Shown one piece after another: positions 1 through 64,000 of a stretch of DNA of 64,000 nt; the stretch's first letter is position 1; each line of letters opens with the position of its first letter. The notes under the pieces were generated by a model. It did not search any database. It was not told the origin of the DNA and saw nothing but the letters and a program-made list of their open reading frames with translations. The translations under genes and the position numbers were made by a program. Origin of the DNA: Meloidogyne chitwoodi (lineage: Eukaryota > Nematoda > Chromadorea > Rhabditida > Meloidogynidae); contig JACZZP010000015.1 of NCBI GenBank assembly GCA_015183035.1, positions 248,001 to 312,000 of the forward strand, given 5' to 3'.

Positions 1-92
1 TGGACCAAGTTACAGGTCCCCGAAAATTGAAAAACCATAGGGGGAGTAAGCTCATTTGAAGTGATTACCGCGGCTGCTCCTAAATTATACTT
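1..92. repeat. Dispersed palindromic repeat, copy 1
   Basis: First of four copies of a dispersed repeat that pairs a run like AACCATAGGGGG with the GC-rich core ATTACCGCGGCTGC (64-77). Other copies lie near 1316-1380, 14375-14627 and 19121-19290, in both orientations. It lies beyond the last exon of gene A that can be recognised. Its left end is cut by the window edge, so full size and TSD are unknown. Confidence 0.6.
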
Positions 93-3000
93 TTCAAAAA
101 CTCAGGGAAAGTATTTTAGCCTAAAGCATACACCCCGTTTATTTGCTAAAAAATAATTTAACTTAAAAATTAATTAAAAATAAAATATTTTTTCGCGAAT
201 AAATGGCACTTAAAAGTTAGAGAAAAAGGATTACCTAAACTAATATTTTCTCCATGGTGTTCCTCTTGTTGAGATGATAGTTTTTGAGATTGAAAAATAA
301 TGTCACCTACATTTTAAATTTAATTTAAAATGACACAAGAATCTAAAATTAATTTTTTTAAATACCTAAAAGGCCTTGTCCCGCTTCTTGATTAATATTT
401 TGATCAGTAGCAAAATGTTCAGGCTCCAAATTTTGATGAGACGATGCTTCTCCCCCTCTTCCCAAAGTTTGACCTTATTATTTAATTATTAACATTTTTT
501 ATTTTAAACTTACTTAATTCGAATCGTCTAGCTGCTGCCTCTTCTCTAAGTTTTTTCATTTGTTTTTTATCTTTCTTTGAAATTACATTTTTACCATGAT
601 CCTAAAAAATTTATTAAATTATTTAATAAAATTGTCGGACTCAAATGTCACTATACAAAAAAGTGACATTTGAGTCTGAAAGGGTATCGGAAAGTATATT
701 TACCTTATTTATAGGCCCAATTGCCAAGTTAGAAGATCGCCCTTGTTCTCTTTGTTCTCCAACAAATTGAACATGTTTGGCTTTTTTTGCTACTAAAATA
801 TAAATTAAATGTTTTTGTTTTGAGTGAAAAAATAAATTATATAATACTATTTTCAGGTAAATTAGAATACTCATTCATAATTTGTTTATGATGCAATTCT
901 GTATTGTGCTTAATTTGTTCATGAAATGGATTTTGTTGTTCAGGCCTAAATCTACTATAAAATGGAGGTTGAAGACTAGATTGGGGAATATGTTGCAATT
1001 GTGGAAAATTCTGTGGAGTTCTTCTTTGCTTTGCTCGGTTCAAAAATTTGTTTGTTTGATCAAGATAATTTTTAAAAAATTTGTTTATATCTAACTTTTG
1101 AAGTCCTCCGTTTTCTATAATATCTACACAAACTTGAAATAGTTTTTCAAGTTCCTTAGAATCTCGATTATTAGCGGCAAATAATTCATCTGATTTATTT
1201 AATGGTTGGTTTTTCACTAAAAACAAATTTAAAGTGAACGTTTAATAAATTTTTTACTTTAACTTTTTTAAAAAAGGTTAAACTGTCAAAATGTTAAAAG
1301 AAAACATTTAGGCATTTGTAAAATCGAAAAACCATAGGGGGGACCCAGCTCGTTTAGGTGATTACCGCGGCTGCTCCTTTCTTAAAAATAAACTTTTAAT
1401 TTTAACAAATTAATTCAGTCAATTTGAGGTGAGAAAAAAACAAAAAAAGTTTAACTAATTTCTATTTCATCTTCCAACAATGGAATTTCTCGATTTATAT
1501 CAAAAAGTTGTGAAACAAATGGACCAGATGCTCCATCATTTGTATTTAGAGGTATTGATCTGTCTAAAATTATATTATTTAGTCAAAATAATTAATAAGA
1601 TTTTGAAACAATTTACCAATGTTGGTTGTGGGCATGTCGCCGAAAATATTTTTAATTACATCATCAGTAACTTCGTTATCATTTAACAATAATTCATGAA
1701 TTACCTGATAAAATATATCATTAAAGTTTACTTTTATATATTTTGCATTGTAATTATCAAGTATTATATAGATTATTGTACGATTTTCTATATTATCAAC
1801 AGTTCCAATATTTTTCTAAAAATTAATTTTATTTATTAATTAAAAGCGCAGAGTTGGCGTCAACTGAGCGTGTGGCCATTTGAACGCCAGCAATATAACA
1901 AATGAATTAATAATTTTAGGTGTTTATGGAACCATTGGATAGAGCAAAAATTTTTATACAAAATAACAAAAAATCAGAATTTTTGGAAAAATGGGAAAAA
2001 AGTTATGGCCAAAAAACTAGGCTTTGAGAACATTCAATTTTTTCGATATTTTTTGACTACAACTTTTTTTTCTATTTTTCAAAAATTCTGATTTTTTTAT
2101 CTTGTAGCAAATTTTCCGCTCTATTCAAAGGTATAATATTCAACTAAAATTAAATAATCGTTCATTTGTTATAATTAATGGCGCTCAAATGGCCCCTTGT
2201 GACCATTTAAATTCTTTTTTAAGTAAAATACCAGGCATGTCCACGGATACAAATTTAGGTATCCGTAGCCGGGTATATCCGTGGGGTCTATATCCGTATC
2301 CGTTTTATATCCGCGTCCAAATTTGCTGTATCCGTCCGCGGGTATCCGCGGATATATCCGTTTTTTTCTCAAAATGGTCAAGTCCTATAAATTTTCAAAA
2401 TGGTCAAAACTAAAAGAGGTTTTGGAGGGGGCTATTTTTTATGATGTATGAAAAATCTTAAAATTTTTTGAAATGGATTATTTTTCTCTGCTGAGAAAAG
2501 TATTTCAAACAGGGTTGTTCAGGTTGAGCACACAAGTGCGAGTCGTTAAATTTTCATAAATTATGTTTTTTTAGCGCCGCAGGCGAACATTTTGAAAAAT
2601 GATTGATCCTTAGTTGCCAAAAATTCACCATTTTCAGCGTCGTAGGTAAATTTTTTTTTAATTTATTACATCCTACTTGCTAAAACTTTGTTCTTTTTAG
2701 CGCCGCAGGCAAAAAATTTTTTAAATTTTTAAATCTGTTGCCAAAAATATAAATTTTATTAGTGCATAGCAGGGTTGTTCCGGGTTGACCTCAAGTGTCG
2801 GGTCGGATTTCGGGTAGGGTAGATTTTAATAAATTTCGGGTTTCGGGTAGTTTTAGTGCCACAGGCGAAAATTTTGCATATTTTTTCTTTAATTGCCAAA
2901 AATTCCGTTTTTTTGCGCTGCAGGCGAAAATTTAGGAATTTTAATTTATTTAAAAAATTTAAAAACGAGCGAAAAATAAAAGCTGACGGTAATTAATGTA

Positions 3001-3693
3001 CACGAAATTATTTATCCATCTGTAGGAATCGAACCCACATTTCCTATAGAGTAGACTACGCTACTAACCACTCAACCACAAGCGCATTTATAATAAAGCT
3101 ATTTAAAATAAGAATAAATTTTTCCTTTATTTATTGAACAAGGGAAAAAATATTTAATATTTAGGCATTAAGGGTTACATATTATGTTCACGGATATTAC
3201 GGATACCCGCGGATAACGACCTCATATCCGTATCCGTTTTGTATCCGTCTGATTTTTAAAAATTAGTATCCGTATCCGCCCGTATCCGCGGATATCCGCG
3301 GGTATCCGGATATTATCCGTATCCGTGGACATGCCTGTAAAATACTAACATTGAGATCTTTATGTGAATCTGCAAACGGTACTTTTTCAATAGATTTATT
3401 TTATCTATCATACCAATTTCCTTCAAAAATTCTTCACAAGCATTAAAATTTATTTTTGCATCTCCAATGGATTCATCAGTAAAATGAAAAGTATCATACT
3501 CATTCGTTACTACATTAACTCTAGTCAAAGTTTCATCAGATAAAACCAAGTTGAACCGTCCTGTTTGTTTACTGGCAAAATATTTGCTAGGACGTTCTAA
3601 ATTTCCTCTCCAAGAAATTTTAACAAAAATAGACAATGGAGTTACATTTTGGTAAAAAATGTTAATAAATATAAATAAAAAGAATAACTTCAT
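1..3693 (-). CDS. Secreted Gln-rich family protein, gene A (partial, possibly damaged)
   Basis: One of four paralogues. Exon 1 (about 3350-3693) begins with a signal peptide (MKLFFLFIFINIFYQN) and the family domain SIFVKISWRGN. Further minus-strand exons, read from splice sites and similarity to gene C, are about 1617-1815, 1456-1563, 848-1216, 704-792, 514-601, 366-473 and 235-311; the gene probably runs off the window start. Later exons are Gln/Asn/Glu-rich. Intron 1 holds a 1.1-kb hAT-like element (2232-3337) starting 12 bases beyond the donor, and a palindromic element. The exon 1 donor phase does not match exon 2, so a frameshift or pseudogene is possible. Function is unknown; secretion is inferred from the N terminus only. 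Confidence 0.55.
1316..1380. repeat. Dispersed palindromic repeat, copy 2
   Basis: Second copy of the repeat at the window start, same orientation, with core ATTACCGCGGCTGC at 1361-1374. It sits in the intron between gene A exons 3 and 4. Confidence 0.6.
1858..2205. mobile_element. Palindromic miniature element in gene A intron 1
   Basis: Imperfect inverted repeat of about 40 bp per arm: the left arm carries GGCCATTTGAACGCCA followed by TATAACAAATGA, and the right arm carries the complement of GGCCATTTGAGCGCCA and TATAACAAATGA. Inside is a second inverted pair built on AAAAATTCTGATTTTT. A foldback-type nonautonomous element is inferred. A clean TSD was not identified. Confidence 0.5.
2510..2950. 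repeat. GCGCCGCAGGCG-core repeat array inside the 2.2-3.3 kb element
   Basis: At least four degenerate units, each pairing a core like GCGCCGCAGGCGAAAA with a downstream TTGCCAAAAATT, spaced about 70-110 bp (cores near 2573, 2700, 2858 and 2916). Two copies of CAGGGTTGTTC occur at about 2512 and 2769. The same core and TTGCC/GGCAA pair recur in opposite orientation at 17540-17612 in a different hAT element, so this is a shared sequence module. Confidence 0.6.
3016..3085 (-). tRNA. tRNA-like sequence (probable SINE head or tRNA relic)
   Basis: On the minus strand the sequence carries a good A box (TGGTTGAGTGGTTAG), a good B box (GGTTCGATTCC) and a T arm GTGGG/CCTAC enclosing TTCGATT. The acceptor stem does not pair convincingly (GCGCTTG against AGATGGA), and no anticodon can be assigned. 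I infer a tRNA-derived SINE head or relic rather than a working tRNA. It is embedded in the hAT-like element at 2.2-3.3 kb. Confidence 0.45.
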
Positions 3694-3699
3694 CCTTCT

Positions 3700-4600
3700 A
3701 AAATTAAAAAATAAAATTTAAAATAAAAATTAAAGGTAGTAAAGACAAGAATAATTTTAGAAAAGACATAGAAGTAAATAATTTATAAATGCCTTTTTCA
3801 ATCACATTGCATTCACGAGTCATTAACAATGCTCTTCTTCTCATATGAATTTTACATTGTGACACAGTATTAGTTAGAGAAGCAGGAGAAGTTAAAGAGT
3901 GGTGAAAAAATTTAGAGAAAGAAAGAAAAAATTTTTTTTTGGCACTCACCTTTCATTTTCAAATAAAAATTATAATAAAACAAAGTTTTTAAATATTTTC
4001 TAATTTTTTGTTTTAATAGAATTTTTATTTGACAAGGAAAGATAATGCCAGCAGGGCTGAGTCGAAATTGGAAAAAAGTCGAAATCGAAATTCCTTCGAA
4101 ATCGAAATTTTTTAATTTCGCGAAATCGAAATAATTCGAAAGAAAAACCTCGAAATTTCGGTTTTCGAAATCGAAATCGAAATTTCGTCTCAGCCCTGAA
4201 GGCCAGTCAAAAAATTTTTTTTATCGCCCAATCAATTTCTTCCTTCTCCAATGAGACTGTCACATTGTAAAATTCATATTAGAAGAAGAGTGAATGGTTA
4301 AATTCGCATAAATCCACACCGGCTCCCGGAAAATGCGTCAGTGGAAAATCGTTCAGTTTGATTGTGTTTTAAATTTTACTCTCCACGTGCCGAGCGAATA
4401 TTTTTTTGCTTTTAAATTGCAAAGAGAGAAAAAAAATTTTTTTGGGGAGAGGGGAATTTTTTATAATTCCCATCTTTGATGTTTAATATTCCCTTCGAGA
4501 ATATTAAACAACTATTGAGTGGAGATCTTTGAGATTTACAAAATCAATAAGTTTGACACAGGTAGTATTTTGAATATATTTAATTAAAATTTTTAAAATA
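3700..4600 (-). promoter_or_regulatory. Upstream region of gene A, shared with the other paralogues
   Basis: The stretch 4345-4560 (a run GTGTTTTAAATTTTACTCT, then AATTCCCATCTTTGATGTTTAA, then GTGGAGATCTTTGAGATTTAC) reappears in opposite orientation at 12840-13026 upstream of gene C. A shorter, more diverged version precedes gene B (10160-10400). A second conserved block, with ACATTGTAAAATTCATAT, occurs at 3840-3950 and 4258-4285 and near 18370 upstream of gene D. Conserved paralogue promoters, or recent duplication, is the inference. Confidence 0.4.
4052..4198. mobile_element. hAT-like miniature element, TSD AAtGCCAG
   Basis: A 147-bp insert with ends CAGGGCTGAG / CTCAGCCCTG and a 7-of-8 matching TSD (4044-4051 AATGCCAG; 4199-4206 AAGGCCAG). 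The interior is almost entirely permutations of CGAAATTTCG/TCGAAATCGAAA. No coding capacity. Confidence 0.8.
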
Positions 4601-5333
4601 ATTACTCTTATGGAAATTTAAATTTATTTGTTAAAAAGTAAATTGTTTGGAATTTTTATATTTCCTAGGGAAAACATTAGAGTAAATTTCAATGAATAGA
4701 TCAATTTTTGTACCAAGACCAACCAGTCATGAGGCCCAAAAAATTAAGAAGTAATAAAACACTTCTAATAGAAATTGAAACTTAGACATAAAATAAAATT
4801 TAACACGCCTTTTACACATTAAAGTTTTCTTGGGGCAATATCAAGCACGGCAGTCTAGAGTATTTTTCGGCGCAGAAAAATAAGGAGCGGCATTGAAAAA
4901 GTATGTGGGGGCAATAAAAGTACAAGTACCAAAATTACCTTTTAAATAAATTAAAAATAAATAAATATGCAACATTCAATTTTACTCAAATCAAAATAAT
5001 TTGAAAAAAAAAAATTTTCAAAAAAGAATCTCATTTTTTGAATATATAAATGTTTTTTTCGCTCATAAATTTTCTTTTCTTTTTTTACATTTTTCTTTAA
5101 CCTCTCGACGATGGAAACATTAATCATTTCCTTAAAAAAAATATTTTTATTTTCTTAGAAAGTACGGTATTTCTCTCTTTTCAATAAAAACATTTAAAAA
5201 GAAAAGGTTATTTTCTTGTTCTGCCCAACCCTCAACTTCAGTGCCAAAATCAATTAATATATAAACAAATTAATGAATTTAGAATTATACTATAAATAAA
5301 ATTAAAATAATTTTAAAATGCCTTAGTTCACGC
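4600..5333. other. Non-coding stretch downstream of gene B with conserved 3' segment
   Basis: AT-rich spacer. At about 4950-5000 it contains, in minus orientation, the family 3' segment TTTGAGTAAAATTGAATGTT plus GCATATTTATTTATTT, found in plus orientation at about 12270-12320, 16640-16690 and 22300-22345 after the plus-strand genes. This fits a shared 3' UTR or terminator region of the paralogues. Otherwise I see no gene here. Confidence 0.5.
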
Positions 5334-5493
5334 CAGTGATGCAAAAGTTCCAAAATTTCCACGGAACTAATTCCAGTTCAGGAACTAAATTTTTATTTTC
5401 ATAATTCCAGTCAGGAACTATTGTGAGTTGAGGAACTAGATTCGACATGTTCTAGTACTGCATAATTCCGGAACTGGAACATTTGCATCACTG
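5334..5493. mobile_element. hAT-like miniature element, TSD GTTCACGC
   Basis: A 160-bp insert with TIR CAGTGATGCAAAAGTTCC / GGAACATTTGCATCACTG and a perfect 8-bp TSD GTTCACGC (5326-5333, 5494-5501). The interior repeats GGAACT / AGTTCC words. Noncoding. Confidence 0.88.
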
Positions 5494-5541
5494 GTTCACG
5501 CTCAAATAAATTTTGGCACTGAACTAGATGAAGTGGGAGAT

Positions 5542-8500
5542 ACTAACCGTGATAATTTTGATAATTTGAATACGGATCATCATCAGATGGTAGAAAGAAC
5601 TGATAGAGATGGGGATTTTGTTGTTGTTGATCAGAATGATATTGTGAAGAAGAACCAGTTGCAAGAGCTATTTTAGAATTATTAAAAATAAAGAATTGAA
5701 AAAATCAAATTTTCAAGAATTATTAAATGAAAAAGTTAAATTCTGCTGATAATATTAAAGTCATATCCATGAGGGAAATAATTAAACTAATTCCAAGTAA
5801 AATAATATTTTCTGGTCTAATGATTTTTGGATTTAACCGAAGCAGAATTAATTGATCTGACTCAGCAAGTTTTTGAATTTAATTTTTCAGAATTTTTAAA
5901 ATTCTAGTATTTTTTGAGGAACTTATTCGGTTATGTCTAATTACTAGTGATGGCAAAAAACATGCACGAACAAATTTTTAACTAACCATAACTGACCACT
6001 GTCTCTCCGAAGTTTTACTTAATCTCTCGTTTGTAAGAGACGTAGAAAAGTAGTGGTCAGTGGTTGCAGGACATTTGCGCCGTTGACATTTGCGCCGCGA
6101 CACTTGCGCTGCGACTTATGCGCCGCCGACATTTGCGGCGACGACTTTTGCGGCGACGACTTTTGCGCCGGAAATATTTTAAAACGCGACATTTGCGCCG
6201 TCTTTAAATTAAAAAAAAAGTAATATTAAAGATTTAAAAAATTAAATTTTAAAAAGAATTAAGTCTAAAATGATTTTAAAATTAAATTTAATCATTTATT
6301 TAAAGGATATTATTAAAATTTTCAACAGCCTAACAGGTTTGAAATATTAATTAACAACTAATCAACCCAATTATCAATTCCTTTTGTAGTTAAACGATAT
6401 GATAATGCATGTAAATGTGTTATCCAAACTTGATCATTAATATTAGCTGGCTCTTGGTTATCAAAGGTGTGAACTAAATTGCTGATTGCCTCATCATTAC
6501 GAACGTATATTCGTGTTCGTAGAGCACCAGCAAGTTGCCGAGTTGGATCCAACTCATACGGACGCATTCGGTTTCTTTGCTTAAACGAAGATTATATCTT
6601 CGACTTGTTCGAAAAACTCACAGAACGAAGCAATTTACAAAAAAATATGTTTATATACTAAAGAAGGAGATTTAAAAGAAAAACATAAATCTCAAAAAAA
6701 TATGAGCATATTCTTGCTTTATGCTCTAATGAATGAAAAAAGACTGCAGTTATATTTGTGCAGTTAAATATTTAAAAGAATGAATATTTAGAATCTTAAT
6801 CGGATATTAATTTTTTTTAATAATTTTTTAATCCTTTAATAAATACATATTACTTTTTTTTTTAATTTAAAGACGGCGCAAATGTCGCGTTTTAAAATAT
6901 TTCCGGCGCAAAAGTCGTCGGCGCAAAAGTTGTCGCCGCAAATGTCGCCGGCGCATAAGTCGCAGCGCAAGTGTCGCGGCGCAAATGTCAACGGCGCAAA
7001 TGTCGTCGCACCGTGGTCAGTATAGAAAATTGTATAAAATTAAAAGGAATAGTACAAAAGGAATTAAATATTTTCTCTACTAACAAATATATTTCTCTAT
7101 CTCTTACAACGAGAGATTAAGTAAACCTTCGGAGAGACAGTGTCAGTTATGATTAGTTAAACATTTGTTTGTGCATGTTTTTGCCATTCCTAGTAATTAC
7201 CTAAATCTGTTGAAACATTCTCATCTGGATGAGTTGATGATGTTCCTTGCAGTGTTGGTTGATTAACATTTTCTGTTTTTTTTTAATTTAAAACTAATTT
7301 TAAATAAACTTACGTAAAAGGGGTTGACCTGTTTGATCATTATTCCATCGGTCAGCAGCAAGTTGTTGAGTTAACTGTTTGCTGGTAAGATAATCTGATT
7401 TATAAGGATAGTCTCCGACATTCTAAATATATTTTATAATTTAATTAATTAATAACAAAAAATACAAACAATTTTAAAATTAAAGAGAGTATTATTATCT
7501 TTTTTAATTTAATTAAATTACATTATATTGGCTTTGTTGATGGACTGGAATAATATGTGAAGATTCTTCCCATCCTTGCCCAAAAGTTTGTTTTTGTTGT
7601 CCAAACATTCCCTGTAGTTGTGGTGTCTCTGTATTATTATTTGCTTTAGCAATCTTTTTTCCTCTATCTAAAAAATATAAAATATTAATTAGTCAACCCT
7701 ATAATTTTTTTGGCCTCATTTAAAGTTTAGAAATTTTTTTTGGACTAGTCTGGATTTCCTTAGGAAATTCGGAAATAAAAAAAGGAATAAAAAAGGCTAA
7801 AAGTTTAATTTATTTTTTTCAGTCAAAATTAATTTTAAATGTAATAATCATTATCATACTTCTTTTTCTACTCGGACTGGGAAGAGCATTTTTCCCTGTT
7901 GTAACAGTAAATCCATATGGCGTGTCATGTCCAAAACTAGAATTTTGAGGATAGTCCATTTGAAAAGGATGATAAGGATTAATATTTTGATAAAATTGAT
8001 CATGATGGACATTTTGTTGTTGTTCTTGAGGTGCAACGATTCCTTGATAGTGATTTTGTTGATTTGAAATTAACTCAACTTGAGGTTCAAATTGACCTTA
8101 AAGTTTAATTATTTTCTCTGCTCATTTTTCCATAGAAAAATTAAATTAAAAAAATTACTTTGTTCACTATTATTATTACTTTTAGTAATTTCTTCATAGT
8201 TTGTTATCTTTTCTTGAGCAATTTTTTCATCCTCAGTTAAAAGAATTATAGGATTTTTAGCTTTATGGCTATATCCTCCTAATATACAATTAGTAGGAAA
8301 CAATTTAATTTCATAATAATTTATATATTCATTTAGATGAGTTGCTGAATTACAATTTAGATTCTATTTTTCATAAAAAAAATTATAAAATTTTTAATAA
8401 TTAATATTTCCTTTGTACTTTTTCTTTCTGTTGACAAAGTCCGCAAATTATTGTCCGCAAGTAATAATATTTAATAAATATTTTGGAGGCATAAAATCAA

Positions 8501-10038
8501 CAATTTTAACTAAAATATAATCAAATGCATCTACTTCGCTTCTTTTCACATCTTCCTTCCATATAAATTCAAAAAGAAGCTGAGAAAATTAAATGCGGAC
8601 AATAACTTGCGGACATTTGTCAAAAAGTCTATTTTAGGTCAGCAAAAAATACCTGACCTAAAGTAGAGGATTACTATAAAAAAAATTTAAAAAAATATTT
8701 TAATAAATTTTTAAAAATAAAAAATATTTACAGTTTCATTTATTCCAATTATTTCATTCTTTTCATTTATTTTATATGTAAAAAGAGTGTAAAGATTATT
8801 TGGACAAATTTTACTTTTAATATGCTCAGTTTTCCACACAGATGATTTTTTTTTGTCAAAACTAGCATTAAAATTACTCTCTCCGTCAATTGTACATTTA
8901 ATTTGTATTGGTATTTCTGGAGGAACTTTTATTATAATTTTAAATTGTAAGATATGAACAGGATATTTCAATAAATTGATTATTTGCTCAAACTGTTCTT
9001 CTTCATTTTTAAATATTTTTATATTTTTTAAAGTATTTTGATAAACGATTATATAAATTATTGTATTAATTTGAATGTCTTTAATTAAAGCAATCTCCTT
9101 AAAAGTTAAATTAATTAATTTTTATGTCGACTATATGGGAGCTTAAGCAAAATAAAAGACGCGAAAAATTAGGGTAAAATATAACAATAGTCCCCTAATT
9201 TTTAAAATACACTATTTATGCCATTCGAAAAAGCTCATTGAGTTTAGCCGATAAAATCGATTACCGGAAAATTCCTCCTAATCGGAAAATTCCTCCCCAA
9301 ACAGAATTACCGGAAAATTCCTCACTAAAAATTCCTCTTTTAGCGGAAACTTCTTCCCCAAATAAAAAATTATTTTAAAAATATTTGAATAAAATAATTT
9401 CATTTTACCAAAGTTTATTCGATTAATTTATTTTTTATGAAATAATAAGGATCGAATCAACCAATTGGTCCAATTGCCAATTCGGTCAAATCTCTTACAA
9501 CATTGTCCCTGCAAACTTGGACCTATTGGGAGTGTTTTATTACTTTTCCATTTAAGGGATTGGACCAATTGGTTGATTGATCTTTCGGGTCGATCTTTTG
9601 GGTTGACCCAATCTTTATTATTTCATAAAAAATAAATCCATCGAATAAACTTTGATAAAATGAAATTATCCGAAAAAAGAATTATTATGGCAGGACTCAT
9701 TAAAAATTAAAATTGCTAAAAAAAATTTTAAATTAACAAACATTAATCACATTATTAAAAACTTTAAGGGTAAATAATTCTCCAATATTTCCTCCAAAAA
9801 AATAATTTTCGACAAAATGAAAAGTATCATATTTATCTGTTCTTCCATTAAATATATATCCCGTATTATTTCCAGTCAATTCCAAGTTAAAACGTTCTGT
9901 CTGCATATTTTCCAATTGTTTATAATACTTTCTGTTATGTTCTCCATTTTCTCTCCATGAAATTTTCACAAAAATAGACGATTGAGAGACATTTTCGTAA
10001 AAAAAGTTGATAAAAATGAGTATAAAAAATAACCTCAT
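5542..10038 (-). CDS. Secreted Gln-rich family protein, gene B
   Basis: Paralogue of genes A, C and D. Exon 1 (about 9742-10038) encodes a signal peptide (MRLFFILIFINFFYEN) and SIFVKISWRENGEHN. Exon 2 (about 8728-9102) matches gene D exon 2 (INTIIYIIVYQNT..., KYPVHILQF, then a KSKICP...Y motif). Exon 3 is about 8157-8363. Gln-rich exons follow at about 7854-8098, 7524-7665 and 7312-7424 (NVGDYPYKSDYLTSKQL, matching gene C) and about 7201-7285. A last exon, about 5542-5672, resembles gene D's last exon and ends in TAG. Intron 1 holds a palindromic insert. A 1.25-kb nested element (5945-7192) interrupts the late part of the gene exactly at a donor site. Function unknown; secreted by inference. 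Confidence 0.6.
6061..7012. mobile_element. Inner hAT-like element nested in the 5.9-7.2 kb element, TSD GTGGTCAG
   Basis: A 952-bp insert with perfect TSD GTGGTCAG (6053-6060, 7013-7020) inside the outer element. Both arms are about 130-bp arrays of a roughly 13-bp unit GACATTTGCGCCG with variants (GACTTTTGCGCCG, GACTTATGCGCCG), in mirror orientation. The centre (6358-6567, minus strand) has a short reading frame with RPYELDPTR...ALRTRIYVRN, matched by a diverged reading frame in the inner element at 11.1-11.9 kb. This is probably a relic of the element's own protein. Confidence 0.82.
6358..6567 (-). pseudogene. Relic coding segment of an inner hAT-like element
   Basis: A 69-residue open segment containing YELDPTRQLAGALRTRIYVR and NLVHTFDNQEPAN. 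At about 11440-11660 the minus strand of the second inner element encodes a recognisably similar but broken segment (RVYELDPTRGIAV..., a region aligned to DNQ/MRSQSR, and LYALQ). Conservation between two separate insertions suggests descent from a common element protein, not a chance frame. The family is not recognised. Confidence 0.4.
8433..8616. mobile_element. Foldback miniature element in gene B
   Basis: Inverted arms TGACAAAGTCCGCAAATTA and TGCGGACATTTGTCA enclose about 130 bp; both contain TTATTGTCCGCAAGT or its complement. It sits in the intron between gene B exons 2 and 3. A separate 40-bp hairpin (CTATTTTAGGTCAG / CTGACCTAAAGTAG) lies just after it at 8629-8666. Nonautonomous DNA element inferred. 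Confidence 0.55.
9393..9669. mobile_element. Palindromic element in gene B intron 1
   Basis: About 50-bp inverted terminal arms (ATTTCATTTTACCAAAGTTT and complement, then TTATTTTTTATGAAATAATAA) enclose a mirrored centre with ACCAATTGGTCCAATT. Size and arm structure fit a foldback MITE. A clear TSD was not resolved. Confidence 0.6.
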
Positions 10039-10741
10039 TTTCTAAAAATTTATTTAAAAAATTAAAAATATAGAAGGAATTAAATAAAATTTAAAATATA
10101 TTTAATTTTTAAAAAATATAAAAAATAAAATAAAAAAAAGACTTATAAAGGGAAGGGGCTGTGTTTTAAATTTTTCTCTTCATTTGTCTTGCGGATATTA
10201 CCAACTACTAGAATTGAGCAAGACATTTATTTTTACATTGAAAATTGAGAGAGAGAGAGAAGAAAAGAAAAAATATTTTTTAGGGAGAAATGGATTTAGT
10301 ATTGATCATACCCCACCTTTTTTTTTAAATTTTCCATTGTGAATATTGAATGTCTTTTAGTGGAAATCTGAGAGGAAATACCCAAAATCAATACAAGTTG
10401 GAAACAAAACTGTAAGAGTGAACTTTACAAAGGATTTTAAATATATTTTATAAAAATTACTCTTAAAGAAATTTAAGGAATTTCTATGTTAGGAAGCAGT
10501 CCCTGCAGCTCCGTCCCGCCATTTCCATTCTAATAAAGAGGGCTCATTTCCGTTCATAATATTATTTTTTATATTTTTGTGTTTTCCAAAATATATATGA
10601 AAAAAACAAAACAGAAACATACCGTAACAACAAAATTCCACACAACAAGGGTAAAGTGAAAATCCTCTAATCCTTCGACCTACAGCTCGGCGAGCACAAC
10701 AAGGAAATAACTACAGCTTTCTGCTTTCCCATGGTTCCAAC

Positions 10742-10853
10742 CAGTGTTTTCGTGACCGTTCGATCATGACCAGACCTGAACTGACCTGACCGAAATTTTT
10801 GGTCAGGTCAGGTCATTTTTGATGACCGAAAAAGTCCGCTCACGCAAACACTG
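10742..10853. mobile_element. hAT-like miniature element, TSD GTTCCAAC
   Basis: A 112-bp insert with TIR CAGTGTTTTCGTGA / complement ending ACACTG and a perfect TSD GTTCCAAC (10734-10741, 10854-10861). The interior consists of GACC/GGTC words (GACCTGACC, GGTCAGGTCA). Same family as 22081-22264. Confidence 0.87.
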
Positions 10854-11113
10854 GTTCCAACTGATGGGCCGTCTTCAGTTGATTATCCCCATAATGATCG
10901 TGGTGAGTGTTTTCTTTTTAAATAAATTTAAAACAACTCTATTGAAAAGGGAAAGAGAGCACCTATTTAAATTCTAATAATTTTGTTTTAATTTAAGGAA
11001 ACATACAACAATCTTTTAATCAACGAGAGTTTAAAGAAGAAAAATTGTACAAAAGAAAAAGAAAATTTATTTATGAGAGAACAAAAGATAAATTTAAAAA
11101 CAAAAATTATGTC

Positions 11114-12225
11114 TAGGGATGTGCAAAACGGTTAGCCGACATTTACGGACCAGCATTTGCGGACCGACACTTCCGGACTCGCACTTTCGGACCGACATTT
11201 GCGGACCGACTTTTCCGGACCGACTTTTCCGGACCAACGGTTTCGGACCGACATTTGCGGACCGACTTTTCCGGACCGACTTTTCCGGACCAACGGTTTC
11301 GGACCGACATTTGCGGACCGACTTTTCCGGACCGACTTTTGCGGACCGGAACAAATAAAAAAAAATAAATTAAAAAATAAAAGGAAAATTATTATTTTTA
11401 ATTCATTTAATTTTTTTAATTAATTTAAAAATGTTCCCAGTCATCAAATCTATTGCTTGCAAGTCGATATTGTAGGGCATACAAATGTTGTAAAATTTGT
11501 TCATTTGTCTGGACTGGGATCTCATCAAATGCAATTACTAGATTTTTTATATTTTGATCGTTTTGTCTATAAATCTGGAACATGATCGAACAGCAATTCC
11601 TCTGGTTGGATCGAGTTCATAAACACGTATACGATCCTGCATGATGCGTTCCTCATCTTTTAGCATGGAAATAAGTCTGAAATTACAAAATAACTTATGT
11701 TCCAAAAATGGATATTTACCTTGATAGTGGAGGGTGATCTTTCATAAAACTCGTAATAATCAGTTATTTATACTTATTTAATTAGTAGTTATAAATAGAA
11801 TTTTCCTTTTATTTTTTAATTTATTTTTTTATTTGTACCGGTCCGCAACAGTCGGCCCGCAAAAGTCGGTCCGGAAAAGTCGGTCCGCAAATGTCGGTCC
11901 GAAAGTGTCGGTCCGGAAATGCGGTCCGCAAATGTCGTTTAACCGTGCAAAACATGCACGAACAAATTGTTATCTTACCATAACTAACTACTGTCTCTCC
12001 GAAGGTTTACTTAATCTCTCGTTTGCAAGAGACGTAGAAAAGTAGTGGTCAGTAGAGAAAATATTTAAAATTCCTTTTGTACAATTCCTTTTAATTTTAT
12101 ATAATTTTCTCTACTGACCACTACTCTTCTCTATCTCTTACAAATAAGAGATTAAGTAAACCTTCGGAGAGACAGTAGTCATTTATGGTATGACAATTTG
12201 TTCGTGCATGTTTTGCACATCCCTA
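11114..12225. mobile_element. Outer hAT-like element with nested insertion, TSD ATTATGTC
   Basis: TIR TAGGGATGTGCAAAAC / GTTTTGCACATCCCTA and a perfect TSD ATTATGTC (11106-11113, 12226-12233). Right of the nested insert it continues ATGCACGAACAAATTG and ACTGTCTCTCCGAAGG, matching the outer element at 5.9-7.2 kb. Without its inner element it would be a few hundred bp long. Confidence 0.85.
11129..11943. mobile_element. Inner hAT-like element nested in the 11.1-12.2 kb element
   Basis: Inserted inside TIR-proximal sequence of the outer element; GTGCAAAAC is present on both sides (8 bp of it is the TSD, exact end ambiguous by one base). TIR GGTTAGCCGACAT / ATGTCGTTTAACC. The left arm (11140-11350) repeats GGACCGACTTTTCCGGACCG and GACATTTGCGG units; a shorter mirrored arm lies at 11838-11940. 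The centre has a relic frame similar to the inner element at 6.1-7.0 kb. Frames reading FRTDICGPTFPD-type repeats are artefacts of the array. Confidence 0.78.
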
Positions 12226-13172
12226 ATTATGTCTTTTTTGACAGATTTTTATCAAATTATTTTGATTTGAGTAAAATTGAATGTTGCATATTTATTTATT
12301 TATTTTTAATTTATTTAAGGTAATTTAACAAAAAGAGAAATATGTCAAAAAGGCTTAAAATTATCTATATTTTAAAACTTAAAAAATTTGAAAAAATTCC
12401 AAACACAACCTATCGGCCTTGTTGTAGACTGGACTGCTCCCTTTCAATTGTTTAAAAAAATCAATGTGTTGAGGGGGCGATAAAAAAATTTTTTTTTGGC
12501 AATTTCTTAATAAAAATCTTTCTTATACTTTTATAAAAATTAAAAATCAATTAAATAAATTTTAATAAAATTTAGTGTTTTGAATAAATATAAATAAAGG
12601 AGAGAAGTAAGAAGTTTAAATAAATATTATATCTTATTAAAAATAAAAAAATTGTTTTAGGTAACAAGTACCTGATTAAAATCATAGATAAAATGAGTGA
12701 TAGACAAAAGCTGACCTCAGATTCGTGACCAGCGCCCCAAATTACTACCCATAGAAACATGTTTTCAGAATTATTTAATTTTTTCGATGGGACCATAATT
12801 CCGAAGGAATGCCATTCATTGTATAATGTTACGCTAAAATTTGTCAAACTTATTGATTTTGTAAATCTCAAAGATCTCCACTCAATAGATGTTTAAACAT
12901 CAAAGATGGGAATTATAAAAAATTCCCATCTCCCCAAAAAAAAATTTTTTCTCACTCTATTTGCACTTTAAAAGTAAAAAAATATTCGCATGGCATGTAG
13001 AGAGTAAAATTTAAAACACAATCATGCCCGCCCTCCTCCTTTTTACATTTCTTTTATTAATTTATTTATTTATTAAAAATTAAATATTTTAAATTTATTA
13101 ATAAACTAAATTCCCTCATATATTTTTTATTTTATTTTCAAATAAATTTTTATTTATTTAAATTTTTAGAAA

Positions 13173-16100
13173 ATGAGGTTATTTTTTATATTCATTTTTA
13201 TAAACCTTTTTTACAAAAATGTCCAATCTTTGTCAATTTTTGTAAAAATTGAATGGAGAGAAAATAGAGAAAATCACCAATATTATTACTATTATTTGAC
13301 AACTTTGAATAAAGAACGTTTCAATTTGAAATTGAGTGGAAATTCACTTAAACACTCTATTAGTAAAGTAACAAATGAAAATGATACTTGTCATTTTTTA
13401 AAAGAATTATCTAGCAAGGAGGAAAAACATACTCAAGAATTAAAGCTTGAATTTTCAATTAGAGTGAACAACGAGGACATGGTTTGTAAACTGACATTTT
13501 GTCATATTTTACCCTCAGTGACATTTTGTCATTTTATACCCTCAGTGACATTTTGTCATATTATACCCTCAATGACATTTTGTCATATTATACCCTCAGT
13601 GACATTTTGTTACTTTTCACCATTTCTGACATTTTGTCAACTTGTGAAACTTTAAATACAACATACATATGTACTAATTACATATTTTCACTTACATAAA
13701 TTATCTTTTTTAAGGTAACTATTGGTTATATTAATAATATTGAAAGTGATGCAATTATTTATATAATTCCCCGTCTAAACAATACAAAATATATAAAAAT
13801 AACAAAAAAAAATAAAAATTTTGAAAAAATAATTAAAATATTAAATAATCCTGAACGAGTTAATGAATATGATAAAAATATATTAAATAAACTATTTTTA
13901 AACGAAAATAATGCAATTATTATTAATTATGGTAATTTTAAAAAATAATTTATAATTGATTTTCTTGCAATATTTGAATATAATATTAACAATTTATTTT
14001 AAGATTTGGAGGAAAAAACACAAAATACTTACCCGTATCTGAAACAACAAAATCATCAATCTACTACTCTAGGCACAATTGGAAATGTTAATGCAAAAAA
14101 AATTTCTGGAAAAAGTGCTCAAAATGTTCAAAAAAAGACTAAATATATTGAAAGTAGAAAAAATCCTGGAATAAATATTTATGGAAAAAGTGTTCAAAAT
14201 GGTAAAAAAGGGTTTAAATTTACTAAGGTCATTTAACTTATTTTCTCTTTTTTTGCAAAGTGCCTTGACCAATTTTAAATTTTACCAAAATGAAAAAAAA
14301 GTTAAATATACCAATATTTCCTAACGGAAAAATTTCGGTATTTGCCCACATCTCAAAACAAACAATATAATTATATGTCATTTGAAAGAGCTCGTCAAGC
14401 TGAAACTATCGAGACCAAAATCAGCCCGCGGTCTCAATTCCAGGCTGAGACATAGGCCCTGAAAATTGAAAAACCAAAGACTCCGGTAATCACCTTAAAT
14501 GGCTACTCCCCCCTATGGCTTTTCAATTTTCAGGGACATATATCTCGGCCTGGAATTGATAACGCGGGCTGATTTTGGTCTCGATAGTTTCAGCTAGACG
14601 AGCTCTTTCGAATGACATATACATTGTTTTGTTTTTCGAGGACCGAAATTTTACCTTTCCTAACAGTGTTTTTTTAGCCTTTCTCAAAAATAACTTAAAT
14701 TCTATGACATTAACATAAACTTAAAATAATAAAAAAGAGAAAATAAGTTTTTTAATAAATAAAAATAACTATTTATTTAATTATTTAAGATATACATCAT
14801 AATACAATTAATAAATTAGATAATTTAATTAATCAGAATACTAATTTTGAATATATATGTAATCAACATAAAATAAACCTTCAACAGATAAAACAACAAC
14901 AGCCTTTGGAGCAGCAACAACAATTTTTAGAAATTGAAGAAAATTGGTTTAAAAATGAATTAAATTTATATTCTCAACGTTTACAGCAAATAAAAAACAT
15001 TTTACCTAACATTCAAAATTCTAGTGAATATAAGAGAATGATGCGGTAAGTAAATTAATGACAAAACGCCAAAAATAAATATTTTAAAAATTATTTTCTC
15101 TTATTTTTTAAATTATTTACTTAAAAAATAAATTATTTTAGTGAATTTGTTACACAACAACAACAGCAAAATGACCAACAAAATGTCTTTAAAAATAAAT
15201 TTTCTCGAAATGTTCCTCGTTATCAAACGATTAAACATCCTAAGCAGAATAGACAGCGACAAACTCGACCTTCAATAATTAGACTAGAAACTATTCAAGA
15301 AGAAGAGATATTGCCAATTGAAGAAGAAAATATAGAAAATATAAATTTTGGAACAAATAATCCCGTTCAGAGTAGAAAAGGTTAAATTTAAATTAATATT
15401 ATTTGTTTTTCTGTTTTCTTTCCCAATTTTAAATAAAATATTTTTAGATAAAGGAAAAGCTGTTTTAGAGAATAATACAAAGCATTCTAGTGCTACAATT
15501 AATTCAAATCAATTATATGGACAAATGTCACAACAACCTTTTATTGGAAGCAGTGAATTTTCAGGGCAACAAAGGGCAGGATTTTCAAATATTATTACAG
15601 ACTATCAACAAGCCGGAAATATTGTAATTTAATTTTAAATATGTTCAAACATTTAATTTAAAAATTTAATTTAAAAATTTTTTGTAATTTTTTGTAATTA
15701 ATTATAACTGAATTATAAAATATTCAGAATGTCGGAGACAATCCTTATCCCTCAGATCACCTTACAGACAAACAGATTAATAAACTACTTACTGCTCAAC
15801 GATATTATAGTCAAATAGGAGGTCAAGGTCCTTTACGTAAGTTTTGTCCAAAATTATTTTTTAAATTATAAATCAGAGGACGTTGTTCAACAAACATTGC
15901 ATGAAGGAACATCGACTTATCCACAGAATAGAGCTAATTTTGTTTCTACAAATTTAGGTTATTTTATATTATCGATTGAATTGTATCCATTTAATTATAT
16001 AAACAAATAGTTAATTTTTATTTAGAACATTTAAATCAAATGGAAACTATTTTGCCCGGCATTAGAGAATCCACTGGTTATAAAAAACTAATGGAGTAAG

Positions 16101-16451
16101 TAAACTTTGTTTATAAAAAAATTTGGATTATTTAATAAAAACTCTTTTTAATTAAGTGACTTTTCTAAACAACAAAATTTCTCTGAATTCGAGTTTATTC
16201 AGCATCCTCAACAAATGCAATATCCTTATATGGGGAGATTCGTTCCAACGCAACAACAGCAACAAAATATCCCTCAAAAATTTCAAAGTCAACATCTTCA
16301 GACTTATCAACCTAATCTACATCTTCAACCTCAACAACAATTTCAACAAAATTCACAGCTTCAAAGATATCAAAAACCATTCGAAGAACCGTCTTCAAAT
16401 GATCACCATTATGGTGAATATTTTCCTTTAAATTTTAAAAATTCTGATTAA
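13173..16451 (+). CDS. Secreted Gln-rich family protein, gene C
   Basis: Most complete paralogue. Exon 1 (13173 to about 13482) starts MRLFFIFIFINLFYKN (signal peptide) and SIFVKIEWRENRENH. Exon 2 is about 13716-13948 (INNIESDAIIYIIPRL). Later exons, read in phase, are about 14003-14200, 14790-15046, 15141-15380, 15448-15621, 15728-15836 (NVGDNPYPSDHLTDKQI), 15887-15950, 16026-16096 and 16157-16451, ending NFKNSD. The last third is Gln-rich (PTQQQQQNIPQ). Two exons end alike (LPNIQNSSEYKRMMR and LPGIRESTGYKKLME), suggesting exon duplication. The exon 1 frame can run on through a 27-bp minisatellite if the donor is not used. A secreted structural protein or effector is possible but unproven. 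Confidence 0.65.
13487..13635 (+). repeat. 27-bp minisatellite at the gene C exon 1/intron 1 boundary
   Basis: About five and a half units of TGACATTTTGTCATATTATACCCTCAG. The unit length is a multiple of three and has no stop in the exon 1 frame, so read-through would add CHIIPSVTF-type repeats before a stop at 13655. Paralogues splice out at the equivalent GTTTGT donor, and the same donor exists here just before the array. Confidence 0.75.
14346..14640. mobile_element. Long palindromic element (dispersed repeat, copy 3)
   Basis: A near-perfect inverted repeat of about 58 bp per arm (left arm GAAACTATCGAGACCAAAAT, right arm its complement) around a centre with CCGGTAATCACC and CCCCCTATGG. 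This is the most complete copy of the family seen at 1-92, 1316-1380 and 19121-19290. It lies in a gene C intron. Confidence 0.7.
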
Positions 16452-17326
16452 TAATTTTATTTTAATATTTAAAAGGAAATAATTAACAACAATGCTTTGA
16501 TCAGTGAGTTTAAAGAAGAAAAATTGTACAAAAGAAAATTCATTTATTTATGAGAATATAACGTTTAAATTTAGAAAAACAAAAATTGAGTCTTTTTTGA
16601 CGCAAAACATATTTAATTATTTTTATTAAATTATTTTGATATGAGTAAAATTGAATTTTGCATATTTATTTATTTTTAATTTATTTAAGATAATTTAACA
16701 AAAAGAGAAGCATGTCAAAAAGCTTATGATTATTTTAAAATTTTTTTAAAGAAAACATTTTAACTAGAAAATGTGAAAAAATTTCAAGCAATTTATTTTA
16801 TATATCCAAAAATTAAATCTCAACAAGAGTTATTTAAAAAATCTTTTTTATTTTTATAAAAATGGGTAAAAAAAATACTACAAGTTCCAAAATTTAAATA
16901 ATAATAAATTTAAAAAATTAAACAAAAATTTTATTTTTCTCAAATATAGTAAGGCAATAATATTTTAAAGAGATATATACATAGAAGTTAATATTCGAAT
17001 GCCGTTCTTCACCCGCACTTTATCACAAGACTTAAATGCCCTTCCTCAAATGATTTTTTCAATGTGACAGTCTTTGTTGGGAGAAAAAAGAGAATTGAAT
17101 TAATTAAAAAAAATTTTTTAATCGTCCTCTTCTCCCTTTCCTCAACAATTACTATAGAGGTAAGGGAGAGAATTGAGGAGCGATTTTAAAAATTTTTTTT
17201 GGCATTCATCTTTCTCATCAATACAAGATAAATATTAGATAGTTAAACTTTTATTGTCTGAGATTCGTGAAAATGGAATGCCACCAGTTAATTATTGTTT
17301 TTTGGTAAGAAAATATATAAAATTAC
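16452..17326. other. Intergenic region between genes C and D
   Basis: Holds the shared 3' segment of gene C (about 16490-16690, with TTTATGAGAATATAACG and TGAGTAAAATTGAATTTTGC). Further on, 16990-17225 is pyrimidine/purine-rich sequence resembling the upstream region of gene A at 3790-3960. No coding exon recognised. Confidence 0.4.
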
Positions 17327-18147
17327 TAGAGCTGTTCCAAGAGTCTTGGTCTTGGTGGTCTTGGTTTTTTTGGTCTTGGTCTTGGTCTTGGGTCTTGGCT
17401 TGTAGGTCTTGGTCTTGGGTCTTGGCTTGTAAGTCTTGGTCTTGAGTCTTGGTTATTTTTCGTCTTGGTGTGAAGGGGGACCAAGCACAATTTTGGGGAA
17501 AAATTTTGGCAAGAGGTTTAAAAATTAAAAAAATTTTTTGCCTGCGGCGCTGAAAATGGTTAATATTTGGCAACTAATGCAATAATTTTTTCAAATTTTC
17601 GCCTGCGGCGCTAAACTTGCGAGGTTTTACATTTTCTAAAGGCACTTAATATATTTTGTCATGTGTAAATAAATAATTAAACTCAGAGTCATTTTTAATC
17701 GCTGGTATCTAATCCAATTAAATTTTGGGAGAAAGACTTATCACACCCAACACTTAAACAGCTTGCGAAAATTTTTCTTTGTTCACCACCAAGCACAGTA
17801 GAGCGTGAAAGAACATTTTCGATTCTTGGAGAAATTTACAAGCCAAAACGGCTTTCTTTTAGTAGCACTCATGCTAAACAGCAATTGTTCTTACATTTTA
17901 ATTATAATTTTGGGGATTTATAATAAATTTTAATGAATTAAATTTTTTGTATACTTTATATTAAAATATTTTTAGTCTTGGTCTTGGGTCTTGGTCTTGT
18001 TTTTCTTGGTTTTTTTTGGTCTTGGTCTTGGTCTTGGTCTTGGGTCTTGGTTATAAGTCTTGGTCTTGGTCTTGGGTCTTGGTTATAAGTCTTGGTCTTG
18101 GTCTTGGGTCTTGGGTCTTGGTTATTTTTGGTCTTGGAACAGCTCTA
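17327..18147 (+). mobile_element. Truncated hAT transposon, TSD AAAATTAC
   Basis: An 821-bp element with TIR TAGAGCTGTTCCAAGA / TCTTGGAACAGCTCTA-like end and a perfect 8-bp TSD AAAATTAC (17319-17326, 18148-18155). Subterminal arms on both sides are arrays of TCTTGG(G) words. Between them is the C-terminal part of a hAT transposase (17726-17923). The left half also carries two GCCTGCGGCGC cores shared with the element at 2.2-3.3 kb. It is deletion-derived and not autonomous. Confidence 0.9.
17726..17923 (+). pseudogene. hAT transposase C-terminal dimerisation domain remnant
   Basis: Reads WEKDLSHPTLKQLAKIFLC then SPPSTVERERTFSILGEIYK, then KPKRLSFSSTHAKQQLFLH and FNYNFGDL followed by a stop. 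This matches the hATC dimerisation signature (small residues, ERxFS..G.I...R..L). The BED finger and DDE catalytic core are missing, so it cannot act alone. It is the only recognisable transposase sequence among the hAT-like elements here and ties the 8-bp-TSD elements to the hAT superfamily. Confidence 0.85.
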
Positions 18148-18680
18148 AAAATTACCTCAAATTTTTTTAAAATTTAGATCAATTTTCTCCTTTACTTATA
18201 TTTGTTCCAATTATTTAAATTAAATTATTTAAATTATTTATTTTAAATGATTTTTAAATTTTTTAAAAGTACAAGAAAGATATTTAATAAAAAATTGCTA
18301 AAAATTAAATCGCCCACTCAATCATTTCCGTTCCCTCAGCTATAAACAATCGAGGGAAGAGAGAAAATTGATTTAAAGTCATACTGTAAAATTCATATGA
18401 GAAATTATTTATTGATTAAGTTTAATATAAAAGGGCATTAATTACCTCTTAATTTTATTTTTTTAAATTATTAAATATACCCTTTTAAATTACCTAATTA
18501 AATAAAATATTTTTTAAATATCTAATCACCCAAAATTTTAATTTAAATCCATTTTATAATTTCATTCAGTCAAAAAAAATTTTTTTATTTAAAAAAAAAA
18601 TTAAATATTTTAAATTTTTAATTAAGTCCCTCATCCATTTTTAATTTTTTTTAATAAATTTTTATTTAAATTTTTAGAAA

Positions 18681-21600
18681 ATGTGGTTATTTTTTATATT
18701 CATTTTTATAAATATTTTTTACATAAATGTCAATTCATATTCTATTTTTGTTAAAATTTTATGGAGAGAAAATGGAGAACATAACCAAAAATATTATCAA
18801 AAATTGGCGTTAAAACTGACAGAACGTTTCAAATTGGAATTGACTGCAAATGGTTCGAATGATAAAATTATTGGATTTACACATGAATATGATACTTTTC
18901 ATTTTGAAGGAAATGATTGGAAAAGAAAAAGTGGAAAAAAGATAACTAACTATAAATTGAAAGTTTCATCTGTTCCTATCAATGTTTGTAAATTTAAACA
19001 TTTTTAAAAAATTTTAATTTTTTGCTTGAAATTTGTGTTTAGCTGTTTCGATTTTTAACCGAAAAAAAATCTTTAATTTTATTGTTAGATTAAAAGAGCA
19101 ATTATTTATCTTAGGCTAGAACTTTTTCCATTGATATCTGAAGAGCAGCCGCGGTAATCACCTAAAATGAGCTTGGTCCCCCCTATGGTTTTTCGATTTT
19201 CAAGTGTCTGTATCTCGGCCCGGAATTTAAATTACATGTTTATTTTGACCTAATCGATAAACTCAATGAGCTCTTTCGAATGGTATATATGTTGTAATTT
19301 AAGAAAATTATCATAATTTTACATAATATTATTAGTTTAACTTTTAAGATTTGTTTTGCTAATTTTAATCATATTAATGGTGACACAATAATTTATTTAA
19401 TCGCCAGTAAAGGCACTCTAGGAGGATATAATGTAAGAATAATTAGAAATTCTGAAGAACATTATGACCAAATAATTAATTTATTTAAATATCCTGTTCG
19501 AATTTTACAATTTAATTCGTTAATGCATGTATCAAAAAGAAATTCAAAAATAGAAATTAAATGTACAAATAATTTAAACAATCATTTTAATACTATTTTT
19601 CACGAAAAAGAGTTAAATCCAGACACAAAACATATTTATTTGGAAACTAATTTTGTTAAAACTAAAATTTGTCCAGAACATAAATACTCTGTTGTTATAA
19701 ATGAATTACAAATGAAACCAATTGTGAATAGTATTTTTAATTTTTAAAAATTTATTAAAATAATATTTTTTACTTTTTTGTGGTAATTCTCTAATTTAGT
19801 CAGCAAAAATATATTTTGTCAGTGAGAGAAAATGGACATTTTGCCAGTAATAAAATTGCCAGTTGGCGTTATTTCATGCATAGCAGATTTTGTTCAATGT
19901 CAAAATTTCTATTTAATCTCTCTCTCATTGTATTTTTTCTGACTTAAATTAGAAGAATTTATTAATTATCAAAACTTATAATTTTTTAAATAAAAATAGG
20001 TACTTAATTGTCAACAAACAATTTATTCAAAAAACTATTCAAATGTTTATGAAATTGATTTGGATAAAGGTGGATGTATATTAACAGAAAATACCCAAAA
20101 TATTGTCAATTATCATAATCAGTTGACCCAAAATGAGAAAGATGTCGAAGGACGGATAAAGCTTTATGAAGAAATTATGAAAATAAAAAATAGTGGAAGT
20201 AATGTTTTTATATAAATAATTTAATTTTTAAATTAAAAAATAACCTGAAAGGGGTATAATAAAACAATTTTTAGGTTAATCATTGCTCAATTTGATAATC
20301 ATAAATGTCCAAATTTTTATAAGTTTGGTTAAATGCCAAGTTTGTGGTTCCTATTATTTTACATTCCTTCTGTTAGGTTCGTAGAATACTAACAAGGCTA
20401 GCGACAGCGCTTTATCATAAAAGTAGATAGTAACAATGGTAGCAAAGGAAAGGGCTTTGGTCTCTGGTATTGTGCTGATGACGGGGGGACAGGGACTAAG
20501 CCAGGTCTGAGTAAGTGCCCCTTTGACTAACTGTTAGACTGGCTTTTATACTATCCTGCCGGCTTATATAGTAACACTCCACCTTTACCAATATCCATCA
20601 CTTTCCATAATTTTTATTTTTAAATTTTGACACTAATTCCCGGTTATATATGTTAAATTTATTATATTTAAATTTAAAATAATTTTTAGATCAAAAACAA
20701 ATTATAAGTGAATTATCTTGTGAAAAGTTGAATCAAAAAAATATAAATTATGAACAATATTTAGAAAGACAAAAAGAAATAACTTTTATTTATAATTATT
20801 TATATGGAAATACTTCTGGTCCTAATATTGTGTAAGTAAATAAATTTAAAAATAATTTTAAAGAGAATGACTATACCTACTTTAAATTAAGTTCTGACCA
20901 ACAAAATGTCTCTTCTTCTCAATTAGTTCCAAATCAACAATATTATTATTCTCAGGGAGGGGATGTACAGCAAGGCAAACAAAAAGACGTCTCTCAGCAT
21001 TCTTATCTGGAATATCCTCATCATCAGCATCAACATCTTTCACTTGGACTAGGAATGTCAAATGGAGTTGAAAATACAACAGATTTTTTGGCAAATGATT
21101 TTGGTTCAAGTAGACATGGTATTTTAATGATTATTACATTTAAAATTGATTTTTGACGAAAAAAGATTTGTATTTTATCTTTTTTATCCTTTTCTAGTTC
21201 CCAACTCTCTAAGTAAATCCAAAAATAAGGAATAACTATTATATTTTTTATATAAAGGAAAAAGTATTGCTGGAACAACTACTGAAGAACATTTTAGCGG
21301 TGACTTTTTAGATCTAAACTTGGCAGGACCTTCAACTCAAAATATTCCCTCTTTTAACCAATGGCATTCTAATCAACAAGGACCAACAAATCAATCTGAG
21401 AATGTTTCTACTGTATTAAGTAATTAAATTAATTGATTAAAAATGTTTATTTAAAACACTAGTATTTTTTAAATATTTTTGAAAATGAAATTCGACACCA
21501 ATTTTATTCAGGATTTTGCTTAAAAAAAATTCGAGTCAGGCCCCAATAATTTTGAAAATTTTATTTTTTTATCTTTTAATTCTAAAATAGCTCTTGGAAC

Positions 21601-21903
21601 TGGTTATTCTCCACCAAATTATTTTGCTCAACCGCATCTTCATTTTGATCAGCAAGGACATCAATTACAACAACATCAGATTCAAGAGTACCACTCACAA
21701 TCTGAGAGTCCTTATCCACGCAATCCCCAAGATCACACTGGTGATTATCACCAACAAAGTGACCCTCAACAACAAATTCATCAAAATACTTATCGCCAAG
21801 GTTACTACCAAACACCATTTTATGGGTCATCTTCAGGTAATCCTCAAGTTTATCATCGTAAAAATTTTTTTTATATATTTTTAAAATTTATTGAGAAAAA
21901 ATA
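18681..21903 (+). CDS. Secreted Gln-rich family protein, gene D
   Basis: Exon 1 (18681-18983) encodes MWLFFIFIFINIFYINVNS (signal peptide) and SIFVKILWRENGEHN. Exon 2 (about 19354-19747) has INGDTIIYLIAS, KYPVRILQF and TNFVKTKICPEHKY, matching gene B exon 2. Exon 3 is about 20002-20200, then 20690-20832, 20890-21117, 21258-21419 and 21591-21903. The last exons are Gln/His-rich (LVPNQQYYYSQGG, GHQLQQHQIQEYH). Intron 1 holds copy 4 of the dispersed palindromic repeat. Compared with C it lacks some middle exons. Secretion is inferred from the signal peptide; function unknown. Confidence 0.6.
19121..19290. repeat. Dispersed palindromic repeat, copy 4
   Basis: Inverted relative to copies 1 and 2: GCAGCCGCGGTAAT at 19145-19158, then CCCCCTATGGTTTTTC and TCTCGGCCCGGAATT, ending near GAGCTCTTTCGAATGG. 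The same GAGCTC(T)TTTCGAATG edge occurs in copy 3, and a related half (CATTCGAAAAAGCTCATTGA) at 9222-9241. Confidence 0.6.
20365..20590. other. Unusually GC-rich insert of unknown origin in a gene D intron
   Basis: About 220 bp clearly richer in G+C than its surroundings (GCTAGCGACAGCGC, GATGACGGGGGGACAGGG), with TGTTAG near the left end and GTAACA near the right. A solo LTR or other retroelement fragment is possible, but no matching TSD was found. No coding frame. Confidence 0.35.
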
Positions 21904-22080
21904 AAAGATAGTATTATTTTTTAGAAAATTCTAAGGATAATTTTGTTTTTTAATTTAAAAGGAGATTAACAACAATTCACGGAGAAGTCTAAAGAAATAA
22001 AGAAAAATTTATTTATGAGAGAACAAAAGATATAAATTTAAAAAAAACAAAAATTCTATCTTTTTTGACAAATTACAAAC

Positions 22081-22264
22081 CAGTGTTTTCGTGACCAGGT
22101 TTTTGGGTGTGCATGACCGGAAATGACCGGCTCCTTTTGACTGCGTTTGCGTCTTCTCATTTGAAAACGCAAAAAGAAAAGGACGCAAAGAAACGCAAAG
22201 GCAGCCAAAAAGAGCCGGTCATTTCCGGTCATGCACACCCCAAAACCAAGTCACGAAAACACTG
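22081..22264. mobile_element. hAT-like miniature element, TSD TTACAAAC
   Basis: A 184-bp insert with TIR CAGTGTTTTCGTGAC / complement and a perfect TSD TTACAAAC (22073-22080, 22265-22272). Same terminal sequence as the element at 10742-10853 but a different interior (TGACCGGAAATGACCGGCTC mirrored). It splits the shared 3' segment after gene D. Confidence 0.87.
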
Positions 22265-22466
22265 TTACAAACACTTTGTATTTTTTAAATTATTTTGATT
22301 TGAGTAAAATTGAATGTTGCATATTTATTTATTTAAAAGGTAATTTAACGAATTATCGATTATTAAAAAAAAATTTTATTTTTTTTAGATTTATTTTATT
22401 TTTTAAACAATATTTTTTAAAAATTATTTAAAAAATTTTGGCTTAAAAATTTTTTTTTGCGCAAAC

Positions 22467-22530
22467 ATGAGATTAAATATGATTGTTATTTATTTTTGTT
22501 TTGCTAATTTTTCTGTTTGTTTAGAGAAAG
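22467..22530 (+). CDS. Orphan signal-peptide exon
   Basis: An ATG opens MRLNMIVIYFCFANFSVCL, a convincing signal peptide, followed by EK and a good donor (AAAG|GTAAGAAT). No partner exon was found before the Polinton at 23964. It may be the first exon of a degraded member of the secreted family, or of a gene reading across the insertion. Low support for a functional gene. Confidence 0.3.
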
Positions 22531-23963
22531 GTAAGAATTTATTTTTTTATTTTTAATAAAGTCGTTTGAGCTAACACACAAATTAGTAATGTTTTTAAAG
22601 TTAATTTTATTGGTACTTTATTATCTTAAAAAATATTATATTTAATTCACTTAACCATTTTTCCAATAAATTAAATTTTGGAAATTTAATTTATTTAATT
22701 CCTAATTTTCAACTAAATTTTATTCTTTTTTATTATATTAAAAAGACTTTAAATTTTGTTTTGGTCTTATTTTTGTACACATTTTCTCCCCGATTTAATT
22801 AAATAGGTACATATTTTTTTCATTTTTTCCATTTTTTATTTGGTCAACCAATCTTCTTAATTGCTAATTTTAGTCTCCTTTTTTCTTTTTATTCTATTGA
22901 TATTTTTTAAATTTATTTAAAAAATATCTATAAATATATAGTTAATTTATGATCAAAATTTTGTTTTTTAATAATAAAATTTAATTTCTTTTTGGTCTTA
23001 AAATTTCAAATTTTAAGGAAAAAATTTTTAATTTTAATTTTTCGATGTTTACCTAAATACATTTATTTACTTTAAATATTTAGACAAAAATAAAAAATAA
23101 AAATATAGATTAATTATTGAAAAGAAACATTTCTCCTTCTTTTGCTTCTCATTTTACCCTTACTAAATAAATATAAAATAAAAAAGACAAGCATAAAGTA
23201 CCTTTACTCCCCTCAAACTTTTAGCTAAAATTATGCTTATTTTTAATGTTAATTTTAGAAAATATGTAAATATAATATATTTGGCTATGAGTTGACCGAT
23301 CGAAAAATTTAATTTTTTATTTCTTTCTTTTTTATTTTATTTTAAATTTTATAGAAAAAAACATATTTTTTTAAATTTATTTATTTTTATTTTATTAAAT
23401 TTCCCTAATTATTAGCCTTTTTAATACAGCACATTTTCCCCCTTTTTTGCTTAATTAAAAACAATAAATGATTTAATTTAACGTAAATATAAAATTTTAT
23501 TTTATGTGAAAATACACCTGTGTATAAAAGATAATTATAAAAGAATTTTAAATAAAAAAAATAAAAGAAAAAAATAATTTTTGGCCAAAATAAAAATAAT
23601 AAATTCGCTTATTTTTTATTTTTACAGATTTTTCTTCGCATATTTTTTCACTAATTTCTTCATCTCCACATTTCTCCTCTTTTCGTCTAGTTTTCGTCTT
23701 CACATGCTTTTGGGTAAGAGGCCAGTCATCATTCCATTAATTTAATCAATTTATGATTTCAAAATTACTTTAATTAAAAGTAAAACACATTTTTTGTATT
23801 TATTTATTTTTTAAGAAATATCAGAATATTTTAAATTCTGATTTATGTATTTTCTTTTATAAGAAATATCAGAATATGTTAAATTCTGATTTATGTTTTT
23901 CTTTTTTGTATTTTCCTTCGGAAAAAACAGATTATTGTATTTCGATAAAAATCAGAATCTTTG
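22531..23963. other. AT-rich region between the orphan exon and the Polinton
   Basis: Mostly poly-A/T-like intronic or intergenic sequence. Near its right end the word ATTCTGATTT / AAATCAGAAT appears four times (23830-23960), a word that saturates the RhoGEF introns on the other side of the Polinton. A purine-poor exon-like stretch at 23637-23711 is listed separately. No other gene seen. Confidence 0.4.
23637..23711 (+). other. Candidate 5' UTR exon of the RhoGEF gene
   Basis: A short C-richer segment (TTCATCTCCACATTTCTCC, TTTTCGTCTTCACATGCTTT) ends in a strong donor TGG|GTAAGAG and is preceded by TTTTTACAG. The next plausible acceptor in the same sense outside the Polinton is TTTTTCAG at 48757-48764, before the RhoGEF start codon. 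If these are joined, the 22-kb Polinton lies inside the gene's first intron. Trans-splicing at 48764 is an alternative. Confidence 0.3.
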
Positions 23964-24325
23964 AGTAGTAAATACACAGGAACCGTCGTTGCAGCCATTT
24001 TTTCGCGCACATTTCAAAACCTATAGGGTCAGTTTGAGACTCTATTTCGCGCACATTTCAAAACCTATAGGGTCAGTTTGACTCAAAAGCTAAGGATAAG
24101 CGGTCAATTAAAAGGGAATCCAAAACCTAAAGAAAGGTTTTAACTGTTTTTTTTTTTTAAAGACAATACAATTGAGCCTAAAGGTTTTGAAGATTTTTTT
24201 TTTAGGAGTGTAACAGCATTTACAAAAAGAACAATTAAGAATTAATATGGAAATAATGATTTTATGATAATAAATATTTAATAATTTTTACAAGAATTCA
24301 AAAAAATTTAAATTTTACTTTTTTT
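23964..24325 (+). repeat. Polinton left terminal inverted repeat
   Basis: About 360 bp, inverted copy of 45604-45962. It contains two direct copies of a 44-bp unit (starting 24001 and 24045, TTTCGCGCACATTTCAAAAC then CTATAGGGTCAGTTTGA). Differences from the right TIR that I can see are single-base changes in poly-T runs (12 versus 11 and 10 versus 9). The inner limit is blurred by a poly-T run. Confidence 0.95.
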
Positions 24326-24615
24326 TTTAATTTTTATATTATTAATAAAATTATTACCAATAATATCTTATACATTCAATTAGATGGAAAAACAAAATTA
24401 TAATATTAATCCTTTTCCCATTGTGAATAAAAATCGGCCAAATGGTTAGAATAAAAGTAAACTTGATAAAATCTTTAAAAAATAATGTTGTACAAAAAAT
24501 TGGGCAGTTTAACATTAGAATAAATGTGTAAATAATTATCATTTAATAATTTATTGTGCTTAAAAATGATTTTTTTTTTTGAATTTATTAATTATTAGAT
24601 TTAAAAATATTAAAA

Positions 24616-25352
24616 ATGAATAATTCTGAAATATTATCAGCTACAAACATTCCTTGGGTTATAGTTAATAACTGTAAATGTTTAAACAATGGCATTTGTA
24701 TGAGACCTTCAATTTACAAGTCTCCAGTTGAATGTGTAAATTTAAAATATTCTAATGATCTACTAAAATATTTAATTGAAGAACCTGAAAATAAAAATTT
24801 TTTAGAGATTAATGTTATGATAATCTTATTTTTAGTATTTATGAATTTGATTATACAGGTATAATTTTTTAAAATTATTATTTAAAAATTTTTTAGTTGA
24901 TTATTATGTATTCTTTTAAAAATTGGTCAAAAAAGAAAGAATATATTGTAAATCCAAAAGGTTCTAAAATATTTAAAAATAATGAAAGTAAAAATAAAAA
25001 AATTGAATTAAAAGAACTAGTTATTGATTGTAGAAAAAAAAATATCAATGGTATTTATTTTAATTATATTCTGTAAAAATCAAATTAAAATTTTTTTAAT
25101 ATATTTAAAATGTTTAATTAATTATAAAAAATAATTATTTATTAAATAGCTCCATACAATTGTGGAACGTTAAACAAATATTCACCAATTATCAAGGGTA
25201 TAGTTTAATTATAATTTAAAATATTATTATTAAAAAAAAGAATAATTTTATAAAAAAAAGATAAATCATTATTAAAAAATATTATTTGAAATATTATTTG
25301 AATTTTACTTATAAATTTAGAATCAATTAAAAATGAAGCAGAAAAGATTTAA
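24616..25352 (+). CDS. Small Polinton membrane protein with EGF-like cysteine cluster
   Basis: Four exons join in phase: 24616-24858, 24897-25050, 25150-25197, 25321-25352 (158 codons). Near residue 20 is NCKCLNNGICM, a C-x-C-x4-G-x-C pattern typical of the end of EGF domains, then a further Cys. A hydrophobic membrane segment follows (INVMIILFLVFMNLIIQLII), then a Lys-rich tail. The first residues are not strongly hydrophobic, so a single-pass protein with the Cys part outside is a guess. It is the leftmost gene of the element, on the polB strand. I do not recognise a family. Confidence 0.55.
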
Positions 25353-25804
25353 TTAAAAGAATTAAAGAATTTAGAATTAAAGAATGAACATTTATTTTGA
25401 TAAAACATAAAAAATATTATTTTATTATTATAAATAAATAAATAATTAATTAATTAATTTTGGCATTTTGGTTTATAAATAAATAATAAGAGAAATTTTG
25501 ATTAAAAGTTTTAAATAGTGTGGTTTTATAATTATTAATGAGAAAATTAGAAAATTATAAAGTTCAGTAATAAAAAAATGTTAAGATTAAGTAAAGTCAA
25601 CTAAACTTACCAAAATATATTAATATATTTTGATAGTTCATTATCATCTAAAATTTCTATATTTTTACTCTTTATTATACTTTTTTTCCCTTATTCTTTA
25701 TTTTAATACAATGACGGCAATATCCATAGTCAGTTTTATAAGGGCAATTATTTTGTACTTTAGGAGTGTCTTAAATTATAATTTAAATTAAGAATTCTTG
25801 GAAT

Positions 25805-25923
25805 TAGAGACCGGACTGGATTTTTACTGGACCTGGATTTTTCCTTGACTCCAGATACAGAATCTGGTCCAGGTCAATAAAATAAATCAAAATCCAGATT
25901 AAGGAGTAAAATTCCGATCTCTA
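25805..25923. mobile_element. hAT-like miniature element inside the Polinton, TSD CTTGGAAT
   Basis: A 119-bp insert with ends TAGAGACCGGACTGG / complement of GTAGAGATCGGA and a perfect TSD CTTGGAAT (25797-25804, 25924-25931). The interior repeats CCAGAT/GGTCCAGG words. Related to the elements at 31064-31266 and 43633-43714. It inserted after the Polinton did, or travelled with it. Confidence 0.85.
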
Positions 25924-25942
25924 CTTGGAATTATATAAATTT

Positions 25943-26352
25943 TTAACCTGTGATTGACATCTTATCATTTTGTGCAAAAAAATTATCAATTGTTATTTCA
26001 CCATCAACATTTTTTCGTAAACGTTTTGGAGCAGGTGGAGGTGTTTTAGGCTCAGTTTTATTTCCTTCCTGTAAGATTAGTATTTATTTTGTTTTAAAAT
26101 TTAGTTACCACAAATCCTAAGAAAATTATTGAAGGAGTCGTCTTTGGTGATGCAACATTCTTCTATAAAAATTTTTTTTAAAAAAAAAGAATTTTATACT
26201 ACCAAAATCTCAAGAAAAATTATATCACTATCTTCGCATGAAGCGAATTTCATAGATCGAGGAATAGAAGGTGCACGTGTTTTAAAAATATTTAAGTCAT
26301 AATTTTTTGTATGGTTAAAATTAGTGTTTTTTGGAACAGAGTATGAATGCAT
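25943..26352 (-). CDS. Small Polinton protein, Pro- and Lys-rich, unknown
   Basis: Three minus-strand exons join in phase: 26203-26352, 26109-26162, 25943-26068, giving 109 residues. It starts MHSYSVPKNTNFNH, has TEPKTPPPAPKRLRKN in the third exon and ends NFFAQNDKMSITG. The proline-basic patch could be a nuclear-localisation or docking motif (inference). It lies in the left accessory zone, opposite in strand to its neighbours. No family recognised. Confidence 0.5.
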
Positions 26353-26810
26353 TTTTAAAATAAAAATTTTTGGAAAAAAGTGATGTTAAGTATAACAAAA
26401 GTATAAAAACGAAAAAGACTTGTATAAATTCTATAAACCTCCCACATAGTAACAATACAGAAGTTCAAAGAAAGTGACCCATATATTCATCCTTTAATTA
26501 AACTTTTTTTTTGCATTTTATTAAGAGTTCAAACGAATCCTCTTTTTATTTTTGCGACAAAATTTATTTTACAGTTTCTTCAATTCTTTTTCTTCCATCC
26601 ATCCTCTCCACTGTTTATGAGCAGCACCTTTTAGATTTTCACTTTTGGTGGTTTTTATATTTTAAATAGAGAAAAGTTACCATAATAAAAAAATAAAATA
26701 TAAATAAAAATTAATCGAAGGAGATATTTGCATTTACTTAAAATGGATATTAAAAAATTTTTAATTAATAATATTTTGCAATTTTATAAATATTAAAAAT
26801 ATATGTCTCT
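26353..26810. other. Spacer left of polB with a short coding-like patch
   Basis: Mostly AT-rich. On the minus strand about 26573-26665 reads KTTKSENLKGAAHKQWRGW then MEEKELKKL before a stop, more complex than the surroundings, and could be an exon of an unrecognised small gene. No start or splice partner could be fixed. Confidence 0.25.
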
Positions 26811-27715
26811 CTCTCAATCTTCTCATCAATTATATTCTAAAATTTCGGAAAAGAATATTTGACTAAGTTTAAAAAAATTTTTGAAATTTCTTTTAAATCA
26901 ATTATGCTGTAAATTAACTATAAAGTACAATAAAATTAATTTTCAGAAAAAGTGATGAACAAAAGACTCATTCAAATAAAAGTGAACTTCGAGAGCTATC
27001 AGCTATTGAAAGAGAAAATCTCTCGATTTAATTTTTATATATTTTTGAGGTTTAGACTATCATTCATCTATGTTATACTCGGGAAAGAATAATTGAATCT
27101 TTATCATATTTAAAAAATTTAAAAATTAATTAACCCATAAATTTTAATAATTTTCATAAAATATTTTTTAAATTTATTAATAATAATTTTAAATTTATAT
27201 TAAATAAAGATTTAAATATTTTAATTAAATTGAACCAAGCGTGAAAAGATACCGTTTCTTTTCTCAATCTTCTCATCAATTATATTGTAAAATTTCGGAA
27301 AAGAATATTTGACTAAGCTTAAAAAATTTTTTGAATTCTCTTTTAAATCAATTATGTTGTAAAATGAACTATAAAGTATAGTAAAATTAATTTTCAGAAA
27401 AAGCGATGAACTAAAAGACTCATTCAAATAAAAGTGAACTTCGAGAGCTATCAGCTATTGATGAGAAAATCTCTCGATTTAATTTTTATATATTTTTGAG
27501 GTTTAGACTATCATTCATCTATGTTATACTCGGGAAAGAATAATTAAATCTTTATCATTTTTAAAAAATTTAAAAATTAATTCACCCATAAATTTTAATA
27601 ATTTTCATAAAATTTTTTTTAAATTTATTAATAATTATTTTAAATTTATAATATTAAATAAAAGATTAAATATATTAATTAAATGGAACCAAGACTGAAA
27701 AGACACCGTTTCTTT
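26811..27715 (+). repeat. 450-bp direct duplication covering the polB upstream region and start
   Basis: The segment from about 26811 (CTCAATCTTCTCATCAATTA) to about 27260 recurs from about 27261 to 27715, with shared blocks such as AAAATTTCGGAAAAGAATAT and GGTTTAGACTATCATTCATC. The right copy carries the working start (AAATGGAACCAAGACTGAAA). The left copy has AAATTGAACCAAGCGTGAAA, with the ATG lost and a stop following. It is a tandem duplication of the polB promoter and first codons, the outer copy decayed. Confidence 0.75.
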
Positions 27716-30700
27716 ATTGAAGAATTGCTTAATGATAAACCAGAATATTTCCAGGCTGGAAGTGGAAATCAAATCTTTAGTGATCAAAACTTTGAAGAAA
27801 GTTTTGAGGATCAATCACCATCTACATCATTATCTTCTCAAATTTCACTATCGCATTATGTAAAAAAACTTGATCAAGATATTGAATTTAACAACAAATT
27901 TAAATTTATTAAAAATAGGTCTACATTCTTAATTGAAAATATTCCACCCGATTTTGAAATGTTATTAGCTGAAATATTTAAATATTGTTTTGATTCGACA
28001 ATTGATGAATGTGATGAAAGAGGACTTAAAGCTGATCGAATTGGATGTTTAATTTCTAGTGAATTATTAAATCCTGAAATATGGCTTCCTATTAGGCAAA
28101 TAAATGAAAATACAATCGATAATATTCTTAATCGTTTTACCCAAATTGCACAAAGCAAATCTAACGAGAATATTACTTTATGGGGGAAACCGTTTAATGT
28201 TACATTTACAGCTGTTTCTAGAAAAGATTTACCTAATGAAAGAAGGATTACAGGTGGTGCAAATGTTAGAAATCGTAAAAGAATGGCACCGGTGCATCAT
28301 AAGATAAATGGTCAATGTTTAATTAAGGTTAAAAAATATTAAAATAAATTTTATATAAAATAAATAATTTTAACATAAAATTATCAGCCTGATAATTTGG
28401 ATGGGCTGAATCATTGCTTATTTTATTCGCTACAAGCAACGCTTTATCACAATATAAAAGATTGGCCTCGTTGGAAATTTTATGATTATATTCATTCTCG
28501 ATTAGGTCAAAGAGGAGAATTAAAAAAACATGTAGAAAATTTAATGGCTGAAATTAATGCACCTGCTGGTCTAAATGATTATGATGCTAAAATATATGTA
28601 CCGAATGTAATTGATTATTGGAATAATATATTATATTTTGGAGAATATAAAATTAAAGTATTTATTTTTGAGGCAACTGGATTTTATAAACCAATATATA
28701 CTCATGGATCTAATGAATATAATATTTCTGTAATATTATATTTGTGTGATAATCATTTTAATGGAGTTCAACGTTCAAGTAATCTTTTTGGTGTTCCTTA
28801 TTGTCTATCTTGTGAAAGTACTTATCAGCGTGCATCAGAACATAATAAAAGCTGTAAATCAAGATGCATAAAGTGTGCAAGGATAGGGATGGCATATCCG
28901 TGCTCTTCAGAAAATGGTTTCAAAAAATACTGTTCTCTTTGTTGCAAAACATTTCACAATGGTGATTGTTATCGTTATCATCTTTTAAAGAAATTTTGTG
29001 ATAAATCTAAAGAATGTAGAAATTGTGGAGAAGTTTGGGATGTTCGTGTGAATACACGTAATAATAGAAAGGTATTAAACATATAAAAATTTATTAAAAT
29101 TTATAAGTTTAAAAAATTATTTTATATATTATTAAAATTTAGATAAGTTTATTAAATAAATTTATTTTGATAAAAATTTATGTAAATTTTTTAAAAATAT
29201 AGGGGCACGTATGTAATGAACGCTATTGTCAAAATTGTAAAGCGTTTCATAATATTAAGAGAGGGTGTTATATTCAGCAATTAAATATTAAAACACCAAA
29301 ACCATATAGAATTATATCTTTTGACACTGAAACAATGCAACATAATTATGAAGAGAATAATTAACAAAAAGAATACATCAAATTAATTTTATTGGAGTAA
29401 GAATTGCATGTCCTTGTTGTATAGAAAATAAAAAATGGATAAAAAGTTTGAAAAATGATGATATTAATTGCGAAGTTTGCGGTGAGAATAGAACTATTAC
29501 ATTTAGTCACCGAGAGTTTTACGAAACTGAAGTTGATAAAAAGGTTAAAGCAATTTGAAAATAATAAAATTAATTTAAATATTTTATTAAAATTATTAAA
29601 TATTTTAATAAATTTCAATTTTTCACTAAAATTATTAGGTTATCAGCTCTAATCCCGTTGAAAATTTTGTTCATTGGATACTTTATGAACTTCCAAAAAA
29701 TTTTAAATCATTAATATTTTCTCATAATGGAGGTCGTTTTGATATGGTACTTATTTTTCGTGAAATCTTTCGTCTAAGATTGAATCCTACTATGATAAGA
29801 AAAGTAAAAATTAAAATTTTAAAATAAAAATTTTACTTAAAAATAATTAAAATAAAAATTAAAAATAATTTTGATTAAAAATTAAAGGGTAATAAAATGT
29901 ATGAAATGAAAGTACCAAAAACATCAATCAACCCTGAAATAATTTTTCGTGATTCATTCAATCTTATGCCAATGGCTTTAGCGGCGTTAATTCCTGCATT
30001 TGGTCTTGAAGTTGATGAAAAACCATTTTTTCCATACTTGACAAATTGCCCAAATAATTATGATATTCGAATGACAACACTTCCACCTAAAGATGATTAT
30101 TTATGTGGAGGAATGAAACCTTCTAAACGTCGTGAATTTGATGCTTGGTATCAATCACATCAAAATGATTCCTTTTTTCTAAATGAAGCATTAGGTAGTT
30201 ATTGCATGAATGACGTAGATATACTAATGAGCGCACTTATTAAATTTCGCTCTGAATTTTATCAGATTTCAAAAAGAGATGGCCGAGAAGGTATAGCTTA
30301 TTCTTTATATATAATTTATTAATTTTTATTAGGTATTGATATTCTTCATGAATCTATGACCATAGCCAGTGGTTGCATGAAACATTTCAGGGCTAACCAT
30401 TTGAAGCCAGACCAGCTTGGAATAGTCCCAGAAATGGGTTATGATACTACAACCAATCAAAGCTTGTTGGCTATTAAATTTTTAAAATGGTATAGTGAAA
30501 AAAATAATATTGAGATCCAAACCTGCAATTCAATATTAGGCGAAAAAAAGTGAAATTTATATTTTTATTTAAATGAAAAAAAAAAAAGTTTTAGAATTGC
30601 AAACTATAGTCTAGACGGCTGGGTTGAAACAGAACAACTGGCAATAGAAATACACGGATGTGTTTGGCATGCGTGTCTTAAACATTATCCTGATGATAAA

Positions 30701-33049
30701 ATGATGATGCCTAATGGAAAGACAGCTGGTCATATTAGAGATTATAATTCTGAAAGAATAGAATTTATTAAATCAAGAGTGAGGAAGGTTAAAATATTTT
30801 GGGAGTGTGAAATTCATCAAATGCTGAAACGTGATCCTTTAATGAAGAAAAAGTTTGATGAATATTTAGACGAGGGCCCACTTGACATACGCTCATGTTT
30901 CTTTGGCGGTCGAACTGGCCCGATCAAATTATTATATAATGTTAAAGCTGGAGAGAAAATAAGTTATTTTGATGTTACAAGTCTCTATCCATATATAAAG
31001 TAAGATTTATATTAAAGAAAATTTGGTACTTGTATGTGATATGTATCAGGGATGCATATGGTATAGAGATAGGAATTTTGAAAAATCCTTGATATGGATT
31101 CTGGATTTTTTTTAAATCTATAGACCTGGACTGGATTCTGGATCTGGAGTCAAGGAAAAATCCAGATCCAGAAAAAAGCCAGAATTCCTAAAAAATGCCT
31201 GGATCTGGACACAGGATCCTGGAAAAATCCAATCCAGGTCTGGATCCAGATCCAGTCCTATCTCTAATATCGTATTTTAGGGGTGATTTTGTATCGTATC
31301 GTATATCGTATCGTATTTTACAGAATGATATGCATCTATGATATGTACATAATTTTTATACTAAATAGTATCACACATAAGAGTAAATTTCAATGAATAT
31401 ATTTAATTTTAATTAACTAAAAAATATATTAAAATTTATATATAAATATTTTTAATCTATTTTAATTAAAATTGGCAGTTGTACTACGAATTATCCAATA
31501 GGCCATCCTAAGGTCTTAGTTCTCAATCAAAATGTTAATTGGACGAAATCATTAGATAATCCTTATCAATTGGCTCTCCTTAAAGTCTTTGTTATACCTC
31601 CAAATAAATTGGACGTACCTGTTCTACCAATGAAAGTTGACGAAAGACTTTTGTTTCCATTGTGTTCTGCCTGCGCGTAAATTTTTTATTTGATTTTTTT
31701 TTTAAAAATTAATTTTACATTTTTTAAATAATAATATTTATAGTAAAAAATATCCAAATGGCAATATTCTGAATGATTATAGTTGCCCACATTCTGAATT
31801 AGAACGTGGATGGGTTAGCACGTGTACTTCGTTAGAACTTAATTTTGCTATAAATGAGGGCTATCGAGTTACAAAAATATACCGTGCAATTATTTATGAA
31901 AATAGTGATAAAGAATTATTCCGCAATTACATTGCGGAATTTATGAAGCAAAAAATTGAAGCTTCCGGGTTTGAAAAAGAAATTGAAGGTGATTCTTCTC
32001 TTGAACTGAAATTTATTGAAGAGTGTGAACAACGTTTTGGAATTAAAATTGATCGTTTTAATATGATGCCTAATAAAGGGAAAAGACAACTAGCAAAACT
32101 TGCTCTTAATAATCTATGTATTTTTTGAATTTAAAAATAAATTTAAAAAATTTTTAATTTTATTATTATTTTAATTAAATTTAGGGGGTAGATTCAGCCT
32201 TCGAAATGTGGGATTAGCGAAGACTTTGATTACTGATGATCCATGTGAGTTTTCAAAGTATCTGGACGATCACAAAATTGAAGTAACTGCTATGGATTCT
32301 TTAACACCTGAGTCTAGTCTGATTAGTTATCTTGAGAAAAAAGAATTTGTAGAAGAACACGACTGCAGTAATATAGGTGTTTAAATTAAAATTGAATATT
32401 TAAACAATCTTATTAAAAATAAAATAATAAACTTAAAAATATTTATTTAATTTAAATAGTTATTTCTTTATGGACAACTTCCGCAGCTCGCCTCCATTTG
32501 CTAAAAGCCATGCAAAAAGTAGCTAGAACTCCCAATTGTTCTTTACTTTATACAGGTAAATTTTTAAAATAATTTTATTATCTATATAATAATATTTAAG
32601 ATACAGACTCAATTATATTTGTTCATCCTGAGAATAATTGTCCGCTTCAGCTGGGTCTTTTTCTTGGTGATATGACAGACGAATACCCAGATTTTGAAAT
32701 TATTGAATTTATTAGTGGCGGATGTAAACAGTACGCCTTAAAATTACAAAAGAAAAGCGACAGAACCAAATACGAATATATTTTAAAAGTTAGAGGCATG
32801 ACGCTGAGTCATGACGTGATTGAGAATCAAGGACTTTGTTATGACAACTTTAAGGATCGTGTTGTTAACTATGTGAAGGAAGGTGATCTTGATCCTATCA
32901 TAGTTAATTATCCTAATTTTATACGTCCATCAATACCTAAAGGTTCTGTAAACTCTGTTCCCATGCAAAAAGTATATAAACCTTATATTGGTAAGGGTAT
33001 TGTTTCATCAGTTGATTTTAATGTACATGATTTTGGTTTTATTAGATAA
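27683..33049 (+). CDS. Polinton family-B DNA polymerase, 12 exons, one apparent frameshift
   Basis: Replicates the element; protein-primed B-family polymerase by family knowledge. Exons: 27683-28327, 28388-29071, 29203-29543, 29639-29803, 29888-30290, 30333-30549, 30595-30999, 31479-31676, 31744-32117, 32185-32376, 32460-32555, 32601-33049, about 1390 codons. Exon 2 begins PDNLDGLNHCLFYSLQ and ends in Cys/His pairs (CRNCGEVW, continued by CNERYCQNC). Exonuclease motifs: ISFDTETMQ (exon 3) and SHNGGRFDM (exon 4). Polymerase motif A is FDVTSLYPYI (exon 7), motif B lies in NKGKRQLAKLALNNLWG (exons 9/10), motif C is YTDTDSIIF (exons 11/12). All other junctions keep phase, but exon 3 needs one extra base near 29357-29375 to stay open: a real lesion or a sequence error. 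Confidence 0.93.
31047..31340. mobile_element. Outer hAT-like element in polB intron 7
   Basis: Ends CAGGGATGCATATG / CATATCATTCTG-side complement CATAGATGCATATCA, with 7-of-8 TSD (31039-31046 ATATGTAT; 31341-31348 ATATGTAC). Its right arm is a TATCGTATCG array. Split by the element at 31064-31266. Confidence 0.7.
31064..31266. mobile_element. Inner hAT-like element in polB intron 7
   Basis: A 203-bp insert with ends TAGAGATAGGAATTTT / complement of TAGAGATAGGACTGGA and 7-of-8 TSD (31056-31063 ATATGGTA; 31267-31274 ATATCGTA). The interior is CTGGATCTGGA / TCCAGATCCAG words, as in 25805-25923. Confidence 0.75.
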
Positions 33050-33554
33050 TATTTTTTCTATTTTATTTGTAAAAATTTATTTTATTTAATGAATAAAATT
33101 CTTTATATAAAGATGAAATTCATAAAAAATTAATTTATAGAAGTGATTAGTTTTAGGTGAAAATAATCATAATTAGTCAATAGAAGATAAAATATTGTAA
33201 AATTTAATATAAAGAAGAAAAATTTTAGGATTAATAATAATATTAATTTAACGTGTAAAATTCATTAAAAAAGCGCATTATATTTTTTCTCGTTACCTTA
33301 ATTTATTCAAAAATTGTATTATTTTAAGTTTAAATAAGTATTACAATTTATATTAAATAAATTTTAAAATTAAATAAATTAATTATTAAAAGTTTACTAA
33401 ATAATCAAGAAAAATTATAAAAATTATTTTAAAAATAATAGGGTTAAAAATTATTACAATTTAAATAAAATAAATTTTAAAATTAAATAAATAAATTATA
33501 AAAGTTTACTAAATAATCAAGAAAAATTATAAAAATTATTTTAAAAATAAATTA
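33050..33554. repeat. Convergent 3' spacer with a 105-bp tandem duplication
   Basis: AT-rich gap between the convergent polB and PAZ genes. Bases about 33340-33440 are repeated at about 33452-33552 (shared AAAAGTTTACTAAATAATCA and AGAAAAATTATAAAAATTAT). No gene. It probably holds both 3' UTRs. Confidence 0.6.
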
Positions 33555-34037
33555 TCACCAAAACTGTGCATACGAGCTCTGACTATTTTCACAGCGTGCA
33601 CGTGCAAAAGATTCAAATTCTTGATCATCTTTTTCTTCCTCCTTACAACTAATATTTAAAGGTTTATCATAATCTTCATCGCTGCTAAGGACTTTAGCAA
33701 AGGAGTCAATCCAGCTTATACGTGAATTATTTTCCTCAATCAGTTCCAATAATTCAAGAGGAAAAAATCGATCTTCTGCACCTATCTTCTTATCACTAAA
33801 TTTTTCAATAATACAATGTGTATAAGGTTGATGAAGCTTAATATGATGACGAGAATAAAAATGTGCTGTTACACTAATATTAAACGGTTTTGGTAATCGA
33901 CCATAAGCATTAGTTTTATCAGCCCCAAATTCACTGATTCCCCCAAAAACAAAAGTTTTATTAAAACCATTTTTGTCTTTATAAATTGTACGTAAATGAC
34001 GTCCTTTAAGTTGTTCAATTATTCGTTCCCTATCCAA
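33555..34037 (-). CDS. PAZ-domain protein (Argonaute L1-PAZ-like, no PIWI)
   Basis: The sequence reads like the PAZ domain of eukaryotic Argonautes: an LKGRHLRTIY strand, FVFGGISEFGA, then the hallmark block FNISVTAHFYSRHHIKLHQP and YTHCIIEKF, and FFPLELLELIEE matching the usual LP(L/M)E(L/V)C motif with Cys replaced by Leu. An acidic tail (KEEEKDDQEFESFARARC) and the stop follow; PIWI, MID and N domains are absent. The frame stays open upstream to about 34130 with VLLIECARILNCHPSKLRD, like the Argonaute L1 linker, but has no ATG, so a non-ATG start or an unseen 5' exon is needed. PAZ domains bind small-RNA 3' ends. A captured host gene is inferred. Confidence 0.72.
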   Translation of the reverse strand: MDRERIIEQLKGRHLRTIYKDKNGFNKTFVFGGISEFGADKTNAYGRLPKPFNISVTAHFYSRHHIKLHQPYTHCIIEKFSDKKIGAEDRFFPLELLELIEENNSRISWIDSFAKVLSSDEDYDKPLNISCKEEEKDDQEFESFARARCENSQSSYAQFW

Positions 34038-34306
34038 AGGATGATTTAATCGATCTCGAAGTTTGGATGGATGACAATTTAAAATTCTAGCACATTCAAT
34101 CAGAAGAACAATTTTAAAAAAAAGTATAAATTACTTATGAAATGATTTAAGATAATTAATGGATTTACGATTTTAATGGGCGGGATTTGATAAAATTATT
34201 TTTATTTATAGCAGATCCTTCAATAGTTACGCCCACTTTATGATCTATCGAGTAAACCTAGTTTATTCTTAAAATCATTTGATCTTAATTTAATAAAAAT
34301 TCCATT

Positions 34307-34703
34307 ATGCCCCGAAAAAACTCTTCAGTTCAAGAGATGAAGGAAGTTAATTTATTTGAAAATGTTAGCATTGATCCAATCACTACACAGGAACATAAGG
34401 ATCAATGTGAAGAAAAGAAGGGATCAAATACCAAAAAAGAATATCTTTGGAAGCTAGTTAGATGCAAATACTTGTTAACTTTTCAAATTTGCTCGGGTAT
34501 ATATTGAAAAAATGTAAATATAAATTTTAAATTAAGAGTGTCAGAATCGATTATTCTATGCTGAGGACAAGTTTAAACGGACTTCTAACGGTGTTACAGT
34601 CAAGCTTGAACTTTGTAATAAATGTATAGAAACAAATTGTCGAGCATCTGATGTGTTGGCACCGCTTAAACAAACTGGGACAAAACGTAAATCAAATGAA
34701 TAA
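34307..34703 (+). CDS. Small Cys-rich (zinc-ribbon-like) Polinton protein
   Basis: Two exons in phase, 34307-34496 and 34537-34703, separated by a 40-bp intron; 118 residues. The start is MPRKNSSVQEM, with a polar Lys/Glu-rich first half. A Cys cluster spans the splice junction, with CSEC followed about 25 residues later by CNKC and CRA, which could bind zinc. The C-terminal tail is basic (TKRKSNE). It is divergent from the PAZ gene, so the two may share a promoter region (34038-34306). Function unknown. Confidence 0.55.
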
Positions 34704-34847
34704 ATCGAACATAAAGTATCTTATTAATATTGATTTAAAATAAATTATTTTAATTAATTTGAATAATTATCATAACTTTAAATTGATATATTAATAATCA
34801 ATAAATTTTAAAACATTTCTGTTTAATTGTATAGAAAAATAATTAAA

Positions 34848-35303
34848 TTAGGTTAACATTTTATTTACAAAATTTTTAACAAATAAATCAGTCAAATTTT
34901 GAAATTTTTCTAAGTAATTTAAATAAACATTAAAAGAATATCCAGCTGATAAAAAATATATAAAACAAATACAATGCTGTCCACAAGTGCTTGAAAATAT
35001 CGACTGGTAGGCTTTCTTGTTTGTTCTTGTCCTTGAAAAATGAAACAAAAAATTATTATATATATATGAATTAATTGGTAGTGCTAAGCTATCAAAATAA
35101 ATTACTTCCGATTCTTTTCCATAAAGATAAATTGATACCCAATGAGAGCCTTTTAATTCATGGTTATCCAAATTTACAATTATCGCCGCTGGGTATTTAA
35201 TTTGTGATGGTTTTGGCAAACGATCAGAAGGGAAGCAACCTATAAAAACTTTTGATGTCTTAGGATTTGAACTTAATATTTTTGAAATTTGATCGCTATC
35301 CAT
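34848..35303 (-). CDS. Adenain-like cysteine protease (maturation protease)
   Basis: 151 residues. Catalytic residues in Ulp1/adenain order: His54 in GSHWVSIYL, Asp71 in IYFDSLA, Gln100 and Cys107 in TCGQHC. The spacing resembles adenovirus endopeptidase, which processes capsid precursors; in Polintons this protease is a standard component. It ends the minus-strand late block, and its ATG directly abuts the stop of the upstream membrane-protein gene (35304). The frame is intact. Confidence 0.92.
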   Translation of the reverse strand: MDSDQISKILSSNPKTSKVFIGCFPSDRLPKPSQIKYPAAIIVNLDNHELKGSHWVSIYLYGKESEVIYFDSLALPINSYIYNNFLFHFSRTRTNKKAYQSIFSSTCGQHCICFIYFLSAGYSFNVYLNYLEKFQNLTDLFVKNFVNKMLT

Positions 35304-35657
35304 TTAAACTTGTTGTTGTAATTGATGGTTAGGAAATATAGCCTTGAGTTTAAACCATAAAATTGAACGAATTTGATAAATTATAAGACTTATTATCATC
35401 AAAATATATATTATAAGCATCACCCAACAATAAATATATTCAAAGTTATTTCTTGGTTCCGTGCAAAGGCTAAGTGATGGAAATTGAGGGATAATAACTT
35501 GAGTCTGTTTATCCGCATTTGTTAAGTATCTTTGACTTGATATATTTTGACGAATATACTCAGAATATTCGGGTAAATCATGATGTCTTATTTTAATATT
35601 GTGAGATATGACATTAAATAATAAAATATTTATTAAAATAAATAATATTAACAACAT
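35304..35657 (-). CDS. Small two-segment membrane protein of the late block
   Basis: 117 residues. An N-terminal hydrophobic stretch (MLLILFILINILLFNVIS) looks like a signal peptide or anchor, and a second, long membrane segment lies at about residues 77-96 (YCWVMLIIYILMIISLIIY), followed by a basic cytoplasmic-type tail. The middle is polar with a single Cys. It lies between the protease and major capsid genes. A virion membrane or entry-associated protein is conceivable but not shown. Confidence 0.6.
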   Translation of the reverse strand: MLLILFILINILLFNVISHNIKIRHHDLPEYSEYIRQNISSQRYLTNADKQTQVIIPQFPSLSLCTEPRNNFEYIYCWVMLIIYILMIISLIIYQIRSILWFKLKAIFPNHQLQQQV

Positions 35658-35724
35658 TTTAAATTGAAAATAATTTTAAATTTTTTAAATAAATGAAATA
35701 TAAAAATATGAAAATATTTATATA

Positions 35725-37050
35725 TTAAACTGTAAGATCACTAGAAATTGTTCTATTTTTATCAAGCATAATTAGAGAATCTGCTTCACCCATAACTATT
35801 AACATCACTCCTCCTTCTGGAACAGGATTATTAAATTTGATACTTACTGCTGTTGTCCCATTTCTTATAAGGTCAAATAGACCACCATGATCCTCACCAC
35901 TGTTTGTCATATTAAAGATATACACACAATGCGTATTTAAAAATTGTGGTAGAGTAATCCCATTACTTTCAGCTGAATTGTTAAAACCAACAGCTTCATT
36001 CATATCATTAAAAGCTCGTACATATCTACCTTTAGGATAATCAAAATCGTAAGGAGCCTGAGGATAATTTCGACCATTGGCTATAATACTAATGTCTCTA
36101 ACATTAAAAGGTTGAAAGTTGAATGGACTTCTTTTTAATGTTCCTACATAGTCGGTATTCGAAACTAATCCAAGTGTTATTCGACGAGGAATCTGATCCA
36201 TAAAGAGATTAGCATTAAATTCATATCGTCCTGGACTGATGAAGAGTGATTTCATCATCGATTTTCTAATTGCATAACGAGCTGGGTTTGATTCCAGTTT
36301 TCTAGCAATATCCAAAGCCAAGCCATCCATTAGATCAACCTTTTTTATGTAAAGTTTACAACTTTGTATTTCTAATAAATAACGTGTTGCTTGTTGACCA
36401 GCTACTTGATCAGGAGCAATTAGAACAAAATTACTATCATTAGGTGTTATTTCAATGTCCATCTCACAATGATTAATTAGATAGAGGGGTTGGTTAAAAA
36501 GATCTGCATCAATTTTAGTAATAAATTGAGCAGTTTTACTTGAATCAAATAATGCTCTTCTTGTTTCAAATCCAACTCCTTCTTCTAACTTTAACTCTGT
36601 ATCCAGATAATATCCAGCAGAATTCAAATGTGAATTTTTAGCTGTTATAGGATATGAAAATTCATGTGAAAGGTAAGTTTTATAAGCATAAAGGGAGTTT
36701 GAATTAAAAATTTCCCTTCCATTAATAGATATGCGCATATTATTGATAAATGTAAGTCCAGGCATCTGAATAATTGATACATTTTCTCCTGCATTTAGAT
36801 TGACTAGTTGACCATTCGCTCCTTCCTTTCGTATACGAAATTCAGTAAAAATATAACATTTTGAAATATCAATGAAATTTTGACTTGAATGTATTTTAAA
36901 ATGATATGGGGTGTCCGTGAGTGGATTGCTTGTTAATATTTCAAATACTTTGGCTGAAGAAATGCTTACATTTGTTGGAGGTATTTGGAAAAAATCAAGA
37001 GCATTTGTAATAGAATTTATACTATCGTTATCAATTTTATTGAATGTCAT
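35725..37050 (-). CDS. Major capsid protein (double jelly-roll type)
   Basis: 441 residues, intact. Features fit the nematode Polinton major capsid protein: an early KIHSSQNFIDISKCYIFTEF strand, a GLTFINNMRISINGREIFN block followed by YAYKTYLSHEFSYP, a central LLEIQSCKLYIKKVDL, then RYAIRKSMMKSLFISPG and FNFQPFNVRDISIIANGRNY, and a glycine-rich end (VPEGGVMLIVMGEADSLIML). By family knowledge it would form the icosahedral shell. The assignment rests on this pattern and position, not on a search. Confidence 0.85.
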   Translation of the reverse strand: MTFNKIDNDSINSITNALDFFQIPPTNVSISSAKVFEILTSNPLTDTPYHFKIHSSQNFIDISKCYIFTEFRIRKEGANGQLVNLNAGENVSIIQMPGLTFINNMRISINGREIFNSNSLYAYKTYLSHEFSYPITAKNSHLNSAGYYLDTELKLEEGVGFETRRALFDSSKTAQFITKIDADLFNQPLYLINHCEMDIEITPNDSNFVLIAPDQVAGQQATRYLLEIQSCKLYIKKVDLMDGLALDIARKLESNPARYAIRKSMMKSLFISPGRYEFNANLFMDQIPRRITLGLVSNTDYVGTLKRSPFNFQPFNVRDISIIANGRNYPQAPYDFDYPKGRYVRAFNDMNEAVGFNNSAESNGITLPQFLNTHCVYIFNMTNSGEDHGGLFDLIRNGTTAVSIKFNNPVPEGGVMLIVMGEADSLIMLDKNRTISSDLTV

Positions 37051-37074
37051 TTTTTATAAAAAATTTTTATAATT

Positions 37075-37572
37075 TTAATAAAGACCAAATGCGTCTGATC
37101 TAATTCGTTTTTTAATAGTAAATGGTTTTTTAATTTTTCCAATAATGGTATGATGTGAATTAATAGATGATTTTCGTCCTCTTTTTATACTTTTCTTTCC
37201 TGTCCCAAATTGTTTAGGTAAGCCACCCTTCTCAAGGATTGTATCAATTCCACGCTTGCCTTCACTCGTAAAAGCTTTTTTTAAACTCTCGCCTTGATCT
37301 ACTTTGTCAAGGACTCGCTGTCCTGTATTTAGGGCTTCCTGTGTTACTGATGTTCCGACACGTCGCATAATTGGAAGGAAAAAACGCCAAAGACCTTTGA
37401 ATACGTCTCCTACCCCAGCACCACTCTGTACGCCATAACCTCTCTGATAAGGCGATAATCCTCGAAAGTATGTATATTCACCTATTTGTGGCTGGCCGTT
37501 AAAATTTCCTCCTGTTTGTAAATAAAAATCGTCATAGACAACGTTTCTAGTATCAAATAAAGAATGCACCAT
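37075..37572 (-). CDS. Small minor virion protein, pVI/pX-like
   Basis: 165 residues. A Gly-rich first part (GYGVQSGAGVGDVFKGLW) leads into an amphipathic helix (RFFLPIMRRVGTSVTQEALN), then a very basic C terminus (KKSIKRGRKS, IKKRIRS). This organisation resembles the membrane-active, protease-processed minor proteins found beside capsid genes in Polintons and adintoviruses. The Gly-Ala-Gly region is a plausible maturation site (inference). It lies between the two capsid genes. Confidence 0.65.
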   Translation of the reverse strand: MVHSLFDTRNVVYDDFYLQTGGNFNGQPQIGEYTYFRGLSPYQRGYGVQSGAGVGDVFKGLWRFFLPIMRRVGTSVTQEALNTGQRVLDKVDQGESLKKAFTSEGKRGIDTILEKGGLPKQFGTGKKSIKRGRKSSINSHHTIIGKIKKPFTIKKRIRSDAFGLY

Positions 37573-37646
37573 TTTATAATAAATTTATCGGTTAAATTAA
37601 ATATTATCAATTAAAAATTAATATTAATGAAATATAATTATGAATA

Positions 37647-39260
37647 TTAAAAATTTATAACTTTTTTAAATATTAAAACAATTAGTACTGTTCCATAAGC
37701 AAATGGTACTAAACGACCATTATCTAATGTTCTTAATTCGATCTCAATTTCGTTGAGTTCACGTGGTAACACTTTAGAAAAAATTGGAGTATCATAAATC
37801 TTTTCATTATATTCACCAGGCATCGCACCAGAAACTGAGACAACTCTTAATAGAGAGCTCAAAGAATTTCCAATAATCACGTTCTCAGTAACACCTTTTG
37901 TATACACTGCAAAACTCGAGAACCCGCCACGTAAATCACATCCATATTTAGCAAATTCATTATTATTAACATCCAAAGGGTTTTCAAAGCCAAGTACATA
38001 CCCAAGCTGTGGAGAGAATGCAATTTTATTAATACTAGTGTGTGAGAAAGTGAGTATAAAACGTTCAAAATCTGTGTCGTATTTAAACTCAATCGAATTA
38101 ATTATATTTTTAAGAAAAATTCGATCCTCTTTATGAATTTTACGTTGTTTCTTCAAAAAAAATTTTGAAGTTTTATTTGGATCGCGAATACTATCAATAT
38201 CACTTTGTATATCTAAAATTTCATCATTTTCCTCATCTATGTATTCATTTTTTAATTTATCTTTTTTACTATATTTATTGATAAGACCTGGCATTAATGG
38301 AAAATAATTTTCCCTTTGTATTTGTGTCGGTATTTTTCCAAGGACACTTTTCAAGATATTTTCCATTTCTTCATTCCATTCTTCTAACACTAAATTTTGC
38401 AGATAATTATCCCCAAAAATAATTCTTTCTTTATCATTTTTTTTATTTAAGGCTGTGTTACTTTCTTGATTTTTATCAGACAACTTATGAACAATTGAAG
38501 AAGACCTATCATCTTTACTCAAAGTTGAATGGTTTACTCTTGGTGGAGATTTAGACTTTTCACCAGTTGTCTCATTATCATTTTTAGTTTTTATTAAATT
38601 AGATTTATTTTCCTGTTTATTATCTGAAGATTTATGAGCATTTGAAGACGATCCATCCTTATTTATTGCTGATTGACTGTTTGTTCTAGGTGGTGAATTG
38701 ACCTTTTTTATTATTTTAGATTTACTTCCTTGATTAATATCATGCGATTGATGAGATTTGTCATCTCGAAGTAAAGATAAATTTTCTGTTTTAGGAGGTG
38801 ATGAGACCTTTTCTACTGATGTTTTTTTCTTTTTAATTAATTCAGATTCAAGTAGAGGAGGTGATCCTGGTAACACATTTCTCTTTCTCTTTAACCCTGG
38901 TGGGGAAATTAGTGGATTTGATGTTTCAAAAAGTTTATCAATATTATCGCCTTTAAACTTTATTGCTGCATTAAGAAAATCTTTTAGTTTTTCTACAGTT
39001 TTATGTGAAGCCTTAAGTATACTCAATCGGAGAATTTTAGGCTCACTTAATTCATTGAAATAATGTATTTTAATCCATTGTTCATCTAATGTACCAATAG
39101 TAGAAGGCCACGAATAAGGGTAACTTATACTATGTAATCCACAAACCCAATTACCGTTAAAATGAAGTGGTTTGGGTAAATGGACGCGGAATTTATTTGG
39201 TCTATTTTCAGGGTAATCTGATGTATTACTAGGTAAAAATATAAAAAAACTATTTGACAT
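37647..39260 (-). CDS. Minor capsid (penton-like) protein with long low-complexity insert
   Basis: 537 residues. The N terminus (FFIFLPSNTSDYPENRPNKF, then HFNGNWVCGLHSISYPYSW) matches the opening of Polinton penton/minor capsid proteins. The C-terminal third (FSPQLGYVLGFENP, YTKGVTENVIIGNSLSSLLR, ELNEIEIELRTLDNGRLVPF) is also typical. Between about residues 125 and 280 lies a Ser/Lys/Asp-rich linker with repeated SPPRTN/SPPRVN and SDNKQE/SDKNQE phrases, probably disordered. It expands the protein well beyond a simple jelly roll. Intact frame. Confidence 0.8.
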   Translation of the reverse strand: MSNSFFIFLPSNTSDYPENRPNKFRVHLPKPLHFNGNWVCGLHSISYPYSWPSTIGTLDEQWIKIHYFNELSEPKILRLSILKASHKTVEKLKDFLNAAIKFKGDNIDKLFETSNPLISPPGLKRKRNVLPGSPPLLESELIKKKKTSVEKVSSPPKTENLSLLRDDKSHQSHDINQGSKSKIIKKVNSPPRTNSQSAINKDGSSSNAHKSSDNKQENKSNLIKTKNDNETTGEKSKSPPRVNHSTLSKDDRSSSIVHKLSDKNQESNTALNKKNDKERIIFGDNYLQNLVLEEWNEEMENILKSVLGKIPTQIQRENYFPLMPGLINKYSKKDKLKNEYIDEENDEILDIQSDIDSIRDPNKTSKFFLKKQRKIHKEDRIFLKNIINSIEFKYDTDFERFILTFSHTSINKIAFSPQLGYVLGFENPLDVNNNEFAKYGCDLRGGFSSFAVYTKGVTENVIIGNSLSSLLRVVSVSGAMPGEYNEKIYDTPIFSKVLPRELNEIEIELRTLDNGRLVPFAYGTVLIVLIFKKVINF

Positions 39261-39327
39261 ATTTATTAAAAATTTTTATAAATAAAAGGAATAAAATAAA
39301 TAAAATACAATTAAAAATTTGAGTCTT

Positions 39328-40410
39328 TTATACAAGTTGTGATTCGTGAATCCACTCTCTTTCTGGATAACCTATAAATTTTACTAAAACTTCATAAGTT
39401 CCGTCAGACCTCTTCCTCTTTTGAAATATTTTTTCAATGCGATATTCTGTTTCATTATCTTTTCTTACTCTGGCCAATTCTTCTTTGTAGAAGGATCCTT
39501 TGAAATTTTCACCTTTATCATCCTTAAGCTTATATGTTACAGGATATGGTGTCTTTTTAATTTTATTCACCTGTAATATTTCATCTCCCCAATTAGGTAA
39601 ATATCCTTTCTCAAATTGTCCCTTATCTCTGCTTAAACGAACATAATCTCCTTTGTTGAATTTAGATTTAAATTTCTTTTTAGAAAAAATTTTACCATAA
39701 ATTCTTTGCCAAACTTCTTGAGCGTTTTTAAAATTAACATCTATAGGTCTCATACCATGAACTCTAGATATAGAGTTATTTATTCCATTAATTATCTTTT
39801 CCAAAACATCTACCCAATTTAATGTCTTTTTCTGAGCGAAATATCTATAGAGACGTTGCTTTATATTTCTAATTGCACGCTCAGCAATTGAGGCTTTTAC
39901 GGTTAAATGGTTTGCTTCAAATTTTTGAATATCTTTTTTTTCAAATAAGTCTTTAAGTTGTTTATTTTTAAACTCAAGACCTTTATCTGAAAAAATTCGA
40001 TGTGGATTCATTGGCATTTTACTTAAAAGATCTTCAAATGCCTTCGTTATATCTTCACTCTTTTTACTTTTTACATGAATTGTGAAGAGACGTTTTGATA
40101 GAACATCAACTCCTACAAGAATATATCTATTACCATTATTGTGTCGCGAAAGTGATTGCATATCAGCTAAATCCACCTGAAGATCTGTCATAAATCCAGC
40201 TGCAATTGTTCTACTTCTTGGAAAGCGCACCCTTTTAGGGCGCATTAATGTATAAGTACGATGCCCCTCCAAATAATGTTCGATTACATGTCTTGGGATA
40301 TGTTTATTTATTTTCTTTGCCTCTCTCCATAAAGTATCAATACCTGAATATGCTGAAAATGACTCTGGATCGTTGTATAGTCTTTCAAGTAATTTCTTAT
40401 AATCTATCAT
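39328..40410 (-). CDS. Polinton integrase (RVE family) with chromodomain
   Basis: 360 residues. A short N-terminal region is followed by the catalytic core with Asp80 (QVDLADM), Asp142 (FSDKGLEF) and Glu177 (SIAERAIRN): D-61-D-34-E, as expected for retroviral-type integrases. The C terminus is a chromodomain (YRIEKIFQKRKRSDGTYEVL, VKFIGYPEREWIHESQ). The family inserts the element with 6-bp duplications, consistent with TCTTTG here. All catalytic residues are present. It starts just below the preceding core-like gene (stop at 40419). Confidence 0.95.
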   Translation of the reverse strand: MIDYKKLLERLYNDPESFSAYSGIDTLWREAKKINKHIPRHVIEHYLEGHRTYTLMRPKRVRFPRSRTIAAGFMTDLQVDLADMQSLSRHNNGNRYILVGVDVLSKRLFTIHVKSKKSEDITKAFEDLLSKMPMNPHRIFSDKGLEFKNKQLKDLFEKKDIQKFEANHLTVKASIAERAIRNIKQRLYRYFAQKKTLNWVDVLEKIINGINNSISRVHGMRPIDVNFKNAQEVWQRIYGKIFSKKKFKSKFNKGDYVRLSRDKGQFEKGYLPNWGDEILQVNKIKKTPYPVTYKLKDDKGENFKGSFYKEELARVRKDNETEYRIEKIFQKRKRSDGTYEVLVKFIGYPEREWIHESQLV

Positions 40411-40418
40411 TATATAAT

Positions 40419-41648
40419 TTACCAGAGACCTGGTTTAAAGCTGTTAATATCTGATAAAGTTGGTTTCTTCTTAGCCCATTTTTTTCGTTGAATTTCAAAT
40501 TTATTTGGTTTTCTTTGAGCCCATCTATCAATAAGTCTAAGTTTTCGTTTTTTCTTTGGTACCTCGCTATAGCTTTGATCAATTTCTTCAACAGGAATAT
40601 GTCTTTTTAATTTTTTAAGAGAATTGATAGATGAGCTGTTAATATCTGATAGAGTTGGCTTCTTCTTAGCCCATCTTTTTCGTTGAATTTCAAATTTATT
40701 TGGTTTTCTTTGAGCCCATCTATCAATAAGTCTAAGTTTTCGTTTTTTCTTTGGTACCTCGTTATAGATTTGATCAATTTCATCACCAGGAATATGTCTT
40801 TTTAATTTTTTACGAGAATTGTTAGATAAATGGTCCGGCTGAGAATAATCTGATTTATTGATAATTTCATTCTTTATAGATCTATTAGAGGAATAAATAG
40901 GTAAATATTTTTCTTTCCAGTTTCTAATGGTTTCTTTCCTTTTTAAATAATCTCGTTTCTTTTCTTTTTTTCTCCTAACTTTTTCTAAATATTCAATGTC
41001 TTCAATTTCTTCTTTAATTTTATTCTTTAATTCTTCAGTCTTAATTTTTCTATTTTCAGGTTTTTCTTTAATTTTATATTGTATATCTTGATTTATTTTA
41101 GCATTTTTTAATTTTCTTTTATCTTGACCCTCCTCATCATCTCTTTTTCTTTTTGAGCTACGTTTCAAAGCCAAAGAAGTCTGTGATCTCTTTTTTTTTA
41201 TTTGATCCGGAGGTGGAATCGGTGGCGATGGAGGTGGCTGCAATTTGATACTATCATGAGTTGAAAATGATGGAGGTGGTTTCGAATGATTCATGTCTTG
41301 ATTATCAAAAGAAAAATCATCACTCATCCAAAAGTTATCATCTTCATCTCCATCTTCACCACCTGATGTTATGTACGATGAAGGTCGTGAATTAGTTCTA
41401 GGTAGAAGAATGCCTTTGGATTTGTTTACAACTTCTACCTTAATTGGCTTATTTTCTTTTTCATTTCTTAGATGAAGATAACGTCTCAGCTCCTGATTAT
41501 AATTAACATTTTTGACATCATTACTTGCCTTTTTTCTTTTTGTATTATCTAATAAGTCTTTAATTGAATCAAGGTTTGGTTCATTTGTATTGGATGCCGT
41601 TAGTCCTCTGTATAATACTTCTGGTACAAGAATAAGTTTATTCGCCAT
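40419..41648 (-). CDS. Basic core-like protein with duplicated C-terminal module
   Basis: 409 residues. Starts ANKLILVPEVLYRGL, an opening also used by Polinton and adintovirus core-like proteins. An acidic GGEDGDEDD patch and a PPPSPPIPPPD stretch follow, then a long Lys/Glu/Arg-rich coiled region. The C-terminal 130 residues are two nearly identical 65-residue repeats (each KKLKRHIP..EIDQ.Y, RLIDRWAQRKPNKFEIQRK), a 195-bp tandem duplication at 40443-40835. DNA binding inside the particle is the likely role (inference). It overlaps the next upstream gene by 11 nt. Confidence 0.6.
   Translation of the reverse strand: MANKLILVPEVLYRGLTASNTNEPNLDSIKDLLDNTKRKKASNDVKNVNYNQELRRYLHLRNEKENKPIKVEVVNKSKGILLPRTNSRPSSYITSGGEDGDEDDNFWMSDDFSFDNQDMNHSKPPPSFSTHDSIKLQPPPSPPIPPPDQIKKKRSQTSLALKRSSKRKRDDEEGQDKRKLKNAKINQDIQYKIKEKPENRKIKTEELKNKIKEEIEDIEYLEKVRRKKEKKRDYLKRKETIRNWKEKYLPIYSSNRSIKNEIINKSDYSQPDHLSNNSRKKLKRHIPGDEIDQIYNEVPKKKRKLRLIDRWAQRKPNKFEIQRKRWAKKKPTLSDINSSSINSLKKLKRHIPVEEIDQSYSEVPKKKRKLRLIDRWAQRKPNKFEIQRKKWAKKKPTLSDINSFKPGLW
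40443..40835 (-). repeat. 195-bp in-frame tandem duplication in the core-like gene
   Basis: Two head-to-tail copies (from 40443 and 40638) sharing almost every base, e.g. GTTAATATCTGATAAAGTTG against GTTAATATCTGATAGAGTTG. A recent event, given the near identity. Confidence 0.85.
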
Positions 41649-42027
41649 TAGAAGATGATTCTTTTGAATTTAATAAACTACGTCCTGCTTCTATGATAAT
41701 AGGAGTTAAAAGAGCTGCAAATATTGAACCTAAACCACTGCCTTTTTGTTTTAAAAATTTACGAGCTCCGAGTTCACTTCTTGTTCTACCTAATTTACGA
41801 ACAAAGTTTGCGTGAGGGATTAAACGTTTTTTCTGGCGAGTAGTTAATTTAAAACGAGATTTAACAATATTAATACTAATTTCAGCAATTGCAAGTAATT
41901 GTTCTCTAGTAGCTTTTTTTAATAATTTTCTCTTTTTTCTTTCTGATTTTGATGAAGCCAAGGTTTTTAAAAATTTTAAATTTTCTTTTACAAGTTGACT
42001 AATTTGTGTTTGATTATTCTGTACCAT
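41638..42027 (-). CDS. Small conserved Polinton protein, pX-like
   Basis: 129 residues. Shows the widespread small Polinton/adintovirus protein pattern: a central ATREQLLAIAEISINIVKS helix followed by LTTRQKKRLIPH, then a basic stretch (RKFLKQKG) leading to a Gly-rich hydrophobic end (GSGLGSIFAALLTPIIIEAG). By comparison with adenovirus pX/pVI it is a likely minor virion protein. It overlaps the ATPase stop region by 14 nt and the next gene by 11 nt, so the block is very compact. Confidence 0.65.
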   Translation of the reverse strand: MVQNNQTQISQLVKENLKFLKTLASSKSERKKRKLLKKATREQLLAIAEISINIVKSRFKLTTRQKKRLIPHANFVRKLGRTRSELGARKFLKQKGSGLGSIFAALLTPIIIEAGRSLLNSKESSSNGE

Positions 42028-42679
42028 TTTTTGGAATGAATATTACTTTTTCGATGTCGTCTTTAAATATGTTTGTGCGCAATCTTAATATAGGATCTGA
42101 AGAAGCGTGCATATCTATTAATAAATATCCATAAGGCTCAATAGTTGCCTGACGATAAGCGTCTAAGAAGAAATCTAATTTACGGGGAAAAAGTTGTGTT
42201 CCAATATTTCTAACACTTAAAGCTGAGTTTGGTGAACGCATAAGCACGAGATATTGTGCATTTTGCCTTGATATCTTAATTTTTTTTTCAAATAAATTTT
42301 GTGTTACAAAGACAAGTGAAAAATTTTGATGATGTGATTTCTTAGTAAATAGTTCAGATAAATATTTTTCATCAATTGAAAATAAAAGGTCGTCCAAAAT
42401 TAATAAAAGCGGCTTAGGATAACTCTTGATTAAATCCTCTGTTGGAACACCTCCATATAAATTAATACCTGATCGTTGAAGTATTGGAACGATTGAACTC
42501 ATTTCACCAAAGCAATACAGTATACTAACAGGTTTTGGCTCTATTAAATCATAAGCTTCTGAAATTAGTTTTAACAGAAAAGTACTTTTCCCTGAAGAAC
42601 TTGGTCCTGAAATAATCATTCCAAAAGGTAATTTAAATTTTAAATTTTTATTCGAAATTGAATTATTATTGCTTAACAT
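42014..42679 (-). CDS. A32-like DNA-packaging ATPase
   Basis: 221 residues. Walker A is GPSSSGKST (residues 25-33) and Walker B is LLLILDDLL (91-99, Asp96/Asp97). A polar FVTQNLF segment matches the sensor region of FtsK/HerA-type A32 ATPases. In Polintons it is thought to drive genome packaging. Intact frame, single exon. Confidence 0.93.
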   Translation of the reverse strand: MLSNNNSISNKNLKFKLPFGMIISGPSSSGKSTFLLKLISEAYDLIEPKPVSILYCFGEMSSIVPILQRSGINLYGGVPTEDLIKSYPKPLLLILDDLLFSIDEKYLSELFTKKSHHQNFSLVFVTQNLFEKKIKISRQNAQYLVLMRSPNSALSVRNIGTQLFPRKLDFFLDAYRQATIEPYGYLLIDMHASSDPILRLRTNIFKDDIEKVIFIPKNGTE

Positions 42680-42713
42680 TTTAATTGGATAATTATATAA
42701 ATTAAATAATAAA

Positions 42714-43480
42714 CTAAATTGAATTTGGATTTATGACATCTGAAAATTTTTCGAATTTTGTAGTATCAATTTTCTCTTCGAAAAATTGCTTGGTATCTGA
42801 CTCCTCATTACTAACACTTCTCTTTACAGTTTTCTTTTCAACATTACCATCATTTGATGTAGGTTTAGAGATATTCTCAAAAAAATCATTTATATCATCT
42901 TCAAATGACTTTATCTTTTTATTTTCTTCACTGTCCTCTAATTTAGGCTGTTGAGAATTATTATTACCGTCCATATTCATCTCTGAGTTAGTTATAAGCT
43001 TCATCTCCTGATCTTTTATGTTTTTGGGTTCTTGACCCATTTCAGTCTTGATTGAATAATTTGAAAGAGATTGAATCATCGGCTTTTTCTCTTTGACATC
43101 TCCTTGATCACCATGAGAAATGTTTAGAACACGGCCTTTATTCTTGATCTAATATATAAAAATCAAATTATTACCTTAAATAATCAAACCCTAAAGAAGC
43201 AGTGTCCAGGCATCTCATAAATTGTGTCAAAAGGAACAAAACGATTTCCCTTAATCCTGCTACAATAGACAGTAACTCCTTCTTTGGTAACAATAAAGTC
43301 AAGCTCGACCTCGGTAGACTTGCATTCTCGACATCGTCCACATTGATCGAATGGTAAAAAACGAGGAGTAGTAAGCCGAGGATTCGCTTGAATAGTAATA
43401 CCATTAGTATTAATGCTGAACTCAATTTCGGGGAGTATTACTTCAGCAATACATCGTTTATCACACATATTGAGAGCCAT
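42714..43480 (-). CDS. Two-exon Cys-rich plus acidic Polinton protein, unknown
   Basis: Exon 1 (43190-43480) and exon 2 (42714-43148) join in phase across a 41-bp intron, giving 241 residues. Exon 1 has CDKRC near the start and CGRCRECKS in the middle, a cluster that may bind zinc. Exon 2 is hydrophilic and acidic (EDSEENKKIKSFEDDINDFF). It sits at the head of the late block, upstream of the ATPase. No family recognised. This is the only gene of the late block with an intron. Confidence 0.5.
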
Positions 43481-44081
43481 TCAATTTTTTGAGATAAATT
43501 GATATTTTTACGAATGATTAATTAAAAATCGAGGATTTACTAAGTATAATAACATTACATTAGGCACCGCCCATTTATTTATAATACATTTTGACATAAA
43601 AACTTAATTGATTTATTAAAAATATTATCAATTAGAGATAGGAAAGAGATCGGGATCCGTTTCCGTTCCTGTTTCCCGATTTCCTGATCCCGGTTTTTTC
43701 AAAATTCCTCTCTGTTATCAATACAAATATATATTAATTATGAATTCTTTAGTATTAGACTATGAAAGTTTAAACTTATGATTTTTCTTTTTATCTCATA
43801 TCTATTTTGTTTTTCTTTACAGATCATTTTTCTTTAAAATTAAAAAATGCCTGCAAAATCGGCTAGAACAATAAAAATATAAATCCGTATTAAAAATATT
43901 GCTTTTAGAATTCTTTTTTTAATTTCTTTAAAAATATTTATTAATTGCCGAAAAGTCTTTGCCAACCCTATTTATCACATTCAGATTAATTTAAAATTGA
44001 AAATAAATTTAAATGACATGTTATTTATAATTTTATTATTATTAAGTTTTATAAGTTAATAATAATCAGAGCAATTTAATT
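43481..44081. other. Spacer between late block and F-box gene
   Basis: AT-rich, no gene seen. Contains the 82-bp hAT-like element at 43633-43714. Confidence 0.5.
43633..43714. mobile_element. hAT-like miniature element inside the Polinton, TSD TTATCAAT
   Basis: An 82-bp insert with ends TAGAGATAGGAAA / complement of CAGAGAGGAATTTT and a perfect TSD TTATCAAT (43625-43632, 43715-43722). The interior is GGGATCCG/TCCCGAT words. Confidence 0.8.
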
Positions 44082-45290
44082 TCAATATAATCGATTAACT
44101 TCAATATGATCAATATAATTATTAGGAAATACTTTGAAGAAACATTTAACAGAAAAAAATATTTTAGAGTCATTAATATTTGTAATTTTATAATATTTTC
44201 TATCATAACTTTCACTCAATTCAACTCCTCTAACAATTAATTCAGAACGTGAACAGGATCTGTATTTACAATCAAATTTAATTTTAGATACAATTTTTGA
44301 TAAATCTGTTGATGTTTCTAGATGCTAAATATTTGAATTAATTTTTATAAAACGATTTTAATTTTACATTTATAAGATTATTGTAAAGTATAATTCGTCC
44401 ATCCTTAAGATTATTCAAGATAACTTCTGGTATTCTATAACCTTCATTTAATAACAATTCTAATAAAATATTTTCTTCCTTCGTATATTCTTGTTGTTTG
44501 TCGAAAAATCCTATACTAAGGCCTTCACTAATAACCAAACAATCAAAAGTAAATTTCAAACCATCAATATTTTGATTATTGAAGGAAACAAATGCCCTTT
44601 GACAATTAAAATTTAGTTTAATTATTTCATCATTATCAAAAATCAGTTTGATCATTTCAGGATTGAAAATAAAATAATTAAACTCGATAATACCAAAAAC
44701 ACTGTGGAAGATTTTTAATAACCAATAACGAACAATTTTCAATTCTTCGATGTTTCTAGGAATTAAAGGCAATTTCAAAGAAAAATTCTTTTTCTGCGAT
44801 CCTACTATTAAATAATAATAAAGATATTTTAAAGATTTAATAAAAATATTTTTAAATTGAAAAAATAAAGCTATTAATACTACCTTCTCTAAAACAGATT
44901 AAAGGCTCAATTTTGTTAAAAATTGCTGATTCTGTATTTAATATACAAACAGGAATTTGTTTATTCAAAGCTTTTAGCCACTAAAAATAGACAGAAATTA
45001 AATTTTAATAAACACTACCTTTTCCTGAAGATGATTACTCAAAGGAAGATAGATCGATTTAAAAATTAATTTCCTATAGTATCCTTTGAATGTCTTAATA
45101 TTATAAATTTATTTAAAGGAAAAACTAAAAATACAAAAGTGAGTCGCTCAAATCTTTTGTGATCCAATTCAGCTTCGTACTTATTAATAAAATCATAAAA
45201 ATGCCGATTAGTTTGTTTAACTATAAATAATACATCAAATTTTATATTTTTGAGAATTTTAAGTTTTATTTCAGTTGGTAAATATTCCAT
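44082..45290 (-). CDS. F-box protein of nematode type carried by the Polinton
   Basis: The start (YLPTEIKLKILKNIKFDVLF and VKQTNRHFYDFINKYE) is a typical F-box: LPxE...L.I...L.F...F..KQTN..F...I..YE, which recruits SCF ubiquitin ligases through Skp1. Further minus-strand exons are about 45019-45060 (IYLPLSNHLQEKW crossing into the next), 44884-44980 and about 44345-44814, plus a last exon from about 44326 to a stop at 44082. The C-terminal part is the kind of unclassified region seen in nematode F-box families. One junction near 45060-45090 appears out of frame, so damage is possible. Adjacent to the right TIR; host capture inferred. Confidence 0.62.
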
Positions 45291-45603
45291 AATTTTTAAT
45301 AATTTTAAACTAAAAATATATATAAAATTATGTCAATTAAATCCAAACAAAATTATTTATTCTTTTTTACAGTTCAAAAATTTATTAATAATTTAAAATG
45401 AATATAAACTTCAATTTTTAGGAAATTAAAATATTTTTGACTGAAAAATTTAAAATTTTTATTTAGCTTTTAGCCTTATATTTAAAAATGAAGAGTAAAT
45501 TTATTTAAATTATTTGTATCTGATGGGAGGAGTTTATTTTATTTTAAATTTAACTTAAGAGTTACGCCCTCTAGTAGACGAAAACAAAATTTTATTAATA
45601 TAT

Positions 45604-45962
45604 AAAAAAAGTAAAATTTAAATTTTTTGAATTCTTGTAAAAATTATTAAATATTTATTATCATAAAATCATTATTTCCATATTAATTCTTAATTGTTCT
45701 TTTTGTAAATGCTGTTACACTCCTAAAAAAAAATCTTCAAAACCTTTAGGCTCAATTGTATTGTCTTTAAAAAAAAAAACAGTTAAAACCTTTCTTTAGG
45801 TTTTGGATTCCCTTTTAATTGACCGCTTATCCTTAGCTTTTGAGTCAAACTGACCCTATAGGTTTTGAAATGTGCGCGAAATAGAGTCTCAAACTGACCC
45901 TATAGGTTTTGAAATGTGCGCGAAAAAATGGCTGCAACGACGGTTCCTGTGTATTTACTACT
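45604..45962 (-). repeat. Polinton right terminal inverted repeat
   Basis: Inverted copy of the left TIR, including both 44-bp subrepeats. The end TGTATTTACTACT is followed by the TSD TCTTTG. Confidence 0.95.
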
Positions 45963-48764
45963 TCTTTGTGTTTTTATTTTAATTAAACTTGTATTTTGCT
46001 TTAGGTAAAAATCAGAAGAATTTCTTTATATTTATTTTTTGTATTTTTCTTTTTATAATCAGAATTATTTTTTCCTTTTTAATACTGAATAATTTTTCTT
46101 TTCATATTTTATCTTAATTAACGGATCAATTTCTAATTTTTTATTTTTTATTTTAATAAATCTTCTTTAAAAACGAAATTAAAATAAATTTATGTACTTT
46201 TAAAGTTAATATATTCCAGAAAATTTATCGGTCTAAAATCTCCCGCACACACTTGTTTTTATTTTTATATTTTATTTATTTGCTTGTTGAATGAAGCGGT
46301 GAATTGCAAGTGAAAAAATTGAAAATCTGGGTCACAATTTTATTGCCACTAGTAGAGAGCATCTCTCAATTTTATTTATTTTTGATTTTATTTTAATATC
46401 GCTTTTATGATCAATTTATATTTAATTTTTAATTCATTTTTTAATAAAAATCAGAATTTTTAAATTTTAATTAAAAAACAGAATTATTTTTATTTTGTAT
46501 TTTCGCTTATTTTTATGATAAATCAGAATTATTACATTATTTCTATTTTTGTATTTTTAAAAATCAGAATACATGTTTTTCTTTTTTTACAAAATCAGAA
46601 TATTAATATTTTTTGTATTTTATGATATTTCTCAATATTTATTTTAAATATATATTTTCTTTTAGTTTTTAGCAATAAAAATGCATATTTTAAAATAAAG
46701 AAAATATTAATTTTTTTTGAAAAAATAATATCGAAAATGTTCAAAATTTCTGTGTTCATATATTTATTTATGCATTTATTATTAGTATTTTATGAGTAAA
46801 AACAATAACCAAAAAAACTCATCTCCGCTCTCATTTTTTAGTTGGAAGCATTTTTGCAAATGCAAATGATGCATAAAAATTAAACAAACAAGTGGCGAAA
46901 AATCAAAAACACTATTTTATATTATTTTTGCAATTTTTTCATAATCCTTTAAAATTAATATAACTAAAAAACAAGATTTATTGTTGTAAAAATTAATTCT
47001 GATTTTTTCCTTTTTTCAGAATTCTGAAAAAATCAGAATTTGTATTTTAATAAGGAAATGTTTTTTTCCGGAAAATGTTTTCAGGAAAAAACATTTAAAA
47101 ATCAGAATTTGTTTTTGGTCAAGGAACTGTATTTTCCAAAGTTTTCAGGAAAAAACATCTTAAAAATCAGAATTCTGATTTTTTAATAATAATAATCAGA
47201 AATATGAATGAATCATTTAATTTTATTTTCCTTTTCACTACAATTCACATAAATAAAATTTGTCATCATCACATTATTGTCACTTTTTACCTTTTGTATT
47301 ACAAATATAAATATATTATTGCATTCATTCTTTTGTGTTAATATGTTTATTTTCTCTTTTTACCTAAAATTTAATAATTTTATGGGTGATTGGATTTATT
47401 GCTTATTTTTTAATATATCACAACTTGCTCAAAATTACTTTCAAAAATACAAATAAAACACTTAATAGACTTAACAGTATTTTTATTTAATTTTTTATCT
47501 CTTTGTATTGTATTTTTCATTTTTTATAATTTATAGTTTATTTTATTCTGAATTTTATTTTGTATTTTACTTTTCGATTCTGCACTTATAATCAGAATTT
47601 TGTATTTTAACTTTATTCTGTTTTGAAAAAATAAAAATAGAACAATGAAATAAAATAAAAATAAGATTTTTACAAATGAAAAAATACAAGAATAAAATTC
47701 TGATGTAAAATATTAAAAAAATCAGAATTTCTTTTTATTTTTATTTTAACCCCCAGCATTCTTGTTTAATCTTTTCTCTATTTTTTATTTGTCTTTAAAA
47801 GCAAAAATAGGATTTCCGGAAACTAGGGAATTTCATTATATTGCTCTCTCATTGTCAGTTTAATTACTAAATAAATAAATTAATCACGCAATCTATTATG
47901 TTAAAATTTTTTTATTAGCATATAATTTCAAAATTAATTTTTCAACGTACCTTTTTTCAAAAATTATTTTATATTCTTTTTTTATTTTTAATTTACCTTT
48001 ATTTTCAATTTAGCATTTATTTTTCCCTCACTCTAAAAAAGTTGAGTTAAAAAAGGTTTAAATTCCCTTCAGAACCAAATATCCATCCCTTCCACTTTTT
48101 CCCATCAAATTGTCCCACGAAATAAAAACACACAAATAGAAAAATAGAATATATACAAACACATAAATGGCAGGCCAAAAATCTCATTCATCAAAGAGAA
48201 AACCTTCTCTTTTTTTTCAATTTTTTGTTTGATTTTTGGGTTGAGGGTTTTCAACGGATGAAAAAAAATTAAAAAAAAAAGAAGAAAAAGAATAAAAAGA
48301 AAAGCAATACTCTCATAAAATTCTGTTTTTTTCCTAAATTAAAAAAGCTTCTGAATATTCATTTTTTGATAAAGTTGCTTTTGAATATTAAAAAGCTTGA
48401 ATATGCGTAAGGGGAATATTAAATTTAAATTTTTTGGAAAATTTTTTATTTCTTTTTTAAATTAAAAAATTTATTTATTAAATTTTGTTATTATTTTTTG
48501 CTAATTAAATTTAATCCTTAAAATACAATTAATTAAAAGCAGAATAATTAATTTAAAATACAAAAATTTAAATATAATAAAAAATCAGAATATTAAAATT
48601 CTGATTTATAACAAAACATTAGAAAAACACATTTAAGTAAAAAAACAGAATATTAAACTGATTTATTACAAAACACTATAAAAACATTTAAATAAAAAAT
48701 CAGAATAAAAACTAACAGAATAACAATTTAAAAACATAAAATAAACTTTTTTTCTTTTTCAGAA
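45963..48764 (+). other. Putative first intron of the RhoGEF gene, right part
   Basis: AT-rich, saturated with the word ATTCTGATTTT or AAAATCAGAAT (more than fifteen occurrences), plus CCGGAAAA words near 47070-47160. It ends at TTTTTCAG (48757-48764). No gene. Confidence 0.5.
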
Positions 48765-48836
48765 CAGATACAAAATCAGAAACTGTTTTCTCGGCAGTCA
48801 GCCTCTTCCAGCGTTTTTTGTCTTTCCCTTAATAAT

Positions 48837-51800
48837 ATGGCAGCAATAAAAGAGAATTCAGAACCTGAATCTCGTCCAGTCTCAGCTGTTGATAATCATT
48901 TAAATAATAATTCATCAACACCTCCGCCTATTATTGAAAGAAGAATTGCTACTGATGGGCTTAGACGTAAAAATGTTTTTTCTGAATCAACTCAGTCACC
49001 AGCATTATGTGAACGTTGTGTTGTGGTAGCTAGGTAAGAAAAAATATTTATTAAAAGATTATTTTAATTAAGACAATCAGACGGCTTTGGGTTAACAGTG
49101 AACGGTGAATATCCACTTACTGTTTCTACATTAAAATCTAATGGAGCTGCACAATTGGCAGGTGTAAAGGAGGGTGATAGAATTTTGAAGGTAAATGGAA
49201 TGCTTGTTAGCTGTGAAAATTTTCAAGAAGTCATCAAAATGATTTCTGGTAGTTTAAAAATTAAAAAGCTAATAATATATTCGAGGTATCACTTTTTAGG
49301 GGGATACAATTTAGTATTAACCCTTTTGGGCCCAGCACGAACTCATAGCGTTTCTTCATGGGATGATGAACTTTTTCCTGCAATTCAACAAATGCCAAAA
49401 GAAAATAAAAACAACAATAATGGATTTTTAATACCTTATTTTAATCAAAATTCTGAACAAATGATGTTAAGTTCAGAGTGGCAACAACAACGTAAAGATG
49501 AATTATATAGAATGTTAAACAAAGAAAGGGCTAATCTTGAGGTGAAATTAAATATAAAATTTAAGTGTTAAAATTAAAGATAATTATTTCATTAGAATAA
49601 CAAAGTTTGCAATCTCAAGTTTATTTAATCAGTTCGTTATAATTTATTCTAATTTCAAGTTTAACTTTTTTATATTTCAAGTTTTGTAATTCGTTTTGAA
49701 TTTAAGTTTGTAATTCAAGTTTTTTAGTTCAAGTTTTGAATTGAAGTTTGTAATTCAAGCTTTTCAATTTAAGTTTTGTAATTCAAGTTTTACAATTCAA
49801 GTTTAATTCAAATTTGTAATTTCAAGTTTTTTAATTCAAGTTTTGTAATTGAAGTTTGCTACTTCTAATCATTCAATTGTAATACTTAAGTGTCACGCTT
49901 GTTCTACCCTACGCTTACAAATTTAAAATATTTTGTTGTGGACATTTGTCCTTTGGGAGTCCATTTTTGCTCTTGCTTATTTTTTAGCAATATTTTTAGG
50001 AGGTGAGGGAATTCCCAAAGGATAAATATATTATATATATTTTGTTTCTAAAGAATAATAAAACAATTTCTTTTCTTAAAAAATTTAAATCAAAATAAAA
50101 TAAATATTTTATTTATTTTTATTGTCCATTAAAAATTATTTTAATTAAAAAATTAATTATTTTTTTACTTTTTTAGTCTTTAAAAATTTCTGCTGGAATT
50201 ATTGATACTGAAAAGCAAAATCAAATCGAATTTGGAGGTGGTGCAAAATTAGAAAGAGCTATTTGTCGAATTAACGAACTGGAGAAGCAATTAAATATTC
50301 TTTCTCTTCTTAATGGTAAATAAATTAATAAAGAATGGATAAAAAAGGAAGTTTTTTTATTCTTTAAGCAGTCTCAAATGGTAAAAAACGGGTACTAAAT
50401 AAAAATGATAAAAAACGTGGTTCAATCGAAAGTACTGATACTGAGCAACAGGTTAGAATATTAATTAATTTTTACAATCTCACATATTTTTATTTTTACA
50501 ATCTCGCATATTTTTATTTTTACAATCTCGCATATTAATTAATTTTTATAATCTCGCACATTTTTATTTTTACAATCTCTCATATTTTAATTTTTACAAT
50601 CTCGCATATTTTAATTTTTACAATCTCTCATATTTTAATTTTTACAATCTCGCATATTCCACTTAGATATTTAATCTTGAATTTGGCAACATTTTTTTCA
50701 TTAAAAAGAAAATATCCACTAACTAACTTATTTTTTCATTTATTTAATCCATCACAAGCAATATATATTCGTGACAATCTTCTTCCCTTTTTTTTCTTTG
50801 CTTTTCTATTCAATTAAAGCAAAAAAGGAAAAGGAAGCGTTTCATTATAAAAGAAATTATTTAAAAAACCAGAAAAATTAAATAAAATTAATGCCAAGAA
50901 ATAAAATAAATGGGAAAATATTAAAAAAAAATGGTTGTTCAGTCTAAAATATACATTTATTTAACAAAATATTGTTCAAAACACATAAAATTAAAAATAT
51001 CGTTCTAAACATTTTTAAAAAATTTTTTAAATTTTATAAATCCAGAATACCCAAAATAGTTTAAAAAATCTAAAAACCAAAATTTTTTCAAAATAACAAA
51101 AATCAAATTAAATAAAAACCCCTATTTTGTTTAATTTTTATTTTTTATTGAGAGAAATAAAAATAATTTAAAAATAATAGTAATTATTTTTAATATTGTC
51201 TATATCAATTTAATTAATTTGCGCTCCTTTGATTTTTTAAACAAATTGAGAAAATGCACTTTTTTAGTTTTCGTTTACCTAATTTATTTTAATTGCGAAA
51301 ATATAAATTAATTAATTTATAATTAATTGATTTTAAAAACATTGATTATTCTACTTTAATTATTTTATTTTTAATTTAATTTTATTTATTTATTTTTAGG
51401 TTATTTTTAGTTTTTTCTCTTTATTATAATTATTAATTAATTTTAAGCTTTAACTTAAAATATTTGTCTTTATAGAATTTTATATTTCAAGATTTCAAAG
51501 TTTAAAGTTTTTAAGATTCAAGGTTTTTAAGTTTCAAGTTTTTAACTTTAATAAACTTTAAATTTTGCATTGTATCTAACTAGGTAAGTTAACAGACACT
51601 AACAAAAATTTTTTTTAAATTCACATTTAAAAGGATTAAAAAAATAAAAATAAATATTAAGTAAATACTATATAAAAAGTATTTTTTATCTAAACATGAA
51701 ACAAATTTCCTATTTTGGTATATATATTTTTTTAATGTCCAAATCTTTAAATGAATTTTAAAAGTCAATAATAGCAAAAAATAACAAAATATATCCTTTT

Positions 51801-54800
51801 TTGCTTTTTCTTAACTTTATAAACTCCGATAATTGGCATTTTGTCTGCCAACAAATTTTTTGCTAGCCATTGGGCGACTTTTGAAGGAAAAAGATTTTTG
51901 TTTAATTTTTCGGCAAAAAAAGTCTTCTTCCTTTTTTAGTAAAGTTTTTGTCTTTTTATTTTACTTTATAGAGAAAAAAATATCCGGATTGCTCTAAATA
52001 AACTTTCCGGAAACATTGAAAATTTACACAAAAACATCCATTTTTCTCAGACAAAAGAAAAACAAATGTTTTCTATGTAACAGAATTTTTCCTTAAACTG
52101 AACGTTGTATAATAAAGAAATGCTTTTATACTAATACTATTATATAAATATTTATTTTATTTTTACGTAAAAACTTGACAAATATAAAAAAAATATTTTA
52201 TTCATATTAAAATTAATGATCTTAAAATGAATATAATAAAAACATTAATTTTTCAAAAAATAATATTTAATTATTTTTTAAATTTCTTTTAATAACTATA
52301 TTAATCTGCTCTTAATAATCTTTCAAAAATGCGGACTGGCAAAATTGTATTTTAAATATTTCAAGTTCAAGCTTAAATTTTATTATTAATTATTTTAACG
52401 ATTAAAGCTTAAACTTTAATGTTTTATTTTAAATTAAATAAATTACTTTATTAGAGCAGCAAAACATTTCCGCCAACATCAATGAGAACAAAAACAAATA
52501 ATAACAGTTCTGTGCCTTTACGTGCTGCTAATGCTGCTGTTGGTAGAGTAGAGCCAATACGTAGTTGGATAGAAACGGGTGGAATGAATTATGTACAGGC
52601 TGATGTTCTTCCAATAGAAGATGAGGAAGAGGAAGAGGATTATAGAGGAGAAAGAAGTGAGGGTGATACTGAAGATATGGTTAGTTTTTTGTTAAATCAG
52701 AAAAACATTTGAATAAAACCAGAAAACAAACATTTAATAAAACCAGAATTAAACAAAACAAACATTTAATAAAACCAGAATTAAACAAAACAAACATTTA
52801 ATAAAACAGAATTAAACAAAACAAACATTTAATAAAACCAGAATTAAACAAAACAAACATTTAATAAAACCAGAATTAAACAAAACAAACATTTAATAAA
52901 ACAGAATTAAACAAAACAAACATTTAATAAAACAGAATTAAACAAAACAAACATTTAATAAAATCAGAATTAAACAAAATAAACATTTAATAAAATCAGA
53001 ATAAAACTTATTTAATTATTTCAGGAAACGGCTGGTCCATATACTAACTTACAATATCTTAAAACTAGACCTGCACATTTGGCTGTCTTTACCTCTTACC
53101 TGTTGAATAATGCTAATCCTAGTAGTCTTGTAAGTATTTTTGTCTTTCTATTATTTGTAGCTTAAATTAATTTTAATTAATTTTATTATATTTTTACAGC
53201 TATTTTTTTTTATTACCGATGCCTTTCCGACCAGTAATCTTAAAGAAATGCGTAGATTTGCTTATGAAATATTTTCTACTTTTCTTATTCCTGGCGCTCC
53301 ACTTCAATTACCTAATATTTCTCAACGTGATATTCAAGTATAATTTATTTGATATTTTTAATTAATTTTATTTAATTTTAAAATCGTCTATCATTTATTT
53401 TTAAATTAATTAATTATTTTCAGGCTATAGATAAAATTTTAATAAAAATGTCTTCCGCAACAACATCTTCCTCTGCTCAACAACAAGATGTTGACCAACT
53501 TAAAAAACTTTTTATTCCAACAAGAACTAAGGCGGTAGGGCAAATAAATGAACAATTGGCATTATTCAGAAGGAAAAGACATCTTGGTAGGAATTTACCA
53601 AATATTTTACCAAATTTTAAAATTTTTCTTTGTTTTAGATACAAATTTTGTAGAGGAGTATTCACAACTTGAATCATTGTCACGTACCAATCACTCAGCG
53701 GAATTGCGATTTGCTGAACGAATATTATTTAAAACTCTTGCTCATTTAGTACATTTGGCTAATCCTTTAGGTTTTTTTAAAAATAAAATTATATTTTTTT
53801 AATTTTAATTTCTTAGGCCCGACAGAATGGGAGAATTGTGAACGTAAAACTCTTGCCTTAATTATATCTGTTGCTACATTAATTAAAGTAAAATTATTTT
53901 TATTATTTCAAATTTATTTTTTATTAAAAATATTGGTATCCACAATAAAAATTTTAATTTTAGATTTTTAATAATTTTTAAAATATTTTTATTACACAAT
54001 AGGTTGTTATGTGTCTTCGAACTAATCATTCAAACTGGGAGGTAAATAAACTTTTATTTTTAAATATTTTTCTTAATTTATATTTTAAAATTTCAGAAAC
54101 TTTTGGACAAATGTCCAACATTTTTAAGTCAAATACCAAAAAGTGGAGGTACCGCCAGTTCAATGTTTAAAATGCTCGGAGGAGGCAGTGGTGGGGGAAC
54201 CTCAGTTAAACAGAAAATACAACTAAAAGAACATCAAGTTGGTAAAATATTGCTCTATTTTTTACAAACTTAAACAAAATTTAAAATGTTTAAGTTTTGT
54301 TTAAGTTTATAATCTTATATTTTTGCAAACTTTAAGTTTGATAAACAATTTCCTATTTTTAAAAACAAAGTTATTTTTTTTACAATTTATTCAAAACATC
54401 AATATTTTTAGCAAACATTATTGTTTCTTAATGTTTGTAAAAACAAATAAAGTTTTTTATTTTAGTTTGTTCTTCAATCTGTTTTTATTACTGTTCATTG
54501 TTACCAATGTAGAGAAGCAGTTTGGGGTGTAAATCCTCAGGCTTATTTTTGTCAAAGTATGTTATAAAATTTATATCTAAACGAATTTATTATATTAATT
54601 TATTTTTTCAATTAAAAAATAATAATATTGAAAAAAATTCAAATAGATTGTTATTCTAATTTATCAAAATACAAATATATTTATAAAATATTTTTATTTG
54701 AAAATAATTTCAAAAAAATGTCTTACAGACAAATAAAAAAATAAAATGCGTGCGGTTAAATATGAAGGCCTCCCTCCATTTTATGTGAATAATTTGTCTC

Positions 54801-57800
54801 CAGGGAAAATATAACAGCTTAAAATCTCAAAACTATCCGGCCTTTTCTCTTTTGTTTTACAATCCCTTGCCCCCTCAATTCATCATTCTTTCTTATTCAT
54901 ATTGAAAGAATGGAAATATTAATATCGTAAAAGTTTAAAAACTCTTTTAAATATTTATAAGCTACAACTTTTTTATGTTTTACAAATTTTATTTTGTAAA
55001 ACTTGTTTTCACAAACCTACATTACCTTTGTTTTTTTAATGTTGTTTTGTAAAACTTTTTTTACAAACTTGATTCTTTGTTTGTTTATAATTAATTTTAG
55101 GCCCGTAAAAACACACATATTTGAAAATATAAGTTTGTAAAACATTTTTTTAATTAATTTTTATAAGCAATTTTCACGATTAAAAATCCAATAAAAATAA
55201 TGCAATATTACCTTATTTTAAAACAAAAGTTTTTCAGATTGTGACGTTGTTGTACACAAAAATTGCACTTCACAGCTTGTAAGCATAAATTATTTTTAAA
55301 AATCAAATTAAAATTTATAAATTAATTTTAATACAGTTAGACCACTGCTGGCCTCAGCAACAACAAAAAGTGTCTAAAGGAGGAACTCAACAACAAATTT
55401 CAACAGGACGATCATCAAAACTTGTAGCTGGTTCAACTATTTCTTTGACAAGTTAATAAAAAAATTTTTTTATCCTTTTTTCTTTCAATTTTTCAATTTA
55501 TAAAGGTCCTTCTCATCTTCCTCAACATTATCATAGAGATTCTAACGTTTCATCAGTTCATCATCACCATTATTACCCTCACTCTTTACTTAGCGCGGAG
55601 TCCTCAGTTTTTTCATCCCCAAGTTTAGCATTAACTAAACAACGTCAATTAGAGCAAAAACAACAACAACATTTAAATTTATTACCTAGCCAAAAATCTT
55701 CAATTTCCTTAACACCACCAATTAATCGTTCACCTCATTCTATCAGTGTGTCTGCACTTGCTATGGTTGAAATTAAAAAAAAAATTTAAAAAATTAATGT
55801 TTTAATTAAAAAGGCTGGCTCTTCAAAAGAAGGTTCAAGAAGTATTGATCGTCATGGTAATGATCTCATTCCGCCCGAATTAATTGATGCTGATGCTGCA
55901 ACAAATGGGGCTGGTGGTGAAAATGGTCCTCTAATACCTAATGCTGTTACCCGTCTTCAACATCAACAACATATGGAAAGTCTAGATTCTGGCTCATCGC
56001 CACCTTCTTCGGTTGAAAATTAAAATAAATAAATTCTCTCTAAAATAGTCCTGTGGGATATTCTTTTCATTCCCCTTCAATATTTCGGGGTGTTGGTTTG
56101 GAAAATAATATTTATTAAAATAAAATTATCAAATTTTATATTATTTAGACTGCTATGTTACCCCCACCAGTGTTTAGCAGTCGATTTGAAAGAATTCTTC
56201 CTCCTGACATTCCTCCTAGTAATGCTCCTCCACCACCACCATTGCAAAAAACAACCGGAAATGGGAAAACAGAGGTATATAATTTTGTTTTATTTATAAG
56301 AAAGGCATTAATATATAAAATGTTGGGAGAATATATTTTTGGGAAAATGCTGGGAAAATAATGAATATTATGAATAGACCTTTAGGCATTTGTAAATATT
56401 ACATTTATTTGTCACAAAAAAATAATATAACAGTTTATTATTATTTGGTTTTTTTATAATGTTTGTACAATTGTTTTAAAAATAAACAACAAAACATGTT
56501 TATAAAGAATGTTTGGAGAAACAAATTTAAAAACATTTTTATATGTTTTAAAAGAATAAAACAGCAAAACATGTTTAATTTAGTTATTTAAACAAACATG
56601 TTTTACATACGAAATGTTTCTTAAGCTTTACTATTTGTTTTAACATTTTGTATGTTGTTATTTTGGGTTACCTTCTTTACACTAAATAACTATTTGTTTG
56701 TCATAAAAAAGGACTCCTAATGAAGCATTGCCCCTTTTTAAATTGTTTTTTGCTTCTTTTGCTAAATTACTTAAATTATAATATTAAAATTACAACTTAA
56801 TTTCAGTCGATTACAAGAATTTTAATTTAATATTATTTTTAATTTTAATATTAATTTTTTTGTTATTTTTTTCATACCTTAAGTTAATCTTTTTCGTATA
56901 TTCCACTTAATAATATCTCTTGGATTAAAATAAGTAAGCAGGTGATAGGTCGGATTAGTGAGAAATCTTTAATAATATTCATGCCAAAATAAAAACACTT
57001 TATTAAATTGACATTAAAAAATACTTTTAAAATTAAACAAGCATAATAAATATTTTTTAAAAAATATTAAATACCGGAAAGAATTCCCTATTTTTTTTTA
57101 TTAATTTTTATACTTTCTATTTTTTCGATTATTTCGTTTTTTACTTAAATTGTCTTAACATTATTTTTAAAAATTTTTTAGACTACTTTAAACGTTGCTT
57201 CAACACTTCAACCTTCAACAGCAAATACAGCAGGAGGAAAACACGGACAACTTAAATCCATGGATTCAGGCATTGGAACTGATGTGACTTGTGTATCAGG
57301 ACCCTCTTCCGTACCAATGCATGGAGGGATAGGTCGAACAGCTAGTGATTTGCCCAGGGCAATAGCTCAACAACAACAGCAACAACTTCAACAACAACAA
57401 CATCCAAGTATTGGTCCTACTCGTTCTCAAAGCATGAAAGTAAATTTATTTTTTATTTATTTTTTTGTTTTAATTTTTAAGTGCTTTGTTGTTATTTAAA
57501 AATATCTTTTTTCTTTGTCTAAAAAATATTAAAAAGAACATGAAAGATTGGCAACATAAAAGACCTAAAGACCGTGTCTTTTAAATTAATTTTCAATTTT
57601 TTAAATGCTTTAAAGAAGATTTGCATTACATTCTGCTTTTTTACTTTTTATTTTTTTTCTCATTTTTTTTCTTTGGTTTAGGCAAAAAAGAAATATGAGT
57701 AATAGTGTATATATTGTTAGTGTTTTACGTTTATAAAAATGAGTAGAGAACAACTTTGAAATTAAATAAAAAAAAACTATTGGGAAAAAAACACGCTAAA

Positions 57801-60800
57801 GAAGAGTAAAATAGCAGCATCGACATTTCTTTTTTCTTCTTTTTTTTTTTAATTTGAGTAATATATATATTGAAAAAAGGGGAAAAAAATTTAAAAGGAT
57901 AAATGTTAGTTAAAGCTTTTTTTTTAAAATGCTTGAAAAGCGGCTGTCTATCTAAGTTTTAAAAATTGCTTGATGTTTAAACTTTTAAATTAAACACTTT
58001 TTTCCCACCTACATTTATTAAAGCAATACATCTTCATTATTTTTTAATTATCTGATTTTTATAATTACATTTTATTTATGTGGTTTTCAAAATTTTGATT
58101 TTATTTTAACAAATTCTGATTTTATTTAATAAATTCTGATTTTTATTTTAATAAATTCTGATTTTTATTTTAATAAATTCTTATTTTTATTTTAATAATT
58201 CTGATTTTATTTAAAACATTTTGATTTTTCTTCATCAATATTCTGATTTTAGAATGTCAGAAACAACAACAAAATCGGTTATTAAAAGTCCTACAAATTT
58301 TTTTCCTTTCTTTCTACCTCAACAAGGACCTAGTATATTTGATATTAAACCAAAAAATAATAAAAATTATAATAATGTTTTAATGGTCACCAATGATTCT
58401 TTAAAAATAGGAAGAAGTTACAGCAGCAGTTTACGTCGAAAATCTTATAATTTAATTTTTTCAAATTCTCCACTTCCTATACACCGTTCAAAATCTCATT
58501 TGAATGTTTCTGATTTATCAAATGGACCGCTCTCCTTTATTGTATTTTTTGTATTTTTAATATTCTGATAAAAATTATTGTAATACATGTTTGCATTTTA
58601 TTGTAGTAAATGTTTGTGTTTGTTTCTGATTTTATTTTAGTAAATTTTTTGTTTGTTTCTGATTTTATTTACCTATTTTATCTTACAATTCTAATTAATA
58701 ATTTCGCTTTGAGTCTAATTGGTTTTCTAAAATCTATATTTCGGTAACTGTGCTTTTGGCAAAATTTCTGTGCTTAGGGGAGAATGCTCAACATGTATTT
58801 TAACTATAGAAAAAAAATAAAGACTTAACCCGGAAAAAAACCAACGTTTGCCGGGAGAGAAAAAGTTTAATGTTTTTACTATTTTAAATTTGGCATCAAT
58901 AAATTTTACGTAAAAAACAAATAAAAACTTTTCCGGAAAAGTTTCAAGTTTTTTTAATTAAAGTATTAAATACAAAATAATTTGATAAAAGAAAATATTT
59001 TGTGCAGTAATTGCGTTTAATTTGTTTGTACTGTACAAAATTTTATTAATAATTCTGATTTTGTGTTAAAACTTTTAATTTAACTTTTGTTTTTCTTTTA
59101 ATTCACTCAGAATTTTGTAATTTATGTGTTCTGTATTTTTCTTTTTCTGATATGAATTAATAAATTAATTATGTACAATATCACGTTAATTTATATTTAA
59201 ATTTTATTTTTGTATTTTTAATTTTTAGGGAGAAGCAGCCAATCAACTCAAGCGCGGAGCAAAAGGAGCTGGTAGCTTAGGTGCTGCTGATTCTGCAGAT
59301 GAGCAGCAAAGGCCTATTACCTCACAATTAGCTGTTCCTTCTGTCTCTTCACTAAAAAGTAGTTCTTCTTCCGCACAAGAACTTTCTCAGGTTTAAAATT
59401 TTTAAAATTAAATCAATTTTTCTATATAAAAAATAAAATTTAATTATCTTCAGGCATTTCATGAATTTCCACATTTTATACGTGGAACAGAAGCAGTTGC
59501 TAGCTCTTCTACTACTGGTACAAGTAGTGAAGAAGAAGCAAGGAAAATGGTTGAAATTGTAGAAAGAACAGCAGTAGCAGATGGCGATAGTGATTTGGAA
59601 GTAAATTTATTATTTTATTTAAAATAATACTTTATTAAAATTTTAGGTTGAGACAGAAGTTCCAAGCCTAGAATCACTTGTAGGCTGGGAAGTTCTCAAA
59701 CATTTAAAACCTAAAGAGAAAAAGCGACAAGAAGTTATTAACGGCAAGTTTATTTTAATATGTACAAAATTCTGATTTTATAAATATATATTTAATTTTT
59801 AATAAATACAAAATTCTGATTTATACAAAGAACACAAAATTCTGATTTATTTTAAAAAATGAAAAAATACAATTCTGATTATTTAATAATGTAAAAAACA
59901 AAATTTCTGATTTTAAATTACAAATAAATAAACACACTCAATTTCAGAATTATTCCACACAGAAAGAACACATGTACGTAACTTAAAAATTCTTTACAAA
60001 GTATTTTATCGCCCAATGGTTTTACAACGTGTTGCTTCTCCAGAACTAATAAAATTACTTTTTGGTAATTTGGACGAATTGCTTCAAGTTCATTCTGAAA
60101 TGAACAGAAAAATGAGAGAAGCTGTTGAAAATTGGCAACGCTTAGGAATTGGTAATGAAGGCGGAGGGCTTTATGGCGATATTGGAGAATTAATTGTAAA
60201 TTTATTTGATGGGGCTATCGGAGAAAAATTGATGCATAATACTGCATTATTTTGTCGAAATCAACAGCACGCACTTGATACTTTAAGGCAAAGGTTAGAA
60301 AAAAATTATAGCAATTTTTAAGGCTTTTGAACTTCGAAATAGTCAATAAGATAAAATTTATTATTAAGGTATACTCGGGCAAAAGACGATCCATTTTCAC
60401 AATTTCTTTCTGAAGCAGAAAATAATATACTTTGTCGTAAACTTCAATTAAAAGATATGATTCCAGTGAGAAAACTAAAAATATTTTTATTTGATATTTT
60501 TTTAATTTTTTTCAGGTAGAAATGCAAAGATTAGTCAAATATCCTTTACTTTTGGAAACTATAGCAAAATATACACGTGAAGGTAGTGATGAATTACAAC
60601 ATTTATTACATGGAATTGAACGAGCAAAACGTATTTTATCTGTTGTAAATAGTGATAAAAGAAATGCTGAAAATGAGAAAAGAATGGAAGAACTTCAGCA
60701 AAGGGTAGATTTTACTGGGTGTGAAAAGAGTTTTTTTCAACGGTTTGACTTTAGAGCGTAAGTTTTTTAATTGTAATAATATAATATTTTAATATTCTCC

Positions 60801-63140
60801 GGAAACATTACAATATTTCAGTTTAAAATAAATTCTGATTTTTCCGGTAAAGTTTTCCGGAAACATTAAATATTTTAGTTTGTTTAAAATAAATTCTGAT
60901 TTTTCCGGTAAAGTTTTCCGGAAACATTAAATATTTTAGTTTGTTTAAAATAGATTCTGATTTTTCTGGTAATGTTTTCCGAAAACGTTAAATATTTTAG
61001 TTTGTTTAAAATAGATTCTGATTTTTCTGGTAATGTTTTCCGAAAACGTTAAATATTTTAGTTTGTTTAAAATAGATTCTGATTTTTCTGGTAATGTTTT
61101 CCGAAAACATTAAATATTTTTGTTTAAAATAAATTCTGATTTTTCTGGTAATGTTTTCCGAAAACATTAAATATTTTAGTTTGTTTAAAATAGATTCTGA
61201 TTTTTCTGGTAATGTTTTCCGAAAACGTTAAATATTTTTGTTTAAAATAAATTCTGATTTTTCTGGTTTAAATAACTTAAAAAATCTTAATATTTTATAT
61301 TCTAATTTTCTTCTAATTAAATTTAAATAATTTCTAGTCATAAACTTATTTATGATGGTCATTTACAATGGCGTCAAGCACGCGGCAAAACATTAGATTT
61401 ACATGTTGTTCTTTTAGAACATTTGCTTGTATTTTTAACAAAAATAGGTTCAGACTCTGGGAATGCTTCTACTCCTCAAAAATTGCAATTAAAAATTCAT
61501 GAAGTTTTTTAAATATTTTTTAAAAATAATTATTATTATTTAAGGCTGGTTGTATTCCTATAATGAGATTATCGGCAGTTGAAGTTGAAGAAAAACCTGG
61601 AGACAAACGCTCTTTTAATTTGCTTTATAAAAGTGACTTGAGAGTATTTGAATTGGTCTCTCAAACTGCAACAGAGAAGAAAACGTACATATTTATTTTT
61701 TTTTAATTTTTCTTTTTCTTTCAGTTGGTTCAGACTAATCGAAAATCAAGTTTCTGTCACTCGTTCTTCACCCATCCCGGCAGATTTTGAAAATATTTTT
61801 GATGGAATTTTAACAAGTGGAGTACAACAACAACAACAAAGGAGCACTCCACCTCCATCTTCATTAGTTCAAAGAGCACAAATTGTAGATTCAGGGTTAC
61901 ATCAAGTAGCTAAAGTCGAACATGTTCATGTTTTAACACATCCGGCACTTGTTAATGCTGTTTGTTTTTTATTCTTTTTTATTTAATCTTTTGACATTTT
62001 TAGAATGAAATTGTTATACAACAACCAAAAATTATGGAAAATGCTCAACCTATAATTTCTGTTGCTGATCGTCTACTTAAAAACGATAAACTAATTATAA
62101 ATGCTCTTGCTGAAAAACATCAATTATTGACTGAATTATTATTGGAAGAGGGAAATAAGGTACAATTAAAAAAAAGTAAAAATAATAATTTAAAAATTAT
62201 TTTAGACCTGTTCAAATACTAATGAATTGGAGAGAATTACCGAATTAATGACTGGCTTATCCGTTACAGAATTAAAACAAAGAAATTCAAAAGAATTAGC
62301 AATGTCTGCAATTGTACATGGAAATCGTTTATTAGATTGTATAAATCAAGGAATGAATAATGTAAATAAAACTGTACAAGATTTAACTGAAGAAACAGAG
62401 CGAAATCTACCTTCTGTTCCTTGCTACAGATTAACAGCTATAGCTGCCCCATTAATGAATCATTTAAAGGTGTTTATTCTGAATTTTATTAAAAATTTAT
62501 TTTTTATTCTGATTTAATGTTTATTTTAAATTCTTATTTTCCGGCTTAAATACATATAATAAATAAACTTTCCGGAAGAAATTAAAAGAAATACCCACTT
62601 AATATGTTAATTCTGATTTTTTCCTAACCAGAATATTTTCCGGAAATATTACAGTATTTTTTTCTCTGAAAAGTTTAATATAAATGTATACATAGTTATT
62701 AAGTAAACTTATTTTTTTAATCTATAAATTCTGATTTTTCCGGAAAACATTACACTGTTTATTTTTGATTAATAAATCTTTTACTTTTAGGCGTTGCTTC
62801 AAGTTATCCAAAATCAATCTGTTGAAATTCAACGATTAAAGGTTAATTTAATAAATTTAACTATTTAATTTTTTCTTTTTATTATTTTTTATTAAATTTA
62901 TTTTTTCTTTAAAAATTTTTTAACAAATAAATTTTATAGGAAACAGAACAAAATTCTTCCCGTAAAACTGCTAGTGAAGAAACACTAGTTCAAAGTGGTT
63001 TAAGCCCTGGTAGTACCAGTAGTAAATCAGTTGTTGTTGCTACAACTCCTCATTTAACTGCTCTAAGGGCTACACCTTCCAATTGCTCATCTTTGTCTTC
63101 GCCTACTTCATCACCTCATACGGTGCTGCCATTTGAATAA
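48837..63140 (+). CDS. RhoGEF with PDZ, RGS-like, C1, DH and PH domains (RHGF-1 / PDZ-RhoGEF orthologue)
   Basis: Activates Rho GTPases downstream of G12/13-type G proteins (family knowledge). About 34 exons, roughly 1760 residues. Exon 1 (48837-49033) is followed by a PDZ domain (GFGLTVNGEYPLTV...AGVKEGDRILKVNG, 49073-49541). The RGS-like domain (LKTRPAHLAVFTSYLL onward) is in 53025-54041. The C1 finger is perfect, H-x12-C-x2-C-x13-C-x2-C-x4-H-x2-C-x7-C, in 54097-55360. Ser/Pro/Gln-rich linkers lie in 55506-59600. The DH domain is in 59647-60757 (FHTERTHVRNLKILYKVFYR, MQRLVKYPLLLETIAKYT). The PH domain is in 61338-61740 and ends TWFRLI. A long Ser/Thr-rich tail ends LPFE. Exon phases agree throughout except a small exon near 56049-56095. 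The DH contains a GC-AG intron. Confidence 0.93.
49249..49299 (+). other. 51-nt in-frame intron in the PDZ exon
   Basis: GTAGTTTA ... TTTTTAG, length divisible by three and lacking stops, so reading through does not break the frame. Removal gives ISGGYNLVLTLLG, the expected PDZ beta strand; retention inserts 17 residues there. Splicing is therefore favoured. Confidence 0.7.
49600..49875 (+). repeat. Low-complexity AATTCAAGTTTT array in a RhoGEF intron
   Basis: Roughly 18 degenerate units of AATTCAAGTTTTGT-like sequence in the intron 49542-50176. Confidence 0.7.
50460..50665 (+). repeat. Tandem array of ACAATCTCGCATATTTTAAT units
   Basis: About nine units of a 22-30 bp sequence (TTTACAATCTCGCATATTTT) in the intron 50452-52454. 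Confidence 0.8.
52690..53005 (+). repeat. Tandem array of about 32-bp units in a RhoGEF intron
   Basis: Ten units built from AAACATTTAATAAAACCAGA and ATTAAACAAAAC, filling the intron between exons ending 52679 and starting 53025. Confidence 0.85.
58254..58546 (+). CDS. Candidate alternative first exon of the RhoGEF gene
   Basis: After TTTTAG an ATG opens MSETTTKSVIKSPTNFFPFF and stays open for about 98 codons, including SYSSSLRRKSYN and HRSKSHLNVSDL, before a donor-like ATT|GTATTTT in the same phase as the exon at 59229. It cannot be an internal coding exon, since phase 0 from 57439 hits a stop. It fits an internal transcription or trans-splicing start making a shorter isoform without PDZ/RGS/C1. 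Inference. Confidence 0.4.
60795..61270 (+). repeat. 61-bp tandem repeat in the DH-PH intron
   Basis: About eight units, each with TTCTGATTTTTC(C/T)GGTAA, TGTTTTCCG(G/A)AAAC and TTAAATATTTTAGTTTG. The unit contains an acceptor-like TTTTAG, but the real acceptor is at 61335 (TTTCTAG). Confidence 0.9.
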
Positions 63141-63768
63141 ATTCTTTTTATTTTAATTTTATTTTTAAATAATTTTTTTTTAATTTTTTCAAAGCAATAT
63201 TCCAATATATTGATATTTTATTATTATTATTTTTTAATTTAAAAATATGCCAAAATTCTCTTCTTTTTTCTATCTAAATTTTCTCACTCTAAAATTTAAG
63301 GTTTAGGTATTCTTTTATTTTTAAAAAATATTTTTTAATTAAAATTACTTCAAAAATTATATTTTTATTGATATTAAATTTAAATTATGTAAATATTCTT
63401 TTATTTTTCCCATAATTTCCTTAAATTCTTAATTTTTATTAAATTTTAGTCATTCCCTTGCCGGTGTATTTTTTAATGAATTTATATTTTTTCTTTATTT
63501 TAGTGCCCATTTATTATTAATTTTTATAAAGCTTTATTATTTTCATAATTTTTTGTATAAAATTAAAATTTTTAAATTAAATTTTTTTGAATTTATTATT
63601 AGATTAAGGCAAAAAGAAAAAATATTTTTTAAAGAAAAAATGGAAATAGAAGGATAGATGACTTTTTTTATTATTTACACAACTGGTGTAAAGTTCTTAT
63701 TTCTCAATAATTTTTGAGAAATAAAAATATTTCCTAAAAATAAATCATTCATTTACAATTTTTTAAAA
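63141..63768. other. RhoGEF 3' UTR and intergenic spacer
   Basis: AT-rich, no exon. AAUAAA-like motifs are too common here to be informative. It separates the RhoGEF stop from the next plus-strand gene. Confidence 0.4.
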
Positions 63769-64000
63769 ATGGCTATATTTCTAATTAATATTTTTATATT
63801 TATTTTTATTGAAATTTCTAAAGCACAAGAATATCCTTTTCAATTTGTTGCTAGTCCTTCTAATTATCAAGACAATTATGGTGAACAATTTAAAGAGGAT
63901 CCTTCTAATAAGAATTATTTAGCTACGAACGGTCAAGAATTTAAGCAACAACCTTTAGGAGAAGAAACACAAGGACAACTATCAGATAATAACAAACAAC
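63769..64000 (+). CDS. Start of a secreted Gln-rich protein (cut by window end)
   Basis: The ATG opens MAIFLINIFIFIFIEISKAQ, a clear signal peptide with a likely cleavage after SKA, then EYPFQFVASPSNYQDNYG and FKQQPLGEETQGQLSDNN. The frame runs on past the window. The overall style (secreted, Gln/Asn-rich) recalls the exons of genes A-D, but the IFVKI-WRE domain is not visible in this part. Function unknown. Confidence 0.6.
   Translation, partial: MAIFLINIFIFIFIEISKAQEYPFQFVASPSNYQDNYGEQFKEDPSNKNYLATNGQEFKQQPLGEETQGQLSDNNKQ

What the first reader, a model, noticed from the sequence alone, without database searches (positions are those of the whole stretch)
33555..34130. A Polinton carrying an Argonaute-type PAZ domain without PIWI
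The sequence shows the PAZ order of motifs (LKGRHLRT, FGGISEFGA, ISVTAHFYSRHHIKL, PLELLELIEE) plus an upstream L1-linker-like stretch, and stops before any MID/PIWI region. PAZ domains bind the 3' end of small RNAs; nematodes silence transposons through Argonautes. A PAZ-only protein encoded by a mobile virus-like element could interfere with, or exploit, host small-RNA silencing. I know of no standard Polinton gene set that contains PAZ.
Basis: partly seen in the sequence, partly recalled or inferred. Interest (0 to 1): 0.93.

Follow-up and report, generated by a model that had tools for sequence, protein, structure and literature searches.

The report
Polinton-borne PAZ-only piece of Argonaute
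A virus-like mobile element (a Polinton) in what is likely a root-knot nematode carries, as do most of its relatives in the same genome, a gene for a protein that is predicted to fold as Argonaute's small-RNA-end-binding PAZ domain with no other part of Argonaute, and that would likely help the element interfere with the host's small-RNA silencing.

The parts
33555..34130 (-). PAZ-only gene (open frame of 191 codons, stop at 33555-33557; no methionine codon inside; PAZ domain residues about 5-133 of the searched 190-residue frame, then a mostly low-confidence acidic tail ending in Trp)
23964..45962 (.). Polinton (Maverick) element, 21,999 bp
   Evidence: inverted ends, 6-bp duplication in the flanks, integrase/polB/ATPase/protease matches
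23964..24343 (+). left terminal inverted repeat
   Evidence: arms 23964-24160 with 45766-45962, 99%; 24195-24340 with 45588-45733, 91%
45586..45962 (-). right terminal inverted repeat
23958..23963 (+). target-site duplication, left copy (TCTTTG)
   Evidence: read
45963..45968 (+). target-site duplication, right copy (TCTTTG)
   Evidence: read
28379..33049 (+). type-B DNA polymerase gene in at least five open pieces (introns inferred: the pieces recur in relatives with similar borders)
   Evidence: DNA_pol_B_2 26.5 bits, over its cut-off of 25.8, on piece 31706-32125; the two other pieces scanned had no match; same pieces in relatives
34848..35303 (-). adenovirus-like cysteine protease
   Evidence: Peptidase_C48 18.4 and C5 18.1 bits, both below cut-off; 47 matches in the genome
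35725..37053 (-). putative major capsid protein (name recalled from size and order; no Pfam match)
   Evidence: 62 matches in the genome; none
37647..39275 (-). putative minor capsid (penton-like) protein (name recalled; no Pfam match)
39328..40434 (-). retroviral-type integrase
   Evidence: rve 28.2 bits, below its cut-off of 32.6; 67 matches in the genome
42014..42730 (-). packaging ATPase
   Evidence: Adeno_IVa2 24.5 bits and Pox_A32 23.9 bits, both over cut-off

Best explanation
This is a conserved Polinton gene for a protein predicted to be a free-standing Argonaute-type PAZ domain with a tail that is likely disordered, and it likely acts as a decoy that would grip the 3' ends of the host's small RNAs, or sit in their place, so that Argonautes silence the element less well. 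Shown: the gene lies in the element, recurs near most Polinton capsid genes of this genome in three groups of elements, has no PIWI match beside it, and its PAZ region is under purifying selection in nearly all recent pairs of copies. Predicted: the PAZ fold (one good model, of the window's family). Inferred: that it binds RNA 3' ends (the position of AGO2's H316 is His in 30 of 31 proteins aligned and that of Y311 is His, Tyr or Phe in all 31, but nothing aligns to F294), that it came from an Argonaute, and that it lowers silencing. A Trp next to Gly in acidic tails of some members could in addition dock on Argonaute's tryptophan pockets; this is the least supported step.
Against: No binding, expression or silencing data. 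The window protein alone misses Pfam's cut-off, as do 5 of 8 relatives and 8 of 9 homologs (one of these has no PAZ match at all). Pocket residues are only partly kept: family A has Tyr at H271 (19 of 19), and nothing aligns to F294 in any family. The lineage-B model is poor (pLDDT 41.7), so its fold rests on sequence only. 12 of 54 capsid places lack a PAZ row of their own within 8 kb. The pair L023/L024 has dN/dS 1.03, since the 5' part of L024 reads in another frame, and the rearranged piece L037 gives 0.38-0.46 against its nearest copies. The window copy has no start methionine. GW/WG in family-A tails is only 8 of 36 against 3.6 by shuffling, reached in 221 of 10000 shuffles.
Confidence: 0.45

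Rival explanations
1. The PAZ protein serves the element's own DNA replication: it binds single-stranded 3' DNA ends or displaced strands made by the element's polymerase, and has nothing to do with RNA silencing.
For: In 19 of 20 fetched 9.9-kb loci the gene sits next to the polymerase's last piece, whatever the arrangement of the capsid block. PAZ domains can meet DNA as well as RNA ends (a passage of PMC6361761 says DNA binds the PAZ domain of AGO2; the title of 1si2 names deoxynucleotide overhangs).
Against: In lineages B and C and in part of family A the gene lies elsewhere: next to a small ORF after the protease, a P-loop frame, the penton or ORF219. 12 of 54 capsid places have no PAZ row of their own nearby. 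Polintons elsewhere replicate without a known PAZ gene (recalled).
Confidence: 0.2
2. It binds small RNAs for the element's benefit rather than to block silencing: for example it steers host small RNAs to competing elements or protects element-derived small RNAs.
For: Same structural evidence as for a decoy; several groups of Polintons share one genome.
Against: No PIWI part beside it to use a guide; no small-RNA data.
Confidence: 0.12
3. It is a passenger: a captured host Argonaute fragment without function that is copied with the element.
For: The window copy lacks a methionine codon, L024's 5' part is out of frame and L037 holds only rearranged pieces.
Against: dN/dS 0-0.25 in 12 of 13 recent pairs; presence in three groups with the L1-PAZ span kept, and 19 of 22 distinct family-A frames complete from a Met.
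Confidence: 0.05
4. It interferes with Argonaute by protein contact alone (conserved Trp in acidic tails as an AGO hook, PAZ as dominant-negative partner), not by gripping RNA.
For: All 9 lineage-C Meloidogyne proteins that begin with Met keep WG in an acidic N-terminal stretch (9 of 17 rows in all; shuffle mean 1.16, 0 of 10000 shuffles reach it, but the rows are related); many family-A proteins end in Trp. WG/GW motifs of plant-virus silencing suppressors are in print (titles of PMC11345138 and PMC6563293 in the listing).
Against: Shared descent inflates the count; the Heterodera homolog has no WG; lineage B has no comparable tail.
Confidence: 0.15

Closest known systems
PAZ domain of Argonaute proteins (PF02170; human AGO1/2, Drosophila Ago1/2)
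   Different: Free-standing, no PIWI beside it; 10-19% identity to the solved structures listed; F294 region differs; encoded by a mobile element
Polintons/Mavericks (gene set recalled: polB, integrase, ATPase, protease, major and minor capsid)
   Same: Integrase, polB, packaging ATPase and protease matches, inverted ends, 6-bp duplication
   Different: A PAZ gene is not part of the recalled gene set; in Polintons of this genome it is a common component (42 of 54 capsid places)
Viral suppressors of RNA silencing (p19, 2b, WG/GW suppressors; names recalled or from listings)
   Same: Small accessory proteins of selfish genomes that act on small RNAs or Argonaute
   Different: None recalled is made of a PAZ domain; no viral structure matched the window model at E 0.001 or better in BFVD; suppression here is untested

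Membership tests
PAZ domain family (PF02170) | Profile match over the curated cut-off (28.8 bits) | tested here: inconclusive
   Window copy 17.9 bits, below. Relatives that align with it: 3 of 8 over (36.6, 33.4, 33.3), 1 of 9 homologs over (29.7), and many same-genome rows over. So the family reaches it, this copy does not
PAZ domain family (PF02170) | PAZ fold | tested here: met
PAZ domain family (PF02170) | 3'-end pocket residues | tested here: inconclusive
   H316 position His in 30 of 31; Y311 position H, Y or F in 31 of 31; H271 position His in 12 of 12 of lineages B and C, Tyr in 19 of 19 of family A; no residue aligns to F294 (residue roles recalled)
Argonaute protein | PIWI domain | tested here: not met
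   No PF02171 row on contig C7 among 38 rows; family-A frames end within about 90 residues after PAZ
Polinton/Maverick | Integrase, polB, ATPase, protease inside terminal inverted repeats with 6-bp target duplication | tested here: met
   (integrase and protease below Pfam cut-offs; polB and ATPase over; capsid genes named by recall)
Viral suppressor of RNA silencing | Lowers silencing in an assay | not testable with these tools
   needs an experiment
Viral suppressor of RNA silencing | Binds small RNA or a silencing protein | not testable with these tools
   fold is compatible; no binding data

The most novel reading that the evidence does not exclude
Polintons of root-knot and cyst nematodes carry a long-kept silencing suppressor cut from Argonaute itself: a PAZ decoy that caps small-RNA 3' ends and docks on Argonaute by tail tryptophans, in an arms race with the WAGO pathway of worms that have no known piRNA Argonaute.
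Probability: 0.3. Interest if true: 0.93.

Novelty: new variant of a known kind. Interest (0 to 1): 0.84.

Why it matters
If the reading is right, a DNA element of animals turns a piece of the host's own Argonaute against small-RNA silencing. No piRNA Argonaute was identified in M. incognita and M. hapla (PMC5934874, passages), so how such worms hold Polintons in check, and how Polintons answer, is open; a conserved protein of about 170-205 residues makes that directly testable. It also suggests that many database entries named 'PAZ domain-containing protein' in Meloidogyne are genes of mobile elements and not host RNAi genes (inferred from this one genome).

Tried and rejected
Full Argonaute continuing by splicing: rejected; 19 of 22 distinct family-A frames from other loci are complete from a Met and end within about 90 residues after PAZ, and none of 38 Piwi rows is on contig C7.

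Chance similarity: rejected by the family profile, fold and conservation.

Gene always between polB and protease: I first noted this too broadly (note). One search shows it next to the polymerase's last piece in 19 of 20 of the 9.9-kb loci, but next to other genes in L028 and L033-L036.

Phylogeny with host and human PAZ: lineages B and C group together (80/99, an open fork), host rows fall among family A on very long branches; one or several captures is unresolved. B and C share an intron or gap at the same place in many copies, which suggests that those two share a descent; three B frames read here (L029-L031) lack it.

Viral relatives: one scan of viral contigs with the family-A alignment gave 31 pattern stretches, none a relative; BFVD gave 452 matches to the window model at E up to 10, 0 at E 0.001. 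Lineages B and C were not searched there.

Literature: ten searches. I saw the listings, and passages of PMC5934874 and PMC6361761; none reports a PAZ gene in Polintons. One search listed 20 of 23 papers, searches listed 12 of 45 and 12 of 763; the others were listed whole. Most subscription papers, such as those I recall on nematode Mavericks, are not in the library.

Full report
What is there. The window is G000:C7:248001-312000, part of a 47.48-Mb genome in 30 contigs. The named relatives of the window's family are all Meloidogyne, so the host is likely a root-knot nematode; the size and contig count recall M. chitwoodi, which I did not test. A 21,999-bp element runs from 23964 to 45962. 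Its ends are inverted repeats (197 nt at 99% and 146 nt at 91%), and TCTTTG stands on both sides. Inside are matches to integrase, type-B DNA polymerase, adenovirus/pox-type packaging ATPase and an adenovirus-type protease; integrase and protease are below Pfam's cut-offs. Capsid and penton names are from recall; those frames have no Pfam match. This is a Polinton.

The PAZ frame. 33555-34130 minus is open for 191 codons and has no methionine. Alone it scores 17.9 bits for PAZ (cut-off 28.8) and finds no Argonaute in the PDB. The own-genome search gave 33 rows, 31 without an internal stop. PF02170 finds many of the same places over the cut-off. Of the 22 distinct frames extracted from fetched loci, 20 are 173-218 residues stop to stop (the two pieces in L037 are 149 and 111), and 19 have a Met at or just before the start of the homology. 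The tail is acidic or Ser-rich and ends in Trp in most of the first subgroup.

How widespread. Capsid-gene search: 62 rows, which I reduced to 54 places by leaving out 8 rows that are pieces of a listed place. 42 of 54 have a PAZ row within 8 kb (two of them share one gene), 12 have none of their own. By identity to the window's capsid protein the places fall in a near group (53-100%) and distant ones (31-43%). Distant lineage B (mostly 33-34%) has a PAZ gene 0.8-1.0 kb from the capsid gene in most places; distant lineage C (37-38%) has one about 6 kb away in three of four places, beside a P-loop frame. This grouping is by identity, not by a tree. Profile comparison of A with B: probability 96.4, E 1e-9. 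In many B copies and in C an intron or gap falls at the same place, before QYFYVRH/GYYYVKH. Homologs: 31 proteins for A, 17 for B, 18 for C; named sources are Meloidogyne enterolobii, hapla, floridensis, javanica, graminicola and incognita, and one Heterodera trifolii protein for C. The genomic setting of those in other species was not seen. I held 53 PAZ rows (33, and 20 of the 54; the other 34 were second pieces, family-A rows or one host row): 9 have no capsid row within 25 kb, and six of those adjoin polymerase or penton pieces.

Place in the element. In L009-L027 (19 of 20 of the 9.9-kb loci) the nearest copy lies 108-1863 bp from the polymerase's last piece, opposite in strand in 17 and on the same strand in L023 and L024 (L025 and L027 hold a second copy). 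In L028 and L033-L036 it lies beside other genes.

Selection. Nei-Gojobori on the PAZ region. Of 13 printed pairs with dS under 0.3, 12 have dN/dS 0-0.25: 0.11 (L009/L012), 0.00 (L013/L014), 0.22 (L015/L016), 0.12 (L021/L022), 0.00, 0.00, 0.13, 0.16 and 0.16 among L025-L027, and 0.04, 0.17 and 0.25 among L034-L036. The thirteenth is L023/L024, 1.03, where the start of L024 reads in another frame. The rearranged L037 piece gives 0.38-0.46 against L025-L027 at dS about 0.5. The window copy against others gives 0.28-0.58 in printed pairs, at large and uncertain dS. Pairs without changes, with 90 or fewer codons or with dS of 2 or more were not printed.

Mechanism. A PAZ without MID/PIWI should not slice or be guided (established knowledge). 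PAZ holds small-RNA 3' ends, so the simplest use by an element under small-RNA control is as a decoy or competitor. A published table lists no piRNA Argonaute and many WAGOs for M. incognita and M. hapla (PMC5934874, passages). Nine of 17 lineage-C rows carry WG near the N terminus, all nine Meloidogyne rows that begin with Met; related rows inflate this. For family-A tails (36 left after dropping two rows without a tail and thinning at 0.9 similarity; P0029-P0031 not given) 8 have GW or WG against 3.6 by shuffling. The replication rival is real because the gene often sits beside the polymerase. The function remains inference.

Novelty. I found no report in the searches listed under Tried and rejected, no viral-structure match at E 0.001 and no viral-contig relative in one scan. 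UniRef already names several of the proteins 'PAZ domain-containing protein'; what is new here is that the gene is a common, selected Polinton component.

Noticed in passing
G000:C6:1520472-1524563: A second copy very close to the window's element: integrase 100% (rounded) and the first 236 residues of the capsid protein 98% identical, but truncated there, with no PAZ row within 25 kb; suggests recent activity.
   Followed up: partly
L049 (C25:530607), L050 (C11:462069), L051 (C11:624827): Three similar short PAZ pieces (32-35 bits) with no Piwi row near them; may be fragments of a host Argonaute or another capture.
   Followed up: no
window about 34307-34703 (+): A short plus-strand gene-like frame (MPRKNSSVQEMKEV..., interrupted, perhaps by an intron; read by eye) between the PAZ frame and the protease, divergent from the PAZ gene.
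   Followed up: no
window 28379-33049 and L009-L027: The polymerase gene is split in at least five open pieces with similar borders in many relatives, so these Polintons seem to carry spliceosomal introns while the family-A PAZ gene has none.
   Followed up: partly
window vs C8:600929, C27:1097986, C26:1957312, C6:1027172: The polymerase-PAZ block stands in opposite orientation relative to the capsid block in different elements, an internal inversion.
   Followed up: partly
G000:C26:501606-507321; L025; L027: Doubled Polinton parts: two capsid genes facing each other, and loci with two PAZ copies, inverted in L027 and direct in L025.
   Followed up: no
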